Positions 1 through 64,000 of a DNA stretch of 64,000 nucleotides are shown here, piece after piece (within the stretch, counting starts at the first letter, position 1; every line of letters begins with the position of its first letter). The stretch spans positions 1 to 64,000 of the forward strand of contig MGVC01000020.1 in NCBI GenBank assembly GCA_001800285.1. The letters run 5' to 3'. Below the pieces are notes generated by a model. The model was not told the origin of the DNA. It made no database searches and worked only from the letters and a program-made list of their open reading frames with translations. Both the position numbers and the translations under genes were made by a program. The stretch comes from Elusimicrobia bacterium RIFOXYA2_FULL_39_19 (lineage in GTDB: Bacteria > Elusimicrobiota > Endomicrobiia > CG1-02-37-114 > XYA2-FULL-39-19).

Positions 1-154
1 TGGATATAAGAATTCAGGAAACAGTGAAAGTTTAGCGGGTTTATCAGGCGGGTTTGGATATAAAGATAAAAGCGGTATAGGAATAGATTATGCGTGGGTA
101 CCTTACGGAGACTTAGGGGTAACACATAGAATTTCAATAACGAACAGATTTTGA
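1..154 (+). CDS. PorV/UPF0164-like outer-membrane protein, C-terminal fragment (5' end outside window)
   Basis: Frame 2 reads GYKNSGNSESLAGLSGGFGYKDKSGIGIDYAWVPYGDLGVTHRISITNRF* and is nearly identical to the C-terminus of the 27292..28239 product. Confidence 0.85.
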   Translation, partial: GYKNSGNSESLAGLSGGFGYKDKSGIGIDYAWVPYGDLGVTHRISITNRF

Positions 155-193
155 AAATAGTTGAAAAGAATCAAAAAACGGAGGAAAGGATTA

Positions 194-3100
194 ATGAGCA
201 AAAAAAATATTATTTTTACGGCATTATTAATTATTGGATTAGCAGTAAACTCTTTTTGCGGAGTTTCAGACCCGATAATTGCAACTGACGTAAGCCCGGA
301 TAATACAACCTTAGAAAAAATAGTTGCAAATGTAATAAATTCAGGCATGACAGACGAGCAAAAAGTTATGGCTCTATGGAAATGGAATATGCTGCATGTT
401 TCTCATAACGCTGGTATGACGGAACCTTTTATGGGCACTACAAATTCTACAGTAAGAGATACTATAAAATTTCTGCATTGTTACGGGTTTGCTGTATGCG
501 GCGATAATGCAACTTTGAGTTCAGGCTTATATGATGCAGCAGGTTTTCCTACACGTATCCGTCATCTTGGTTCGCATACAGTACCGGAAGTTTATTATGA
601 CGGCGCCTGGCATTACTATGACGCAAACCAGGCAGGTTATGCAATTAATAATGAAGGTAAAGTAGCAAGTTCAAATGACCTGGCAATAGCTCAGTACGGC
701 AACGGTGTTAATGGGGACCCTACATTGCTGGGCCCGCAGGCATCACCGAATCCTCCTGACCCTCATTTTCCGGGCAACAGTTGGTCTATTGTTCCGGGTT
801 ATCCTGCCTTTGTTTATAATTGTTATAACGGCTGGTACCCGAATAATCCTTACGATATAGGCCCTCAATGGTATGAAATACATGTCGATGCTCACCGGAT
901 GAATTTTACTTTAAAAGAAAATGAAACTTTTACCAGATATTTCCATCCACAAGGTTTTGGCGCATCAAAAAATGTTTGGTGGGGTACCGCTTCTGAACCT
1001 TACCGCAGCGGGACTACTTTTGCATTGAATTTTGTTTTACAGGATCCGGGAAATGAATTTTCCGTTAGTTCAGGCAAACGTTATCACGGCAACGGCCAAT
1101 TAGTATGGAATCCGGACTTTACCAGCGGAGATTTTTGGAACGGGGTAGAATCTTACAGTAATGTAGGAACTCAAGGATCTTCCCCGAAACTTTATGCCAC
1201 ATCAGGAACCGGCGAAATAATATTTTTAGTGGAGACTCCGTATCCCATAGGAGCCTCTCCGGCAACTACCAGTGTTTTTGATCCCGGTGCAACTAACGGT
1301 GCAATAATTTCAGGGGATGCTGTTGGAACGGCTGCCTTGGATGTTTCAATAAATCATGGGGCCACTTGGACTTCCTATGGCAGTGTGTCAGGAAGTTTCA
1401 GTGAAGATATAACAGACCAGGTAAAAGGCCATTATCTTTATTGGGCGCGGTTCAGGTTTTCTGCCGGGTCAAACGGATTGGATAATCTGCAGTTTGATAC
1501 CCGCACAATGATGAGTAATACCATGCTTCCCTGGCTGAATGAAGGAACAAACAATATTGAATATAATAGTTCAGGGCTTTCCTGTAAAACATTTATTCCG
1601 GACATTTGGACCAGCCAGGCAGTATATGAAGCCAAACGTCTTTCAGACAGTAACGTTTACTGGTATAACAATTCACTAAAACATCTTTGCATTACGGATA
1701 AGAATCAAAAAGGGTATGTCATTTATCAGATGGATGCACCGAATACTATAGAAAAAATAACTGCCAGTTTTGCTTATGCCCAGGGCATTCCTACCGTAAC
1801 GAATCAGGCATACCGCATTTATGTTTCTGTTGATAACGGTTCTACCTGGACTCAGGCCGGTGAATTTTATCCGCCTAATAAAGAATACTCAGCCTGGGGA
1901 TTTATGGATGGTGAATTGGATATATCAGCAGCGGGTGTTAACAGCTGCCAGGTAAAATTTGAAATGGATCCTCAGGGCAATAGCAGCGCTGGTATTAGCG
2001 CAATGCAAATCTATGCTCTTTATCAGGATCCATCTACTTCAGATTTAAAAATAACTTATGCCTGGAATGAAACCAAAACATTACATACGGACGAAAGGAC
2101 TGTTCCCGGTTCAGGTACATCAAATTACTCAATTTTTTGCGGGGCCAGTACTACGCCTGTGTATGTTAGAATGGAAGTAATATCCGCTAACGGTAAAACA
2201 ACCATAACCGGCAGTGTAAAAGATAGCGGCGGTTCTGGCATAAGCGGAGTAGATTTAGCCTTATCCGGAAGCAGTACCGGCAGTTACACAACCGGCGGCA
2301 GCGGATTTTATACATTCAGTGTTTCAACCGGCGGCACTTATACAGTAACCCCAACCAAAACAGACTGGAGCTTCAGCCCTGTAAATTTAAGTTTTGCAAA
2401 TATTACCAGCGCGCAAAGTAACCAGAACTTTACAGGTACTTACAGCGGCAGCGGCTATAGTATTGGCGGAACAGTAACCAGCAGTACCGGAAGTGCATTA
2501 GGCGGTGTACCAATAACGCTTAGCGGAAGTGCCAGCGGAAGTACAACAACTAACGGAAGCGGTGCTTACCAATTTAGCAGTGTAGCGCCCGGCAATTATG
2601 TAGTAACACCCAGTTTATCAAATTGGGCTTTCAGCCCTATAAACCGTACCTACACAGGACTGGGGGATAATCAAAGCAACCAGAACTTCACAGGTACCTT
2701 TATAATCCCTGCAGGGTACAGCGAGTTTGTATGTTCAATAAAAGCTACCGGCGGTGATTACACTTCTTTATCTGCCTGGGAAACAGCAATACAAAGTGAT
2801 TTAACCAGTTCAGCAGTGAAAGTATTTAATGGTATCAAAACCGGTACGATAAACGATGCAGCCACTGTAAGCGGTGCAACTTCCGGTGCAACCGGGACAG
2901 TATATCATTGTACTCAAACTCAAATATATTTGAATGTTACCGGCGGAACATTTCAAGCCGGTGAACAGATACGCGTAAATGCAAGCAATTATTTTACGGC
3001 CAATAATTCCGGTGATAAAGTTATTGCTGTGGCGGAATGTTATTCCATGACAGATACAACTCCTCTAACAATAGCCGGCTGGACCACCAGTACAACAAAT

Positions 3101-5836
3101 TATATAGAAATCCGTACTCCTGCATCATATAAACACAGCGGGCAGTGGGATACAGATGCGTATATAATGAACACAGGAGCAGCAGCATCAGATTCAATAT
3201 ACATAAATGAAGCCAATGTAAGAATAAACGGATTACAGATAAATGTAACAAAGGACGATACAGCAACATCAAATGGAATTCAGATTTATGGTGACGCTAC
3301 AAGCCCTGAAGATATAAGGATAAATAATTGTATTATCAAGGGGGCAGGAAATTTCACAACAAATTCAAAACGGGGAATATTTACAGCAGCTTCAGCAGTG
3401 GCAGGTTCAAAAGTAAGGATATACAACAACATTTTTTATGATTTTAAAGGAACCGGCAGTAGTTATATAGGGGCCTATATAAAGGATGCAAGCCGAACCT
3501 GTTACCTTTACAATAACACGGCAGTAAATTGTGAATACGGATATTACAGAGATTTGGCAACAGTAATAGTTAAGAACAATATAGCACAGGACTGCACAGA
3601 CGGTTTTGGCGGAGGCGGCTGGGATGCGGCATCCGATTACAATTTATCGGATATAGCCAGCGATGCTCCGGGAACAAATTCCAAGAATGCAACAACGGTT
3701 ACCTTTGAAAGTAAAACCAATAAAAATTTCCATATAGCAGAAGCAGATGCAAGCGCAAAAGATTTCGGAATGTATTTATCTACCGACACATATTTATCTT
3801 TCAGTACTGACATTGACGGTGATTCAAGAAGCGGCAGCTGGGATATTGGGGCGGATGAATACAGTGGAGGTGCAGGAAGCGATATAACTCCGCCGGAGCC
3901 GCCGACAAATTTAGCAGTTTTAGACCAAACAGAAACCAGCCTAACCATAAGCTGGACTGCCAGTGTACAGGCCAGTGACGGTGATTATGCAGAGTATTAC
4001 AAAATATACCGGGATGCGGTATTGGCCGGCACTACAACAGGTTTGAATTTTACAGATACAGGGTTGAGTGCAGGAACAACATATAATTATAAAGTATATT
4101 CTGTTGATGATATAGGTAACCAGTGCAGTGAATGTGTAACCGCAGATTTTAATACATCCGGATCCGGAGCAGATACAACTCCGCCTAATCCTCCGACAAG
4201 TTTGGATAGTTCCGTACAAACAGAAACCAGTATAACCTTAACCTGGACAGCCAGTGCACAGGCCAGTGATAATGATTATGCCAGTTACTATAAAGTTTAC
4301 CGGAATGCAGTTTTGGCAGGTTCACCCGGTGATACAACATTTACAGATACAGGATTAACAAAAAATACAACTTATAGTTACACAGTATATGCGGTAGATG
4401 ATGCCGGCAATCAGAGTACCAGTGCTGCCAGTAAAAGTTTTTCAACTTCAGGAGCAGATACAACAGCGCCTACAATAGTATCGGTGATAGTAACAAATGC
4501 AACAACAGTTACAGTAGTGTTCAGTGAACCAGTAGACCAAACAACAGCAGAAACAAAAGCAAATTACAGCATTAATAACAGTATAAATATAGCAGGCGCG
4601 GTATTAGATTCAGATGAAAAAACAGTAACTTTAACTACCAGCCAGCATAGCATAGGAACAACTTATACAATAACAATAAGCAGTATCAAGGACCAGGCAG
4701 GAACGCCCAACACAATAGCAGCCAACAGCACAATGAACTATATGTACGGAGACACAGTAGCCCCCGGCAATGTAACCAGCTTAAGTGTTATGGATAATCC
4801 TACAGACAGAGGCGGTAAGGCAATAGTCAGCTGGACCAAAGTTTCTGACAATGATATAGCAGGTTATAAAGTTTACTATTCACCGGTGCCCTTTAGCAGT
4901 ATAACCGGGGCAACCTATTTCAGCGGTTCGCCGGTTTCAAACCTAAACGCATCTTCATGCGTAGTAACCGGCTTAATAGTAAACAGTCAGGACTACTATT
5001 TTGGAGTATTGGCGGTAGATTTATCAGGAAATGTAAGCACTGTCATAGCTAATGTAGGCCCGGTACGAGCCATAAATAACCGGTTAGGTGAAACCATAAA
5101 CGGGCAGAAAGTTTATGAAATAACAATGAATTGTTATAACCTGAAAGCAAAAGTGATAGCAACCCCCGGTTTAAACGACGGAGTATATGTAAACATAAAG
5201 AAACCCGAAACAAAAGCATTAAAGATAAGCCAGGCAAACACAGCTGCGCAGAATGATACAAAGATAATGAGTACAACAATAAATGATTTATCGGATACCA
5301 GCACGGAGTTTAATGCTTTGTTGAGCCTGGTAGACAGAGTAACAATAGTATTGTCCTATCCATCAACTATAACAGGAGAAACAGAAAACGGATTAAGAAT
5401 ATATTGCCTGAATGAAACAACAGAGGAGTGGGAACTGGTACCCGGGGCGCAGGAATTATCCCCGCTTGCAAATACGGTAGCGGTAGAAGTAGGGCATTTC
5501 AGCGTGTACAGAATAATGGGAGCAGTATTATCAAAAGACAACTTAAAAGAGGTAAGGGTATATCCAAACCCGTTTAAACCTAATGACACTAAATCAGAAA
5601 CGGGAACCTGGGACCGGGGTATAGCGTTTGAGAATCTAACAAACAATTCAACGATAAAAATATATACGTTGACAGGTGAACCTGTAATAACGCTTGAAGA
5701 AACAGATAATGACGGTAAATATACCTGGGACGTAAAGAATAAGGAGAAAGAAAAACTCTCAAGCGGAACCTATATTTATAAAATCACTAACACTACCGGT
5801 GAAAAAATAACCGGAAAAATAGGGATAGTGAGATGA
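194..5836 (+). CDS. Large secreted modular protein: transglutaminase-like N-terminal region, carboxypeptidase-regulatory-like repeats, beta-helix-like module, FN3 domains, C-terminal YPNPFKPN sorting-type module
   Basis: ORF 161..5836; ATG at 194 follows GGAGGAAAGGA and starts a signal peptide (MSKKNIIFTALLIIGLAVNSFCG). FN3-like repeats (PPTNLAVLDQTETSLTISWTAS). C-term VRVYPNPFKPNDTKSETG...GKIGIVR. Confidence 0.85.
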   Translation: MSKKNIIFTALLIIGLAVNSFCGVSDPIIATDVSPDNTTLEKIVANVINSGMTDEQKVMALWKWNMLHVSHNAGMTEPFMGTTNSTVRDTIKFLHCYGFAVCGDNATLSSGLYDAAGFPTRIRHLGSHTVPEVYYDGAWHYYDANQAGYAINNEGKVASSNDLAIAQYGNGVNGDPTLLGPQASPNPPDPHFPGNSWSIVPGYPAFVYNCYNGWYPNNPYDIGPQWYEIHVDAHRMNFTLKENETFTRYFHPQGFGASKNVWWGTASEPYRSGTTFALNFVLQDPGNEFSVSSGKRYHGNGQLVWNPDFTSGDFWNGVESYSNVGTQGSSPKLYATSGTGEIIFLVETPYPIGASPATTSVFDPGATNGAIISGDAVGTAALDVSINHGATWTSYGSVSGSFSEDITDQVKGHYLYWARFRFSAGSNGLDNLQFDTRTMMSNTMLPWLNEGTNNIEYNSSGLSCKTFIPDIWTSQAVYEAKRLSDSNVYWYNNSLKHLCITDKNQKGYVIYQMDAPNTIEKITASFAYAQGIPTVTNQAYRIYVSVDNGSTWTQAGEFYPPNKEYSAWGFMDGELDISAAGVNSCQVKFEMDPQGNSSAGISAMQIYALYQDPSTSDLKITYAWNETKTLHTDERTVPGSGTSNYSIFCGASTTPVYVRMEVISANGKTTITGSVKDSGGSGISGVDLALSGSSTGSYTTGGSGFYTFSVSTGGTYTVTPTKTDWSFSPVNLSFANITSAQSNQNFTGTYSGSGYSIGGTVTSSTGSALGGVPITLSGSASGSTTTNGSGAYQFSSVAPGNYVVTPSLSNWAFSPINRTYTGLGDNQSNQNFTGTFIIPAGYSEFVCSIKATGGDYTSLSAWETAIQSDLTSSAVKVFNGIKTGTINDAATVSGATSGATGTVYHCTQTQIYLNVTGGTFQAGEQIRVNASNYFTANNSGDKVIAVAECYSMTDTTPLTIAGWTTSTTNYIEIRTPASYKHSGQWDTDAYIMNTGAAASDSIYINEANVRINGLQINVTKDDTATSNGIQIYGDATSPEDIRINNCIIKGAGNFTTNSKRGIFTAASAVAGSKVRIYNNIFYDFKGTGSSYIGAYIKDASRTCYLYNNTAVNCEYGYYRDLATVIVKNNIAQDCTDGFGGGGWDAASDYNLSDIASDAPGTNSKNATTVTFESKTNKNFHIAEADASAKDFGMYLSTDTYLSFSTDIDGDSRSGSWDIGADEYSGGAGSDITPPEPPTNLAVLDQTETSLTISWTASVQASDGDYAEYYKIYRDAVLAGTTTGLNFTDTGLSAGTTYNYKVYSVDDIGNQCSECVTADFNTSGSGADTTPPNPPTSLDSSVQTETSITLTWTASAQASDNDYASYYKVYRNAVLAGSPGDTTFTDTGLTKNTTYSYTVYAVDDAGNQSTSAASKSFSTSGADTTAPTIVSVIVTNATTVTVVFSEPVDQTTAETKANYSINNSINIAGAVLDSDEKTVTLTTSQHSIGTTYTITISSIKDQAGTPNTIAANSTMNYMYGDTVAPGNVTSLSVMDNPTDRGGKAIVSWTKVSDNDIAGYKVYYSPVPFSSITGATYFSGSPVSNLNASSCVVTGLIVNSQDYYFGVLAVDLSGNVSTVIANVGPVRAINNRLGETINGQKVYEITMNCYNLKAKVIATPGLNDGVYVNIKKPETKALKISQANTAAQNDTKIMSTTINDLSDTSTEFNALLSLVDRVTIVLSYPSTITGETENGLRIYCLNETTEEWELVPGAQELSPLANTVAVEVGHFSVYRIMGAVLSKDNLKEVRVYPNPFKPNDTKSETGTWDRGIAFENLTNNSTIKIYTLTGEPVITLEETDNDGKYTWDVKNKEKEKLSSGTYIYKITNTTGEKITGKIGIVR

Positions 5837-5866
5837 GTCCAAAATACCTCGCAATTATTTGAGGGG

Positions 5867-6046
5867 TATTTACCCGCTTTCGCAGAATGCCCCGAGTGTA
5901 AACTTAGGCGTGAATGCGTTGTAGGGTATCCCCTAAAGCTGTCCGCCACAAATCATTGGCGGACGGTTAGCGACAGGGGATGTGCTTCGGCGGTTTTTGC
6001 CGAAGATGAAGCAGCTGCTATGGGCGTAAGCCCATAGTGCTTCACT
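5867..6046. repeat. Structured intergenic element, copy 1 (inverted relative to copy 2 at 61918..62100)
   Basis: About 180 bp matching the reverse complement of 61918..62100 along its flanks. Stems: ATCCCCT/AGGGGAT, GTCCGCC/GGCGGAC, CTTCGGC/GCCGAAG, CTATGGGC-GTAA-GCCCATAG. Confidence 0.85.
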
Positions 6047-6058
6047 ATAAAAAAACCC

Positions 6059-6087
6059 TTGAAAACCAGGGTTTTACGGTGTATAAT
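6059..6087 (+). promoter_or_regulatory. Sigma70-type promoter (TTGAAA-17-TATAAT) for the 6187 operon
   Basis: TTGAAA 6059-6064, 17-nt spacer, TATAAT 6082-6087, preceded by AAAAAAACCC. Confidence 0.75.
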
Positions 6088-6129
6088 AATAATAGGAAAT
6101 ACGCATATTGTGCATTTCCTATTATTTTT
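6088..6129 (+). terminator. Leader hairpin plus T-tract (attenuator-like)
   Basis: AATAATAGGAAAT / ATTTCCTATTATT 13-bp stem followed by TTTTT, directly downstream of the -10. Confidence 0.7.
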
Positions 6130-6137
6130 GTATGTCA

Positions 6138-6153
6138 ATGCAGACGGTTGCGC
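6138..6153 (+). promoter_or_regulatory. Operator-like motif, site S0 (ATGCAGACGGTTGCGC)
   Basis: Matches the recurrent 16-bp motif; 8 nt after the T-tract. Confidence 0.65.
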
Positions 6154-6186
6154 ATATTAAAAGTGTCACAGTATTGTGCAAAAAAT

Positions 6187-7320
6187 ATGAAATTTAGAAA
6201 ATTTGGCAAATTAGATTGGCAGGCTTCCGTACTCGGGTTCGGCTGTATGCGTTTTCCAGTTGTTAATAACAGTGATGCAGTAGATGAAAAGGAAAGCATA
6301 CGAATGATTCGTTATGCAATTGATAACGGTGTAAACTACCTGGATTCAGCTTATGGTTATCACGAGGGTAAAAGCGAGGTGGTTTTAGGTAAGGCTTTAA
6401 AGGCCGGATACAGGCAAAAAGTCAAACTAACTACAAAAATTCCTGTTTGGGCTGTAAATACAGAAAGCGATTTTGATAAAGTTCTGGACGAACAACTAAA
6501 AAGGCTCAATGTTGACTATATAGATTTTTATCTTTTTCATTCACTTAATATAGATTATTGGAAAAAAATACAAAAATTCAATTTAATTGAAAAAGCCCAG
6601 TCTGCAATAAAAGAAGGAAAAATCAGGAATATAGGTTTTTCATCTCACGATAGTTACAAGAATATAAAAACAATAATTGATAGTTTTGATCAATGGGTTT
6701 TATGCCAGTTTCAATATAATTATTTGGATTCTAATTCAGAAAGTGTTAAATATGCAGCGTCAAAGGGGCTTGCTGTTGTTGTAATGGAACCTTTGCTTGG
6801 AGGAAAACTTTCAAATCCTCCGCAAATTATTAAAGATATTTTCGATAACTCAGGTTATAGAAAAGAACGTTCTCCTTCAGATTGGGCTTTACAATGGGTG
6901 TGGAACCAGCAGGAAATTTCTGTGGTGTTAAGCGGAATGAGCGCGATGCAGCAGGTTCAAGAAAATATTAAGTCAGCAAATATTTCCAGTCCGGGGCTTT
7001 TAAACCGCAAAGAGTTAAAAGTTCTTGAGCGTGCCAGAGCGCAGTATGAAAAATTAATTCCCATTAAATGTACAGGGTGCAATTATTGCAAACCATGCCC
7101 TCAAAAAATAAATATACCCTGGGTGTTTGAATTATATAACAAAGGTTTTATACACCAGCATTTTGAAAGTTACTCCAGGGCTTATTCTATGTTAGGAGAA
7201 GCGAAAGCTGATGCGTGTATTCAATGTGCTAAGTGTGAAAAGAAATGTCCTCAAGGGCTGCCAATAAGTAAATTTATGTCAAAGGTAAGCGGGGTTTTTA
7301 AAACATGCGCAGTGAAATAA
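6187..7320 (+). CDS. Aldo/keto reductase with C-terminal 4Fe-4S ferredoxin-like domain
   Basis: MKFRKFGKLDWQASVLGFGCMRFP; C-terminal CTGCNYCKPCP and CIQCAKCEKKCP clusters. Start 6187 preferred over 6037, which would cover the promoter and hairpin. Confidence 0.9.
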   Translation: MKFRKFGKLDWQASVLGFGCMRFPVVNNSDAVDEKESIRMIRYAIDNGVNYLDSAYGYHEGKSEVVLGKALKAGYRQKVKLTTKIPVWAVNTESDFDKVLDEQLKRLNVDYIDFYLFHSLNIDYWKKIQKFNLIEKAQSAIKEGKIRNIGFSSHDSYKNIKTIIDSFDQWVLCQFQYNYLDSNSESVKYAASKGLAVVVMEPLLGGKLSNPPQIIKDIFDNSGYRKERSPSDWALQWVWNQQEISVVLSGMSAMQQVQENIKSANISSPGLLNRKELKVLERARAQYEKLIPIKCTGCNYCKPCPQKINIPWVFELYNKGFIHQHFESYSRAYSMLGEAKADACIQCAKCEKKCPQGLPISKFMSKVSGVFKTCAVK

Positions 7321-7889
7321 ATAAGTTTTTTGTTAATTTTGCAGTAATCAGTATGTTTGTTTTATCAATAACAGTATATGCCTCGGCCGGCAACAGGTTA
7401 GCTGTAATGGATTTTTCAAAATGGGATATGCCAACCATAGTAAATGATACTGTTATACCGGTATTAGCAGAAGATTATATTGAGGGTGATCAGGGGTTAA
7501 GTTTAAAAATCACTTTTGTAGGCCGTGGTTTTTGCGGGCGTAAAAACGTTGAAAAACCCTGGTCAGATTTCAAGTATTTCAAATTTAGCGCTTATAACGC
7601 CCAAAATAAAAATCTTACGTTTTCGCTTGTAATAAAAGATAAAAACAGCATAAGCAGCAGGAAAAACATGGATACCTGGATAGTCCTGCCCTTTGTTTTG
7701 AAGCCCGGAATGAACAGAGTATCATTAAATCTGAAAAAAGCTGAACATTTTGGAGATAAGAAAAAAATAGATCTTTCTGAAATAAAACAATGGCATTTTT
7801 CTTATAAGCTTTTTCCTGAGCAGAAATGGGAAGAAACCGGCCCCGAGCAGGTTGTTATATATATAAGCGACATAAGAGTGGAAAATTGA
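7305..7889 (+). CDS. Secreted protein with CBM-like domain, unknown function
   Basis: Signal peptide; domain pattern (EGDQGLSLKITF...KPWSDFKYFKFSAYN) resembles the duplicated domain in 54512..55651. Confidence 0.7.
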   Translation: MRSEINKFFVNFAVISMFVLSITVYASAGNRLAVMDFSKWDMPTIVNDTVIPVLAEDYIEGDQGLSLKITFVGRGFCGRKNVEKPWSDFKYFKFSAYNAQNKNLTFSLVIKDKNSISSRKNMDTWIVLPFVLKPGMNRVSLNLKKAEHFGDKKKIDLSEIKQWHFSYKLFPEQKWEETGPEQVVIYISDIRVEN

Positions 7890-7914
7890 GAAAAAAACGG
7901 TAAAGGAGAAATAT

Positions 7915-9264
7915 TTGATGAAAAAAACAAAAAGAACATCACTATTATTGGTTTTATTATTATCTTTTTTTTCATTGTTTTTTGTCGGAAATGTAAATGC
8001 AGAAAAGCTCCGTTACATTGTAGAAACTGATGCAGGGGGTGACCCGGATGATGAAGCTTCTCTTGTTAGGTTTATGTTATATTTAAACGATATTGAACTT
8101 GAAGGTATGATTGCCACAAGGCCGGAAACCAGGGAAGATAATACAAATCCGCAGCGTACCGGGCTGGATATTTGCCGTTCTTACCTCAACGCTTATGGCG
8201 AAGTCTATGATAAACTTAAAGAAAATGACCCCGAATATCCAACAAAACAATATTTATGGGATAGGACCGTGGCAGGTTATGATAATACTGATGACGGCGT
8301 GAACCTGATAATTTCCATAGTTGATAAAGATGACCCCAGGCCTGTATGGTTTAGCAACTGGGGAACTGATGACGGTACTATCAGCAGTTTAAAAAGAGCG
8401 CTGGATAAAGTTTTGGCCGAGAGGGGCCCGGAAGGTTATGCTGTTTTTAAAAATAAAATAAATCTTTGTTCCGATATGACTTATCCGGATAATAAATTTG
8501 GAGGCCATACGGGAAAAATTAAACCTGACTGGTTAATTACGATTGACACAAAACTTCCGGATATGGATTGCGGCACCTGGTACTGGAGGTTCAAACCTTT
8601 AACCTATAAAGCAGGCGGGTTTGATATAGACGCTGATGTTAAAACTAATCACGGGCCTCTTGGGCCGCTTTATACAATTCAGAAAGAAGGGGACACCTGT
8701 GAGTTTCTTTATGTGTTACCTACAGGCCTTTCTGATGTAAATCATCCTGAGTGGGGCTGCTGGGCAGGCCGCTATGGAGTGAATGAAACTTACAATAATC
8801 CTAATTGGTACTGGATAAATCAAAGAGACAGATGGGAACGCACCATAAGCAGGGATAATACCTTATTAAGGTGGGCAGTACACATACAAAATGATTTTAA
8901 AGCCAGAATGGACTGGTGCGTAAAATCTTATAAAGAGTGTAATCACGAACCCGTGGTTGTGTGCCAGGATAATAAGACAACTGATGTGCTTTATGAAAAT
9001 ATAAAATCCGGAGAAGATGTAACACTAAGCGCAAAAGGAACAATGGATCCTGACGGTAATAAGCTTATTTATAGCTGGTATGTTTACCCTGAGCCAAGCA
9101 GCTACCAGGGGGAAGTATCAATCAGTAATGCTGATAAGCAAGAGTGTAAAGTCAGTATACCCCAAGATGCCGGAGAAAAAAATATACATATTATTTTAGC
9201 AGTTACCGATGACGGCTCACCGGCGCTTACCAGGTACAGAAGGGTGATTGTTCAGGCAAACTGA
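7915..9264 (+). CDS. DUF1593-type protein (nucleoside-hydrolase-like)
   Basis: LRYIVETDAGGDPDDEASLVRFMLYLNDIELEGMIA; C-terminal Ig-like domain. Confidence 0.8.
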   Translation: MMKKTKRTSLLLVLLLSFFSLFFVGNVNAEKLRYIVETDAGGDPDDEASLVRFMLYLNDIELEGMIATRPETREDNTNPQRTGLDICRSYLNAYGEVYDKLKENDPEYPTKQYLWDRTVAGYDNTDDGVNLIISIVDKDDPRPVWFSNWGTDDGTISSLKRALDKVLAERGPEGYAVFKNKINLCSDMTYPDNKFGGHTGKIKPDWLITIDTKLPDMDCGTWYWRFKPLTYKAGGFDIDADVKTNHGPLGPLYTIQKEGDTCEFLYVLPTGLSDVNHPEWGCWAGRYGVNETYNNPNWYWINQRDRWERTISRDNTLLRWAVHIQNDFKARMDWCVKSYKECNHEPVVVCQDNKTTDVLYENIKSGEDVTLSAKGTMDPDGNKLIYSWYVYPEPSSYQGEVSISNADKQECKVSIPQDAGEKNIHIILAVTDDGSPALTRYRRVIVQAN

Positions 9265-9333
9265 CAATACAGGCGGTTGTATAAAGCTGATAAATATAAT
9301 AACATGGAACGAGAAATAATAGAGGGGCAAAAA

Positions 9334-11193
9334 ATGATTAATAATTTAGGAAAAGCTGAAATAACTCCAAAAAAAGCAGTTGTCGGGACTACTAATATTT
9401 ACACTTTGGTTTATGTTGCAGGAAAAGACGGAATTAAAAAAGGCGGTAAAATCAGGGTTTTGTTTCCCGGCGGGCACAGCTGGTCAAAGCCGCAGATTTT
9501 CCAGATAGGGCATTATAACGGGTATATAACCGTACGCTGCAGTAATGGACAGGTAGTATTAAAGCCTTCCATATTTTCTACAAATGTTGATGAGTATGGC
9601 GAGAAAATTGACAACGAAAAATTTGAAGGAAAAAGATTTTCCGGAGACTGGAACGCGGTGGAAATAGAGGTGCTAAATTCTGAAATAAAAGAAGGCGATA
9701 AAGTAAAAATAGTTTACGGCGATGTGCAGGGCGGCAAAGGATTCGGCACAATCTGTTCTCATAAATATATAAAATCAAAAAAGAATCTCAGTACTTTTGT
9801 TGTTCAGATAGATAAAAACGGTTCCGGTGAATTTAAAGAAATAAATAAATTTCCGGAAGTTAAGCTTTCTGCGCAAAAAACAGAAAGTTTAGAAGTGATA
9901 GCACCTTCGGTAGTGAAGGCGGGTGAGAAATTTGATGTGCATGTTAAAGCAAGAGATATATTTTGTAATCCGACTTGCGAATATTCAGGAGTATTAAATA
10001 TTAAAGCCAGCAGTAAGGGCTTGATGCTGCCTGCAAAAGTTGTTTTTAAAAAGAATGCGTTGGGTGTTATTAAAATCAAAAATGTTTCTGCGCTTAAACC
10101 CGGTGTTTACTGGATTACTGTAACCGATAATAAAAATAAAATAAAAGGTGAAAGTTATCCGATAAAGGTAATGCAGAATAATGAAGACAGCCTTTATTGG
10201 GGTGAAATGCATCATCATACAAACGTATCGTATGATAACATTGGAAACAGAATGTATGCAACTCCGGATGAAACCTGCGGTTATGCGCGCGATATAGCCA
10301 ATCTGGATTTTATAGTGATTACAGACCATCATAATACGCACAGTGATTTGGCATTTGAATTGTCAGAAAAAGCCTGGAAAGCAACGGTTGAAACAAGCAA
10401 CAGAATGAATAAAGACGGAAAATTTGTGGTGTTTGCCGGTATAGAATACCAGTCCAGAAGAGGGCACACAAATGTTATTTATCTAAATAACAATGAGGCC
10501 TATTGTAATAATTCAATTTTAGAAGTCACTGAACTCTGGAAGTTATATAAAGGAAAAGATGTTATTACTATGCCGCACTTCCATGCTGACTGGGGCAAAG
10601 AAGAAACCTGGCAGTGGCACGATGAAGAGTTGGAACGCCTGGTAGAAGTAAGTTCCTGTCACGGCAGGTATGAGTTTTTAGGAAACCAGCCCCGCCATCC
10701 TAAACGGATGAAGAACGAATTTTATACAGTCCAGTACCAACTGGCACAAGGGAAAAAATTAGGCATCTATTGCGGCAGTGACGACCATATGGGCCAACCG
10801 GGCAACCATCATTTAACCGCTGTAATTGCGAAAGATAAAAGTAAGAAAGCGGTATTTGAAGCATTGCGAAACAGGCATTGTTACGGAGTAACCCACCACA
10901 GAATATTCCTTGATTTTAAACTAAACGGGCATATTATGGGAGATGTTATCAGCAGCGTTTCAGAGAAAACTGATGTGCGCAATATTGAAGTAGAAGTTGC
11001 GGGAAGCGGCAGAATATTAAGCATAGCCTTGATAAAGAACAACAAGGAAATACACGTGCTCTATAACCAGCCGCATTACGCGAAGTTTAGTTTTACCGAT
11101 AAAGAGAAAGAAAAAGACACTGATTATTATTATGTGCGCGTCATTCAGGAAAATAATGAAATGGCGTGGTCCAGCCCAATTTGGGTGGAATAA
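9334..11193 (+). CDS. PHP-domain/DUF3604-like metal-dependent hydrolase
   Basis: LYWGEMHHHTNVSYD, DFIVITDHHNTHSD and CGSDDHMGQPGNHH motifs; AGAGGGG RBS before ATG 9334 (ORF opens at 9277). Confidence 0.75.
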   Translation: MINNLGKAEITPKKAVVGTTNIYTLVYVAGKDGIKKGGKIRVLFPGGHSWSKPQIFQIGHYNGYITVRCSNGQVVLKPSIFSTNVDEYGEKIDNEKFEGKRFSGDWNAVEIEVLNSEIKEGDKVKIVYGDVQGGKGFGTICSHKYIKSKKNLSTFVVQIDKNGSGEFKEINKFPEVKLSAQKTESLEVIAPSVVKAGEKFDVHVKARDIFCNPTCEYSGVLNIKASSKGLMLPAKVVFKKNALGVIKIKNVSALKPGVYWITVTDNKNKIKGESYPIKVMQNNEDSLYWGEMHHHTNVSYDNIGNRMYATPDETCGYARDIANLDFIVITDHHNTHSDLAFELSEKAWKATVETSNRMNKDGKFVVFAGIEYQSRRGHTNVIYLNNNEAYCNNSILEVTELWKLYKGKDVITMPHFHADWGKEETWQWHDEELERLVEVSSCHGRYEFLGNQPRHPKRMKNEFYTVQYQLAQGKKLGIYCGSDDHMGQPGNHHLTAVIAKDKSKKAVFEALRNRHCYGVTHHRIFLDFKLNGHIMGDVISSVSEKTDVRNIEVEVAGSGRILSIALIKNNKEIHVLYNQPHYAKFSFTDKEKEKDTDYYYVRVIQENNEMAWSSPIWVE

Positions 11194-11354
11194 AAACGCC
11201 GATTAGCCCAGAAAATACTACGCAGATTGGCGCAGACAAATAAAAACATAAAATAAGTATTCTTCGAACGAAGCAAAGCGTAGTTGAGAAGATATGAAAA
11301 AATATTAGGTGAATTCGCTGTCATTTGTATAATCTGGAATTTTTGGGGATTTTA

Positions 11355-12398
11355 ATGGAAAAAGAAATTGGTTTTGGGATTATCGGCTGCGGGACCATTG
11401 CTTCCTGGCATATAAACGGAATTGAAAATACCAAAGGTGCAAAGTTAGTTGCCGTGTGCGACAGATCAGAAGATAAAGCAAAAAAAACCGCCTCTGAAAA
11501 AAATGTTGATTATTATACTGGCCTTGGTGAAATGCTTAAACGTAAAGATTTGGATGTAGTTTGTATTTGCACCCCTTCTTCGCTTCACACGGAACAGGCC
11601 ATAGCAGCTGCACAAGCAGGGAAACACGTAATTACTGAAAAACCTATGGCAATTACTTTAGAAAAAGCAAACCGGATGATTGATGTCTGCAAAAAAAATA
11701 AAGTGAAATTAAGTTGTGTATTTCAGCTTCGTTTTACAGAGCCTTACGCAAAAATAAAAAAAGTAATTGACAGCGGAGAATTAGGAAAATTAACTCTGGG
11801 AGACTGCTATCTGAAATATTACCGCAGCCAGGCTTATTATGATTCTGCCGGCTGGCGCGGTACCTGGGAATTTGACGGCGGCGGAGCCCTGATGAACCAG
11901 GGCATACACATGATAGATTTACTGCAATGGTATATGGGCCCGGTGGAAAGTGTTTTTGGCCATTGTAAAACATTGGCGCGTAAAATAGAAGTTGAAGATA
12001 CGGCGGCTGCGGTAATTAAGTTTAAAAACGGCGCCATAGGAGTTATTGAAGGAACTACTTCGGTTTTCCCTTCCAATATTCCTCACCGGCTGGAACTGCA
12101 CGGCGACCGCGGTTCAATAATGTTTTCAGGTTCCGGCCTGGCGCGCTGGGAAGTAGAAGGCCCTGACGGAAAGGTTATAGATAAACTGCAGGATACAGCC
12201 AAAGAAACCCAGAAAGCTATTACTAAGCCTACGGATATCAGCTGGGAAGGCCACCAACAAGTTATTGGGGACATGGTGTCAGCAATAAAAGAAAATCGTG
12301 AGCCTGTAGTAACCGGTGAAGATGGAAAAAAGGCGCTGGAAATTATTTTGGCCATATATGAATCTTCAAAAACCGGAAAAGAAATTAAATTACCGTGA
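11355..12398 (+). CDS. Gfo/Idh/MocA family oxidoreductase
   Basis: FGIIGCGTIASWHINGI Rossmann motif; EKPMAITLEKANRMID. Internal ATG 11355 preferred. Confidence 0.9.
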   Translation: MEKEIGFGIIGCGTIASWHINGIENTKGAKLVAVCDRSEDKAKKTASEKNVDYYTGLGEMLKRKDLDVVCICTPSSLHTEQAIAAAQAGKHVITEKPMAITLEKANRMIDVCKKNKVKLSCVFQLRFTEPYAKIKKVIDSGELGKLTLGDCYLKYYRSQAYYDSAGWRGTWEFDGGGALMNQGIHMIDLLQWYMGPVESVFGHCKTLARKIEVEDTAAAVIKFKNGAIGVIEGTTSVFPSNIPHRLELHGDRGSIMFSGSGLARWEVEGPDGKVIDKLQDTAKETQKAITKPTDISWEGHQQVIGDMVSAIKENREPVVTGEDGKKALEIILAIYESSKTGKEIKLP

Positions 12399-12422
12399 TA
12401 TAAGAGGCAGGTAAATATAAAC

Positions 12423-13526
12423 ATGAAAAATAACATTAAAAAAATGGACAAAAATATGGCGCTGCAAAAAACAAATACTAATCCTTTGAAATGGTATAAC
12501 CCAAAAGAAAAACCATTCCGTATTTCCGGGTTAGCCTGGTTTGACAAAGATAAACTTTATCAGAGGCTTCCGGTTAAACCCTCACACCAGGTTCCCAAGA
12601 TAGTCAGCTATTTAGCGGGCATGCCTGCCGGAGCGCAACTAAGTTTTAAGACAAATTCAAAGCGCCTGGCAATCAGGGTTAAATTAGAGGAACTGGAATG
12701 GATGGAACACATGACTGTTACTGGTCAGGGCGGATTTGATTGTTACTTAGGCAATCCGGGCAGGCAAAAATATGTAAGTACCGCAAGATTCGGATTTAAA
12801 ACAGATTATGAATTTACTTTTTTTGAATTTGATGAACCGGAAATGCGCAGTGTAACCCTTAATTTTCCGTTGTATCAGGGCGTAAAGAGTATTGAGATCG
12901 GGCTTAATGAAAACGCTAAAATATTGAGCGCAGAATCCCGCATAAGCAATAAACGGATTATATTTTACGGGACCTCTATAACACAGGGCGGATGCGCTTC
13001 CAGGCCCGGCATGGCTTATACAAATATTTTAAGCAGGAGATTTAATTATGAGTTTATTAATCTTGGTTTTTCAGGCAATGGCAAAGGTGAACCGGAACTT
13101 GCCAGGATTATTACGGAGATAAAAAATCCCGGATGTTTTGTTCTTGATTACGAGGCAAATTGCGTAAGCACTGAGAATTATAAAGTCACATTGCCGAATT
13201 TTATTAAAATATTGAGAGAAAAGCACCCATTAATTCCAATTATTCTTATTTCCCAGATTCCTGTTGCAAAGGATTATTTTGAAGCCCGGCGGTTGAATAG
13301 TAAAATTGAACGAAGAAAGTTTTCTGTAAAATTAATAAAAAAGCTTAAAAAAGCCGGAGATAAAAATATTTATTTTATTGACGGCTCAAAATTTTTCGGG
13401 AAATACACCGATGAGTGCACGGTTGACGGGGTGCATCCTACCGACCTTGGATTTATGAAAATGGCAGATGCCCTGACACCTGTATTTAAAAAACTTATTA
13501 AGAACAATAAATTATTTCGTAAATAG
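12423..13526 (+). CDS. SGNH/GDSL-type hydrolase with N-terminal accessory domain
   Basis: IIFYGTSITQGGCASRPG ... NLGFSGNGKGEPELA ... DGVHPTDLGF. Confidence 0.85.
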   Translation: MKNNIKKMDKNMALQKTNTNPLKWYNPKEKPFRISGLAWFDKDKLYQRLPVKPSHQVPKIVSYLAGMPAGAQLSFKTNSKRLAIRVKLEELEWMEHMTVTGQGGFDCYLGNPGRQKYVSTARFGFKTDYEFTFFEFDEPEMRSVTLNFPLYQGVKSIEIGLNENAKILSAESRISNKRIIFYGTSITQGGCASRPGMAYTNILSRRFNYEFINLGFSGNGKGEPELARIITEIKNPGCFVLDYEANCVSTENYKVTLPNFIKILREKHPLIPIILISQIPVAKDYFEARRLNSKIERRKFSVKLIKKLKKAGDKNIYFIDGSKFFGKYTDECTVDGVHPTDLGFMKMADALTPVFKKLIKNNKLFRK

Positions 13527-13537
13527 GATGGTGAAAA

Positions 13538-14374
13538 ATGAAAGTTTATGTTATGGTAGATTTTGAGGGAGCAACAGGATTTCATGAATGGGATAACTGT
13601 ATGTCGGTTGATCCGCTGGTTGTGGAAAAAAGAAACCGTTTAAGAAAAATACTAACCGGTGAAGTTAATGCGGCTGTTGAAGGGTTATATGCGGCAGGCG
13701 CTGCGGAGATAGTTATCTGGGATTCGCACGGGCCTTTTAATAATTGTGACAATTTGTATTATGAAGAACTTAATAAGGAAGTGTGGCTGATAGTGGGCTG
13801 GAAAGGCCTGCCGGAATTTTTCCCTTTACTGGATGATAGTTTCAGCGCTGGTGTTTATATAGGCGGTCATGCGATGAAAGGTACTCCTAATGCAGTGACA
13901 CCGCATACCTGCAATGAACTTAACGGTATGAAACTTGGCGAGGTGGGAATGTTTGCTGCTATGTGCGGATGGCATAAAGTTCCTATGATATTTATAAGCG
14001 GAGACAGTACAACCATAGAAGAGGTTAAACAGGTTGTTCCTGATGTCCGGTATGCTATTACAAAAGAATCGTTCGGCCCGTATGCTATAAAAACGCGGAT
14101 GCCTAAAAAAAGCCAGGAACTTATCCGTATTGAAACTGAAAAAGCATTGAAAAACGTAAAAAATATTAAGCCTTTTGTCATTAAACCGCCTTTTGTTTAT
14201 AAGCTTGGAAAAAATGAGGTTAAAGGTGATAATTTGAGAAAAGTGCATTTTGATGCACTGGTGGGCTGGACACAATTTGGTACGCAGGAGGTGGAGCCGG
14301 AGTTGGGTAGATACGATAAAAAACTTAATGAATGGTTAAAAGAAAAATCATTCCTCGGCCCGGATCATGTATAA
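13538..14374 (+). CDS. M55 family (DppA-like) D-aminopeptidase
   Basis: MKVYVMVDFEGATGF...IVIWDSHGPFNN...GGHAMKGTPNAVTPHT...LGEVGMFAA. Confidence 0.85.
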   Translation: MKVYVMVDFEGATGFHEWDNCMSVDPLVVEKRNRLRKILTGEVNAAVEGLYAAGAAEIVIWDSHGPFNNCDNLYYEELNKEVWLIVGWKGLPEFFPLLDDSFSAGVYIGGHAMKGTPNAVTPHTCNELNGMKLGEVGMFAAMCGWHKVPMIFISGDSTTIEEVKQVVPDVRYAITKESFGPYAIKTRMPKKSQELIRIETEKALKNVKNIKPFVIKPPFVYKLGKNEVKGDNLRKVHFDALVGWTQFGTQEVEPELGRYDKKLNEWLKEKSFLGPDHV

Positions 14375-14384
14375 AGTTGATTTC

Positions 14385-14445
14385 AGATTTGAAATTTTGA
14401 GTAGGACGAAACTCCGAAATTCTTACAGCTTAATTCCGGAGAAAA
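14385..14445 (+). repeat. Intercistronic hairpin repeat, copy A
   Basis: TAGGACGAAACTCCGAAATTCTTACAGCTTAATTCCGGAGAA; stem CTCCGAAATT/AATTCCGGAG with one mismatch. Confidence 0.75.
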
Positions 14446-14462
14446 ATTAAAGGGGAATTACA

Positions 14463-15242
14463 ATGGCTCAGTGGGAAAATTTGACGGAAAAAGATTTTGG
14501 GAAAGAACTGGTAAAATCACAAAAAGTTTGTGTCCTGCCTATAGCTGTAATGGAAAGGCATGGGGACCATCTGCCTTTGGGAACTGATGTATTTTTTAAC
14601 CACAAAATTGCCTGCCTGGCGGCAGAAATTGAAAAAGCTGTTGTTTTTCCAATGTATTATTTTACGCAGATTTTGGAAGGAAAGCATAAATTGGGAACAA
14701 TAGCATTAAGTGCAAATCTTGTGCTTGAATTGCTTGAAAGTGTTTGTGATGAAATAGGAAGGAATGGGTTTAAAAAAATTATAATTTTAAACGGCCACGG
14801 AGGCAACCCTTCATTTGTTTCATTTTTTATCCAGAGCCTGCTGAACAAGAAAAAAGATTATATGGTTTATTACCCGAAAGAATCCTGGAAAGTTTGCTGG
14901 GAAAAATTCAAAAACCCTAAATTAGCAGATAATCACGGGGGGCATCTGGAAACAAGTATATTACTTGCTGTATGCAGGGATTTAGTTAAAATGGAAGATG
15001 TGCAAAAGCCTGCCGTGTGTTTAAACAGGTTAAAACATTTAGGCGATATTGCTACACCGGTCAGCTGGTATGCAGATTATCCTGACCATTATGCCGGTGA
15101 TGCTTCAAAATCTGATATAAATATGGGTAAAAAAATGCTGGAAGAATCTGTTAAATATACAGCCAAAGTTATAAAAATTGTAAAACAGGATAAGGTTGCA
15201 GAAAAACTATATAATGAATTTTTTAACAGGAGTAAAAGATGA
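14463..15242 (+). CDS. Creatininase family protein
   Basis: PIAVMERHGDHLPLGTD ... ILNGHGGNPSF ... DNHGGHLETS. Confidence 0.85.
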   Translation: MAQWENLTEKDFGKELVKSQKVCVLPIAVMERHGDHLPLGTDVFFNHKIACLAAEIEKAVVFPMYYFTQILEGKHKLGTIALSANLVLELLESVCDEIGRNGFKKIIILNGHGGNPSFVSFFIQSLLNKKKDYMVYYPKESWKVCWEKFKNPKLADNHGGHLETSILLAVCRDLVKMEDVQKPAVCLNRLKHLGDIATPVSWYADYPDHYAGDASKSDINMGKKMLEESVKYTAKVIKIVKQDKVAEKLYNEFFNRSKR

Positions 15243-17548
15243 AATACGGAAGTTTCAGCAAAGATTATATGGAATATGTAATAACTACGCCTGATACACC
15301 CAGAGACTGGGATAACCATATGTCTAATGACGAATATGGCATGAGAATTAATCAGATTGGCGAAGGTTACAGCCTTCTGCCGGACGCAGATGGAAACAAA
15401 GTAACCTATTACCATCCTGATACTCATGAGGGGAAATATGTTTATGTAAGAGACAGGGATACAGAAAAATTCTGGTCTTCAAACTTTGCGCCGGTAAAAA
15501 AATCCTGTAAATATTTTGAATGCCGCCACGGCATAGGGTATACAACATTTAATACTGAAACAGAAAAAATACAGTCCTCCCTGACTTTGTTTGTTCCTCC
15601 TCAGGATCCTGTAGAACTATGGATTTATAAAGTTAAGAATACAGATACAAAAAAAAGAAAGTTATCTATATTTCCTTTTATTGAATGGCAGTTATCCCCT
15701 TTTATGGAACCCTGGGATAATTATGCCTGGTACACAAAATGCAATTATAATCAAACGGAAAAACTTATTGTTTGTTCTATCCGCAACCCCCGCATGATTG
15801 AAAAAATATATCAGGGGTTTGCAGGCATTGACTGCAAGTTTACTTCCTATGAATGTAAACGTTCAGGTTTTTTTGGTGGAAATACTGTCAGCAATCCGAA
15901 AGCAGTAATTAATGGAAAGTTATCAAAAAGCGCTGTAACCGGCGGTGAGCGCGCGGTAGGTATATTTCAGGTTGATTTGGAATTAAAACCCAACGAAGAA
16001 AAAACCATAAACCTGATTATGGGTTTTTCAAAAGATGCCCAAAAACGCAGCAGTTATGTAAAGAAATATTTAGGCGGCAATAAAACCGGAAAAGCGCTAT
16101 TGGAAACTAAAAAATTCTGGCAGGTAATGATTGACCGCAACAAAATAACTACTCCGGATGAAAAATTTAATGCCATGTCAAACATATGGCTTAAATCCAA
16201 CCTGCATACTTTAATCCGCATACTGAGAGAAGGTTATAAGGGTTCCCGGGATACTTTTCAGGACGTTATGGCCAACTGCCATCTTGACCGTAATATATCA
16301 AGAAAAAGGCTTCTGCAAATGTTATCCAAACAGTACCCTGACGGCAAATTAATAAGGCAGTGGTGTTTTTCTACCGGCAGGGACGATACACGCCTTTATA
16401 ATGATATTCCTGTCTGGGCCATATTTGCCACAGCAAAGTACGTTAAAGAAACCGGTGATTTTAAAATATTAGATGAAAAACTTCCTTTTTATGAAAGCAG
16501 TGAATCAGGCAGTGTTTATGAACATAATAAAAGGGCCATGGAATTTTTGTTAAAAACAAGGGGTATCGGCGGGTTAATCAGGCCCAGCAAGGGTGACTGG
16601 GATGATTCGCTTGACGGTATAGACAGAAAAGGAAAAGGAATAAGTATCTGGCTTTCACAGGCCGCCTGCACAGCACTTCTTGAAATGATGGAAATGGCAA
16701 AATTAAAAGGTGAAAAGAATTTAGTTGAAAAATACAAAAAAGCATACGAAGATTTAAAAAACAAAATAAATAAATCCTGCTGGGACGGCCAGTGGTATAT
16801 CCGTGCAATTTCAGATAACGGTACAGTGCTCGGTTCAAAAAAATGCAATGAAGGAAAAGTTTTTCTTCTGCCCCAGGCCTGGGCTATTATTTCAGGAACA
16901 GCTGATGAACCCAGAGCCAAAACCTGTCTGGATTCTGTTGAAAAAAATCTTCAGACAAAATACGGGCCGTTACTGTTTACTCCTGCATATCAGAGCTACA
17001 ATGAAAATATAGGAAGACTGAGCATTATACCAATAGCTTTCGGTGAAAACGGAAATATTTATATTCACGCTGTGTTTTTCTATATAATGGCAAACCTGAA
17101 ATACGGCCGTCCGGATATTGCCTATGACTGCTTAAAGAAAGTTTCACCCTGGTTTGAACTGCATGACCAAAAAATCACCAAAGAGCCGCCTTATTCATTA
17201 TCGAACTGTTATACCGGCCCGGAAAACAAAGAAAAATTCGGTGAAACCTACTGCAGTTGGTTTAGTTCAAGCTGCAGCTGGTCATACTTCATTGTCCTGG
17301 AGTGGTTTTTAGGTATACGTGCAGAGTACGATGGTTTAAGAGTTGACCCCTGCCTGCCTTCTGTTTGGAAAAAAGCAAGCGTTATAAGGCATTTCAGGAA
17401 AGATATTTATGAAATTGATATTAAGGATAATTCAAAAGGGCAGAAAAAACAAATTGAAATTGAAGTTGACAGTAAGATAATCCAGGGAAACCTTATAAAG
17501 CCTTTTAACGACGGAAAAAGGCACAAAGTACAGGTGCATATTAAATAA
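15239..17548 (+). CDS. GH94-like glycoside phosphorylase
   Basis: MKYGSFSKDYMEYVITTPDTPRDWDNHM...; SRDTFQDVMA; GDWDDSLD; ATGA overlap with upstream gene. Confidence 0.8.
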   Translation: MKYGSFSKDYMEYVITTPDTPRDWDNHMSNDEYGMRINQIGEGYSLLPDADGNKVTYYHPDTHEGKYVYVRDRDTEKFWSSNFAPVKKSCKYFECRHGIGYTTFNTETEKIQSSLTLFVPPQDPVELWIYKVKNTDTKKRKLSIFPFIEWQLSPFMEPWDNYAWYTKCNYNQTEKLIVCSIRNPRMIEKIYQGFAGIDCKFTSYECKRSGFFGGNTVSNPKAVINGKLSKSAVTGGERAVGIFQVDLELKPNEEKTINLIMGFSKDAQKRSSYVKKYLGGNKTGKALLETKKFWQVMIDRNKITTPDEKFNAMSNIWLKSNLHTLIRILREGYKGSRDTFQDVMANCHLDRNISRKRLLQMLSKQYPDGKLIRQWCFSTGRDDTRLYNDIPVWAIFATAKYVKETGDFKILDEKLPFYESSESGSVYEHNKRAMEFLLKTRGIGGLIRPSKGDWDDSLDGIDRKGKGISIWLSQAACTALLEMMEMAKLKGEKNLVEKYKKAYEDLKNKINKSCWDGQWYIRAISDNGTVLGSKKCNEGKVFLLPQAWAIISGTADEPRAKTCLDSVEKNLQTKYGPLLFTPAYQSYNENIGRLSIIPIAFGENGNIYIHAVFFYIMANLKYGRPDIAYDCLKKVSPWFELHDQKITKEPPYSLSNCYTGPENKEKFGETYCSWFSSSCSWSYFIVLEWFLGIRAEYDGLRVDPCLPSVWKKASVIRHFRKDIYEIDIKDNSKGQKKQIEIEVDSKIIQGNLIKPFNDGKRHKVQVHIK

Positions 17549-18963
17549 TGAAAAAGTATAAAAACATTTTATTGATTTCAACAGATCAGCACAGGGCAGA
17601 TGCAGCAGGTATTTACGGCAACCCTGTTATTAAAACACCCAATATTGACAGGTTAGGAAAAGAAGGGGTTGTTTTTACCAATGCTTTTACTTGTGCGCCA
17701 GTCTGCGGGCCGTCCAGAACCAGCATTTTAACCGGCTGTTACCCGCACACGCACAGGTCCAACAATAACGATTTGCCTATTGCAAAAGGCCAGGTAACTT
17801 TAATTGATTTATTAAACAAAGAAGGATACCTGACAGCTGCTGTAGGTAAAATGCATTTTGCGCCGCCGGAAGCTGCTTACGGGTTAAAATATAAAGTTTT
17901 AACAGAAGAAGGCAGATTACCTGCAGACAAAGATGCATTTCAGAAATTTCTAAAGAAAAATGGTTTTGGCGGGAAAGAAAGAAAATGGGACTGGAATACA
18001 TATCATAAAGATTTTCAGGCCGTTACATCACCCCTGCCGGAAGAATGTTTTGACAGCACTTTTATCGGCAACGAGGCGGTTGATTTTATTAAAAAGAAAG
18101 GAAATAATAAATTCTTTTTATGGGCTTCTTTTGTAGGCCCTCACCTGCCGTTTGTAGCACCCAAGCCGTTTGATGTTATGTATGACCCCAAAAAAGTACC
18201 GATGCCTCATTATCACAAAAAAGAACCCGGCTCAAAAACGCAGCTGCAGAAAGATATTTATAAAAGATTCGGGTTTAATAAACTCAATGAAAGAATAATA
18301 AGAAAAGTAACGGCTTATTACTATGGCCAGATTTCACTGATAGATAAAAATATCGGGAAAATAGTAAGACAGCTTGAAGAACAGAACCTTTTAAAAAATA
18401 CTCTGATAATTTTTACCAGTGATCACGGTGAAATGCTGGGCGACCATAAAATGTTATGGAAAGGCCCTTACATGTATGACGGGATAGTAAAGATTCCGTT
18501 TATCTGCAGAATGCCCGGGACGAAACATAAAAAAGTTAATGCCATGATTTCAAATGTGGACATATTGCCTACAATAATGGAATATCTGGGTTTGCCGGTG
18601 CCTGAGTTTGTGCAGGGGAAAGGCCTGTCAGGTTTAGTCAAACACGGCCGGCAGGAAGATTGGCGCGAAGCGGTATTCAGTGAGCTTGGCAAAAGCATAA
18701 AAATGATACGGACTAAAGACTGGAAATATGTTTATTATTACAATGAACCAATCAGAGAATTATATAATCTGCGCAAAGACCCTTATGAATATCATAACCT
18801 GGCTTACAAAAAAGGTTATGGAAAAAAATGCAGGGAAATGGAAAATAAATTACTTGCCTGGATGATAGATACAGAAAACAAGCCCGTAAAAAGAGGCTAT
18901 AAAATAAAAAGAACCTTCCAGGATAAATTTAAAACCCTTTACTACGATAAAATCCAAAAATAA
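17548..18963 (+). CDS. Type I sulfatase
   Basis: NILLISTDQHRADAAGIYG; CGPSRTSILTG formylglycine motif; FTSDHGEMLGDHKMLWKGPYMYDG. Confidence 0.92.
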   Translation: MKKYKNILLISTDQHRADAAGIYGNPVIKTPNIDRLGKEGVVFTNAFTCAPVCGPSRTSILTGCYPHTHRSNNNDLPIAKGQVTLIDLLNKEGYLTAAVGKMHFAPPEAAYGLKYKVLTEEGRLPADKDAFQKFLKKNGFGGKERKWDWNTYHKDFQAVTSPLPEECFDSTFIGNEAVDFIKKKGNNKFFLWASFVGPHLPFVAPKPFDVMYDPKKVPMPHYHKKEPGSKTQLQKDIYKRFGFNKLNERIIRKVTAYYYGQISLIDKNIGKIVRQLEEQNLLKNTLIIFTSDHGEMLGDHKMLWKGPYMYDGIVKIPFICRMPGTKHKKVNAMISNVDILPTIMEYLGLPVPEFVQGKGLSGLVKHGRQEDWREAVFSELGKSIKMIRTKDWKYVYYYNEPIRELYNLRKDPYEYHNLAYKKGYGKKCREMENKLLAWMIDTENKPVKRGYKIKRTFQDKFKTLYYDKIQK

Positions 18964-18989
18964 TACGAACAGAAGAGAGGAATTTTTAA

Positions 18990-20360
18990 ATGAACTCAGA
19001 CATTAAGGTATTGGAAATCAAAGCTTATTTTAGTTTAGAGCTGGCGCGCTATCCCCTAAAGTTCGGCGCAGTAACCATGGACAGGATAACTTATGCCCAG
19101 ATTAAAGTAAAAGTTCAAAACAAAGCCGGCAATACTGCCTACGGCTACGGCAGTATATTTTTATCGGACGTCTGGGCTTTTCCTACTTTTGCCATAAGCC
19201 ATGAAGAAAAAGACAAAGCCATGTCCGAAATAACCCGCAGGTTCTCTAAAATGGTTTTGGATTATAAGGAATTCGCGCACCCTGTTGAAATTTTCATGGA
19301 CTTGGAAGAAGATTTAAAAAAACTTACGAAAGATATATCAAAAGAATTTAATTTCAAGGAAGAAATGCCGTTTTTAGCCGGGCTTGTGTCAGCATCGCCC
19401 ATAGATGCGGCCTTGCATGATGCTTTCGGAAATGTAAATAATATTTCAACTTATGACGGCTATTCAAAAGATTTTATGAAACACGATATTTCCAGGTGGC
19501 TTGGCAATAGTTTTAAAGGAAAATATATAAGCGATTACATAAAAAAGAGTTACGGCGAAAAAATTCCTGTGTTCCATTTGGTGGGTGGTTTAGATAAATT
19601 GCTGGAATCGGAAATTGACAGCAAGGACCCAAAAGACGGGTTGCCTGTTTCGCTTGAAAAATGGGCAGAAGCGGATGGTTTGTTCTGCTTGAAAGTAAAA
19701 CTCAGGGGCAAGGATTTGCAGTGGGATGTTGATCGCTTTGTGGATGTTGTCAAAGTTACGCATAAATCAAATAAGGAAGCAAAAGAATTTTTCTTTACCG
19801 TAGATACCAACGAGCAGTGCGAGACACCCCAATACATGATAGATTTCTGCATGAAGGTAAAAGAAAAATATCCTCTGGCTTTGGAAGAAATGCTTTACAT
19901 AGAACAACCTACGGAGAGAGATTTAAGGCTGCATAAATATGATATGAGTAAATTATCAAAAATTAAACCGGTTATGATAGACGAAAGCCTGATTTCTTTT
20001 GAAGATTTTGACCTGGCCATGGATCTGGGCTGGAGCGGTGTTGCATTAAAGGTATGCAAATGCCATTCTTCCGCTTTATTATTCATGGCAAAAGCGGATG
20101 AAGCAAAAATAAAATATACTGTTCAGGACTTAACTAATCCAGGGATAGCGTTACTGCAGTCCGCAGGGTTTGCATCCAGGATAAATACAATTAAAGGAGT
20201 TGAAGCAAACGCTCACCAGTTCTATCCGAACACCTCTCTGCCGGAAGCAAAAGTACACCCGGGAGTTTTTAAAAGAGAAAAAGGTTGTCTGAACCTGACA
20301 ACTTTAAAAGGCAGCGGGTTTGGATACCAGATGGATAAAATAAACCGCAAATTTGAATAA
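18990..20360 (+). CDS. Enolase-superfamily (mandelate racemase-like) enzyme
   Basis: FCLKVKLRGKD, FFTVDTNEQ, LYIEQPTERD, MIDESLISFED. Confidence 0.75.
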   Translation: MNSDIKVLEIKAYFSLELARYPLKFGAVTMDRITYAQIKVKVQNKAGNTAYGYGSIFLSDVWAFPTFAISHEEKDKAMSEITRRFSKMVLDYKEFAHPVEIFMDLEEDLKKLTKDISKEFNFKEEMPFLAGLVSASPIDAALHDAFGNVNNISTYDGYSKDFMKHDISRWLGNSFKGKYISDYIKKSYGEKIPVFHLVGGLDKLLESEIDSKDPKDGLPVSLEKWAEADGLFCLKVKLRGKDLQWDVDRFVDVVKVTHKSNKEAKEFFFTVDTNEQCETPQYMIDFCMKVKEKYPLALEEMLYIEQPTERDLRLHKYDMSKLSKIKPVMIDESLISFEDFDLAMDLGWSGVALKVCKCHSSALLFMAKADEAKIKYTVQDLTNPGIALLQSAGFASRINTIKGVEANAHQFYPNTSLPEAKVHPGVFKREKGCLNLTTLKGSGFGYQMDKINRKFE

Positions 20361-20372
20361 GAGGGAAATGAA

Positions 20373-21191
20373 ATGGAACTAATTGTTTTTACAAAACATT
20401 TTAAAGGACAGAGCATTGAAGAAACCATTGAAGCTATCAAAAAAGCAGGCGCAACCGGAGCGGACCTTTGCGTAAGGCCCGGTTATTATGTAACACCAGA
20501 AAATATTTCTGAAAAACTGCCTGAGGTTGTGAAGGTTTTCAAGGAAGCAGGACTTTCAATCCCGATGATTACCACTCCCACGCTTTTTGTTTCTCCGGGT
20601 GACCCGGCGATGGAAAAAGTGCTGGTGGCCTGTGGAAAATCAGGAATAAGGCTGATAAAGCTGGGTTACTGGTTCATGGACAAAGAAGGTTATTGGCCTA
20701 CGGTTGACAGGGTCCGCAAAGAACTGGAAAAGCTTGTTAAACTTGCACGGAAACATAATGTAAAAATATGTATTCATAATCATTCTGAAAGTTCCATGGG
20801 CCTTAATTCGTGCAGTGTTATGAACCTGGTAAAAGGTTTCGACCCGAAATGTGTGGGTGTTATCCTTGACCCTGGGCATCTCTCAATAGTAGGCGAGCCG
20901 CTTCCCATGGCATTCAGCATTGTAAAAGAGTATATTTCCATAGTTGCAGTAAAAGATGTTACCAGGGAAAAGTACAAAGATGAAAATGGATTGGATAAAT
21001 GGAGAATCAAACCGGTGCCCCTGCGTGAAGGTTTTGTGGATTTGCACGATTTGGCAGTTTTATTAAATGAAACAAAATTTTCAGGGCCCATTTCCATGCA
21101 CAGCGAATACAATCTCCCCCTGGAAGCCCTGATAGCCCAGACAAAAACCGATATCGAATATTTCAAAAACCTGATGGAAAAAGCAGGATAA
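20373..21191 (+). CDS. Sugar phosphate isomerase/epimerase (xylose isomerase-like TIM barrel)
   Basis: KICIHNHSES, GVILDPGHLSIVGE, VAVKDVTREKY. Confidence 0.8.
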   Translation: MELIVFTKHFKGQSIEETIEAIKKAGATGADLCVRPGYYVTPENISEKLPEVVKVFKEAGLSIPMITTPTLFVSPGDPAMEKVLVACGKSGIRLIKLGYWFMDKEGYWPTVDRVRKELEKLVKLARKHNVKICIHNHSESSMGLNSCSVMNLVKGFDPKCVGVILDPGHLSIVGEPLPMAFSIVKEYISIVAVKDVTREKYKDENGLDKWRIKPVPLREGFVDLHDLAVLLNETKFSGPISMHSEYNLPLEALIAQTKTDIEYFKNLMEKAG

Positions 21192-21193
21192 AC

Positions 21194-21223
21194 TGTAACA
21201 TTTTTACGGTTTGCACGTCTTAA
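21194..21223 (+). promoter_or_regulatory. ECF-type promoter (TGTAACATTTT...CGTCTTAA) upstream of sigma gene
   Basis: -35 TGTAAC and -10 CGTCT, 22 nt start to start; same core and spacing at 22681. Confidence 0.8.
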
Positions 21224-21238
21224 GAAGGCAACGGGGCC

Positions 21239-21811
21239 TTGATGGTACAGGAAGATTCTAAACTTTTAGAAGAATTTTTAAAGGGTGATGAACAGGCTTT
21301 TGAATCATTGGTATGTAAGTATAAAACGGTGGTTTATGGCACTATTCATTCCATTGTGGGAAATATCCAGGACGCGGAAGACGTTTCACAGGAAGTATTT
21401 TTAAATATTTACAAAACCCTGAATTCTTTCCGTGGGCAGTCTTCATTATCCAGCTGGATTTACAGGATAGCTGTTAATAAAAGCATCGATAATGTCAGGA
21501 AAAAGAAAAATAAGGCAATATCCCTTGAAACTGAGCTTGATAATGATGAAAAACTGAAATTATTGGATGTTTTATCAAGCAAAGAAGACAGCGATCTGGT
21601 GGTTTTAGAAAAAACGGAATTTCAAAAAACAGTAAGTAAAGTAATGAATTCTTTGCCGGAAAAGTTCCGGGTAATTTTAACATTAAAAGAACTGGAAGGA
21701 TTGAGCTATGATGAAATTTCAAAAATTATGAATATTTCCGTTAATAAAGTCAAAGTTTGGCTGTTCAGGGCCAGGAAAAAATTAAAAAAAGATTTAGCTT
21801 TGTCTGATTAA
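21239..21811 (+). CDS. ECF sigma factor
   Basis: Sigma70 region 2 (FLNIYKTLNSFRGQSSLSSWIYRIAVNKSIDNVRKKKN) and region 4 (LPEKFRVILTLKELEGLSYDEISKIMNISVNKVKVWLFRARKKLKK). Confidence 0.95.
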   Translation: MMVQEDSKLLEEFLKGDEQAFESLVCKYKTVVYGTIHSIVGNIQDAEDVSQEVFLNIYKTLNSFRGQSSLSSWIYRIAVNKSIDNVRKKKNKAISLETELDNDEKLKLLDVLSSKEDSDLVVLEKTEFQKTVSKVMNSLPEKFRVILTLKELEGLSYDEISKIMNISVNKVKVWLFRARKKLKKDLALSD

Positions 21812-21827
21812 AAGGGGGAAACAAGCC

Positions 21828-22295
21828 GTGGCTTGCAACGAACTATTATTGTCTTCATATATTGACAAAGAGCTGTCTCCGGTTGAAGAAAGGAAATTAA
21901 CCGGGCACTTAAAAGAATGCGCGAGCTGCAGAAAAGAGCTGGGTTGTTTATTGCAAACAAGGAAATTATTTGCATTGAAGGAAAGAAAGAATCCTGATGA
22001 GTATTTTGAAACAAGAATACTTGCCGGTATAAGAGCGAAACTGAAAGAAGAACAACAGCTTGCAGGCAGGCCGTTTTACGGGAAATTCATGCCTGTAACC
22101 ATACCCGTAGCTGTAGTTTTGGTTCTTTTTGTGTTTGGGGTGATGAATCAAAAAACAAAACAGGGGCCGGTTAATGTTCAAAGTGATATAAACAACGTGA
22201 TGAAACTCAATGTAGACAAAGTTATAGATCAAGATTTTGATAAGGAGCTTATTGATTTGTATTACAATTCGTTTGGCCAGGAGATATTGAAATGA
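21828..22295 (+). CDS. Anti-sigma factor with zinc-finger-type N-terminus
   Basis: GTG start; ACNELLLSSYIDKELSPVEERKLTGHLKECASCRKE; single TM segment. Confidence 0.85.
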   Translation: MACNELLLSSYIDKELSPVEERKLTGHLKECASCRKELGCLLQTRKLFALKERKNPDEYFETRILAGIRAKLKEEQQLAGRPFYGKFMPVTIPVAVVLVLFVFGVMNQKTKQGPVNVQSDINNVMKLNVDKVIDQDFDKELIDLYYNSFGQEILK

Positions 22296-22678
22296 AAAGC
22301 ATATGGAAAGTTCTTATAATAATAAGCTTGACAGTGAATTTGTTTGCAATCCTGTTTATTAGTTCAGAAGCAAGCAAAAACGAACCTGCAAATAGCGATA
22401 TTGAAGCCCTGAGGCAGGAAAAAAGCGGTAAAAGTATTGATAATTTCGCGAAAAACTTAGGTTTGACTGAAATGCAAAAGAAAGAAGCGGCTAAAATTAT
22501 GGAAGAAGGCTGGGGAAAGGTAAGTGAAGAAAAGCAGAAGATGAGAGACAGGGTTTATCAAATTGTGCTGGAGATGCATAAAAAAATTGCAAAATTGCTT
22601 ACACCGGAACAATTGGAAAAATTTAAAACAACTTCAAAAAAATTTGAACAAATTGTTAAAGAAAAAGAAAAAAAATAA
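22292..22678 (+). CDS. Small periplasmic Spy/CpxP-like protein
   Basis: N-terminal TM; LTEMQKKEAAKIMEEGW...MRDRVYQIVLEMHKKIAKLLTPEQLEKF; overlaps anti-sigma stop. Confidence 0.6.
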   Translation: MKSIWKVLIIISLTVNLFAILFISSEASKNEPANSDIEALRQEKSGKSIDNFAKNLGLTEMQKKEAAKIMEEGWGKVSEEKQKMRDRVYQIVLEMHKKIAKLLTPEQLEKFKTTSKKFEQIVKEKEKK

Positions 22679-22680
22679 GG

Positions 22681-22710
22681 TGTAACATTTTGGATACTCA
22701 TGCGTCTAAA
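22681..22710 (+). promoter_or_regulatory. ECF-type promoter (TGTAACATTTT...CGTCTAAA) upstream of the GH38-like operon
   Basis: Same TGTAACATTTT / CGTCTWA elements with 22-nt offset as at 21194. Confidence 0.8.
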
Positions 22711-22741
22711 CAGCAGAAGCCGATTCTGCTGTTTTTTTTTT
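22711..22741 (+). terminator. Intrinsic terminator / leader hairpin
   Basis: CAGCAGAA-gccga-TTCTGCTG followed by T10; begins near the predicted start site of the 22681 promoter. Confidence 0.9.
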
Positions 22742-22749
22742 AAGCATTC

Positions 22750-22765
22750 GCGAAGACGTTTGCGC
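22750..22765 (+). promoter_or_regulatory. Operator-like motif, site S1 (GCGAAGACGTTTGCGC)
   Basis: 16-bp recurrent motif 8 nt after the T-tract, 16 nt before ATG 22782. Confidence 0.75.
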
Positions 22766-22781
22766 AAAAAGAGGTAAAACA

Positions 22782-25700
22782 ATGAACAAAACCCATTTTT
22801 TTTACAAGTCCGGCATTTGCAGTTTACTAATTATTGGAGCCTGGTTTTCCGGTGTTTCAAATGCGCAAATGGCTGAAGGGTTTGTAATTGCGCACCCGCA
22901 TTATGATGTGGGCTACGCCAAAGACTATCTTACCTGCATGCAGTATTCCCGCGATCAAATAAGGACAAATATGCAGTTAATAGAAGGCGGAGAAACCAGA
23001 ACGGTCTATAATCACGGCAACATCCTCAATGTCAAAGATTTCACTGTAAAAGAACCTCAATATACAAGCAATGTGACTAATTTACTTGCGCAAAAAAAGA
23101 TGGATTTTCCGGCAAACTGGACCGGGGCATTTGTAAACGGCCATTCCGGGGAATATTTAGTAAGAACGGTTCTTTTTTCAGTCCGCTATCTTGAAGATAC
23201 ATTGAATTACCGGACTAACTGGTACCAGTTAAATGATACCCCGTCTTTTACGCCGCAGTTGCCGCAGGTACTTGCAAAAAGCGGAGTAAATTTTATCATA
23301 ATACACTGGGGATACGGATGCCCCTCCCAGGTTGATACTTATTCAAAACGTATTTTCCGCATGGTGGGGCTTGATGGTACGGGAATAATTGGTTATGCCG
23401 GCGCGGACAGATATTCTTTTAATTTAAATATAACTCCCGACGCAGCAGAGTCCGCATTAGGCGTGTGTTTTACCCAGGCGGGCGGTGATTATGGAGTTAC
23501 TTCAAGCGCGATAGTAGCCCGGGCTAATGATATAGCCACCTGGAATACGGCAAACAGCGCCTCCCAGAACCGTTTATGGCAGATGCGCCCGTGTTCTGAA
23601 TTAGCGGATACGGTCAATAGTAAAATTACGGCAGGAGTTTATAACCCGGTAGCATTTAGTTCATACGGCATACCCTGGAGAGGGCGTATTAAAAAAAAGG
23701 AAAGACAAAAATTTTGGTCCAACTATACAGCCAACCGGCTTCCAATAATAGAAAAAGTTTCGGTTCTTCTGGATATGAAAGGGATATATTCTTATCCCCA
23801 GACAGAAATAAATTCCATATGGGAACGTATTTTATGGATGGAGGAACACAACGGCGGATTAGCTGTAGATTCTGAAGGCCTTACCACAGACGGGCGCAAG
23901 GACCTTGATGCTAAGGCAGGGTATGATTCAACTAACCAGCTTTTGAACGGGCAGATGGAATTATTAACCTCAAAAATCCAGAGGTCAAGAGCCAGCACGG
24001 CGGTAACTGTGTTCAATGCGCTCAACTGGACAAGAACAGACGCGGTAATAATAACAGTCCCTAAAAACGGAGTAACAACCCCGATGGTTGTAGATAAAGA
24101 CGGAACCCGGGTTCTTACACAAACTCTTTCTTCTTCATCAACCGGATTTACGTTACTATTTGAGGCAAAAAATGTCCCTTCAATGGGATACAAAACTTTT
24201 TATGTGGAAGAAGAAAGCGGAGCTGCCCCTTCCAGCGACCTTAGCGCGGCCGCGGGCCAGATAGAAAATACGTATTACAGGGTAAACTACGCGGGAAATA
24301 CAATAACATCCGTATATGACAAAACCAATTCTAAAGAAATGATGGAAAGCGGTTCGTTTGAATTTGGCGCGGGTATTTCTTCAAGCCTTTTGGAAGACGG
24401 CTCATTGAGAAAAAAAGTGCGTATAATCCGCAGCAGCGGCACGGTTGAGATTTCTTTATGCGCCTATACTGACAGGGTAGATTTATGGGCAACCGCGAAT
24501 CAGCTAAATCAGTCTTTTCCGATACATTACAACATAACTACTCCGGAACTTCAGGCAGGCATCCAGTATGGAAGCACTCCTGTCTCTGATGATATGAGCT
24601 GGAGATTTCATACGGACGCCGGGGCAAAATTTTCACAGCGCTCGGCCGCAAACACTTTTGTTTATGAATCTACGGACCAGGACGACATGTTCCACCATCT
24701 TGGTAAATACTGGATACCGTCCAAATGGTGGGATGTTAAAAAAGCGGATAATAGTTATGGAATAACTACCGCTTACGCGGATTCGCACACGGAAATTCTT
24801 ATAGGTTCCAGCGCGGGGATTTTTACCGGTGATGAAGCGGATGTTTATTTAATATTTTCGTATAAAGGGATAGGGGGCGAAGATATAAGTAGCCGGCCTG
24901 AGTTTAATTTTTCTTTTCGCGGCCATACCGGCAACTGGTCTACAACCAACGCGCCCCGGTTAGGCTGGGAAATGTCCACCCCGCTGGTAGCAGGGACAGC
25001 GGCTACAAGCAATCCTACATTGCCTGAAGAAGAAAGTTTATTGACAGTCCCGGATAATAATGTAATAGTTTCAGTATTAAAAAAATGCGAGAGAAGTTCC
25101 GGTTATGTGTTGCGTTATTTTGAAACTCTTGACCAGGATGTATCTGCGGACATAACCTTTGATTCATTTTTCCCCGTAGTGGGTGCCCAAAGAGCAAACC
25201 TGATAGAAGAATCATCAACCACGATAGCAATTACAGCCGGCAATATAACTGTCCCGACATTAAGCCAGGGTATAGAAACAGTGTTATTATCAATGTCATC
25301 TGATAGCACGCCGCCTAATGCGCCCGCAAATCTTACCAATCCAACAAAAACCCAGACAACTTTATCATTAGTATGGGCCGCAAGTACGCAAGCAGGCGAT
25401 GGTGATTATGCAAGTTATTACAGGGTATACAGGAATTCCGTGCAGATAAGTACAGCAACAGGTGTCAGTTATGTTGATAGCGCATTGACAGCGGGAACCA
25501 CTTACAGTTATGGAATTTATGCGGTAGATGATTCAAATAATGTAAGCGTTTCTTCGTCCGCAGGAAGTTTTTGCACATCAGCAAGCACAGGAACTCCTCC
25601 CCCGGTATTAGACACCACTCCGCCGAATGCACCGGCAAATTTAGGCAGTTCTGCTCAGACCGAAACCAGCATAACAATATACTGGACTGCTTCCGCGAAA

Positions 25701-27263
25701 GCCAGCGACAACGATTATGCAAGATATTATAAAATTTCAAGGGATTCGGTTCAGATAAGCACCACTTCAAACACAACATTTACAGATACTGGATTAATCG
25801 CAAATACCACATATAATTATTCTATTTATGCGGTAGATGATTCAAGCAATGCTAGCACTACTGCGGCAACAGGAAGTTTTTCTACATTGTCTTCGGGAGG
25901 CGATATTATCCCGCCGTCACTGGTTTCTGTAACGGCAATAAGTTCAGGGGCAATAAATGTAGAATTCAGCGAGCCGGTGGATGAAGTATCAGCGGAAACA
26001 ATCGGTAATTACAGCATAGATAATTCAATAACAATAACAAGCGCAGTATTGGGCGCGGATTTAAAAACAGTAACATTTGCCACAAGCGAGCACAGCGCCG
26101 GAATAACTTACACAATAACGATAAACGGTATCCAGGATAAAGCCGGCACACCCAACACAATAGCGGCAAACAGCCATTTAAGTTATATGTTCGGGGATAC
26201 AACTCCTCCGTCAAAAGTAACTCAAATCAGCACAAAAGATTATATTGCGGACGTTGGGGATAAAATAATAGTCAGCTGGACGAAAGTTGCTGACGCAGAT
26301 GTTTCAGGTTACAAAATATATTACGCTTACACGCAGTTCACCAGTACTATGGAAGCTACGTATTTTAGCGGTTCGCCGTTAACAAATGCGACTGTATCTT
26401 CCTGCGCGGTTACCGGGCTGGATAATACGCACGATTATTATTTTGCGGTAGTGGCTGTAGATTTATCAGGGAATATTGACCCTGTGTTGTTAAGCACCGG
26501 GCCCATAAAAGCAACAAATAATAGAGTTGGTACAGGAAATTATGAAATAGTATCAGGATTTAACTCAAAACTAAAAGTCATAGTCCCCGCAGGGACCAAC
26601 AACGGGGTGTATATAGACATATCAGTGCCGGGTTCAGATAAAACAGCAAAAATTAATTCAGCAAACACAACGGCGTTAAGTGATACAAAAATTGTTGCTG
26701 CAACTGTCAATCAGTTGTCGGATACCTGTACGGAATTCAAAGCGAAATTAAGTTTATTGTCGGAAGTTACAATAGTTATACCCTATACGGCAATGATAAC
26801 AGGTGAAACGGAAGACGGATTGAAAATTTATACGTTAAATGAAACAACCAACGAGTGGGAACTGGTAAGCGGAAATCAAACAATAGATAAAGTAAACAAT
26901 ACAGTATCAGCGATAACTTCGCATTTCAGCGTGTTTAGAATATTGGGAACTGTATTATCAGCGGATAAGCTCACAAATGTGCGGGTATACCCTAATCCGT
27001 TCAAACCCAATGACAACAAACCTCAAACCGGTGACTGGGATACCGGGATAATCTTTGACGGATTAACAAATAATTCAACAATAAAGATTTATACAATGTC
27101 AGGAGAACTTGTAAACACGCTTGAAGAAACAGACAATGACGGGAAATACCAGTGGGATGTAAAAAATAAAGAGAAAGAAAAACTTTCCAGCGGAACCTAT
27201 ATCTACAGAATCACCAATTCTTCCGGAGAAAAGATAACCGGGAAAATCGGAATAGTGAGGTAG
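22782..27263 (+). CDS. Large secreted GH38-like protein with FN3 repeats and YPNPFKPN C-terminal module
   Basis: Signal peptide; FVIAHPHYDVGYAKDYL; GH38 C-domain-like AVTVFNALNWTRTDAVIITVP; C-term VRVYPNPFKPNDNKPQTG...GKIGIVR. Confidence 0.75.
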   Translation: MNKTHFFYKSGICSLLIIGAWFSGVSNAQMAEGFVIAHPHYDVGYAKDYLTCMQYSRDQIRTNMQLIEGGETRTVYNHGNILNVKDFTVKEPQYTSNVTNLLAQKKMDFPANWTGAFVNGHSGEYLVRTVLFSVRYLEDTLNYRTNWYQLNDTPSFTPQLPQVLAKSGVNFIIIHWGYGCPSQVDTYSKRIFRMVGLDGTGIIGYAGADRYSFNLNITPDAAESALGVCFTQAGGDYGVTSSAIVARANDIATWNTANSASQNRLWQMRPCSELADTVNSKITAGVYNPVAFSSYGIPWRGRIKKKERQKFWSNYTANRLPIIEKVSVLLDMKGIYSYPQTEINSIWERILWMEEHNGGLAVDSEGLTTDGRKDLDAKAGYDSTNQLLNGQMELLTSKIQRSRASTAVTVFNALNWTRTDAVIITVPKNGVTTPMVVDKDGTRVLTQTLSSSSTGFTLLFEAKNVPSMGYKTFYVEEESGAAPSSDLSAAAGQIENTYYRVNYAGNTITSVYDKTNSKEMMESGSFEFGAGISSSLLEDGSLRKKVRIIRSSGTVEISLCAYTDRVDLWATANQLNQSFPIHYNITTPELQAGIQYGSTPVSDDMSWRFHTDAGAKFSQRSAANTFVYESTDQDDMFHHLGKYWIPSKWWDVKKADNSYGITTAYADSHTEILIGSSAGIFTGDEADVYLIFSYKGIGGEDISSRPEFNFSFRGHTGNWSTTNAPRLGWEMSTPLVAGTAATSNPTLPEEESLLTVPDNNVIVSVLKKCERSSGYVLRYFETLDQDVSADITFDSFFPVVGAQRANLIEESSTTIAITAGNITVPTLSQGIETVLLSMSSDSTPPNAPANLTNPTKTQTTLSLVWAASTQAGDGDYASYYRVYRNSVQISTATGVSYVDSALTAGTTYSYGIYAVDDSNNVSVSSSAGSFCTSASTGTPPPVLDTTPPNAPANLGSSAQTETSITIYWTASAKASDNDYARYYKISRDSVQISTTSNTTFTDTGLIANTTYNYSIYAVDDSSNASTTAATGSFSTLSSGGDIIPPSLVSVTAISSGAINVEFSEPVDEVSAETIGNYSIDNSITITSAVLGADLKTVTFATSEHSAGITYTITINGIQDKAGTPNTIAANSHLSYMFGDTTPPSKVTQISTKDYIADVGDKIIVSWTKVADADVSGYKIYYAYTQFTSTMEATYFSGSPLTNATVSSCAVTGLDNTHDYYFAVVAVDLSGNIDPVLLSTGPIKATNNRVGTGNYEIVSGFNSKLKVIVPAGTNNGVYIDISVPGSDKTAKINSANTTALSDTKIVAATVNQLSDTCTEFKAKLSLLSEVTIVIPYTAMITGETEDGLKIYTLNETTNEWELVSGNQTIDKVNNTVSAITSHFSVFRILGTVLSADKLTNVRVYPNPFKPNDNKPQTGDWDTGIIFDGLTNNSTIKIYTMSGELVNTLEETDNDGKYQWDVKNKEKEKLSSGTYIYRITNSSGEKITGKIGIVR

Positions 27264-27291
27264 GTATAAAAAATTCAGGAGGTGTACTTAA

Positions 27292-28239
27292 ATGAAAAAC
27301 AATAAAAGGAATTTAGTACCCGCGATGTTGTTATTTTGTCTGATGGAATTTTCAGGTGTTGTTTATTCCGCTGGTACTACGGGAGCGGATTTCTTAAATA
27401 TTGGCGTGGGAGCGCGTCCAATAGCCATGGGAGGAGCGTACGCGGGTTTATCGGATGATATAAATGCCATGTACTGGAATCCAGCGGGATTGAATAATGT
27501 CAGCGGCAGGGAAATCAGTGGCAGTTACATCATGTGGCTGGAAGGAATCAGCAGCGGCCAGCTGGCGTTTGCCCAGAAACAGTCCAACGGGAATGTGATA
27601 GGAATCGGGGTGGACTATTTAACCAGCGGTACAATAGAACAGACAGAAATAGACACAAACAGTAGTTATGTAGCGACAGGAAAAACCTTCAGCAGTAACG
27701 ATATGATGGCAAATGTAAGTTTAGCTAGATCGATAGGCAGTGATACAGTAGGAGGGGTAAGCTTAAAGCTCATTCAGTGCAAGATAGAAAACGAATCAGC
27801 CAGCAGTTACGCGGGAGATGTAGGCATATTAACTGATTTGATAAACTATGACCTTCCTTTAATGTTAGGCATATCTGTACAGAACCTGGGTTCGGGAATA
27901 AAGTACACACAGGATACTGAAACCCTTCCTATGACTTACCGGGTTGGTTTATCGTACATATACATGGTTGCTAAATCCGAAGACAAAATAAATTTAGCTT
28001 TTGATGTAAGCAAGGCGGGAAGCAATGATATGGACCTGCATTTGGGAGCGGAATATATGATGGGCAAATCAATAGCGCTTAGAGCCGGGTATAAGAAATC
28101 CGGAGGCAGTGAAAGTTTAACCAGTTTATCCGGCGGGTTCGGATATATAGATAAAAGCGGAATAGGCCTGGATTATGCGTGGGTGCCCTATGGGGATTTA
28201 GGCGTAGCGCATAGGATTTCAATAACGAATAGATTTTAA
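27292..28239 (+). CDS. PorV/UPF0164-like outer-membrane protein
   Basis: AGTTGADFLNIGVGARPIAMGGAYAGLSDDINAMYWNPAGL; C-term DYAWVPYGDLGVAHRISITNRF. Confidence 0.9.
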   Translation: MKNNKRNLVPAMLLFCLMEFSGVVYSAGTTGADFLNIGVGARPIAMGGAYAGLSDDINAMYWNPAGLNNVSGREISGSYIMWLEGISSGQLAFAQKQSNGNVIGIGVDYLTSGTIEQTEIDTNSSYVATGKTFSSNDMMANVSLARSIGSDTVGGVSLKLIQCKIENESASSYAGDVGILTDLINYDLPLMLGISVQNLGSGIKYTQDTETLPMTYRVGLSYIYMVAKSEDKINLAFDVSKAGSNDMDLHLGAEYMMGKSIALRAGYKKSGGSESLTSLSGGFGYIDKSGIGLDYAWVPYGDLGVAHRISITNRF

Positions 28240-28253
28240 TTTGAAAATAAAAA

Positions 28254-31200
28254 ATGAAAAATAACTTCCTTTATTTTATTGCAGCAATAATATTATTCTC
28301 CGTGCCTGGATTATACGCGAAAGAATGGACTATTCTTGTATATATGAACGGGGATAATGATGTAGAACCCCTGGCTATAAAAGACATCAACGCAATGGAA
28401 AGGGGCATTAATCCAAGTTTAATGAACGTAGTTGTTCAGTTAGACCGCGCGCCCGGCTATGACAGTTCAAACGGAGATTGGCAGAATGTAAAAAGATTTG
28501 AGCTTGTGTCTGACACAAATAGCGATAATACCATAAGGTCAACCGAGATTGCGAACTTGGCGGAATTCCGGTCAGCCGATCCTGATAAACTTGCCGAGTT
28601 TGTAATTTGGGGCATGCAGAATTATCCCGCTAATAAGTATTGCGTGATAGTCTGGGGGCACGGGTATTCCTGGGTCGCATCGGTTGCAGCAGGAGCTATG
28701 AACTGGCCTCCTTACTCTCCGGTTTCAAGTTTATCTATAAAAAAAGTCCCGGGTTCGAAAAGTATTGAAGAGCTTCTCTATGAAGGGCCGGGCCTAATGG
28801 GTTTCTGCGGCCCTGATGTAACAAATCAGCCGGCTGATAATTTATACGGCCCGGAACAAATCGGTGTTTCTGACGGCGAATTAGCTTCAGCTATGCAGTC
28901 CATTAAAACACAGCTTGGAAGGAAAATTGATCTGTTAATTTTCATGAACTGCCGGATGGGCCAGGTGGAAGTGTTTGATGAGGCCTCGGAGTACAGCGAT
29001 GTTGTTGTGGGTGGCGAAGGAAGTATTCCTAATTTTGAAAATTCCGCAAGGGATAATTTGCAGTGGCTATCGGCGAATCCCACAGCTACGGCGCAACAGC
29101 TTGGGGCCTCCTGGACCGATAAATATATTTCTTATTTTGCCGCAGGGAGTGCATATTCCTGTACAGTCAACTTGAATGAGGATTATACGCAGCTTTTGGA
29201 TGCTATAAATTTGTTCGCCCAGGAATTAATTAATGCAGGAGGAAAAACCAGGGCCGAAATTATCCAGGCAAGAACCAATTGCGCTTATCTCAATGATGCT
29301 GCGGATACCGGGCTAATCTACAAAAAAGAAACAGTTGATCTATACGATTTCTGCGAAAAGATAATAGCGCAAACAGCTCTGCCGTCAGCTGTACGCAATG
29401 CGGCGCAGGGTGTAATTAATGCTTTCGGGCCGTGTGTTTTGGCAGAGGGGCATGTCAGCGTTGTCGGCACTCCAAACTATATTGTGCGCTGGCAGTCTTT
29501 ACATGGATTAGGAATTTTCTATCCAAGAACAGATTATATCAATACCATGAATGAATATGCGGGACTGCATTTCGCCCAAAACAATGCCTGGTATGCATTT
29601 ATCACAGGCGCTACCGGTGATTCGTCTCCTCCAAACCCGCCAACTAACCTAATCAGCCCAAACAGGACACAAGCAAGCATCGGCTTGAGTTGGACTGCCT
29701 CAACTCAGGCAGGTGACGGAGATTATGCAAGTTTTTATAGAGTATACCGCAATTCAATATTAATAAGCACGGCGGCCGGAACAAGTTATACTGATTCGGG
29801 ATTAGCAGCAGGCACAACATACAATTACGGGATCTATGCAATAGATGATTCAAACAATGTAAGTGTATCGTCGGCAGCAGGAAATTTTTATACTTCTACC
29901 GGCAGTTCAATCACTTACACAATCAGCGGATACGTGAAAGATAATTCCAGTACAGCGATAAGCGGTACAGTGGTAAATTTAACCGGAGCGTTAACAGCCA
30001 ACACCGGCACAAACGCTACCGGGTATTATCAGTTTACAAATTTATCCGGCGGAGGGAATTATACGGTAACACCCGCTTCAGCGGGCTGGACAATTTCCCC
30101 AACAAATAAAGTATATACTTCGCTTTCCGCTAATCAAAGTAACCAGAATTATTTTGGGTCAATAACGGCAGTAACCACCTGCACTATCAGCGGATATGTA
30201 AAGAATAACAGCAGCGCGGCGATTTCAGCAGTGACCGTGTATATAAACGGCAGTTCTCATTCCAGCGTGAGCACCAATGCATCAGGATTTTATCAGTTTA
30301 GCGGATTGGCTCTTGGCGGCAGCTACACTGTCACGCCAGCCAAAACAGGATATATAATCAGCCCTGTAAAAAAAGTTTATTCGTTGTTATCGGCAAACCA
30401 GGCCAATCAAAACTTTTTTGGCGCTGTAATTGCAGTAACCACTTACACTATCAGCGGGTATGTAAAGGACGCAAGCAGTATAGCGATAAACGGTATAGCG
30501 GTAAATTTAACCGGCAGTTTAACGGATAATACAAGAATAAACGCTTCCGGGTATTATCAGTTTACCGGGTTGGCGGCCGGGAATTATACAATAACTCCGT
30601 CGTCAACCGGCTGGGTTATATCCCCGGCGAATAAAGTATATACTTCACTTTCTGCTAATCAAGGTAATCAGAACTTTTTTGGAACCCGCGTTTGTAAAAT
30701 CAGCGGGTATGCGCTGGATGATTTAAGCCTGGCAATATCCGCAGTGACAATGAATTTGACAGGAGCAGCTACACGGGCAATAACTACTGATGGCGACGGA
30801 TACTATGAATTTACCGGTCTGGCCTACGGCACATATCAGTTAACACCGTCAAAAACGAACTGGACCTTCAATCCGGCAAATGTATCTTATTCTTCGCTTG
30901 ATTCGGATCAAGACCAGAACTTCCTTGGAGTGACAACTGAATTAACTTATTCAATAAGTGGTACAGTTCGTGACGGGGCCAACGCGCCGTTACAGGGAGT
31001 AACAATAAGCCTGTCAGGAACAGCGGCAGCGTCTGCTAGAAGCAACAGTTCCGGAGTATACAGTTTTTATAATTTAAGCTCAGGCACTTATACAATAACG
31101 CCATTTTTAGAAAATGCTGTATTCAGTCCTGTAAATAAAATATACAGTTCACTGAATACAAATCAGCTAAACCAAAACTTTGCCGGCATAGTTACGCAGG

Positions 31201-32099
31201 CCTATTCAATCAGCGGGTATGTTACTAATGATTCAGGGTCCGGTTTGTCGGGCCTGCAATTAAATTTAATGGGTGTTTCTATTTCATCAGTCGTAACGGA
31301 TAATTCCGGATATTATATATTTTCAGGTTTAACAGCAGGCAATTACACGATTACACCCGTCGCCGCGGAGTACACGTTTGACCCGGTAGAATTACTATTT
31401 AGTTCATTGGTTTCAAACCTCTCCGGCCAAAGCTTTACCGGGACAGCGTTTGTAAGCAGTTTGACGCCCGATGCAATAACGGACTTAAAAGCGCAACCCG
31501 GGATTAACGCGGGAGAAATAAAGCTAAGCTGGACAGCCCCGACGATTAATAATGTGCCAGGTTACGCGGACAGTTATGATTTGAGATATTTATTTATTAC
31601 TGTGACAGATGTTGACTGGAATTTGGCGATTCCATATTTCGTGCCTCTTGCGCCGAAAATAAGCGGAGCAAAAGAAATTTTAACAATTACAGGATTAAAT
31701 CCGGAAAAAACATACTATTTTGCGATAAAAGCTATAAAAGGAAGTAATAGGTCTTTAATTGTAAATACTGTCAGCGCAAAGCCCAGGGAAATTTTTTCTA
31801 CAGTGTTGGATAATATAAAGGTATACCCAAATCCGTTTAAGCCCAATGATAACAAACCTGAGACCGGCGATTGGAACACGGGAATATTCTTTTACGGTTT
31901 GACAAATAATTCAACGATAAATATATACACGGTGTCGGGTGAACTTGTAATCATGCTTGAAGAAACGGATAATGACGGGAAATACCAGTGGGATGTAAAG
32001 AATAAAGAGAAAGAAAAACTTTCCAGCGGGAAGTATATTTATAGAATTACTGATTCTTCCGGAGCAAAGATAACGGGGAAAATAGGGGTGGTGAGATAA
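28254..32099 (+). CDS. Clostripain-like (C11) cysteine peptidase with FN3, tandem carboxypeptidase-regulatory-like repeats and YPNPFKPN C-terminal module
   Basis: KEWTILVYMNGDNDVEPLAIKDINAMERG; VIVWGHGYSW (His) and LLIFMNCRMGQVEV (Cys); C-term KVYPNPFKPNDNKPETG. Confidence 0.85.
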   Translation: MKNNFLYFIAAIILFSVPGLYAKEWTILVYMNGDNDVEPLAIKDINAMERGINPSLMNVVVQLDRAPGYDSSNGDWQNVKRFELVSDTNSDNTIRSTEIANLAEFRSADPDKLAEFVIWGMQNYPANKYCVIVWGHGYSWVASVAAGAMNWPPYSPVSSLSIKKVPGSKSIEELLYEGPGLMGFCGPDVTNQPADNLYGPEQIGVSDGELASAMQSIKTQLGRKIDLLIFMNCRMGQVEVFDEASEYSDVVVGGEGSIPNFENSARDNLQWLSANPTATAQQLGASWTDKYISYFAAGSAYSCTVNLNEDYTQLLDAINLFAQELINAGGKTRAEIIQARTNCAYLNDAADTGLIYKKETVDLYDFCEKIIAQTALPSAVRNAAQGVINAFGPCVLAEGHVSVVGTPNYIVRWQSLHGLGIFYPRTDYINTMNEYAGLHFAQNNAWYAFITGATGDSSPPNPPTNLISPNRTQASIGLSWTASTQAGDGDYASFYRVYRNSILISTAAGTSYTDSGLAAGTTYNYGIYAIDDSNNVSVSSAAGNFYTSTGSSITYTISGYVKDNSSTAISGTVVNLTGALTANTGTNATGYYQFTNLSGGGNYTVTPASAGWTISPTNKVYTSLSANQSNQNYFGSITAVTTCTISGYVKNNSSAAISAVTVYINGSSHSSVSTNASGFYQFSGLALGGSYTVTPAKTGYIISPVKKVYSLLSANQANQNFFGAVIAVTTYTISGYVKDASSIAINGIAVNLTGSLTDNTRINASGYYQFTGLAAGNYTITPSSTGWVISPANKVYTSLSANQGNQNFFGTRVCKISGYALDDLSLAISAVTMNLTGAATRAITTDGDGYYEFTGLAYGTYQLTPSKTNWTFNPANVSYSSLDSDQDQNFLGVTTELTYSISGTVRDGANAPLQGVTISLSGTAAASARSNSSGVYSFYNLSSGTYTITPFLENAVFSPVNKIYSSLNTNQLNQNFAGIVTQAYSISGYVTNDSGSGLSGLQLNLMGVSISSVVTDNSGYYIFSGLTAGNYTITPVAAEYTFDPVELLFSSLVSNLSGQSFTGTAFVSSLTPDAITDLKAQPGINAGEIKLSWTAPTINNVPGYADSYDLRYLFITVTDVDWNLAIPYFVPLAPKISGAKEILTITGLNPEKTYYFAIKAIKGSNRSLIVNTVSAKPREIFSTVLDNIKVYPNPFKPNDNKPETGDWNTGIFFYGLTNNSTINIYTVSGELVIMLEETDNDGKYQWDVKNKEKEKLSSGKYIYRITDSSGAKITGKIGVVR
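29905..31440 (+). repeat. In-gene tandem repeats encoding about 80-90 aa SGYVKD...YTITP...NQNFFG modules (about 6 copies)
   Basis: Recurrent YTISGYVKD / GYYQFTGL / YTITPS / NKVYTSLSANQxNQNFFG in the translation. Confidence 0.85.
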
Positions 32100-32106
32100 T
32101 ACCCTC

Positions 32107-33081
32107 TTAGCAAAATTTCCATTTTTGGAATTTTATATTTGGCAGTTTTGAGTAATTCTTTTCATTTAATTTTTTACCGATGAGTTTCAGGGGATTTTCA
32201 AAGCCCGCTTTCCATAAATCATTTTCACTCAGCAGATTAAGCGAAGACAGATAATCCATGCAGGGTATCATTGTACTGCTGGAGCCCGCCAGGTAACCGG
32301 TTCCCTTTAGGCTTAGCCTGCCGTTTTTTTCAATAAGAATATCTTTGCCCATCCAGCTATACTCACCGGGTTTCATCCCTGAAAGCGCTGCTGCATCACT
32401 GGTTACAATAAATCTATCAAGGGTTTTTGTTTTTAGCGCTACTTTTATAAATTCCGCCGGCAAATGGATTCCGTCAGTAATAAACATACCCCAAAGCGCG
32501 TCATTGGATAATTCCGCCCATAGCGGATTTAAGAACCTGTGTATGGAATTTTTTATGCCATTTCCCAGGTGAGTACAGCATTTTGCGCCTTTTGAACAAG
32601 CTTCCTTTATTGTTTTTGCATCTGCGTTGTGATGCCCGAGAGAAACAACAACTTTGCTGTTTTTTGCAATATATTGAATAAGCTTCATAGCGCCGTCAAT
32701 TTCCGGAGCCAGGGTTATCATCACTATTTTGCCTTTGGCTAAATCATGCATTTTCTTGTATTTTTCAATACTTGGTTTTATTATGTGTTCTTTCGGGTGG
32801 GCACCTCTGGCGCCTTCTTCAGGTGAAATAAATGGCCCTTCTATATGAATTCCAAGAAGATGAGGTTTTAAATCGGGTTCTTCCATAGCTTTTGCAATTA
32901 CGGGCAGGCAATGTTCATAAACTTTCATGGAATTTGTAACTACCGTAGGACAGTAAGCAATTGTGCCTTTTTTGACAAGTTCTTTTGTTATGTAGCGGAT
33001 ATCTTCTACAGTAATTGCAGTTGATGAAAAATTCTTGCCAAGATGGCCGTTTAACTGTAAATCTACAAATCCTTTTCTCAC
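32107..33081 (-). CDS. nagA: N-acetylglucosamine-6-phosphate deacetylase-like amidohydrolase
   Basis: GFVDLQLNGHLGKNF; GIHIEGPFISPEEGARGAHP; SLGHHNADAKTI; FIVTSDAAALSGM. Confidence 0.85.
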   Translation of the reverse strand: MRKGFVDLQLNGHLGKNFSSTAITVEDIRYITKELVKKGTIAYCPTVVTNSMKVYEHCLPVIAKAMEEPDLKPHLLGIHIEGPFISPEEGARGAHPKEHIIKPSIEKYKKMHDLAKGKIVMITLAPEIDGAMKLIQYIAKNSKVVVSLGHHNADAKTIKEACSKGAKCCTHLGNGIKNSIHRFLNPLWAELSNDALWGMFITDGIHLPAEFIKVALKTKTLDRFIVTSDAAALSGMKPGEYSWMGKDILIEKNGRLSLKGTGYLAGSSSTMIPCMDYLSSLNLLSENDLWKAGFENPLKLIGKKLNEKNYSKLPNIKFQKWKFC

Positions 33082-34214
33082 TTTGATACCTCCTGAGCAG
33101 GGCCCATTTCTTTTTTTATTGTTATTGCCAATTCTTTAAGAGCCGGAAGAGCGTGGGCATAAAATTGTTTCCAGCCCTCGCATAACCAGCTTAGTTTTTT
33201 TGGGTTATTATTTTCAAAAAGCCGGTGTTTAAGGCAGTCTCCGGCGCAAAATTTAATGTATGGGCATATTGCACAGGCATCATTCCATAAAAGTTTTTGT
33301 TTTCCAAAACTCAGGTATTTTTCGGAATTCATAAGTTCGTCCCAGGAATTATTCATAATATTTCCAAGCTTCCTGTTCTCTTCAACAAAAAAATCACAGG
33401 GATAAATATCGCCATTATGTTCTACAATGAAATAACTGCAGCAGTTGCTTTGCATATTACAGACATTATAAGTGCCGTTTATCATATAAGTAAGTATAGA
33501 ATCAAAGAGGCGGACAGAAACCTTTTTTGTGTCTTTTTTTAGCCATTCGTCAAATATTTCACATAAAAAATTGCCCCATTGCCGGCCGGAAATGGCAAAA
33601 GGTTTAAGGTTTGCCTGGGTATCAAACTCAACACAGGGTATATATTGATGAAATAGAAAACCATTATCACAAAGATAATGATAAATTTCTTTAGCTTTCG
33701 TTACATTTGCGGAGGTCACAAGTGTAAGTATATTAAACTCAACATTATTGCGTTTAAGGCACTCAATCCCTTTTAAGGCATCTGCATGAGAGCCCCTGCC
33801 GTCAACAGTTTTTCTATAATGGTCATGAATTTCTTTCGGCCCGTCAAGGCTGACTCCGATTAAAAAATTATACTTGAAAAAGAGCTGGGCAAATTCATCA
33901 TTAAGCAGTTTTCCATTTGTCTGAAGCGTGTTGCCTGCAACAGCTCCTCTTTTACCGTATTTTTCTGCCAGGGAAAGGGCTTTACGGAAAAAATCTATTC
34001 CCAGAAGTGTAGGTTCACCGCCTTGCCAGCCGAAGATGTACTGGGGTTGTTCGGTTGCCATATAACTGGAAATCATTTTTTCCAGGATTATTTCCGGCAT
34101 TTTATGACAATTAGTCTGCGGATAAAGAAACTTTTTGTCTATGTAAAAACAATGTTTGCAGTTTAAGTTGCAGTCAGAAGAGGTTGGTTTTATTAATAAG
34201 GTAAAGGGTTTCAT
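33078..34214 (-). CDS. Anaerobic sulfatase-maturating enzyme, radical SAM/SPASM
   Basis: CNLNCKHCFY radical SAM motif; FGWQGGEPTLLG; C-terminal Cys clusters (CNMQSNCC, CDFFVEEN, CAICPYIKFCAGDC). Confidence 0.9.
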   Translation of the reverse strand: MKPFTLLIKPTSSDCNLNCKHCFYIDKKFLYPQTNCHKMPEIILEKMISSYMATEQPQYIFGWQGGEPTLLGIDFFRKALSLAEKYGKRGAVAGNTLQTNGKLLNDEFAQLFFKYNFLIGVSLDGPKEIHDHYRKTVDGRGSHADALKGIECLKRNNVEFNILTLVTSANVTKAKEIYHYLCDNGFLFHQYIPCVEFDTQANLKPFAISGRQWGNFLCEIFDEWLKKDTKKVSVRLFDSILTYMINGTYNVCNMQSNCCSYFIVEHNGDIYPCDFFVEENRKLGNIMNNSWDELMNSEKYLSFGKQKLLWNDACAICPYIKFCAGDCLKHRLFENNNPKKLSWLCEGWKQFYAHALPALKELAITIKKEMGPAQEVSK

Positions 34215-34243
34215 GTTTTTTGAAAAGAAATAAGATTTACATA

Positions 34244-34272
34244 TTTATAACAAAAATGCGGGGTATTATCAA
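34244..34272 (-). promoter_or_regulatory. Promoter for the anSME-nagA operon (TTGATA-17-TATAAA, minus strand)
   Basis: Reverse complement of 34244-34272 reads TTGATA-ataccccgcatttttgt-TATAAA. Confidence 0.55.
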
Positions 34273-34331
34273 TTTTTCTGGAAGACATTGAAAGAATTTT
34301 AATAAAATTATACTATAAAGCAAGTAATTAT

Positions 34332-35306
34332 ATGATTAATATAACTAAAGAAGAAAAACGCGAAGTATTTTATGTGAATTCATCTGAAACTGAATTGATG
34401 ATTTCCGGTATTTTATCAAGTGTAACACTTTGTTTGATAATTTTTTTAATGGTGTTATTATTTGGTGTATATATTTTTGAAGCCAAATTTGTTTTATTAA
34501 AAAAAGTCCTCCCTTTTATGCTGATTTTGTGCATGGCAGGAATAGTTACCGGGGCATTAAAAAAGAAGGAATATCTTATTGAAAAAAAGATTCCGTTAAC
34601 ATACCTGCTGCTTTCTTTCTCTATTTTTATAATATGCATAATAGAATTAATGGTTTCTGTTTCAAAAAAAGGTATTTTTGCAGAATCTATTATGAAGCTT
34701 TCAGGTATTTTACAGATTAATTTCATTTTCTGGCTGAGTTCATTTTCTGTATTTATGCTGCTGTCTTTTATTTTAGGCGGCCCGCTGGAAAAAATTTTGG
34801 GCGAAATAAATATATATTTTCTGGAAAAAATATGCCAGATAGATTATCGCGGGATTGTAAACCAAAAATATTTCTATTTAAAACTGCAAGAGGCATTTTA
34901 TAATGCAAAAAGATACCAGGTATCTTTTTCTATAGCTACGTTCAAGATAGAGAATATCAGTGAAATTAAAAACAAATTTAAAAAAAAGAAGCAACAACTT
35001 GCGATGTATGATGAATTGTTGTTGATAATGGAAGAAAACATAAGAAAAACGGATATTTCAGGCTACATTAAAGAAGGTGAGGTTTATTCAGTTATATTTT
35101 TTGCAAATAAAGACCAAACAGAAAAAGTGTCCGAACGGCTCAAAAATATAATAATTGATAAATTTTCCGGTAAATATGGGGCAAATTTCATGGAAATTTC
35201 CATCAAGGTTTTGGGTTATTCTTCCGATTGGCAAACCCATGAGGAAATGATTAAAAGCATTATGAACGAAGTTGTTGAAAAGCCGGATATTATAAGGCTG
35301 CAATGA
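34332..35306 (+). CDS. Membrane protein with C-terminal degenerate GGDEF-like domain
   Basis: Several TM segments, then YFYLKLQEAFYNAKRYQVSFSIATFKIENISEI...ISGYIKEGEVYSVIFFANKDQTEKVSERLKN; GGDEF signature absent (YIKEGEVY at the expected place). Confidence 0.6.
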   Translation: MINITKEEKREVFYVNSSETELMISGILSSVTLCLIIFLMVLLFGVYIFEAKFVLLKKVLPFMLILCMAGIVTGALKKKEYLIEKKIPLTYLLLSFSIFIICIIELMVSVSKKGIFAESIMKLSGILQINFIFWLSSFSVFMLLSFILGGPLEKILGEINIYFLEKICQIDYRGIVNQKYFYLKLQEAFYNAKRYQVSFSIATFKIENISEIKNKFKKKKQQLAMYDELLLIMEENIRKTDISGYIKEGEVYSVIFFANKDQTEKVSERLKNIIIDKFSGKYGANFMEISIKVLGYSSDWQTHEEMIKSIMNEVVEKPDIIRLQ

Positions 35307-37542
35307 ATTTATACATTCCAGACTTATCTATCACAAAATATATATAATTTTCTTTTTCATAAATAGCAGCTATCCCGTCAGTTTTAGATTTAATTCCCAA
35401 CTTATCCCAGACTAATTTGTTATTTAAATATATTTTATTGAAATATAATCCAGGAACAGCAATGTCTCCAGTAGTCCCTTCAGGTATATGTACAAATTCC
35501 CTTAAAGAATATTTATTGATTTTACAATAAACACTTATTAAACCATGAGGGCACAAAACAGAGCCTTTTACCCATTTTAATCCGGCCAATTTTGGTATGA
35601 CGCTGAACTTTTTAAAACCCGGAGCTGCTGGTTTAATGCCTAAAACGTTTGCCTGTAATGAATAGCAAACTCCGGTTGACCAGGCGTGGCACATGCTCAT
35701 TGCGGGCAGTAAATAATTTTTATTTACAGGAAAATTTTCCCAGAAAGTTGTTGCCCCTCTTTTAATCAACTCTCCCCATACTCTGCGCAATAATTTTAAA
35801 GCGTTTTCTGTAAAACCAGCAATGAAATGGGCTTCTATTTGATTGAAGTTCAGCCAGATTATAAGCATATTTTCTTTTCTTTGATATTTATCTGTCCTGA
35901 AAGAACCGTATTTCATCCATAAATTATTTTTTAGATAATTCAAAATATATTTTGATTGTTGTCTATTTGTAATGTCAAATAAAACAGCTAAAGAATTCCC
36001 ATCCTGAGTTATTGTGTCAGATATATGGCTGCCGTTTCGGTATTCAACAAAAGCATTTTTATTTTTAGGCCACAACCTTTTTACAAGCGATTCTTTAACT
36101 TTTTTGGAAATATTCAGGTATCTTTGAGTATTTCTAAAGTCACCGGCAATTTTGGCCATTACGGATGAGTCAGTAAGAATTTTATAAAAGAGGCACTGAA
36201 TGTAGGTTTTTTCACCAGATTGATTATTTCCTCCGGAAAAAAAATCTGATATAAGTTCATAATTGTTAGGGTATGAAAAATGGAATAAACCGTATTTGTC
36301 CCTGTTTTTAAGAAACCATTCCGTTGCTTTTTTTATAGATTTATAATGTGTTTTAACAAATATCCTGTCTCCGGAATAGAAATAGTACTCATACATTGAA
36401 ATGATATACCAGGCCACATAATCAACTGAAACTAATTTATCTTCTTTGCCTGAGGGCGGCACATGGTGGGGAATAGTTCCGTTTTCAAATTGATAGTGAG
36501 AAAGTAATTTGAGGGAATGTTTGATTAGTTCTTTATCTCCAAATAAATAGTAATTTACCAACGCCTGAATGCGTAAATCACCTGGATAGCATAACCTGTC
36601 TCTTTTAGGGCCGTCTTCATAATATTCCTTCATACATAAATGAGCTGTGTAACGGCCTGTTTGCCATATTTTATTTAGCAGTTTATCTGAACAGGAAAAA
36701 TGTCCTGCGTATTTTACCGGGTAAACAGAAGATTTTAATGTTATAGATTTAATCAGAACTTTGTCGGAGCAGTTTTGAAATACAAGTTTAACATAGCGGA
36801 AGGCGTGCCTTTTGGGGCTTATCCATTTTTTTGAAAATCTTTCAAGTATTATTTTATCTTCCTGATACCTGTACAAGTAGTTGTTCGGCCTTTTCTGAAC
36901 TTCTTTTAATGATTCACCATACTGTATAGTTATTTTACCTGAACCGCAGGAGGCAATTTTAATTTCCAAAAAGCCGGCCCGTTCTTTTTCAAAATCCAGT
37001 ATAAATGATGAATTGTTTTTGTTTTTGCGCTTTATTTTGGTTACAGGAAAAATATTTTTTGTTACAAGTTTGAATTTTGGTTTTGGTTCAGAGGATTTTT
37101 TAGGCAGGGCCCAGGGTATTTCTTTAAAAGATTTTACATTAGTTTTATCTACTTTATTCCAGAAAGAATCATTAAATTCTATTTTTTGCCAGTTTTTAAA
37201 ATATTCCTGTGAAGTAAGCCAATTATGGTTTGTTATTATATGTTCTTCATTACCGGTATGAAACTTGATAGATGTATCCATCATAAATCCGCCTGTAGTA
37301 GCTGTATTATTTATAACTTCTACTGCAATTACATTTCTACCTTTCTTAAGATAACTGAATACATTATAGCCCTGAAGATTTATCCAGTTGTCTTCTTTAT
37401 CAATTATTTTTGAGTTTATATAAAGGTTAAACGCATCTTTTGCATAGATTTTCACGCTTGCTTCAGTAAAATTATCCAGGAGTTCAATAGATTGCCTGAA
37501 GTAACTGGTTTTATTTGTTGTTTTTATCCATAATGGATTCAT
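35290..37542 (-). CDS. GH78-like alpha-L-rhamnosidase
   Basis: RYTAHLCMKEYYEDGPKRDRLCYPGDLRIQALVNYYLFGD; GATTFWENFP; CHAWSTGVCYSLQANVLGIKP. Internal start MNPLWIKTT used. Confidence 0.85.
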   Translation of the reverse strand: MNPLWIKTTNKTSYFRQSIELLDNFTEASVKIYAKDAFNLYINSKIIDKEDNWINLQGYNVFSYLKKGRNVIAVEVINNTATTGGFMMDTSIKFHTGNEEHIITNHNWLTSQEYFKNWQKIEFNDSFWNKVDKTNVKSFKEIPWALPKKSSEPKPKFKLVTKNIFPVTKIKRKNKNNSSFILDFEKERAGFLEIKIASCGSGKITIQYGESLKEVQKRPNNYLYRYQEDKIILERFSKKWISPKRHAFRYVKLVFQNCSDKVLIKSITLKSSVYPVKYAGHFSCSDKLLNKIWQTGRYTAHLCMKEYYEDGPKRDRLCYPGDLRIQALVNYYLFGDKELIKHSLKLLSHYQFENGTIPHHVPPSGKEDKLVSVDYVAWYIISMYEYYFYSGDRIFVKTHYKSIKKATEWFLKNRDKYGLFHFSYPNNYELISDFFSGGNNQSGEKTYIQCLFYKILTDSSVMAKIAGDFRNTQRYLNISKKVKESLVKRLWPKNKNAFVEYRNGSHISDTITQDGNSLAVLFDITNRQQSKYILNYLKNNLWMKYGSFRTDKYQRKENMLIIWLNFNQIEAHFIAGFTENALKLLRRVWGELIKRGATTFWENFPVNKNYLLPAMSMCHAWSTGVCYSLQANVLGIKPAAPGFKKFSVIPKLAGLKWVKGSVLCPHGLISVYCKINKYSLREFVHIPEGTTGDIAVPGLYFNKIYLNNKLVWDKLGIKSKTDGIAAIYEKENYIYFVIDKSGMYKFIAAL

Positions 37543-37646
37543 TTTTTTTCCTTTATATTGGAAAATCACGATAATATTATATCAATTGCAACAAGAAGTC
37601 AATATTTTGGCTAAACTTGTTCATATTTTCATTTTTCAAAAAACCA

Positions 37647-37675
37647 TTGACAAAATAAGGTTTATGTATTATATA
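37647..37675 (+). promoter_or_regulatory. Sigma70 promoter (TTGACA-17-TATATA) for sulfatase operon
   Basis: AAAAAACCATTGACAAAATA context shared with 63203 and 46440 promoters. Confidence 0.8.
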
Positions 37676-37726
37676 TGTATTGAAAGGACGTCTGGCAGCA
37701 TGTGGGCGTTTTATTTTTAGGTATAT

Positions 37727-37742
37727 GCGAAAACGTCTGCGC
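37727..37742 (-). promoter_or_regulatory. Operator-like motif, site S2 (GCGAAAACGTCTGCGC on +; core AGACGTTT on -)
   Basis: 8 nt after TTTTATTTTT; 12 nt before ATG 37755. Confidence 0.75.
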
Positions 37743-37754
37743 AAGTGAAATAAT

Positions 37755-39260
37755 ATGAAAAAACCCAATATTTTGCTAATTACTACGGATCAACAACACT
37801 GGAATACATTAGGTACCATTAACCCTTCAATAAAAACCCCATCCTTAGATCGTTTAGCAAATGAAGGTGTACGTTTTGAAAGAGCCTATTGCAGCAACCC
37901 TACCTGTTCCCCCGCAAGAGCCAGCATAATTACCGGCATGTACCCATCAAATCATAATTGCTGGGCTATCGGAGTAAAATTACCGGAGGACGTTCCTACC
38001 GTAGGCGATATATTTATGAAAAACGGCTACCATACAAGTTTAATAGGGAAGGCTCATTTTCAGCCGACAGTATCTGCCGCGGGAAGTGAATCTCTTGAAT
38101 GTCATCCTGTATTACGTGACCTGGATTTTTGGAGAAAATTTCACGGGCCCTGGTATGGTTTTGAACATATAGAATTGGCACGCAATCATGCTGATGAACA
38201 TCTGGTGGGACAGCATTACGCAATCTGGCTGGAGGAGCATGGTTTAAAAAACTGGCGGGATTATTTTGTAAGCTGGCCTAAAAAAGATGAACCTTTACGA
38301 AAACATGCCTGGGACTTGCCGGAAAAACTTCATTACACTACCTGGACCGGCGAACGCACCATCGCACAGATTGATAAAAGCCCGCAAGAAGATAAACCGT
38401 TTTTTATCTGGTCAAGTTTTCATGACCCGCACCCGCCTTACCTCGTGTCCGAGCCCTGGGATAAAATGTATAATCCGAAAAATGTTAACCCCGGTAAATT
38501 TACAAAGGGCGAGTTTGATAAAATGCCTCCGCATTACGCAAAAACCCAGAAAAGAAATCAGGATTATTCTATGTATAAAGAAGAGCATAATATTATCGGG
38601 CTTAAATGCCACTTGATAGAAGAAAAGGAACTCCATAAAGACCTGGCTGTTTATTACGGTATGATTAGTTTTGTAGATTATCAGATTGGAAAAATACTTG
38701 GATCTCTTGAAAAATCCGGTCAGGCTGAAAATACTATCGTAATATTTACTACAGACCATGGCCATTTTTTAGGCCAGCACGGATTAATTGATAAAGGCCC
38801 GTTCCACTATGAAGATTTGCTGAAAATTCCTATGATTGTCCGGTATCCGGGCCAGGTTCCGGAAGGAAAAACCAGCAGTGCTCTTCAGTCACAGGTAGAT
38901 TTTGCTCCTACATTTTTAAATGCTTGTGGACTTGAGGTGCCCGGCTATATGCAGGGTGTAAATCAGCTGGATACCTGGTGCGGCAAAACAGAAAGTTCAA
39001 GGGATTCAGTAATTGTAGAAAACCGCATGCACCCGACACGCATGAATTTACGTACTTATATAAATGAAAGATATAAAATCACCATATACCGCGGGCAGGA
39101 TTACGGGGAACTGTTTGATTTAAAAGAAGACCCGGGTGAGTTAAATAACTTGTGGGATAATCCGGCAAGTGATGGCTTAAAGAAAACCTTGCTGCATAAA
39201 TTCGTTCAGTCAGAAATTGAAAAAGAATCTGTCCGTATGCCAAGAATATCAGGTTCATAA
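37755..39260 (+). CDS. Type I sulfatase
   Basis: NILLITTDQQHWNTLG; CSPARASIITGMYP; FTTDHGHFLGQHGLIDKGPFHYEDLLKIP. Confidence 0.92.
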   Translation: MKKPNILLITTDQQHWNTLGTINPSIKTPSLDRLANEGVRFERAYCSNPTCSPARASIITGMYPSNHNCWAIGVKLPEDVPTVGDIFMKNGYHTSLIGKAHFQPTVSAAGSESLECHPVLRDLDFWRKFHGPWYGFEHIELARNHADEHLVGQHYAIWLEEHGLKNWRDYFVSWPKKDEPLRKHAWDLPEKLHYTTWTGERTIAQIDKSPQEDKPFFIWSSFHDPHPPYLVSEPWDKMYNPKNVNPGKFTKGEFDKMPPHYAKTQKRNQDYSMYKEEHNIIGLKCHLIEEKELHKDLAVYYGMISFVDYQIGKILGSLEKSGQAENTIVIFTTDHGHFLGQHGLIDKGPFHYEDLLKIPMIVRYPGQVPEGKTSSALQSQVDFAPTFLNACGLEVPGYMQGVNQLDTWCGKTESSRDSVIVENRMHPTRMNLRTYINERYKITIYRGQDYGELFDLKEDPGELNNLWDNPASDGLKKTLLHKFVQSEIEKESVRMPRISGS

Positions 39261-39281
39261 AAATACACTTCGAATAATCCA

Positions 39282-40226
39282 ATGAAAAGACGCGGCTACT
39301 ACAAACTCAGGATTCCAGAAATTAATTTATGCGGAAAGAACTTGCTTAAACTAAAAGAGCAGGAAATACCTCTCTCGGGTTTTTTAATTCATATCAGCCA
39401 TTATGATCCGGTCTGGTGCCCGCTTAAATCAAAAGAAAAACCCTTCGACCTTGATTCAGCACTTAAAGTCGTGGATGCTATGTCAAAAATTGGGATGAAT
39501 ATGCTGGTTATCGATATCGCAGATGGCGTCAGGTACAAATCCCATCCTGAATTAGCCAGAAAATATTCGGTTCCGATTTCTAACCTTAAAAAACTGGCTG
39601 ATTACGCAAGAAGCAAAAATATTGAAGTGATTCCAAAACTGAATTTTTCACAAAGCAGTCACAGTCAGCACAATCACTGGTTTAGGCCTCATCATGAACT
39701 TTTTGATAATAAAGAGTATTGGAAACTGGCATTTGAGGTCATAGATGAAATAATTAAGGCATGCGGTCCTGTTAAATATTTTCATGTGGGCATGGATGAG
39801 GATCATAGCAGGGCCTACTCCCAGTATATAGACGCCATCATCCAGCTTAGAAATGGTTTGAAAAAGCGCGGTTTGCAGACCATAATCTGGAATGATTCTG
39901 CCTACTGGCACCTTGCTAAAGCTGTGATATATGCAGAAAAATCCGTAGCCGCAGAAAAAAAGATACCGAAAGATATTATTCACATATTATGGGACTATAA
40001 CAGGCTGCAGCCCGGCATTATCCGCCGGATTGTAAAACAGGGGTTTCAGGTATGGGTGGCTCCCGGAGCCAATCCGGAGCGGATACTTAAGTGGAAAGAA
40101 ATTCTTTTACATTACAAACAAAAGGGAATGCTCATGACTATATGGATCCCCTGCCGGAAATCAAATTGTTCAAAAGTTATAAAATACATAAAAACTGTCG
40201 GGCCCCTCTTTACCGGGAAGTACTAG
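39282..40226 (+). CDS. GH20-like TIM-barrel glycosidase-family protein
   Basis: IGMNMLVIDIADGVRYKSHPEL; FHVGMDEDHSRAYSQYID; IIWNDSAYWHLAKA. Confidence 0.55.
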   Translation: MKRRGYYKLRIPEINLCGKNLLKLKEQEIPLSGFLIHISHYDPVWCPLKSKEKPFDLDSALKVVDAMSKIGMNMLVIDIADGVRYKSHPELARKYSVPISNLKKLADYARSKNIEVIPKLNFSQSSHSQHNHWFRPHHELFDNKEYWKLAFEVIDEIIKACGPVKYFHVGMDEDHSRAYSQYIDAIIQLRNGLKKRGLQTIIWNDSAYWHLAKAVIYAEKSVAAEKKIPKDIIHILWDYNRLQPGIIRRIVKQGFQVWVAPGANPERILKWKEILLHYKQKGMLMTIWIPCRKSNCSKVIKYIKTVGPLFTGKY

Positions 40227-40231
40227 CGAAT

Positions 40232-41524
40232 ATGGAAGCTCAGGAAAACACTGGTTTTGTTTATAAAAATCTTAAATGGAACATGTCAATGCATATGCTT
40301 GACGGCATATTTTTTGAGATTGGCATGTATTTTGCTAATACGGCAACAGTTTTACCGGCTTTTGTGGCAATGCTAAACAGTTCTCCGATACTAATAGGTT
40401 TAATTTCTTCAATCCGCACAGTAGGCTGGCTGTTTCCCCAGTTGTTTTCCGCATACTTTGTTGAGGGTTTGGAATTCAGAAAAATGGTTATGTTTAAAAT
40501 CGGGTTGGGCCAGAGGCTGCCGTGGTTTTTTATTTTTCTCTTTACTATGCTCTTTGCTAAAACCAATCCCGAAATTGTATTAATAGCCTTTTTTGTTTTT
40601 TTTGCAGTTGCCATGTTCAGCGGCGGTTTGAATATGCCTGTCTGGCTGGATTTTGTGGCTAATACGGTTCCTACCGAATGGAGAGGCCGTCTTTTTGGTA
40701 TAAGGTCCACTATAGGCGGTTTTTTAGGAATAGTTGTGGGTTTAGTGGTTGGATATATACTGGAAAAATTCACTTTTCCGGATAATTTCAGCATATGTTT
40801 TTTCACGTATTTTATTTTTGCTACAATTTCTATAATATTCGTTATGCTGGTTAGAGAGCCTCAACAGGAGAAAATAAGAAAACATTTTTCAATAGCCAAA
40901 TATTTTAACAGCGTAAAGGGTATAATCAGAAATAACAGGAATTATGTCAATTTTATTGTTGGGCGCATACTATTAACTTTTATAAGCATGGCCGTTGCAT
41001 TCTATACTCTTTACGGCATAAAAAATTTAGGCGCCGGCGGCAAAGAAATCGGCGCTTTTATGGTATCCTCCCTGTTGGGAAGCTCATTGAGCTATTTTTT
41101 CTGGGGCTACCTGGGGGATCATAAAGGGCATATGTTGGTGATAAAGTGGTCTTCTCTGGTGGGCATAGCAGCCGTGTTTTTAGCCGGCATGGCTGATACA
41201 TTGTACTGCCTATACGCTGTATTTTTTCTTGATGGTGTATATATGGCGGGCCAGTTAATTTCCGGGTTTAATCTTGTAATGGAATTTTCTTCTCCCGAAG
41301 AAAGGCCCACCTATATCGGATTAACAAATACGCTTATTGCCCCGTTTGGAACTGCTGTGCCGGTATTAGCAGGATTGTTATTAGCCCGCAATATTTTTAG
41401 TTATTCATCGATATTCGTTTTTTCAGGAATTATTTCGTTGTTGGGTTTGTTGATTTTAACTTTCATGGTAGTTGAGCCGAGGCATTTAAAAATAACTTTA
41501 GTAGAAAAAAGGGAGGGTGTGTGA
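40232..41524 (+). CDS. MFS transporter
   Basis: Multiple TM helices; FGIRSTIGGFLGIVVGLVVGYILEKF. Start 40232 avoids the large overlap with the previous gene. Confidence 0.85.
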   Translation: MEAQENTGFVYKNLKWNMSMHMLDGIFFEIGMYFANTATVLPAFVAMLNSSPILIGLISSIRTVGWLFPQLFSAYFVEGLEFRKMVMFKIGLGQRLPWFFIFLFTMLFAKTNPEIVLIAFFVFFAVAMFSGGLNMPVWLDFVANTVPTEWRGRLFGIRSTIGGFLGIVVGLVVGYILEKFTFPDNFSICFFTYFIFATISIIFVMLVREPQQEKIRKHFSIAKYFNSVKGIIRNNRNYVNFIVGRILLTFISMAVAFYTLYGIKNLGAGGKEIGAFMVSSLLGSSLSYFFWGYLGDHKGHMLVIKWSSLVGIAAVFLAGMADTLYCLYAVFFLDGVYMAGQLISGFNLVMEFSSPEERPTYIGLTNTLIAPFGTAVPVLAGLLLARNIFSYSSIFVFSGIISLLGLLILTFMVVEPRHLKITLVEKREGV

Positions 41525-42762
41525 AGAAGAATTATTTATTGGTAGGTTCGGGGTCAAGAGGGATTCATATGTTTGCAAAACCTATGGTGGATCAATTTAA
41601 GGAAACAGCTTCCTTGGTAGGCCTGATGGATATTAATATCAAAAGGGCAGAAGCCGCAAATAAAATCCTTAAAACAAATCTTCCGGTGTACAATGATTTT
41701 AATAAAGCAATGAAAGAACTAAAAATTGATACCGTACTTGTAGCTACCCGGGACTCTCAGCATGTCGAATATATAATCAAATCACTCAAGGCCGGCAAAG
41801 ATGTAGTTACAGAAAAACCTCTCTGTATTGATGCCGCCCAGTGCAAAAAAATACTGAAAACACAGAAAGAAACAAAGAAAAAAGTTTATGTTACTCATAA
41901 TTACAGGTATCAACCCTGCATGATGCTCATTAAAAAAATGCTTAAAGAAGGCGTCATAGGGGATATATTATTTATTGATTTTCACGAAAAACTTGACCGC
42001 CTGCACGGGGCAGATTATTTCAGGCGCTGGCATAGGGTAAAAAAGAATTCAGGCGGGTTGATGATTCATAAATCATGCCATTGTTTTGACCTTATGAACT
42101 GGTTTGTTGATTCAGAACCGGTTGAAGTTGTGGCTACCGGTGACCTGGTAGTGTATGGCAAAAATGGAAAGTTCCGTTCAAAAAGGTGCCGCGGATGCGC
42201 TCATCAAAGCAAATGTGAATTTTATGTTGATATGTTCCCTGAAAATTCTGAAGCAAATGATTTATATTTGAATGCCGAAAGTGAAGACAAATACTACAGG
42301 GATGCCTGTGTTTATGATAAAGAAATTGACATTGAAGATATTGCAAATGTGCTTTACTACTATAAAAATGGTGTTCGGGTAGATTTTTCACTTATGGCAT
42401 TCACAACTTATGAAGGCATAGATATAATTATTGAAGGAACAAAAGGACGGCTTGAATATTCAGTGATACATGATAATTCCTGGATGGCAGGAAAAGTTAC
42501 GGTTCACGGCCTTGCAAGTTCTTTGGGTGAAAAGCTGGTGCTTTACACCAGTGAAGGTGTAAAAAATATGGAAATTCCCAAAGCTGAAGGCACGCACGGC
42601 GGTTCAGATCCGCTTTTAAGAAAAGATATATTTATTGAAAGAATTCCTAACAGTCCGTTGGCAACTCTTGAAGAAGGGATCAACGCTGTACTTGTTGGCG
42701 ATGCCGCAAATAAAAGCATTAAAACAGGCAAACCGGTAAAAATAAAGGATTTGAGAAAATGA
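41521..42762 (+). CDS. Gfo/Idh/MocA family oxidoreductase with Cys-rich insertion
   Basis: GTG start; KNYLLVGSGSRGIHMFAKPM; VTEKPLCIDAAQCK; KRCRGCAHQSKCEFYVD...DACVYD. Confidence 0.88.
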   Translation: MKKNYLLVGSGSRGIHMFAKPMVDQFKETASLVGLMDINIKRAEAANKILKTNLPVYNDFNKAMKELKIDTVLVATRDSQHVEYIIKSLKAGKDVVTEKPLCIDAAQCKKILKTQKETKKKVYVTHNYRYQPCMMLIKKMLKEGVIGDILFIDFHEKLDRLHGADYFRRWHRVKKNSGGLMIHKSCHCFDLMNWFVDSEPVEVVATGDLVVYGKNGKFRSKRCRGCAHQSKCEFYVDMFPENSEANDLYLNAESEDKYYRDACVYDKEIDIEDIANVLYYYKNGVRVDFSLMAFTTYEGIDIIIEGTKGRLEYSVIHDNSWMAGKVTVHGLASSLGEKLVLYTSEGVKNMEIPKAEGTHGGSDPLLRKDIFIERIPNSPLATLEEGINAVLVGDAANKSIKTGKPVKIKDLRK

Positions 42763-43217
42763 TCCGCATGAAACCGCATCATTTTGTCGATATTATCACT
42801 GATTTTGGTGAGGGAAGCCTGAGCTTCGAGCCTCATCCTTACGGGCATGCTAATTACACCGTGAGCAAAGAAATTCTGGCGAATCCTGATGTAATGCTTG
42901 AAATGGAACTGGGTGCAGATGATATCTGTAAACCCTGCAGACACAATATTAACGGTTTGTGTGATAATATCATAGATATTTCTTTCAGGCCCACCGCTCC
43001 GCTTTCAGAAAGAGAATATAATCTTTTGCTGGACCAGCGCTGGTGTAACCGGTTGAATATCAAACAGGGAGACAGGTTGACAGCAAAAGAATTTTGCGCT
43101 TTGTTAAATAATCTTACCGGAGATATTATGGATATCTATATTGAAACCCCGGCAGAGATGACCAGGGAAAGAGAAAAATATTTAAAAAAAGGAATTAAGA
43201 AGTTTGTAAAATTATGA
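42759..43217 (+). CDS. DUF1284-like Cys-containing small protein
   Basis: MKPHHFVDIITDFGEG...GADDICKPCRHNINGLCDN; ATGA overlap with upstream gene. Confidence 0.6.
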   Translation: MIRMKPHHFVDIITDFGEGSLSFEPHPYGHANYTVSKEILANPDVMLEMELGADDICKPCRHNINGLCDNIIDISFRPTAPLSEREYNLLLDQRWCNRLNIKQGDRLTAKEFCALLNNLTGDIMDIYIETPAEMTREREKYLKKGIKKFVKL

Positions 43218-44302
43218 ACTTGAGAGAAAGATTTATTCGGTATTTTAAAGGTGAAAAAGGAATTAACCCGCCGTTTTTACAGTGCTTTAATCCTATGTCG
43301 CAAACAATAGAGCGCTGGCTTTCAGAAGGAATGAAGACACCGGATGAGTGGTTTTATAAGGTATGATTTGAAGGCCAGCCTGATATGGAGTTTTGTAATT
43401 GGTTGCCGATAAATGCTTTTATTTGCCCTGAATTTGATGTAGAGGTTTTAGAAGATAACGGGGTAACCAGAACAATACGTGATCGTTCCGGTGCAATTAA
43501 AAAAGTTTCTAATGAAAGGTTATCACTTCCTTTGACAATAGAGAGCCCGGTTAAGGACAAAAAAACCTGGGAAAACATAAAACCAAGGCTTAAAATAGCT
43601 TCGGGAAATAGATTTCCTGCAGATTGGAAAAATATTTGTGAAATAAACCAAAAGAGCGATATGCCGTCTTTTATCGGCGGTTCACCCTGCGGCTTTTATG
43701 GCGCTTTGCGTGAATTGTTCGGGCCGGAAGCGGTGCTTTATTCTTTTTATGATATGCCTGATGTTGTTAATGATATGATGGATACGTTATGCGAACTCTG
43801 ATGTGAATTATTTACACAGACAGCAAAACAGGCCCGCGTGGATTTCGTATATATTTGGGAAGATATGTGTTATAACCACGGGTCCATGATTTCCCCGAAA
43901 TTATTCAGAGAATTAATGCTGCCCAGATATAAACTTTTGACTGATGCTGTGCATAAAGCGGGTATTGAGTTTGTTTTTGTTGATACTGACGGTGATTGTA
44001 CGGAATTACTTGATTTAATTGTTGAAGGCGGTTGTGATGCAGTGCTTCCTTTTGAAGTAGGTTCCGGAATGGATGTGTCAGTTGTCAGGGCAGAATATCC
44101 GAAATTAGGTTTGGCAGGCGGAGTTAATAAAATTGTTCCGGCAGGCTCAGTTTTGCAAATTGAAAAAGAATTAGAAAAGGTTGAAAAAGTTATAAAAAAA
44201 GGCAGGTATATACCCAGCAGCGATCATCCCGTTTTGCCGAATGTTTCCTATGAACAGTATATTTCTTTTTATACGCGCATCGGCAAGATGATGGGAAGAT
44301 AA
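43214..44302 (+). pseudogene. Uroporphyrinogen-decarboxylase-family protein interrupted by two in-frame TGA codons (43364 and 43799)
   Basis: ATG 43214 overlaps upstream TGA; one continuous frame MNLRERFIRYFKGEKG...WFYKV*FEGQPDMEFC...MMDTLCEL*CELFTQTAKQARVDFVYIWEDMCYNHGSMISPKLFRELMLPRYKLL...IGKMMGR. Confidence 0.8.
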
Positions 44303-44319
44303 GATTTTCTTTATATTTT

Positions 44320-44380
44320 AAATTTGAGGTTTTGAGTAGGACGAAACTCTGAAATTCTTACAGATTAATTTCGGAGAAAT
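44320..44380 (+). repeat. Intercistronic hairpin repeat, copy B
   Basis: GAGTAGGACGAAACTCTGAAATTCTTACAGATTAATTTCGGAGAA; stem kept by a T:G wobble. Confidence 0.75.
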
Positions 44381-44395
44381 TATCAGGAGGAGTAG

Positions 44396-45439
44396 ATGAA
44401 AAGATTATCGGTAATGCTTGATGGTTACGGGAAAATAAGCGTTGATGAACAGGAAGTTCCTAAAATAACGGATAATGATGTTCTTGTGGAAGTGCATGCT
44501 TCGCTGATAAGCCCCGGCACGGAAATGGGGGACGTGAAGTGTTTCCGTGACAAACCAGACCCGAATTTTAAAAAGATTCCCTTTGGTTACAGCAATGCAG
44601 GTATAGTTCTTGAGGCTGGTAAAAACTGTAAACGCCTGAAAAAAGGCATGCGTATAGCAAGCATGGGAAATAAATATGCCCAGCATAGCAGCCACAATAT
44701 TGCTGCCCAGAATATGTGCGTGCCTATTCCTGATAATGTGTCTTTTGAAGATGCTACTTTTGCCTGCCTGGGGGCTACGGCCCTGCAGTCCATAAGAAGA
44801 GCCGAGCTTGAATTCGGAGAAAATGTGCTTGTTGCCGGGTTGGGTATTATAGGAAATTTTGCAGGCCAGCTGGCACGTTACAGCGGGTGCCATGTTATAG
44901 GTATGGATTTATTTGAACTCAGAAAAGAGCTTTCTATGAAAACAGGTTTTGATAAAGTTATTGACCCTAAAAAAGAAGATATGATAAAAGCTTGCGCAGA
45001 GTTTACTAAAGGGCGTGGTATTGATTGTGCTTTTATATGCCTTGGCGGAGATGGTACAGAGTTGTTAAAGAATATCTATAAAACAATATCAATTGCTCCC
45101 GATACGCACCGTTGGGGCAGGATAGTTATTCCCGGCGGAGTTCAAATAACTACAACTTTTGCTGCGGCTCTTGGTAATGTAGACCTGCGCAGTTCAGCCC
45201 GCACGGGCCCGGGTTATTTTGACCCTGCTTATGAGCAGGGTGCAGATTATCCGGCAGTGTTTGTTCCTTGGGATACGCAAAGAAATCTTGAAGAGATTGT
45301 AAGGGGAATAGCCGAAAAGAAACTTTCAGTAAATCCCATGATTTCTCACAGATTTCCTCTTGCTAAAGCTGCGGATGCCTGCGATCTTTTAATAGAGCAT
45401 CCAGACCAGAGCCTGGGTGTGATTTTGCAGCCGAGGTAA
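44396..45439 (+). CDS. Zinc-type (MDR) alcohol dehydrogenase-like oxidoreductase
   Basis: VLVEVHASLISPGTEMGDVK; NVLVAGLGIIGNFAGQLARYSG. Confidence 0.88.
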   Translation: MKRLSVMLDGYGKISVDEQEVPKITDNDVLVEVHASLISPGTEMGDVKCFRDKPDPNFKKIPFGYSNAGIVLEAGKNCKRLKKGMRIASMGNKYAQHSSHNIAAQNMCVPIPDNVSFEDATFACLGATALQSIRRAELEFGENVLVAGLGIIGNFAGQLARYSGCHVIGMDLFELRKELSMKTGFDKVIDPKKEDMIKACAEFTKGRGIDCAFICLGGDGTELLKNIYKTISIAPDTHRWGRIVIPGGVQITTTFAAALGNVDLRSSARTGPGYFDPAYEQGADYPAVFVPWDTQRNLEEIVRGIAEKKLSVNPMISHRFPLAKAADACDLLIEHPDQSLGVILQPR

Positions 45440-45495
45440 TCGGCATGATTAATCTGAGATCTCAAATTTCAAATTAGAATTTTTAAGGAGAAGGT

Positions 45496-46392
45496 ATGAT
45501 TAAAATCGGGTTAGTGGGTGCGGCAAAACGTTGGCACGGAATTGCTTTTTCAGAAATAATCAATGGTTATGATAAAGATAAAGCTGTTGCAAATAAATGG
45601 CGTCCTTTAAGTAATGTAAAACTGGAAAAAGATGCCAAAATTACGCATATCTGGAGCCTGGACAAAAAAGATGCCCAGGAAGTTGCCGGTATCTGCGGTA
45701 TAGACAATGTAGTAAACGAAAAAGAAGATATGATTGGTAAGGTTGATGCTGTATTAATTCCTGATGACAGTACATTGAAACACCAAAAACATGCTTTAGC
45801 TTTTTTAAAAGCCGGAATACCTGTATTTATAGATAAACCTTTTTCTCCAGATATAGAGGAAGTCAGGGAGTTAATGGCACTGGCAAAGAAACACAGCGCT
45901 CCTTTAATGTCCTGCTCTGCTTTAAGGTACGCAAAAGAAACCTTGGATTTAAGGAACAAAAAAGACGATATTGGTGATATCCTTACCGGCTCTGCTATAT
46001 GTAAGGAAGAGCTGGGTAATTTGATTTATTACGGCATTCATCCGATTGAACTATTGGTATCTGTTGTTGGGCCTGGTATCAAATCAGTTAAGAATATTGG
46101 TGAAAAATCAAAGGATTTAATAATCATTAAGTACAAAGACTGCCGGGAATTTGTTATTTTTGCGTACGAAGCTATTGATTATGTTTTTCAATTAAATCTT
46201 TATGGTACTAAAGGTTTTAGAACTATTAATGTACAAGATTCAAATTCATTCTATTTCAATATGCTTACTGATTTTATCAAAATGGTTGAAACTAAAACAG
46301 AACCCATCCCGCTAAGTGAAACCCTGGAAATTGTGCAGACGGTTGTCCTGGCAGAGGAATCAAAAGAAGGAAACCGGGAAATGTTTCTTTGA
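45496..46392 (+). CDS. Gfo/Idh/MocA-like oxidoreductase
   Basis: MIKIGLVGAAKRWHGIAFSEII; AFLKAGIPVFIDKPFSPDIEEVRELM. Confidence 0.8.
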   Translation: MIKIGLVGAAKRWHGIAFSEIINGYDKDKAVANKWRPLSNVKLEKDAKITHIWSLDKKDAQEVAGICGIDNVVNEKEDMIGKVDAVLIPDDSTLKHQKHALAFLKAGIPVFIDKPFSPDIEEVRELMALAKKHSAPLMSCSALRYAKETLDLRNKKDDIGDILTGSAICKEELGNLIYYGIHPIELLVSVVGPGIKSVKNIGEKSKDLIIIKYKDCREFVIFAYEAIDYVFQLNLYGTKGFRTINVQDSNSFYFNMLTDFIKMVETKTEPIPLSETLEIVQTVVLAEESKEGNREMFL

Positions 46393-46439
46393 TTTATTGA
46401 CGGTAAATTGATGTCAAAAAAATATTTTTAAAAAAACAC

Positions 46440-46468
46440 TTGACAAAAATACAATTATATATTATAAA
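46440..46468 (+). promoter_or_regulatory. Sigma70 promoter (TTGACA-17-TATAAA)
   Basis: TTGACA 46440-46445, TATAAA 46463-46468; AAAAAAACAC A-tract upstream. Confidence 0.85.
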
Positions 46469-46509
46469 CTTAGCAGACAACCTTGTTCTTTTAAAGTTAC
46501 TGAAAGTTA

Positions 46510-46628
46510 GAGAAGACCCGAAATGGTAAACCCTGGGAAACCAGGGGGCGCAAAACCAATGGGCCCTGAGCGAAGTCCTGAGTGAAGTCAAAGGATGAGT
46601 TGGATGGGCAGCCGGTTGCCGATAATGC
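46510..46628 (+). ncRNA. Cyclic di-GMP-I (GEMM-I)-like riboswitch aptamer
   Basis: GGTAAACC-CTGGGAAACCAG-GGGGCGCAAAACC...GGGCC...GGGCAGCCGGTTGCCGA: GAAA-capped P2, GACGCAAAGCC-like junction and GGTAGCCGGGTTACCGA-like 3' segment of GEMM-I. Confidence 0.8.
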
Positions 46629-46665
46629 AGACGCGAAAAATAAGATTTAGCCGATTAATATTATT

Positions 46666-46720
46666 ACGAGCTATTGAAGGTATCTCTATAAAAGATAATT
46701 TCAGTAACTCGTTTTTTTTT
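46666..46720 (+). terminator. Riboswitch expression-platform terminator hairpin
   Basis: ACGAG-c-TATTGAA ... TTCAGTA-a-CTCGT followed by T9, between aptamer and start codon. Confidence 0.8.
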
Positions 46721-46728
46721 GAATAAAC

Positions 46729-46744
46729 ATGAAGACGTTTGCAC
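46729..46744 (+). promoter_or_regulatory. Operator-like motif, site S3 (ATGAAGACGTTTGCAC)
   Basis: 8 nt after T-tract; 29 nt before ATG 46774. Confidence 0.7.
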
Positions 46745-46773
46745 AGCGATATTTGGTTTAAAAAGGAATAAGA

Positions 46774-48471
46774 ATGAAACTAAAATTAATTTTTCTGGCT
46801 TTAATAACAACTTTAATGTTTTGCGGAAACGTATATGCAAAAAAATCTGCCGAAAAAATAGCTTCCGAAGAACGGGACCGGCAGACCACGATGAAGATAT
46901 TGCTAAGAACACAATATATATTAAAACAAACTCCCGAAACTACAGTTTTAAGAACACCAACCAAAGAAGAAACCGGTCGCGGTTATGTGCTTTTTGTTTG
47001 TGATTACATAGATAGAGTATACCGCAACACTGTTCCTAAAGAAAAAGAAATTAAAAATATAATTAATACATTTGCCACACCTGGTGAATATGAACCAATT
47101 ACTTTTGCTGTATACCCGTTAAAAGATTTGGGTCCAGTTCAGGTAAAAGTGTCTGATCTTACAACTGCTGATGGAAGCAAAATAAGCAAAGAAAATATTG
47201 ATATCAGAAAAGTCTCTTATCTGTTAAAAAGAACTTTTCCAGAAAGCAAGGTCTGCAGAGAAGTACCGCAGCTTCTTGAAAAAATAGATACAGTTGATAT
47301 TTTAAATGGTAATACTCAGGAATGGTGGCTGACTGTAAAAGTACCTGAAAATGCAAAAGCAGGCATATATAAAGGGAAAGTTACAGTTAATAGTGAAGCT
47401 AAAACTACCGGTGAGTTGGCTATATCTTTTGAAGTTTTACCTTTTAAACTGCTTAGTTCACAGGAAACCGGAGTTTGGACCGGCGTATATGCTTATAGTG
47501 ATGATAATATGCAAGACCTTGCTGATATGAGGGAGCACGGTATTACAGGATTTAATGATTTTAGTATTTCAAAGACAAAGAATAGTTTTGAAGATGCAGA
47601 TAGATATATGGAAAATCTTAAAAAAGCCGGGTTAAAAGGACCTGTTTATCTTTATTACGGTACAGAAATTGCCATTTCACCGGAATTTAAAGATAGATTA
47701 TCAAATTTGAAAAATCATCTTAAGTCAGCCAACTGGCCGGAAGTTCTAATTTATCCGGTTGATGAACCTACCGCAGGAACCCAGGCAACTTTAGACCAGT
47801 GTTTGATAGCTATGAAAACCATAAAGAATATCCCGGGATTAAAAACTTATGTAACAATTACCAACAATACTGACCCAAAATTAGATTTAGTTCTGCCTTA
47901 TACGGACATAGGCCCCTATAATCCTAACCGTACAAAATTGTTAGAAGCTTTAGAAAAAACAAAAAAAGCAGGAAAAGATTTTTTCTGGTATAACGGCCTT
48001 ACAAGAGACAATCATCCCAGAAGAGGCCGTATATTGTGCGGATTGTGGAATTGGAAATTAAATGCAAAAGGTTTTACTAACTGGCATTACAACGAAACCC
48101 AGGGCGACCCCTTTAATGATTTAGACGGCGCCGGCATGGATGCCGCTTTTGTTTATCCTTCCCGGGAGCAGGAATCAGGCGAACATCTTGAAGGAATTCC
48201 TACTTTGATTTGGGAAACCATGAGAGAAGGCATAGATGACCGCAGGTATATTGAAACTCTGAAATCATACATTACAAAAGCAAATTCATCTAAAGATCAG
48301 AACAAAATTAAAGCAGCAGCCCAGGCAGCAAAAATGCTTGATGAAATTTTTAACAGCCTTCCCATTTTTGATAAATGGGAAAATACAGAAAAATGGTTTC
48401 TTGAAATTGATGCAGATAAAGTTCAGGGATACCGCAGGCAGATAGCGGACGCCATAAAAAATTTACATTGA
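46774..48471 (+). CDS. Secreted DUF4091-type glycoside-hydrolase-like protein
   Basis: Signal peptide; TPGEYEPITFAVYPLKDLGPVQVKVSDL; VLIYPVDEPT; LIWETMREGIDDRRYIETL. Confidence 0.8.
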   Translation: MKLKLIFLALITTLMFCGNVYAKKSAEKIASEERDRQTTMKILLRTQYILKQTPETTVLRTPTKEETGRGYVLFVCDYIDRVYRNTVPKEKEIKNIINTFATPGEYEPITFAVYPLKDLGPVQVKVSDLTTADGSKISKENIDIRKVSYLLKRTFPESKVCREVPQLLEKIDTVDILNGNTQEWWLTVKVPENAKAGIYKGKVTVNSEAKTTGELAISFEVLPFKLLSSQETGVWTGVYAYSDDNMQDLADMREHGITGFNDFSISKTKNSFEDADRYMENLKKAGLKGPVYLYYGTEIAISPEFKDRLSNLKNHLKSANWPEVLIYPVDEPTAGTQATLDQCLIAMKTIKNIPGLKTYVTITNNTDPKLDLVLPYTDIGPYNPNRTKLLEALEKTKKAGKDFFWYNGLTRDNHPRRGRILCGLWNWKLNAKGFTNWHYNETQGDPFNDLDGAGMDAAFVYPSREQESGEHLEGIPTLIWETMREGIDDRRYIETLKSYITKANSSKDQNKIKAAAQAAKMLDEIFNSLPIFDKWENTEKWFLEIDADKVQGYRRQIADAIKNLH

Positions 48472-48516
48472 ATAGGACGAAACTCCGAAATTCTTACAGC
48501 TTAATTTCGGAGAAGA
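48471..48516 (+). repeat. Intercistronic hairpin repeat, copy C
   Basis: AATAGGACGAAACTCCGAAATTCTTACAGCTTAATTTCGGAGAA; perfect stem CTCCGAAATT/AATTTCGGAG. Confidence 0.8.
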
Positions 48517-48561
48517 TTTCAAATTTTAAATTTGAGATTATAGATTTTCAGGGGGATAGCA

Positions 48562-51500
48562 ATGAAAAGAATAATTAGTTTTATTTGTCTTATGTTTTTA
48601 ACGGCCAATTCAGTTTTTTCTGCAACAGAGTTTATTTGTACTATTAAAGCCGCTGGTGGGGATTACAACAATTTAAAAGACTGGGAAAATGCTGTTGACA
48701 GTGACCTGACAGATTCAAGGAATGTGGTTTTTAGCGGGACTCTTACAGGAACGATGGCTGACGGAGCAAATATTACAGGATCCATATCGGGAGCAGGCGG
48801 ATCAGTGTATCATGTGACAGCAACCCAGATATATGTATGGGCAAATTCGGGTACTTTTGTTTCCGGTGAAAACATACAGGTAGACGGCAGCAATTATTTT
48901 ACAACCAGTAATGCGGGAGATTCTCCTATTGCGGTGGCAGAATGTTATGCTGTTAATGACACAAACGGGTTATCCATATCTGGCTGGGGCGTAACAGCTG
49001 GCGGGACCAGTGCTACAAATTACATAGTAATCCGTGCCACAAGCACCGGCAGGCATGCAGGTATATGGGATGATGCAAAATACAGAATAAGCGCCGGCAC
49101 CAGTACTGATGTTATTAATATTGGTGAATCAAACGTAAGAATAGACGGCGTGCAAATATATCTATCAAAGGATGATGCGGTTGATGGTAATGGAATCCAG
49201 ATATATGGAGACACAGGCGGAGCTCAGGATATAAGAATATCAAACTGTATAATTAAAGGCCCTGGCAATTTTGCAAATATAACAAAAAAAGGAATATTCG
49301 GGGCTAATACTGCAGTGGCAGGTTCTACTGCAAGAATTTGGAATAATATTATTTATGATATCACGGGTGCAGGCGCCTCAGGATATTTTGGTATTTACAT
49401 ACGAAATGCCAATAGGACCTGTTATTTGTACAACAACACTATTGTAAACTGTAAAAATTATGGAATTTACAGAGATTTAGCAACTGGAACAGCTAAAAAC
49501 AATATAACTCAGGATTGTGCCGATGGCTATGCTCCATCCAGCGGCTGGTCTGCTGAAACATCAAACAATCTTTCAGATGTTGCCAGTGATGCTATTGGTA
49601 CAAACCCGGTAACAGCCATTGTTTCATTTGTAGATAAATCCGGTAAGAATTTCCACCTTGCTTCTTCTGTTGGCGGCGCCCGGGATGCAGGAACTAATCT
49701 TTCTACCGATACTTATATATCATTTCTTACAGACATAGACGGCAATAACAGGCCAAGCAGCTGGGATATTGGCGCCGATGAATGCATGACAGCGGCTTCA
49801 GGTGCTATACTCAGTGGATTTGTTCTTAACGGGGCAACCGGAGTCAGCGGTGTTACTGTAAGTTTAACAGGCAGTGAAACTGGTTCTTTTGTTACCGGCT
49901 CAAATGGGGCTTATTCATTTGTAGCTTCAACAGGCGTAGGGCAGAATTATACACTAACGCCCACTTTAACTAACTGGTCTTTTTCACCGGTAAGTATTGT
50001 TACAAACGGTTTTGTATCAGATACTACCAGTCAGTTTGATTTAAGTTCTTATACCGGTTCCTATGTTTCCATCAGCGGAACTGTCAGGACCAGCACCGGT
50101 ACTGTAATTGGCGGGGTGAGCTTAGCTCTTTCAGCAAGCCTTCCCGGAAGTTCTACCAGCACAGTAACAACTTCAAACGCAAGTGGTGCTTATACTTTCA
50201 ATAACTTGTATGTCATTACTGCCAGCAGTTATACTATTACTCCTTCAAAAACAGGCTGGGTTTTTGGCCCTGTAAGTATCAGCTCAACATCAGGTTCAAA
50301 TATAACCGGCGCAGATGTAACCGGTACTAAACTGGATATTAATTCAACTCCGGCTGAATTTGTCTGCAAAATAAAAGCTACCGGTGGAGATTATACCCGC
50401 TTGTATGACTGGGAAGCTGCTATAGACAGTGATTTAACCAGCAGTAACAATCTTGTTTTTAGCGGGGTTAAAACAGGTACCATTAATGATGGCGCTTCAG
50501 TAACCGGTGCAACTTCTGGTGCTACCGGGACCGTATATCACTGTACTGACACCCAGATATATCTGGCCGTAGTAAGCGGGTCATTTCAATCAGGTGAACA
50601 GGCCCAGGTAGACGGAAGCAATTATTTTACTATTGCAGGTTTAGGCAGTATGGTAATAGCAGTTGCAGAATGTTACGGCATGACAGATACTAAACCGGTA
50701 ACTATAGGCAGCTGGGGAGCAGCAGGAGCAGGAACAAGCGCTTCTAATTATATATTAATTCGTACTTCAGGTACAGGCTCTCATACCGGTAAATGGACCT
50801 CCACTGCTTATATTTTAGATGTAGGGACCAGTACAGATGCATTGTATTTTGATGAAGCAAATGTGAGAGTAGAAGGAGTTCAGATAAACATATCAAAAAA
50901 TGATGGCGGTACAGGCAATGGAATAACTGTTGATGGTGATACAACCGTAGAAGATATGAGAATAAGCAATTGTATTTTTAGAGGCACAGGTGCATTTTCT
51001 ACCGGCACAATAAGAGGTATATTCGGAGCAAAAACTGCTACTACAGGTATGTCTAATACATTAAGAGTTTGGAACAATTTGTTTTACGATATAACCGGCC
51101 CAATCGGCAACAGTCTGGCAATGTTTTTAAGAGATGCAGACAGGACCGCTTACGTGTATAATAATACAATTGTTAATTGCTGGTATGGAATGTATCAGGA
51201 TGACAGTACGATTTTTGTTGCAAAGAACAATTTAATTCAGGATTGTACTAATGGTTTTGTGGGTACGTTTGATGCCACCTCAGATTATAATTTATCAGAT
51301 ATAGCCAGCGATGCTCCCGGTACAACAAATTTTACAGGTGATGTAACTTTCCTTGATATAGCAGGCAAAGATTTTCATCTTACTTCTGCAGATACTGTGG
51401 CGCGTGATATCGGATTTGACCTTTCAGCAGATTCATATCTTGCTTTCAGTACAGATTTTGAAGGAAATCCAAGAGGTACCTGGGATATAGGATCGGATGA

Positions 51501-53196
51501 ATACTACGTTGTATCCGGAGATTCAACTCCGCCTAATGCGCCTACGAATTTAGTCTGCGGGACAAAAACAGAAACCAGCCTTGCTTTAAGCTGGACTGCT
51601 TCTACAGCAGCTTTAGACGGAGATTTTGCCAGTTATTACAGGTTATACCGCGGAGCTGTGTTAACAACTTCAACAATAATGACATCATTTATTGATACAG
51701 GATTAACGGCATATACAACCTATGTCTATACAGTCTATGCGGTAGATGATGCAGATAATGCAAGTACAACAGGCGCTACCGGCAGTTATCAGACTCTTGT
51801 AGACACCACCCCTCCTACCATAAATACAACTACTGCTTTATCTTCTACTTCAGTCAGAGTGGTTTTCAGTGAATCAGTTACCCAAGCCTCAGCTGAAACT
51901 GCAGCTAATTACAGCATCAGCGGCGGAATAGCCATTAGCGCCGCATCTTTGGGCGGAGATTTAGTAACTGTAACATTAACAACTGCACAATTAACCGAAG
52001 GGACAACATATACATTAACAATAAACAATGTGGCAGACCGTTCACCATCTCCAAATACAATTGCTGCCAATAGTACTAAAACATTTACTTATGTTCAGGA
52101 TGCTATACCTCCTTACATTATTTCTTTTTCACCTTCAGATAAAGCAACCGGTGTGTATGCAGATGTAACAATAAAAGTGGTTTTCAGCGAGGAAATGGAT
52201 CAGGCAACCCTGAATTGCATAACAGTAACCGATATAAGAGATAAAGACGGAGCAGTAACCAGTACTCTTGTTTCAGGTACTACAAGTTACAATACATCCA
52301 CATCTGAACTTACGCTTACCCCTGCATCAGCAGTTGGTTACAACCATAAATTCCGCGTAGCGGTTGCAGCCACAGCAAGAGACCTTGCTGGTAATTTACT
52401 GGCGGCGGCTACTAATTTTACTTTTGAAACTATTGCAAATTACAGTGAAAGCAATACAGTTATTTCAGGAAACCAGAAAGTAAAAGTTGAAATTGCAGCA
52501 GGCGCAACCGGTACCGATTACTACTCTATGAAAATCAGTACAGACCCGGCCAATGCACCTGATGAAGTTACACCGGCGGATATAACCACAGCAAACGGCA
52601 AATTAACTTCCACATATCAGCTTACTAATATTCTGTGTGAAATAAATTTGTATGATAATTCAGGTTCTCAATTGTCTGGAGGCTTAGCCGGAGATGCTTA
52701 TGTAACTATGACTTATCCGGATGCCAATAATGACGGCATAGTAGACGGCACTGCTGCTTCAGTTAAAGAAAGCAATTTGAAAATCTACTACCTTAATGAA
52801 GCTGCCCAGGTATGGGAAGAAGTAACCGGCTCGGTAGTTGACACAACTGCAAACACGGTCAGGGTGAAAGTAGCCCACTTTTCAGTATTTGCTTTAATAG
52901 GTACCGAAGGCAGTGCAAGCAGTGACCTTAAGAATGCTCATGCATTTCCAGTCCCCTTTAAACCCAGCCTCGGGCATACAGTTATTACATTCAGTAACTT
53001 AACAGCAGCTGCAAAAATTAAAATATACACCATTAGCGGCGAATTAATAATTGAACTTGAAGAAACCGGTAATGACGGTAAATATGAATGGGACGCCAAA
53101 ACCAAAGAAGGAAAATTATTGGCCAGCGGCGTTTACATTTATTACATATACGATGATTCAGGATATAAAACCGGTAAATTCATGGTAGTGAAATAG
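48562..53196 (+). CDS. Large secreted protein: two beta-helix-like modules, carboxypeptidase-regulatory-like and FN3/Ig-like domains, divergent C-terminal sorting-type module
   Basis: EFICTIKAAGGDYNNLKDWENAVDSDLT and EFVCKIKATGGDYTRLYDWEAAIDSDLT modules; C-term AFPVPFKPSLGHT...GVYIYYIYDDSGYKTGKFMVVK. Confidence 0.85.
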   Translation: MKRIISFICLMFLTANSVFSATEFICTIKAAGGDYNNLKDWENAVDSDLTDSRNVVFSGTLTGTMADGANITGSISGAGGSVYHVTATQIYVWANSGTFVSGENIQVDGSNYFTTSNAGDSPIAVAECYAVNDTNGLSISGWGVTAGGTSATNYIVIRATSTGRHAGIWDDAKYRISAGTSTDVINIGESNVRIDGVQIYLSKDDAVDGNGIQIYGDTGGAQDIRISNCIIKGPGNFANITKKGIFGANTAVAGSTARIWNNIIYDITGAGASGYFGIYIRNANRTCYLYNNTIVNCKNYGIYRDLATGTAKNNITQDCADGYAPSSGWSAETSNNLSDVASDAIGTNPVTAIVSFVDKSGKNFHLASSVGGARDAGTNLSTDTYISFLTDIDGNNRPSSWDIGADECMTAASGAILSGFVLNGATGVSGVTVSLTGSETGSFVTGSNGAYSFVASTGVGQNYTLTPTLTNWSFSPVSIVTNGFVSDTTSQFDLSSYTGSYVSISGTVRTSTGTVIGGVSLALSASLPGSSTSTVTTSNASGAYTFNNLYVITASSYTITPSKTGWVFGPVSISSTSGSNITGADVTGTKLDINSTPAEFVCKIKATGGDYTRLYDWEAAIDSDLTSSNNLVFSGVKTGTINDGASVTGATSGATGTVYHCTDTQIYLAVVSGSFQSGEQAQVDGSNYFTIAGLGSMVIAVAECYGMTDTKPVTIGSWGAAGAGTSASNYILIRTSGTGSHTGKWTSTAYILDVGTSTDALYFDEANVRVEGVQINISKNDGGTGNGITVDGDTTVEDMRISNCIFRGTGAFSTGTIRGIFGAKTATTGMSNTLRVWNNLFYDITGPIGNSLAMFLRDADRTAYVYNNTIVNCWYGMYQDDSTIFVAKNNLIQDCTNGFVGTFDATSDYNLSDIASDAPGTTNFTGDVTFLDIAGKDFHLTSADTVARDIGFDLSADSYLAFSTDFEGNPRGTWDIGSDEYYVVSGDSTPPNAPTNLVCGTKTETSLALSWTASTAALDGDFASYYRLYRGAVLTTSTIMTSFIDTGLTAYTTYVYTVYAVDDADNASTTGATGSYQTLVDTTPPTINTTTALSSTSVRVVFSESVTQASAETAANYSISGGIAISAASLGGDLVTVTLTTAQLTEGTTYTLTINNVADRSPSPNTIAANSTKTFTYVQDAIPPYIISFSPSDKATGVYADVTIKVVFSEEMDQATLNCITVTDIRDKDGAVTSTLVSGTTSYNTSTSELTLTPASAVGYNHKFRVAVAATARDLAGNLLAAATNFTFETIANYSESNTVISGNQKVKVEIAAGATGTDYYSMKISTDPANAPDEVTPADITTANGKLTSTYQLTNILCEINLYDNSGSQLSGGLAGDAYVTMTYPDANNDGIVDGTAASVKESNLKIYYLNEAAQVWEEVTGSVVDTTANTVRVKVAHFSVFALIGTEGSASSDLKNAHAFPVPFKPSLGHTVITFSNLTAAAKIKIYTISGELIIELEETGNDGKYEWDAKTKEGKLLASGVYIYYIYDDSGYKTGKFMVVK

Positions 53197-53205
53197 GGGG
53201 ACAAA

Positions 53206-54453
53206 ATGAGAAAAACTACAATAATTCTTTTAGTCAGTATTATTTCAGCCTGCAACTTATACAGTGCAGGTACCACAGGTTTGAATTTTTTAAAGATTGG
53301 CGTAGGAGCCAGGCCCATAGGTATGGGTGGAGCTTTTGTGGGGGTGGCAGATGATTTAAATGCTATCAACTGGAACCCTGCAGGATTGGCTTCTCTTAAA
53401 GGCCGTGAAATGTCGGCAACTCATTTAACCTGGATAGAAGGAATGAGTTCCCAGTATGCGGCTTTTGGTACTCCTCTAAATAATGGCAAGGGAGCCATAG
53501 GATTGAGCGTAAATTCTATCAGCATGGGTGAAATAAGAGGTTATGATGAAAATGATGCGCCTACTGCGGTTGTCAATGCCGGAGGTATGGCAGTAGGTTT
53601 GACATATGCCAAAGGTGAACTAATGGAAGGTAAAAAGAATCTTTCCGGAGGAATAACGGTTAGAATGGTACAGGAAACACTTGCAGATAAAAGTGTTTCT
53701 GTTCCGGTGGTTGATATAGGAATTCTAAATAAAAAAGCTTCTGAGAATGGAAAAATGTCTCTGGGAATTAATATACAGAACTTGGGTTCAGGAGCAAAAT
53801 ATATAACTGACGTAGACCCTCTACCTCAAAATATCAAAGTTGGTATAGGTTATAAATCCAATGAAAAGACAACGCTTTGCGCAGATTATAATATGCCCAG
53901 CGATAATGCGGGATATTTTTGCGCCGGAGTAGAATATCAGTTTAATCAAATGGTAAAATTAAGAGCAGGCTATAAAAGCGGCACAGATGTAGACATGGGA
54001 GTGAGGGCAGGTGTTGGAATATGGAAAGATAATATTGGCTTAGATTATGCCTATGCCGGATATGGTGATTTAGGAATAACCCACAGAATAAGCTTGAATT
54101 ATAAACTTGCAGCAGTAGAAAAACCCGCAAAGAAGAAAAAGGCAGTAAAAAAAGTAGTTAAGGAAGTTAAAAAAGTAGAAATAGAGGAAGAAGTAGATGA
54201 AGAAATTGCAGATATTGAAGAACCAGAAACACCAGTTGAAGCAGTGGTTGTTAAAGAAGAAGTGAAACCAAGCAAAATTGAAACCAAATCATCTGTAGAT
54301 ACAGATAAACTTTATAAAAAAGCAGAAGTTTATTACAGCAGGGGCAAAATTAAGGAATCCTTGTTAGTATTACAAGAGATATTGAAGGCAGAACCGAAAA
54401 ATGAACGTGCCAGAGATTTATTTATGAAAATATCCATGGAAAAACAAAAATAA
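53206..54453 (+). CDS. PorV/UPF0164-like barrel fused to charged linker and C-terminal TPR-like segment
   Basis: GTTGLNFLKIGVGARPIGMGGAFVGVADDLNAINWNPAGL; K/E-rich linker; DKLYKKAEVYYSRGKIKESLLVLQEILKAEPKNERARDLF. Confidence 0.85.
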   Translation: MRKTTIILLVSIISACNLYSAGTTGLNFLKIGVGARPIGMGGAFVGVADDLNAINWNPAGLASLKGREMSATHLTWIEGMSSQYAAFGTPLNNGKGAIGLSVNSISMGEIRGYDENDAPTAVVNAGGMAVGLTYAKGELMEGKKNLSGGITVRMVQETLADKSVSVPVVDIGILNKKASENGKMSLGINIQNLGSGAKYITDVDPLPQNIKVGIGYKSNEKTTLCADYNMPSDNAGYFCAGVEYQFNQMVKLRAGYKSGTDVDMGVRAGVGIWKDNIGLDYAYAGYGDLGITHRISLNYKLAAVEKPAKKKKAVKKVVKEVKKVEIEEEVDEEIADIEEPETPVEAVVVKEEVKPSKIETKSSVDTDKLYKKAEVYYSRGKIKESLLVLQEILKAEPKNERARDLFMKISMEKQK

Positions 54454-54511
54454 ACTTGGGCTCCGAAATTTCTTTTAAATTGGTAATCGGGACCTAAATT
54501 CGGGAGGAAGA

Positions 54512-55651
54512 ATGATATTGAAAAAAATCGGATGGTTAACTGCAATAATGGTTTTATTGAATTTTGGTTTAGTTTGCACTATAGAAGCAAAGACTTTGAC
54601 TGTATTAGATACAGAAAATGGTGAAATGCCCAATAGCATAAGTGATAATTCATCAGCAACTTTTAGTGATGAATATGAAGGCGAAATCGGTATGGCATTA
54701 AAAATAACATTGGTTTGGAAGGCTGATGATAAACCCTGGGGTTGGACAGGTGTGTCTAATCCAAAACGGTCCTGGGCAGAATTTGATAAACTTTGTTTTG
54801 ATGCGTATAATCCCACTGATGAAATGTTGTCTTTAAGCCTTACAATAAGGGATATGCCGGCCAGTCAGGGTAAACCATTTGATGAAAAATTTGTATTAAA
54901 ACCCGGGAAGAACGAAATAGAAATTGAATTATCAGGAGCAAAATCCAGCGATGGCCATGAAATAGATTTTGCAAAACTGGTTTCCTGGGCTTTTACGGGT
55001 GTCGGAGACAATTTCAAAGAGCCAAAAATATTTTATGTAAGCAATATAAGGCTGGCCACCAGTGATGAAGTGAAAAAAGGCAGCGGAAAAAAAGAAACAA
55101 AAAAGAAAGTAAAAAAGAAGGAAGTAAAAAAAGCTGAAAAGAAAACCGTAAAAAAAGCGGCAAAAAAATCCAGCGGAAAAACCACGCCTGTAATAAACAT
55201 TGAAAACGGTGAAAACCTTGTTAATATAAGTGAGAATTCAGAAGCAAAAATCAGTACAGATTTTGAAGATGAAATAGGAGAAGCTTATAAAATAACTTTA
55301 GCCTGGAAAGCAGCTGACAAACCCTGGGGTTGGGCAGGAATGGGCAGTCCCAAAGGTTCATGGGCAGAGTATAACATGTTTAAATTTGATGCGTATAATT
55401 CGGGAAAGGAATTATTAACTATTAGCTTGCAGCTTAGAGATATGCCTGCCAGCCAGGGTGCTGCATTTACTTCAAATTTTGTTCTTCAACCAGGGAAAAA
55501 TGAAGTGGTTATAGAATTAGCCGGCGCAAAATGCGGAGATGGTCACGAACTTGATTTAAGTAAATTAACTATGTGGTGTTTTACAGCAGCCGGTGAAACA
55601 ATAAAAGAGCCAAAAACATTTTATATAACCAATATTCGTTTGGAAGAATAA
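54512..55651 (+). CDS. Secreted protein with tandem-duplicated CBM-like domain joined by Lys-rich linker
   Basis: Two copies of ALKITLVWKADDKPWGW...RDMPASQG...FVLKPGKNEIEIEL separated by KKGSGKKETKKKVKKKEVKKAEKKTVKKAAKKSSGK. Confidence 0.8.
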   Translation: MILKKIGWLTAIMVLLNFGLVCTIEAKTLTVLDTENGEMPNSISDNSSATFSDEYEGEIGMALKITLVWKADDKPWGWTGVSNPKRSWAEFDKLCFDAYNPTDEMLSLSLTIRDMPASQGKPFDEKFVLKPGKNEIEIELSGAKSSDGHEIDFAKLVSWAFTGVGDNFKEPKIFYVSNIRLATSDEVKKGSGKKETKKKVKKKEVKKAEKKTVKKAAKKSSGKTTPVINIENGENLVNISENSEAKISTDFEDEIGEAYKITLAWKAADKPWGWAGMGSPKGSWAEYNMFKFDAYNSGKELLTISLQLRDMPASQGAAFTSNFVLQPGKNEVVIELAGAKCGDGHELDLSKLTMWCFTAAGETIKEPKTFYITNIRLEE

Positions 55652-55666
55652 GAATAAGAAAAAAAA

Positions 55667-55697
55667 CCTGTGTTTTTTCCGACGGAAAAAACACAGG
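55667..55697. terminator. Long perfect hairpin, possible terminator
   Basis: CCTGTGTTTTTTCC-gac-GGAAAAAACACAGG just after stop at 55651; T-rich tail only on the minus strand. Confidence 0.6.
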
Positions 55698-55727
55698 AAG
55701 AAGAGAAAAACATTTTTTAAAAAACCC

Positions 55728-55756
55728 TTGACTTTTTATCGTTTCCGTATTATACT
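55728..55756 (+). promoter_or_regulatory. Sigma70 promoter (TTGACT-17-TATACT)
   Basis: AAAAAACCC A-tract, TTGACT 55728-55733, TATACT 55751-55756. Confidence 0.75.
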
Positions 55757-55824
55757 TAAGTATCAGTTTTTTGTTCTTTAGTTTTTGAAAGATTTTTGAG
55801 GAATTTATTTTTTTTGTAAAATTC

Positions 55825-55840
55825 ATGAAGACGTTTGCGC
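55825..55840 (+). promoter_or_regulatory. Operator-like motif, site S4 (ATGAAGACGTTTGCGC)
   Basis: 9 nt after T8 tract; 37 nt before ATG 55878. Confidence 0.7.
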
Positions 55841-55877
55841 AGAACTATAAAAAAGACATCTGCACTAAATTTATAAA

Positions 55878-57647
55878 ATGAAAAAACAAACAATGCAATT
55901 ATTTAAAACAATTCTAATTCTTGCCTTCTTAACAGCCACAACCGGCATTCAAGCCGCCTGGATTTCACCAGCCCCGGACCCTTGGAACAACAGAAAAGCA
56001 ATAACAGTTACCAATAATTCATCTACAGCAATGGCAGATTATCAGATATTTATTTCATTTACTGATCTTGGAACCGCATCTTTAATATCCTCAGGAAAAA
56101 TGATCTCAGATTATTCTGACATTAGGTTTACAGACAGCGATGGGTCAACATTGTTAAACCATTGGGTAGACAGCACGGGCATATATATAAAGGTAAGCGC
56201 AGCCGCTTCCACAGCTAAAACCATATATATGTATTACAATAACCCTGCCGCGGTAAATATCAGCAGTTTTTTAAATACAATGAAAATTTCACCGGATGCT
56301 TCTACGGTAGGATTATGGTATTTTGACGAAAAAACCGGTACAACAGCAAAAGATTCTTCAGTCAATGGCAATAATGGAACAATAGCCCTTAGTTACGAAT
56401 GGTTAAGTTCTGATTGCCCCAAAATTGGCGCTAATACAGTAACCCTTTCAACCGGTTCAGCATTGGACCTTGAAGTTGCCGGAAGTTATGGTACTGTGGA
56501 TTGTTCGGATAGTGCTAGTTTTCAGAATATAAGCAGTGCAGTTACTATTGAAACCTGGATAAATATGAGTGCTGTAGGTTCTTCGGCTAAAGGATATATT
56601 GCCTGCAAGCAAAGAGGTGGCTCATCGGGCCCTTATTATATTAAGATTGACGGTGCAACCAGCGCGTTAGATGTAGGTGTAGAAGTTGCCAGCACAGCAA
56701 ATAAAGTAATTGGAGCAACAGCACTGCAAATTAATACCTGGTATCACGCAGCAATGACTTATGATTCATCTACGAAGGAATTAAAAGTGTATCTGAATGG
56801 TGCTCAGGATGGTTCATTAACATTAACAGCTGCTGTTCCTACGCTTACTAATGTGAATAATAGCAGGAGTTTTTGGATAGGGACTCAGGATTTATTGTCA
56901 ACAATGACAGAAAAGTTTTTTGGTATGGTAGATGACATGGCAATATATAACAGAGCGCTTAGCGCAGAAGAAATTCAGGCACATTATAAAAGAAGAAATT
57001 ATATAAGCCCCGCTCCTTCAGTTTCTGTTGGTTCTGCTGAAGGTTTGGTAGAGATAACTTTTACCGTAGATCCAGAAGTATTAAAACCAGGATTGGCAAC
57101 ATTTACTTATGATTTTACTACTGACATGGATACCGGGACCATTCCAACTGTTACATTAAATCCCAGTGTTGGCAGCAGTATAAACATTACGGGTACTTGG
57201 ATAAGTTTTACAAAATATCAATGCACTTATACAATCACATCAGCCGTTGCAGATGGAGCCAGCACAGTTTCATTTAGCGGGGCTAAGCTTGCAAGCGGAG
57301 CTCTTGTAGGGGCATATAATTCTGCTTCAATTTATATTGATTCGGAAGAATTGTTGCCTGCGAACAAAGAATTTTTTCCCAACCCTTTTTCACCAAACGG
57401 TGACGGTTTTGTTGATACCACAGAATTACCGCTTTTTATAAACAGTACGGTTAAAGTTAATTGTAAAATATTTGATTTAAGAGGCAGGCTTGTGCGTTAC
57501 CTTGTAAATGCTGAAAAAAGTACAAATACAACAATTCAATGGGACGGCAGGAATGACCTGGGAGAAATAGTTCCCATAGGAATTTATATTTACCAGATAG
57601 AAGTAGGCGGACAGCTTACATCCGGTTCAGTAGTAGTGACTAAATAA
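55878..57647 (+). CDS. Secreted protein: DUF2341-like and LamG-like domains with FlgD-Ig-like C-terminal module
   Basis: NRKAITVTNNSSTAMADYQIFISF; LamG-like WYHAAMTYDSSTKELKVYLNG; C-term EFFPNPFSPNGDGFVDT...IYQIEVGGQLTSGSVVVTK. Confidence 0.8.
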   Translation: MKKQTMQLFKTILILAFLTATTGIQAAWISPAPDPWNNRKAITVTNNSSTAMADYQIFISFTDLGTASLISSGKMISDYSDIRFTDSDGSTLLNHWVDSTGIYIKVSAAASTAKTIYMYYNNPAAVNISSFLNTMKISPDASTVGLWYFDEKTGTTAKDSSVNGNNGTIALSYEWLSSDCPKIGANTVTLSTGSALDLEVAGSYGTVDCSDSASFQNISSAVTIETWINMSAVGSSAKGYIACKQRGGSSGPYYIKIDGATSALDVGVEVASTANKVIGATALQINTWYHAAMTYDSSTKELKVYLNGAQDGSLTLTAAVPTLTNVNNSRSFWIGTQDLLSTMTEKFFGMVDDMAIYNRALSAEEIQAHYKRRNYISPAPSVSVGSAEGLVEITFTVDPEVLKPGLATFTYDFTTDMDTGTIPTVTLNPSVGSSINITGTWISFTKYQCTYTITSAVADGASTVSFSGAKLASGALVGAYNSASIYIDSEELLPANKEFFPNPFSPNGDGFVDTTELPLFINSTVKVNCKIFDLRGRLVRYLVNAEKSTNTTIQWDGRNDLGEIVPIGIYIYQIEVGGQLTSGSVVVTK

Positions 57648-57648
57648 T

Positions 57649-59805
57649 ATGACAAATAAAATAATTATAAAAAGTATTTTGCTGCTTTCTTTAGCAATGA
57701 CGGCATTTTATCCCTCAATTTCTTTTTCTGCGGAAAGAAAATGGCAGAAAGGAGAAATAGATCTTTTGGGTCCTACCTATTATAATAGTTTCGGTGAATC
57801 TATAGGTAAATTCAGCCTCATATATGATTTTAATAATTCGTTTACTTTTGATAACCAGGGATATTCACAATTTACCAAGCGTTCATATCTATACTATCCT
57901 TCGTACTATTACTTAAGCCTTGAAGGCAGCCCCAGATTTTATGTAAATGACTGGTATGCCAGTCAAAACAGTAAAAACCTGAAAACATCTATGTTAATAA
58001 CAAACCATTCAAATATGTGGTCTCTTAGAAGAATGATAGTATTTACACCCTATACTTTATCCAAAGTACAACTGCCGGGTTTAAGAGCTAATATTGAATC
58101 CCGCCCGCTTAAAACTTCACTTGATATGATATATTCACGTTTAAACCCGGTAGAAGAGTCTTTTTCCGATAATGCTGTTAATACATATGAAGATATAGAA
58201 GGTATTGTGGGAACAAAACAAAAAAATTGGTCTGAACTTGTAGGTGGACGCTTAAAAATTAAAAAATTGAATGCTTCAGATTATACCGATCTTTTTGAAA
58301 TGGAATTAAGCCCCGGTATGAATTATATCAGCATAGGTGATAAAAACGGATCTTTAAATTATAGTTCAACAGATACTTTAAAAATAGTAGGTTATGATTT
58401 GGAAGGGAAAATAGAAGGAGTTAATTTTAAAGGGGAGTATGCTTTAAGTGAAAAAAACCTGCTTTCAGCTACAACTTCCGGAACTGTTATGACCTTTAAG
58501 GCAGATAAAGGTTTTTTTGAGGATAATGTAATTGTAGGCGGCGAGTATTATAAAATAGATCCGCAATATTCTACCACTTATGGTAATCCTTCCGCAGGTT
58601 CAGGCGGTTTTAATCTTGTAGATGATAATGATGACAGTGACAAATGGGTAGATTACAACACTTCCGGCCAGCAGCATGGTTTATATGACAGAATAAATCC
58701 AGGTAATTTATACGTTTGGCCTGCTGTAGATGGAAATACGAGTTGGGGCAATAATTCTACTACTATGTTCAATTTTGAATATGACCGCGATGGTGACGGT
58801 ATTGCAGACTGGGAACAGATAAATTTAGCTTATTTGGCTGATGATCCTGTACTTTGGGTAGGTGAAGACAGAAATAATAACTGGATAGTTGACAAATATG
58901 AAGATGACCGGCTTCCAGATTATACCTACTGGGGAAATGATTTAGAAGGAAACAATGCTTATGTTAAGTATAAATTTGATGATTTAATAACCCGGGCAAA
59001 CATTGATGCTGAAGGAGAAACTGCCTGGTTAATAGCCCCTATACAGCTTACGGTTGGTGCCCAGTCCGAAAATATGATAACCGTTCCTTCATCTTCAACA
59101 AAAGCAGGTTATGTGGTGCTGGATTACCAGAAAGATTTTACCAGCAATGTAAAGTTTAAATTACAATATGAAACAAAACAGGTAACAGATACATATCCTA
59201 ATGATTTAGTGGCATATTCCGGCTTTGGCGGTGATGATGTTCTTGATTTTACAAACAGCCAGTATGATACGACAACCCTGGGGTTGGATTTTAAATTCCT
59301 GAAAAAACTTACCGTTGAAAACCTGTATGTTTCAAGGTTTAATAATAAACTTGATGCGGGAACCACACAGAAGAAAGCAGGATTCAGTTCACGCATAGGA
59401 TATCAGTATAAATTTCCTAAATCCCTTACTGAATCAGACCCTACAAGTTTGCTTGAAAAATTTACGTTAATACCTAAGTACAGATATGTAACCACCTCTT
59501 CAAGAGATGACCTGGCCTTTTCAGGCGGAAACAGCAATTGTTTTATGTTCCAGCTTGTATATAAACCGCTTGACGGCCTTACTTTTAATCTCGGTAAAAA
59601 TTTGCGTTATTCAAGAAATACAGATGCAACAAAAGATGCTGACCAGAGCTTGCTGGCCCTGGAAATGTCAACAGAAACATCTATAGGAAGAAATTATAAC
59701 TTTGTTTTATACGGCGGGTTCCAGAAGAAAGAAACAGTTGCTCCTGCAACAAAATTAAAAACGCAGGATGAAGATATCTATTTTGTTAAGGTATATATAA
59801 AATGA
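57649..59805 (+). CDS. Probable outer-membrane beta-barrel protein
   Basis: Signal peptide; alternating aromatic/polar strands; DRDGDGIADWEQ acidic loops; C-terminal YNFVLYGGFQKKE...IYFVKVYIK. Confidence 0.5.
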   Translation: MTNKIIIKSILLLSLAMTAFYPSISFSAERKWQKGEIDLLGPTYYNSFGESIGKFSLIYDFNNSFTFDNQGYSQFTKRSYLYYPSYYYLSLEGSPRFYVNDWYASQNSKNLKTSMLITNHSNMWSLRRMIVFTPYTLSKVQLPGLRANIESRPLKTSLDMIYSRLNPVEESFSDNAVNTYEDIEGIVGTKQKNWSELVGGRLKIKKLNASDYTDLFEMELSPGMNYISIGDKNGSLNYSSTDTLKIVGYDLEGKIEGVNFKGEYALSEKNLLSATTSGTVMTFKADKGFFEDNVIVGGEYYKIDPQYSTTYGNPSAGSGGFNLVDDNDDSDKWVDYNTSGQQHGLYDRINPGNLYVWPAVDGNTSWGNNSTTMFNFEYDRDGDGIADWEQINLAYLADDPVLWVGEDRNNNWIVDKYEDDRLPDYTYWGNDLEGNNAYVKYKFDDLITRANIDAEGETAWLIAPIQLTVGAQSENMITVPSSSTKAGYVVLDYQKDFTSNVKFKLQYETKQVTDTYPNDLVAYSGFGGDDVLDFTNSQYDTTTLGLDFKFLKKLTVENLYVSRFNNKLDAGTTQKKAGFSSRIGYQYKFPKSLTESDPTSLLEKFTLIPKYRYVTTSSRDDLAFSGGNSNCFMFQLVYKPLDGLTFNLGKNLRYSRNTDATKDADQSLLALEMSTETSIGRNYNFVLYGGFQKKETVAPATKLKTQDEDIYFVKVYIK

Positions 59806-61289
59806 AAAAACTGATAATTATTTTATTGGCAATAGTATTCATAACCGGTAATAGTTTCTGTGCTTTTGATGATATGTACAGCACATCTATACGTGCCCAG
59901 GGTATGGGTGGTGCATTTTGTGGGTTATCAGATGATGCGCACAGTTGGCTTATTAACCCGGCAGGTTTGGGAAAAATAGAAAGCACGAATATCGGATTAA
60001 GCTACTCTCAGTTATATCCGGGCCTGGTAAATGATAATATTTCTCAAAATCTTGTTGGAGTTGCATATCCAAAGGATAATTATATTGTAGGATTAACTTA
60101 TGCAAGCCTGTCATCCCAGAAATATACGGAGTTATTATATTCTATATCTGCAGCAAAACAGTTTTTTATAGATGACTTATATTTTGGAATAAACGTAAAG
60201 TCTCTTGGCTGGACCGGTACAGAATTGAAATATTTTAACAATACAGGTGAAAGCCTGGCAAAAACAAATTTTGGTGTAGACCTTGGTGTTTTGTATGCGG
60301 TTTCAGAAGAACTTGACTGGGGAACAAACTTAATTAATTTGAATCAGCCTGATATCGGAAGCAAGATACAAGAAGAACTGCCCCTTAAAATAAGAACAGG
60401 TATATGTTATAAGTATTCAGAAGAATTAAATGTATTAATGGATGCTGAAATTGATAATAATCTTATTGTCGGAGGACCGCAGTTTTCTGCAGGTATTGAA
60501 AAGTGGTTTAAAGAAAAGCAATATGCTGTCCGCGGCGGTATGCAAAGTTCCCTTGAAGGCAATAGTATTTCTCTTGGCGCAAGTTACAGAAAAGATATGA
60601 ACAAAGATTTGCTGGGTATTGAGATAGCTTATATACTTCCCATGGAAATGAAACAGAGTTCAATTATGCGTTTTTCACTTCTTTATTGGCCGGGAACAGT
60701 AAAGGCAGATAAAACAGAAGAAGTCAAAGAAGAACAAATAGAAATCCCTGCGGATGAGTTTGAAGAAGTAGAAGAAGATTTAGCTCCGGGAATAGAAGAG
60801 AAGAAGGAAGAAAAAGTTGAAACACCGGCAGTGATTGTCCCTGCATCGGGCAGTAAAAATATTGAAGAAACAATTGAAATGATAAAATCCGGTAAAATTG
60901 CAGGTGTAAAATTTGATAAAAACGGTAAAAATATCACCGGTGGCACAGAAACATTAGATAAAATAGGTCAAAGTCTTGCAACAAACACAAAAATTAAAAT
61001 TAAAATAGAGTCGCATACTCCCACGACGGGTGACCCTCTTGATAATATTGATATTTCTAATAATCAAGCCAAAAAAGTTAAAGATTATTTTATCGAGAAA
61101 TATAAAATATCAGCGGATAGGATAGAATGCCTGGGATGGGGCGGCATGATGCCAATTTATGATGTAGAAGAAGAAATAGAAGAGAACGTAATTGATGAAG
61201 AAGGAATGGAAATTAAAAGAAAAGTTAAAAGGAAAATTCCGGAAAATATAGAAAAAAACAGGCGTATAGAGTTTAGTATTATTAAATAA
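59802..61289 (+). CDS. PorV/UPF0164-like barrel fused to OmpA-like C-terminal domain
   Basis: YSTSIRAQGMGGAFCGLSDDAHSWLINPAGL; C-terminal KIKIKIESHT...SNNQAKKVKDYFIEKYKISADRIECLGWG...NRRIEFSIIK. Confidence 0.8.
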   Translation: MKKLIIILLAIVFITGNSFCAFDDMYSTSIRAQGMGGAFCGLSDDAHSWLINPAGLGKIESTNIGLSYSQLYPGLVNDNISQNLVGVAYPKDNYIVGLTYASLSSQKYTELLYSISAAKQFFIDDLYFGINVKSLGWTGTELKYFNNTGESLAKTNFGVDLGVLYAVSEELDWGTNLINLNQPDIGSKIQEELPLKIRTGICYKYSEELNVLMDAEIDNNLIVGGPQFSAGIEKWFKEKQYAVRGGMQSSLEGNSISLGASYRKDMNKDLLGIEIAYILPMEMKQSSIMRFSLLYWPGTVKADKTEEVKEEQIEIPADEFEEVEEDLAPGIEEKKEEKVETPAVIVPASGSKNIEETIEMIKSGKIAGVKFDKNGKNITGGTETLDKIGQSLATNTKIKIKIESHTPTTGDPLDNIDISNNQAKKVKDYFIEKYKISADRIECLGWGGMMPIYDVEEEIEENVIDEEGMEIKRKVKRKIPENIEKNRRIEFSIIK

Positions 61290-61331
61290 TGAGTACATTT
61301 ATTAGAGTTATATCAAAAAGCGTGATTAAGC

Positions 61332-61922
61332 ATGATTTGCAAAATAAGAATATTAAAAATATCTTCAATATTATTTTTATTACTCTGCTTTAATATTTCC
61401 ATCCTTTGCGCAAAACCGCATCTTATAGTAAACCCGCTAAGAAATAATTCAGATTTCAAGGAAAAATGCTGGGATATTTCCAGGGAATTTACTAAAGATC
61501 TAAAAAAAAGCCTTCTTAAAGAATTCTCATTAACAACTTCAACCGGTGAAATATTAAGTTCAATTATAGTTTATGGCAATATAAAGGAATTTGATATTAC
61601 TTCAAAGGAATACAGCGCTATGCCTTTGGTGGGCCAGCGTTTTTATGTTGCTAAAATTGTAGTAGAACTTTATTTGTCTTCAGCAACGTCCTGCAGCGTT
61701 ACTAAAATTATTTCAGAACAAGAAAAAACATACAATAAAATAACCGGTTTTTTTACTTTGCCGGAGGAAGAAGACGAAATAAATACAAGAATGGCTGATT
61801 TTAGTAAAAGAGATAAGATAAAATGGGGTTCAGAAGAATTTAATAAGAGCATTCTTGGGAAAGCTCGTGATGAAGCAATAAGAGATTTGACAGAGAAAGT
61901 AGTGAAAAAACTGAAACAGTGA
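61332..61922 (+). CDS. Hypothetical secreted/envelope protein
   Basis: Signal-like N-terminus, RBS region and codon continuity; stop TGA lies in the edge of structured element copy 2. Confidence 0.6.
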   Translation: MICKIRILKISSILFLLLCFNISILCAKPHLIVNPLRNNSDFKEKCWDISREFTKDLKKSLLKEFSLTTSTGEILSSIIVYGNIKEFDITSKEYSAMPLVGQRFYVAKIVVELYLSSATSCSVTKIISEQEKTYNKITGFFTLPEEEDEINTRMADFSKRDKIKWGSEEFNKSILGKARDEAIRDLTEKVVKKLKQ

Positions 61923-62100
61923 AGCACTATAGCAGCTGCTTCATCTTCGGCAAAAACCGCCGAAGCACATCCCCTGTCGCTAACCGCTTCTGCAATATTC
62001 GCGGCTATTTGCCGCATTGCATAAGCAGCTTTAGGGGATACCCTACAACGCATTCACGCCTAAGTTTACACTCGGGGCATTCTGCGAAAGCGGGTAAATA
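61918..62100. repeat. Structured intergenic element, copy 2 (inverted relative to copy 1)
   Basis: Reverse complement shares both flanks with 5867..6046; internal hairpin replaced by GCTT-ATGCAAT-GCGGC-aaata-GCCGC-GAAT-ATTGCA-GAAGC. Confidence 0.85.
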
Positions 62101-62158
62101 AAGATGCTTGGCTATGATGTTTGGCAGAATATTTTAAAAAGTTAGAGAGAGAATATTA

Positions 62159-62659
62159 ATGGATACTGTAAAAATAGAAAATATTTCCAAGAAATATATT
62201 CCAGAAGTAGTAAAAATATGGAATGAGAGTTTTTCAGGTTTGTATATGGAACCAAAAATATCCAAACAGTCATTAATTAAAAAAACATATGAATCGGTGC
62301 AGTTTGATGAAAGTGCAAGTTTTATTGCTTTTAATAATTCAAAAATGGTTGGTTTTGTCATTTCATTTGCTGACAAACAATTTGAAAACGACAGCTACTG
62401 GCATATGGCAGTAAGCGGTTGGATAGGAGCTATGGCTGTCAGTGAGCCTTACAGAAAGCAACAAATAGGCGAACAATTACTAAAATCTGCCGATGAAGTT
62501 CATAAAAGCAAAGGACGTCCGATTATTTTTACCGGCGGCGGTGAGGGTATAGATAGTTTCTTTCCGGGTATTGAAGACACAATGATAAATGCAAGTGATT
62601 TTTTTAAAAAAATGGTTATGGATTTGTGCGCAGAACATGTTTTGTTGAAGCAAATCTAA
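62159..62659 (+). CDS. GNAT acetyltransferase, N-terminal half of an apparently frameshifted double-GNAT gene
   Basis: GAMAVSEPYRKQQIGEQLLKSADEVHKSKG; frame lost after TTTTTTTAAAAAAA at 62599-62612. Confidence 0.7.
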   Translation: MDTVKIENISKKYIPEVVKIWNESFSGLYMEPKISKQSLIKKTYESVQFDESASFIAFNNSKMVGFVISFADKQFENDSYWHMAVSGWIGAMAVSEPYRKQQIGEQLLKSADEVHKSKGRPIIFTGGGEGIDSFFPGIEDTMINASDFFKKMVMDLCAEHVLLKQI

Positions 62660-63168
62660 AAAATTATCAATGTCCCGTGGAACTTGTTAAAAAAATAAAA
62701 GAATTAGAATCAGAAGGTATTACTATAAGAAAAGCAAAAAATTCTGATAAAAATGCCTTCATCCAATATATGAAAGATGACCTTTGGCCGCAAGAGAGAC
62801 AGAGCGGGTTTGCAAATAATTTTAATCAACAATGTAAAAATATGATAATTAGCGTACAAAAAAATAAAATAGCGGGTGCTTTAACCGGATATGAAGTGAA
62901 TTCTAAAAAAATATCTAATTACGGCGGCGTAGGTGTTTTGGCTGATTATCGTAATTATGGAATAGGAAAACTTCTTCTTGCTAAAGCTATGGAAGAATGC
63001 AGCAAATTGGGTAGTACTAAAATGAAGCTTTGGACCCGTCCGCAGACTGCAGACAGGTTTTATAACAAACTCGGGTTTAGCGTGGCAAAAAATTATGATG
63101 TGTATGCCAAAGAAATACCCCAGGATTTTATAACCGAGAAATGGATTGCAAGAAACAGATTCCTTTGA
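62626..63168 (+). CDS. GNAT acetyltransferase, C-terminal half
   Basis: GVGVLADYRNYGIGKLLLAKAMEECSKLGSTKMKLWTRPQTADRFYNKLGF. Confidence 0.75.
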   Translation: MRRTCFVEANLKNYQCPVELVKKIKELESEGITIRKAKNSDKNAFIQYMKDDLWPQERQSGFANNFNQQCKNMIISVQKNKIAGALTGYEVNSKKISNYGGVGVLADYRNYGIGKLLLAKAMEECSKLGSTKMKLWTRPQTADRFYNKLGFSVAKNYDVYAKEIPQDFITEKWIARNRFL

Positions 63169-63202
63169 CTACATCGATATAACTACAACTTTAAAAAAAC
63201 CA

Positions 63203-63231
63203 TTGACAAAATACAGTTTTCGTACTATATA
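63203..63231 (+). promoter_or_regulatory. Sigma70 promoter (TTGACA-17-TATATA)
   Basis: TTTAAAAAAACCATTGACAAAATACAG context nearly matching 37647. Confidence 0.8.
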
Positions 63232-63238
63232 TGTATTA

Positions 63239-63279
63239 GAGAAGCGAGTAGGTAATTTGGGCGTTTTCTCGTTTTTTTT
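63239..63279 (+). terminator. Leader hairpin plus T8 (attenuator-like)
   Basis: GAGAA...TTCTC(G) imperfect stem then TTTTTTTT, between promoter and motif S5. Confidence 0.5.
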
Positions 63280-63287
63280 GCATAGTT

Positions 63288-63303
63288 GCGAAAACGTCTG
63301 CAC
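63288..63303 (-). promoter_or_regulatory. Operator-like motif, site S5 (GCGAAAACGTCTGCAC on +; core AGACGTTT on -)
   Basis: 8 nt after T8 tract. Confidence 0.7.
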
Positions 63304-63434
63304 AAGCTAAAATATGCATTATAATGGCTTGTTTCTGAAAATCAGCACTAAGACATAGTATTTAAACTAAGTATTAGCATATAAAGTAATTCTGCACTTT
63401 CCGGAAAAAGGGCACTGATGCAGGGTAAGCTAAA

Positions 63435-64000
63435 TTGGGAAAGGTAAAAAGCTTAATATTTTCAATATTTATCCTTATACTTATAACCATTAACAATACT
63501 GATTCACAATCAAAAGAGACTAAAGCAATAATTAGAAATAAAAGCGAAGAGATTACAAAGGAAAAGGTAAAAAAAATGAGTGAATTAAAAAAGAAACCAA
63601 ATATCATATGTTTTTTTACGGACCAGCAAAGGTGGGATACCATAGGTTGTTACGGCCAGAAGTTAAATGTTACTCCTAACATTGACAAGATGGCGTCGGA
63701 GGGCGTTTTATTTAAAAAAGCCTTTACATGTCAACCAGTCTGTGGCCCTGCACGTGCATGTATACAGACAGGAAAATATGCCACAGAAAATACAGTGATA
63801 GATAACGGGCTTCCATTGCCTTTAAATGAAAAAACTATTGCTAACTGGTTATCAGAAACCGGTTATGAAGTTGGGTATATAGGTAAATGGCATCTTGCAT
63901 CAAACGGAAAACAGCAAGACTACAGAACAAAAGCAATTCCTCCGGAAAGAAGAGGCGGATATAAGGATTATTGGTTAGCTGCGGATGTTCTTGAATTTAC
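63435..64000 (+). CDS. Type I sulfatase, N-terminal fragment (runs off window)
   Basis: Signal-like MGKVKSLIFSIFILILITI from TTG 63435 (or cytosolic from ATG 63576); PNIICFFTDQQRWDTIGCYG; CGPARACIQTGKY. Confidence 0.88.
   Translation, partial: MGKVKSLIFSIFILILITINNTDSQSKETKAIIRNKSEEITKEKVKKMSELKKKPNIICFFTDQQRWDTIGCYGQKLNVTPNIDKMASEGVLFKKAFTCQPVCGPARACIQTGKYATENTVIDNGLPLPLNEKTIANWLSETGYEVGYIGKWHLASNGKQQDYRTKAIPPERRGGYKDYWLAADVLEF

Follow-up and report, generated by a model that had tools for sequence, protein, structure and literature searches.

Why should an operator-like sequence stand at a fixed distance behind a terminator-like T-tract in one gene leader after another? The question arises from the window, the whole 64-kb stretch of DNA that was analysed, in which an earlier note had described six 16-mers, each following a T-tract and lying upstream of a start codon. 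All six (S0 to S5) were found where they had been placed, at 6138, 22750, 37727, 46729, 55825 and 63288, and the gaps measured between the final T of each tract and the start of its 16-mer, 8, 8, 8, 8, 9 and 8 nt, agree with the spacing claimed. A degenerate form of the pattern, with up to three mismatches, has 14 matches in the window against a shuffle mean of 5.15, and none of the shuffles reached 14. The parts of the six leaders are as follows.

6059 to 6087, + strand: S0 promoter, TTGAAA-N17-TATAAT
6091 to 6123, + strand: S0 hairpin adjoining the T-tract, -12.4 kcal/mol
6122 to 6129, + strand: S0 T-tract, TTATTTTT
6138 to 6153, + strand: S0 operator, ATGCAGACGGTTGCGC, one mismatch against the window-type core
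6187 to 7317, + strand: S0 first gene, aldo/keto reductase with a 4Fe-4S domain
22708 to 22734, + strand: S1 terminator hairpin, intergenic, -14.1 kcal/mol
22732 to 22741, + strand: S1 T-tract, T10
22750 to 22765, + strand: S1 operator, GCGAAGACGTTTGCGC
22782 to 27260, + strand: S1 first gene, GH38-type protein with a T9SS C-terminal domain
37647 to 37675, + strand: S2 promoter, TTGACA-N17-TATATA
37685 to 37712, + strand: S2 hairpin, -7.9 kcal/mol
37709 to 37718, + strand: S2 T-tract, TTTTATTTTT
37727 to 37742, + strand: S2 operator, GCGAAAACGTCTGCGC when read toward the gene
37755 to 39257, + strand: S2 first gene, sulfatase
46440 to 46468, + strand: S3 promoter, TTGACA-N17-TATAAA, found by eye (the scanner's T-at-6 rule leaves such sites out)
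46515 to 46623, + strand: c-di-GMP-I (GEMM-I) riboswitch aptamer, RF01051, 54.5 bits (gathering score 35)
46667 to 46711, + strand: S3 hairpin, -14.2 kcal/mol, candidate riboswitch expression platform
46712 to 46720, + strand: S3 T-tract, T9
46729 to 46744, + strand: S3 operator, ATGAAGACGTTTGCAC
46774 to 48468, + strand: S3 first gene, GH123 protein
55728 to 55756, + strand: S4 promoter, TTGACT-N17-TATACT
55808 to 55815, + strand: S4 T-tract, T8, gap 9, with a weak hairpin (-2.7 kcal/mol)
55825 to 55840, + strand: S4 operator, ATGAAGACGTTTGCGC
55878 to 57644, + strand: S4 first gene, LamG-like protein with a T9SS C-terminal domain
63203 to 63231, + strand: S5 promoter, TTGACA-N17-TATATA
63239 to 63277, + strand: S5 hairpin, pairing into the T-tract, -9.1 kcal/mol
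63272 to 63279, + strand: S5 T-tract, T8
63288 to 63303, + strand: S5 operator, GCGAAAACGTCTGCAC when read toward the gene
Start about 63435: S5 first gene, sulfatase

Operator copies across the genome

We searched the whole assembly (3.09 Mb, 86 contigs, 97.8% complete) for further copies. The exact window-type core YGMARACGTYTKCR occurs seven times, as S1 to S5 and at two places outside the window, C29:30411 in the lacI1 leader and C34:15849 (C34_down). A T-tract lies 8-9 nt upstream of all seven, and in the two outside copies it is a T8 with a gap of exactly 8. Together with S0, a one-mismatch member of the group, the window-type sites number eight. CG-centred operators of other sequence stand in the leaders of LacI-2, LacI-3 and LacI-4 (AGTCAAACGTTTGATT, CAGCACACGTGTGCGC and CACCAAACGTTTGCAT), each exactly 8 nt past a T8, and the same T8-N8 spacing precedes the operator TAACAAACGTTTGCAC at C85:1294, downstream of which come a gene for a secreted protein and then alpha-mannosidase (GH38) reading frames. 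The genome thus holds 12 copies of the module with four operator types; the six copies first reported are real but were an undercount.

Three of the four copies of the CAMACGTKTG type were initially found by a search that included the T-tract. Searched for without that condition, CAMACGTKTG occurs at only four places in the genome, the LacI-2, -3 and -4 leaders and C85:1294, and all four have the module. A 16-mer lacking a T-tract, or a different spacing in further copies, had been named in advance as evidence against the coupling; the exact core never occurs without a T-tract in the 3.09 Mb assembly, and the spacing is kept in all module copies outside the window. The exception is a single one-mismatch site, TGAAGACGTGTGCA at C29:30754-30767, which has no T-tract. 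It falls at the start site for the upstream lacI1 promoter; the T8-linked lacI1 operator, of which it is a possible looping partner, is 343 bp away. When T-tracts were paired with other CG-centred sites in the same genome, no clear further operator type appeared among the matches listed.

Spacing, side and strand

The gap is 8 nt in 11 of the 12 copies and 9 nt in one. With the operators of all copies brought into register, 93 of the 96 cells at positions -16 to -9 are T, compared with a mean of 4.2 T of 12 and a maximum of 9 in the other leader columns. Gap positions -8 to -1 are unconserved, except that T is scarce close to the tract. Placing each operator at random in the leader it came from gives a joint log10 P of -20.5 for a run of T5+ that ends 8-9 nt upstream, a value that overstates independence because the lacI3, lacI4 and C85_1294 leaders are related and the offset was first spotted in the window; for the two new window-type copies taken by themselves P is about 3e-4. 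The distance from the end of the -10 element to the end of the T-tract varies from 40 to 75 nt where a nearby promoter is recognisable, and that from the operator to the first ATG ranges from a few nt up to 65 nt. Because both distances vary, it is the operator to which the T-tract is locked, rather than the promoter or the start codon.

The module also has a direction. In 12 of 12 copies the T-tract is upstream of the operator, facing the oncoming polymerase, and in 12 of 12 the T residues are on the coding strand. When the eight window-type sites are read in the direction of the gene, the better half-site (TGC) is the gene-proximal one in every case, and in seven of them the weaker GAA arm faces the T-tract. 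Across all 12 operators, as read from the alignment, the gene-side half is the better one in at least nine and the opposite is clear in none. The motif had been described as present in both orientations, which is true of the inner R/Y pair, swapped in S2 and S5, but not of the half-site polarity, which is the same in all window-type sites.

Such regularity could in principle be inherited, if a terminator-like tract had stood in the leader of an ancestral LacI gene, had been copied along with the paralogues and their sites, and now had little function. The clearly related promoters of the lacI3, lacI4 and C85_1294 leaders and the likeness of the S2 and S5 promoters fit this account. However, the eight window-type copies differ in gap, hairpin, promoter and start-codon distance while the T8 and its spacing persist, although drift would erode them, and we disfavour coincidence by descent as very improbable.

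Hairpins and promoters

A hairpin of -6.9 kcal/mol or stronger adjoins the T-tract in eight of the 12 copies and is weak in the other four (S4, lacI1, C34_down and lacI4), where the U-tract alone must therefore suffice. As a part of the module the hairpin is thus not universal. The predicted energies reproduce the ranking given earlier for the window, with S0, S1 and S3 strong, S5 intermediate, S2 weaker and S4 poor.

Good sigma70-type promoters lie about 35-55 nt before the end of the T-tract in S0, S2, S4 and S5. The likely S3 promoter is farther upstream, ahead of the riboswitch aptamer, and the likely lacI1 promoter is likewise ahead of an aptamer. In the leaders with a recognisable nearby promoter, the predicted operators are downstream of the start site and clear of the promoter. 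No promoter-like sequence was found upstream of S1 (22300-22800, coding strand) or, for C34_down, on the coding strand from the upstream gene to the operator. Barring an unusual promoter that escaped notice, these two copies could therefore affect only polymerase already engaged in elongation. The promoter that the earlier note assigned to each leader module is accordingly present in S0, S2, S3, S4 and S5 but absent from S1, which is intergenic. Directly before the S1 module, at 21239-22292 on the + strand, are a gene for a Sigma-70-type (ECF-like) sigma factor and then a zf-HC2 putative anti-sigma gene.

Candidate regulators and downstream genes

The genome has seven LacI-family (PF00356) genes. 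LacI-1 (C29:30247-30384, minus strand; Pfam domains PF00356, PF13377 and PF00532), LacI-2 on C34, LacI-3 on C12 and LacI-4 on C85 are 48-66% identical to one another and form one clade, and all four have the module. LacI-5 to LacI-7, which are 22-36% identical to these four, are without it. The CG-centred near-palindromes in the leaders of LacI-1 to LacI-4 strengthen the assignment of the 16-mer to LacI-family operators. Only LacI-1, among the LacI genes, has a window-type operator in its own leader. Judged by operator type, LacI-1 is the natural candidate regulator of the window-type operators, and it most likely controls S0 to S5, C34_down and itself. The coupling of operator and T-tract, with its spacing, side, strand, downstream position and link to one LacI clade, can be read directly from the sequence.

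The T-tract might matter as DNA, the LacI clade recognising a composite site of the 16-mer and a T-tract 8 bp away, through the minor groove of the A/T-tract, DNA bending or a second protein, and acting as a plain roadblock. The confinement of the module to one LacI clade, the very constant length and spacing of the T-tract, and the four copies without a good hairpin all agree with this. A DNA element could point either way, however, whereas all 12 T-tracts are on the polymerase-arrival side with T on the coding strand, and hairpins of unrelated sequence adjoin eight of them. Moreover, LacI-1 to LacI-4 are of ordinary length and LacI-1 has only LacI-family domains in Pfam; no extra DNA-binding domain was seen. 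We consider a composite site unlikely.

Besides the first genes listed above, the cluster holds further sulfatases, GH94, GH20-like and GDSL esterase genes, and transport genes. The regulator had been called glycan-responsive, which suits neighbours that include sulfatases and GH38, GH123, GH94 and GH20-like proteins; judged from these neighbouring genes only, the inducer is probably a breakdown product of a sulfated glycan. The earlier description of a secreted glycan-degradation regulon was too narrow, since the copies extend over more than one regulon.

c-di-GMP riboswitch aptamers

The c-di-GMP-I aptamer of S3, which the earlier note had missed, follows the S3 promoter and precedes the S3 hairpin and the GH123 gene. 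The lacI1 leader on C29 contains a degenerate c-di-GMP-I-like aptamer with an enlarged arm (L023:10203-10040, minus strand; 25.1 bits, below the cut-off of 35), situated between the lacI1 promoter and the lacI1 T8-N8-operator. The hairpin and T-tract could on this evidence be an ordinary attenuator or riboswitch expression platform, with the adjacent operator as an independent input. Yet the other leaders with a nearby promoter are too short for an aptamer, at about 35-70 nt from the start to the end of the T-tract, every other Rfam family stayed below its cut-off across the 64-kb window, and the fixed 8 nt would be left unexplained; we regard two independent inputs as improbable. The S3 hairpin may serve riboswitch and roadblock alike. 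Two near-identical c-di-GMP-I aptamers, at L027:7143-7208 and L026:6063-6114 (+ strand), are cut by contig ends just after lacI4 and lacI3, and are possibly a repeat that broke the assembly.

Distribution outside this genome

Among 342 genomes of the phylum, a search for T7-gap 8-ACGT made no other genome stand out, G000 being the highest with 13. No hairpin/T-tract module was seen at 25 inspected LacI genes of other genomes in the phylum, and at the four LacI genes inspected in a genome of the same family (G002) the candidate operators are at or near the start site and lack a T-tract. None of the relatives covered was found to have the module, so a roadblock-terminator has no support from conservation between genomes. 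A scan of 85,462 species for T6-N8/9-core returned 77 stretches from many phyla, with one match each, which we judged to be mostly chance or ordinary LacI sites, and the matches in viral contigs were judged likewise.

A proposed regulated roadblock-terminator

We propose, with a probability of roughly 0.6, that the module is a regulated roadblock-terminator, in which the repressor-bound operator would make polymerase end early on a weak terminator. RNA polymerase would start at the sigma70-type promoter of the leader, or arrive from the upstream gene (S1 and C34_down), and transcribe the short hairpin and about eight U. A LacI-family repressor dimer on the operator, its edge about 8 bp past the U-tract, would then halt polymerase with the 3' end inside the U-tract or at its margin. 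Stalled there, the complex would have its weakest rU:dA hybrid and the hairpin, where present, could act, so that backtracking or release would replace push-through. Once an inducer had removed the repressor, the mini-terminator alone would be too weak for most polymerases and the genes would be transcribed. LacI-2, -3 and -4 would work in this way too, each on its own gene and through its own operator. The earlier note had suggested a roadblock or termination-control switch, and the fixed T8-N8 coupling across 12 copies, its direction and its strand lend support to that idea; the binding protein, the stalling, the release and the inducer are what we infer from this arrangement.

LacI, PurR, GalR, CcpA and CodY are known to act as roadblocks (PMC10310618), and a bound EcoRI mutant stalls the active site of bacterial polymerase 12-13 nt before its site (PMC3913778); the T8 spans -16 to -9 before the operator, which can be set against that published stall distance. 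Several points weigh against the roadblock-terminator. If polymerase stalls with its 3' end at U4-U5, a hairpin that ends at the U-tract may be unable to fold completely unless polymerase backtracks or approaches more closely. Mfd removes most roadblocked polymerase in E. coli (PMC4132739), and because Mfd is also encoded in the present genome, a dedicated terminator may not be needed. In an RNA polymerase I system, furthermore, lac repressor supported only slow release (PMC12366685).

Comparison with known systems

The module resembles the roadblocks formed by LacI, by PurR at purB and by GalR (PMC10310618) in that the operator lies beyond the promoter, where polymerase has to pass, and in that repression would work by stopping elongation. 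It differs from them in its fixed T8 at nearly every site, often with a hairpin, at the expected stall point, and the known cases considered here depend on Mfd for release (PMC4132739). The E. coli purB operator was not found with the pattern used for comparison. With intrinsic-terminator attenuators (trp/TRAP, riboswitches) the module shares a terminator-like hairpin and U-tract between promoter and gene, but here the apparent controlling factor binds downstream DNA and not nascent RNA, and no competing antiterminator was identified.

A parallel in layout is termination by RNA polymerase I, which combines a hairpin, a T-rich tract and a roadblock (Reb1/Nsi1/TTF1) (PMC12366685). The order of RNA hairpin (here in 8 of 12 copies), T-rich tract on the non-template strand, gap and roadblock site is the same. 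Unlike the Pol I terminator, the present module is bacterial, stands in gene-start leaders, has its hairpin directly beside the T-tract and would use a protein that an inducer could probably remove. A further difference is that Pol I comes to a halt 15 bp short of the site and backtracks to a hairpin lying about 20 nt to its rear; its roadblock protein is of the Reb1/TTF1 type (Myb-like), whereas the candidate here is of the LacI family. Because the genome is prokaryotic and the candidate roadblock belongs to the LacI family, the module is an analogue and not a member of the Pol I type.

In the open-access literature we found no bacterial operator described as standing at a set distance from a mini-terminator in a leader. 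The usual account of protein roadblocks leaves the stalled polymerase to Mfd; in the present leaders a release signal is seemingly placed at the expected stall point. At even odds, this repressor clade makes a weak leader terminator strong, the DNA-bound protein 8 bp past the U-tract being an inducer-releasable termination factor and thus a bacterial counterpart of the hairpin/T-rich/roadblock Pol I terminator, combined in one leader with a c-di-GMP riboswitch that shares the hairpin. If true, hairpin-T8-N8-operator would be a simple, portable switch, bacterial repression would be tied to the Pol I way of ending transcription, and a sequence rule would allow roadblock repression to be recognised in genomes without experiments.

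Large secreted proteins

The genome also encodes three very large secreted proteins of about 1,880-1,895 aa that are alike at the N-terminus (window 161-5833; L023:2107-7740, minus strand; L024:1961-7645). Two of them stand close to LacI genes of the module clade, and Pfam places a transglutaminase-like domain in two of the three, those in the window and on C29.

Follow-up and report, generated by a model that had tools for sequence, protein, structure and literature searches.

The window, the 64,000-nucleotide stretch of DNA analysed here (contig C20 of a 3.09-Mb genome), very probably carries two promoters of the ECF sigma factor encoded at 21239, one at 21194 (P1) and one at 22681 (P2), the second of which would be gated by a putative LacI-type repressor. 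Positions are those of the window and features lie on the + strand unless stated otherwise. P1 (21194-21223, TGTAACATTTTTACGGTTTGCACGTCTTAA) lies 45 bp upstream of the sigma gene and consists of the -35 element TGTAACATTTT (21194-21204) and the -10 element CGTCTTAA (21216-21223). P2 (22681-22710, TGTAACATTTTGGATACTCATGCGTCTAAA) lies 101 bp upstream of an open reading frame for a GH38-like protein, with the same TGTAACATTTT at 22681-22691 and CGTCTAAA at 22703-22710. Both share the arrangement TGTAACATTTT-N11-CGTCT, which is absent from the rest of the window, and their TGTAAC...CGTC agrees with ECF (group IV) promoters, which have AAC at -35 and CGT at -10 (PMC8103513). A first-pass annotation of the window had placed the two sites at these positions, with an identical 11-nt -35 region and an offset of 22 nt from the start of each site to CGTC, and the sequence bears this out in full. 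It had also described the promoter as copied, which is correct in the functional sense and incorrect as DNA duplication. The spacers and flanks of P1 and P2 are unrelated, which gives no sign of a recent duplication and indicates that their likeness comes from constraint or independent origin.

The sigma gene (21239-21811) starts at TTG 21239 or ATG 21242 and encodes a protein of 190 aa with the Sigma70_r2 and Sigma70_r4_2 domains alone, the domain composition of an ECF factor (TIGR02937, 118.9 bits, cut-off 42.9). Sixteen nucleotides further on, a second gene (21828-22295) encodes the putative cognate anti-sigma factor, a predicted membrane protein with one hydrophobic stretch and a zf-HC2 domain (Pfam PF13490, E 2.2e-8) whose HxxxCxxC motif reads HLKECASC. 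The third gene (22292-22678) encodes a Spy/CpxP/Metal_resist-like periplasmic protein with two LTxxQ-type motifs and sub-threshold Pfam hits. With PF13801 (Metal_resist, cut-off 29.2) it scores 17.1 bits and its counterpart in the related genome G003 28.4 bits. A Spy-like gene occupies the same position at the sigma loci of relatives, and the product is a putative sensor or chaperone.

The first gene of the operon behind P2 (22782-27263) encodes a secreted protein that resembles GH38 alpha-mannosidases, contains fn3 repeats and has a sorting tail of T9SS type A. It is followed by genes for a PorV/PorQ-family outer-membrane protein (27292-28239; NF033709, 172.8 bits, cut-off 90) and for a C11 (clostripain-family) peptidase that contains repeats and has a tail of the T9SS type (28254-32099). 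The C-terminal T9SS sorting domain scores 28.7 and 24.3 bits with TIGR04183 (cut-off 23). A search for the SprA translocon with PF14349 gave no match in the genome, nor in any control genome. The operon occurs in none of the 294 other phylum genomes sampled, so P2 has no direct comparative footprint.

The initial motif was derived from the window alone. The pattern TGTAACN{15,18}CGTCTWA matches the window twice, at P1 and P2, and gives no match in 100 dinucleotide shuffles. A search of the whole genome, which the first-pass annotation had proposed, returned three exact matches: P1, P2 and a doubtful third at C55:43402. The last was not counted as a target because TTTT does not directly follow TGTAACA and the next plausible gene is more than 200 nt away. 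Allowing two mismatches swamped the search with noise (81 matches versus 215 in the reversed control), and only exact or footprint-based matches were used in the pattern searches for the regulon.

A scoring matrix was built from 20 sites on other contigs and in other genomes, with the window left out. It ranks P2 (26.4 bits) and P1 (20.4 bits) first and second in the window; the next site scores 8.7. Across 30 simulated 64-kb sequences the matrix maximum averages 12.8 and reaches 21.9 at most. Two points count against the two-promoter reading: that one simulated site of 30 exceeds the score of P1, and P1 ends in CTTAA where the consensus has CTAA. As predicted sites, P2 is secure by score alone and P1 by score, position and orthology together.

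A chance or relic match at 22681, with the GH38 operon transcribed by read-through or from an unseen promoter, would sit well with an operon that has no ortholog to footprint. It is nonetheless highly improbable, as the site is the window's best match to an independently built matrix, is intergenic and points in the right direction; moreover, a strong terminator opposes read-through and no good sigma-70 promoter is nearby. Control of the GH38 operon through P2, as first proposed from the window, is thus a well-supported prediction.

Homologs of the sigma factor were gathered from 60 relatives and 295 phylum genomes. In a tree of 30 sigmas, the window sigma and 18 others form a cluster (support 96/90). 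The 19 members of this cluster without exception, and two sigmas outside it (G007 and G038), have the footprint GTAAC[ACT]TTTT-N11/12-[GA]TCTAA 36-134 bp upstream of the matched start of the protein; the deviations are CTTAA in the window and GCAAC in G038. It is also present at all eleven homologs that the phylum search added, which brings the total to 32 of 32 including the window. The 31 related sigma genes outside the window belong to the phylum Elusimicrobiota, mostly Endomicrobia, and include a paralog on contig C30 of the same genome. The footprint is upstream of none of the nine other, less related ECF genes in the tree, a modest control since the motif was refined on these homolog data. 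Autoregulation of the sigma through P1, which the first-pass annotation had suggested, is strongly supported by this comparative pattern.

A strict search of 96 genomes of the class found six matches, all at sigma loci of the window-sigma group, compared with two for the reversed pattern. A looser search of 20 genomes found matches in 18; most matches precede genes for sigma factors, TolC-like proteins or Spy-like proteins, and the controls gave few. We conclude that the motif shared by P1 and P2 defines a real promoter class, as judged from these genome comparisons. A search of named genomes for relatives of the sigma returned distant ECF factors alone. In five genomes of family f4 (L060, L061, L063, L064 and L067), about 10-15 nt separate the ECF -10 element from the sigma ATG, and the sigma mRNA of these genomes may be leaderless or nearly so.

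The motif also precedes genes for TolC-like outer-membrane proteins in G001, G002, G018, G023, G025, G056 and G093, and genes for Spy-like proteins in relatives. In relatives, TolC and Spy were assigned by resemblance of their sequences, and Pfam tests were added for G003. Both the sigma gene and a divergent TolC gene have the promoter in G001 and G002, and in G003 a single run encodes sigma, anti-sigma, Spy-like protein, TolC, MFP and MacB. The ancestral job of the sigma was probably envelope stress and efflux.

The genome of the window encodes a second sigma of the group on C30, 53% identical to the window sigma, with a CTTTT/12-nt-spacer promoter. The same variant fronts an efflux operon on C54 that encodes Spy-like protein, TolC, MFP and MacB (28.1 bits). 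The window pair is of the variant ATTTT/11-nt spacer/CGTCT, and C30 and C54 have CTTTT/12-nt spacer/GGTCTAA or AGTCTAA; the promoter of each sigma gene is thus of the same kind as those of the sigma's presumed targets. The window sigma has the look of a paralog that was reassigned to the secreted-glycanase operon, and the likely history is one of an envelope-stress/efflux sigma whose second copy was wired to that operon.

Both sites could also be genuine ECF promoters recognised by the C30 paralog, either alone or alongside the window sigma, which would place the operon in a shared envelope-stress regulon and not in a private one. The identity of the two sigmas, the near identity of their sigma-4 recognition helices (NISVNKVKVW versus NISVNKLKVW) and the GTAAC-TTTT and GTCT common to both promoter variants fit such sharing. 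However, the variants differ consistently, and the sigma-2 stretch that reads the -10 element differs more than the sigma-4 helix. We consider sharing rather unlikely and prefer the window sigma as the reader of both promoters.

Two further sites in the same genome are weaker. A second ECF sigma gene adjoins the C30 sigma and has a related promoter, TTTAACCTTTT...GTATCTAA (16.8 bits). The sites of this locus (L152, G000:C30) precede the sigma genes at 9408-10013 and 7231-7773, both on the - strand, and the related promoter suggests a sigma cascade on C30. On C81 (L026 2694, G000:C81), a TolC-like gene has the motif variant TGTAACATATTGG...AGTCTGAT just upstream (16.9 bits) and is a possible further member of the regulon.

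P2 is followed by a module that comprises a hairpin and T-tract (22708-22741; 11-bp hairpin 22708-22734, T10 22732-22741) and a predicted LacI/PurR-type operator (22750-22765). The operator GCGAAGACGTTTGCGC is an even near-palindrome with a CG centre and is symmetric at 12 of 16 positions. Its GAA starts 10 nt past the T-tract, and 42 nt separate the end of the P2 -10 element from the GAAGACG core. Even palindromes with a central CG are typical of LacI-family sites (PMC4052901), and one copy of the operator lies just upstream of a LacI-family gene on C29, while a second directly follows such a gene on C34. The genome has eight copies, six in the window (6140, 22752, 37729, 46731, 55827 and 63290) and two elsewhere (G000:C29:30408 and C34:15850). 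In all eight, the distance from the end of a T-run to the operator core is 10 nt (11 in one copy); at a random position, the chance of TTTTT ending exactly at that distance is 0.75%.

The other five modules of the window have sigma-70-like promoters that score 10.5-11.5 of 12.5. These are TTGAAA-N17-TATAAT for the module at 6124-6155, TTGACA-N17-TATATA for those at 37710-37744 (before a sulfatase gene) and 63272-63305, and TTGACT-N17-TATACT for that at 55802-55842, which has a weak hairpin and the N11 spacing. In the fifth (46515-46746, before a GH123-like gene), a c-di-GMP-I riboswitch (46515-46623) sits between the sigma-70-like promoter and a terminator hairpin, T-tract and operator (46731), so that several regulatory inputs fall within 230 bp of one leader. 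The best sigma-70-like score near the 22752 module is 8, and the ECF promoter stands in its place. The module is thus used with two promoter types, as the first-pass annotation had noted, five of the six window copies being sigma-70-like and one ECF; that P2's module lacks the sigma-70-like promoter seen at the other five also speaks for control of the operon by the ECF sigma. On the - strand at 55667-55697, a perfect inverted repeat of 14 bp precedes a T-run and is probably a terminator.

The hairpin directly before the T-run is strong at 6140, 22752 and 46731, weak at 37729 and 63290, and hardly present at 55827, C29 and C34. Because its strength varies among copies, the invariant part of the module is the T-run and the operator. 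Among 295 phylum genomes, matches to the T-tract/operator module outside the window's own genome are scattered and not far above the control rate, which indicates that the module is not a conserved feature of the phylum.

The hairpin and T-tract at 22708-22741 may simply be the terminator of the sigma operon, in which an embedded P2 starts a transcript that is unable to fold the complete terminator and so runs on. The sigma operon ends at 22678, and the full hairpin is strong (-14.6 kcal/mol, z -3.7). The expected start of P2 (about 22713-22716, predicted) falls within the 5' arm, and transcription from 22713 would omit about half of the stem, leaving a 69-nt leader with z -1.05. With the start in this arm, the full hairpin can terminate the sigma operon and the P2 transcript carries part of the hairpin. 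Yet the same order of T-tract, N10 and operator lies behind sigma-70-like promoters at five other sites in the window, and the hairpin of the 6140 module is likewise near the expected start, which makes a role beyond termination probable for the element. We put a plain terminator at a little under an even chance; this reading is about the module alone and agrees with two promoters of the window sigma.

We infer the following circuit for recognition of the promoters by the sigma, its signal and its repression. At rest, the membrane zinc-finger anti-sigma factor (21828) would hold the sigma factor, and the Spy/CpxP-like product of the third gene would probably tune its release. An envelope or surface signal would free the sigma, which would activate its own operon from P1, a positive feedback, and from P2 the operon for the secreted GH38/PorV/C11 proteins; one signal would thus probably turn on both operons. 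P2 would fire into the hairpin and T-tract, with the LacI-type operator at a fixed distance behind. Given that the operator lies downstream of P2, the operon probably needs an active sigma together with a repressor that is absent or induced.

We tentatively raise a further, rather improbable reading, in which T-tract, N10 and operator form a repressor-dependent attenuator, one device that would serve sigma-70, riboswitch and ECF promoters. Once bound downstream of the start, a LacI-type protein would stall RNA polymerase with its active site on the T-tract, and the weak hybrid, helped by the nascent hairpin where present, would release the transcript. If so, the ECF operon would require both sigma release and repressor removal, elongation being blocked.

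A sigma that controls itself and a neighbouring operon follows a well-known principle. The ECF promoters of SigW (and SigX/SigM) of Bacillus subtilis are autoregulatory, as predicted for P1, and the SigW -35 consensus TGAAACxTTT (PMC6713349) matches the layout of TGTAACATTTT, T-run included. The NCBIfam SigW model is the best match of the window sigma, yet below the equivalog cut-offs (148.4 versus 209 and 134.6 versus 243.1 bits). Unlike SigW, the window system has CGTCT(A) at -10, and its predicted regulon, set in an envelope of the Gram-negative type, consists of genes for efflux and for secreted glycanases. The metal-responsive CnrYXH system of Cupriavidus metallidurans likewise combines a sigma, a membrane anti-sigma and a periplasmic protein, and relatives of the window sigma are similarly predicted to control efflux genes. 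In contrast to CnrYXH, the window anti-sigma has a zinc-finger domain, the third protein is weakly similar to Metal_resist/LTxxQ models, below cut-off, and the predicted target is a secreted-glycanase operon.

ECF-type circuits drive genes for carbohydrate-active enzymes in Bacteroides and Clostridium (PMC10766802). Unlike in those systems, no SusC/D-like or FecR-type partner was seen beside the window sigma gene, and both the promoter and the order of the genes come from a sigma group of envelope stress and efflux. The even palindrome, the central CG and the copies beside LacI-family genes resemble local regulons of the LacI family, whereas the window operators are placed beyond the expected start, at a set distance from a T-tract. 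In the literature searched, we found no study of ECF factors in Endomicrobium or Elusimicrobia and no description of this wiring with an added repressor site. The circuit is of an ordinary kind, newly mapped, and its second layer is unusual.

The motif provides a testable promoter code for the class Endomicrobia, as it alone predicts the regulon of an ECF sigma group conserved in about 30 genomes. In the organism studied here, a sigma of the envelope-stress type has apparently been duplicated, redirected to a secreted-glycanase operon and joined by a LacI-type operator whose arrangement is unusually rigid.
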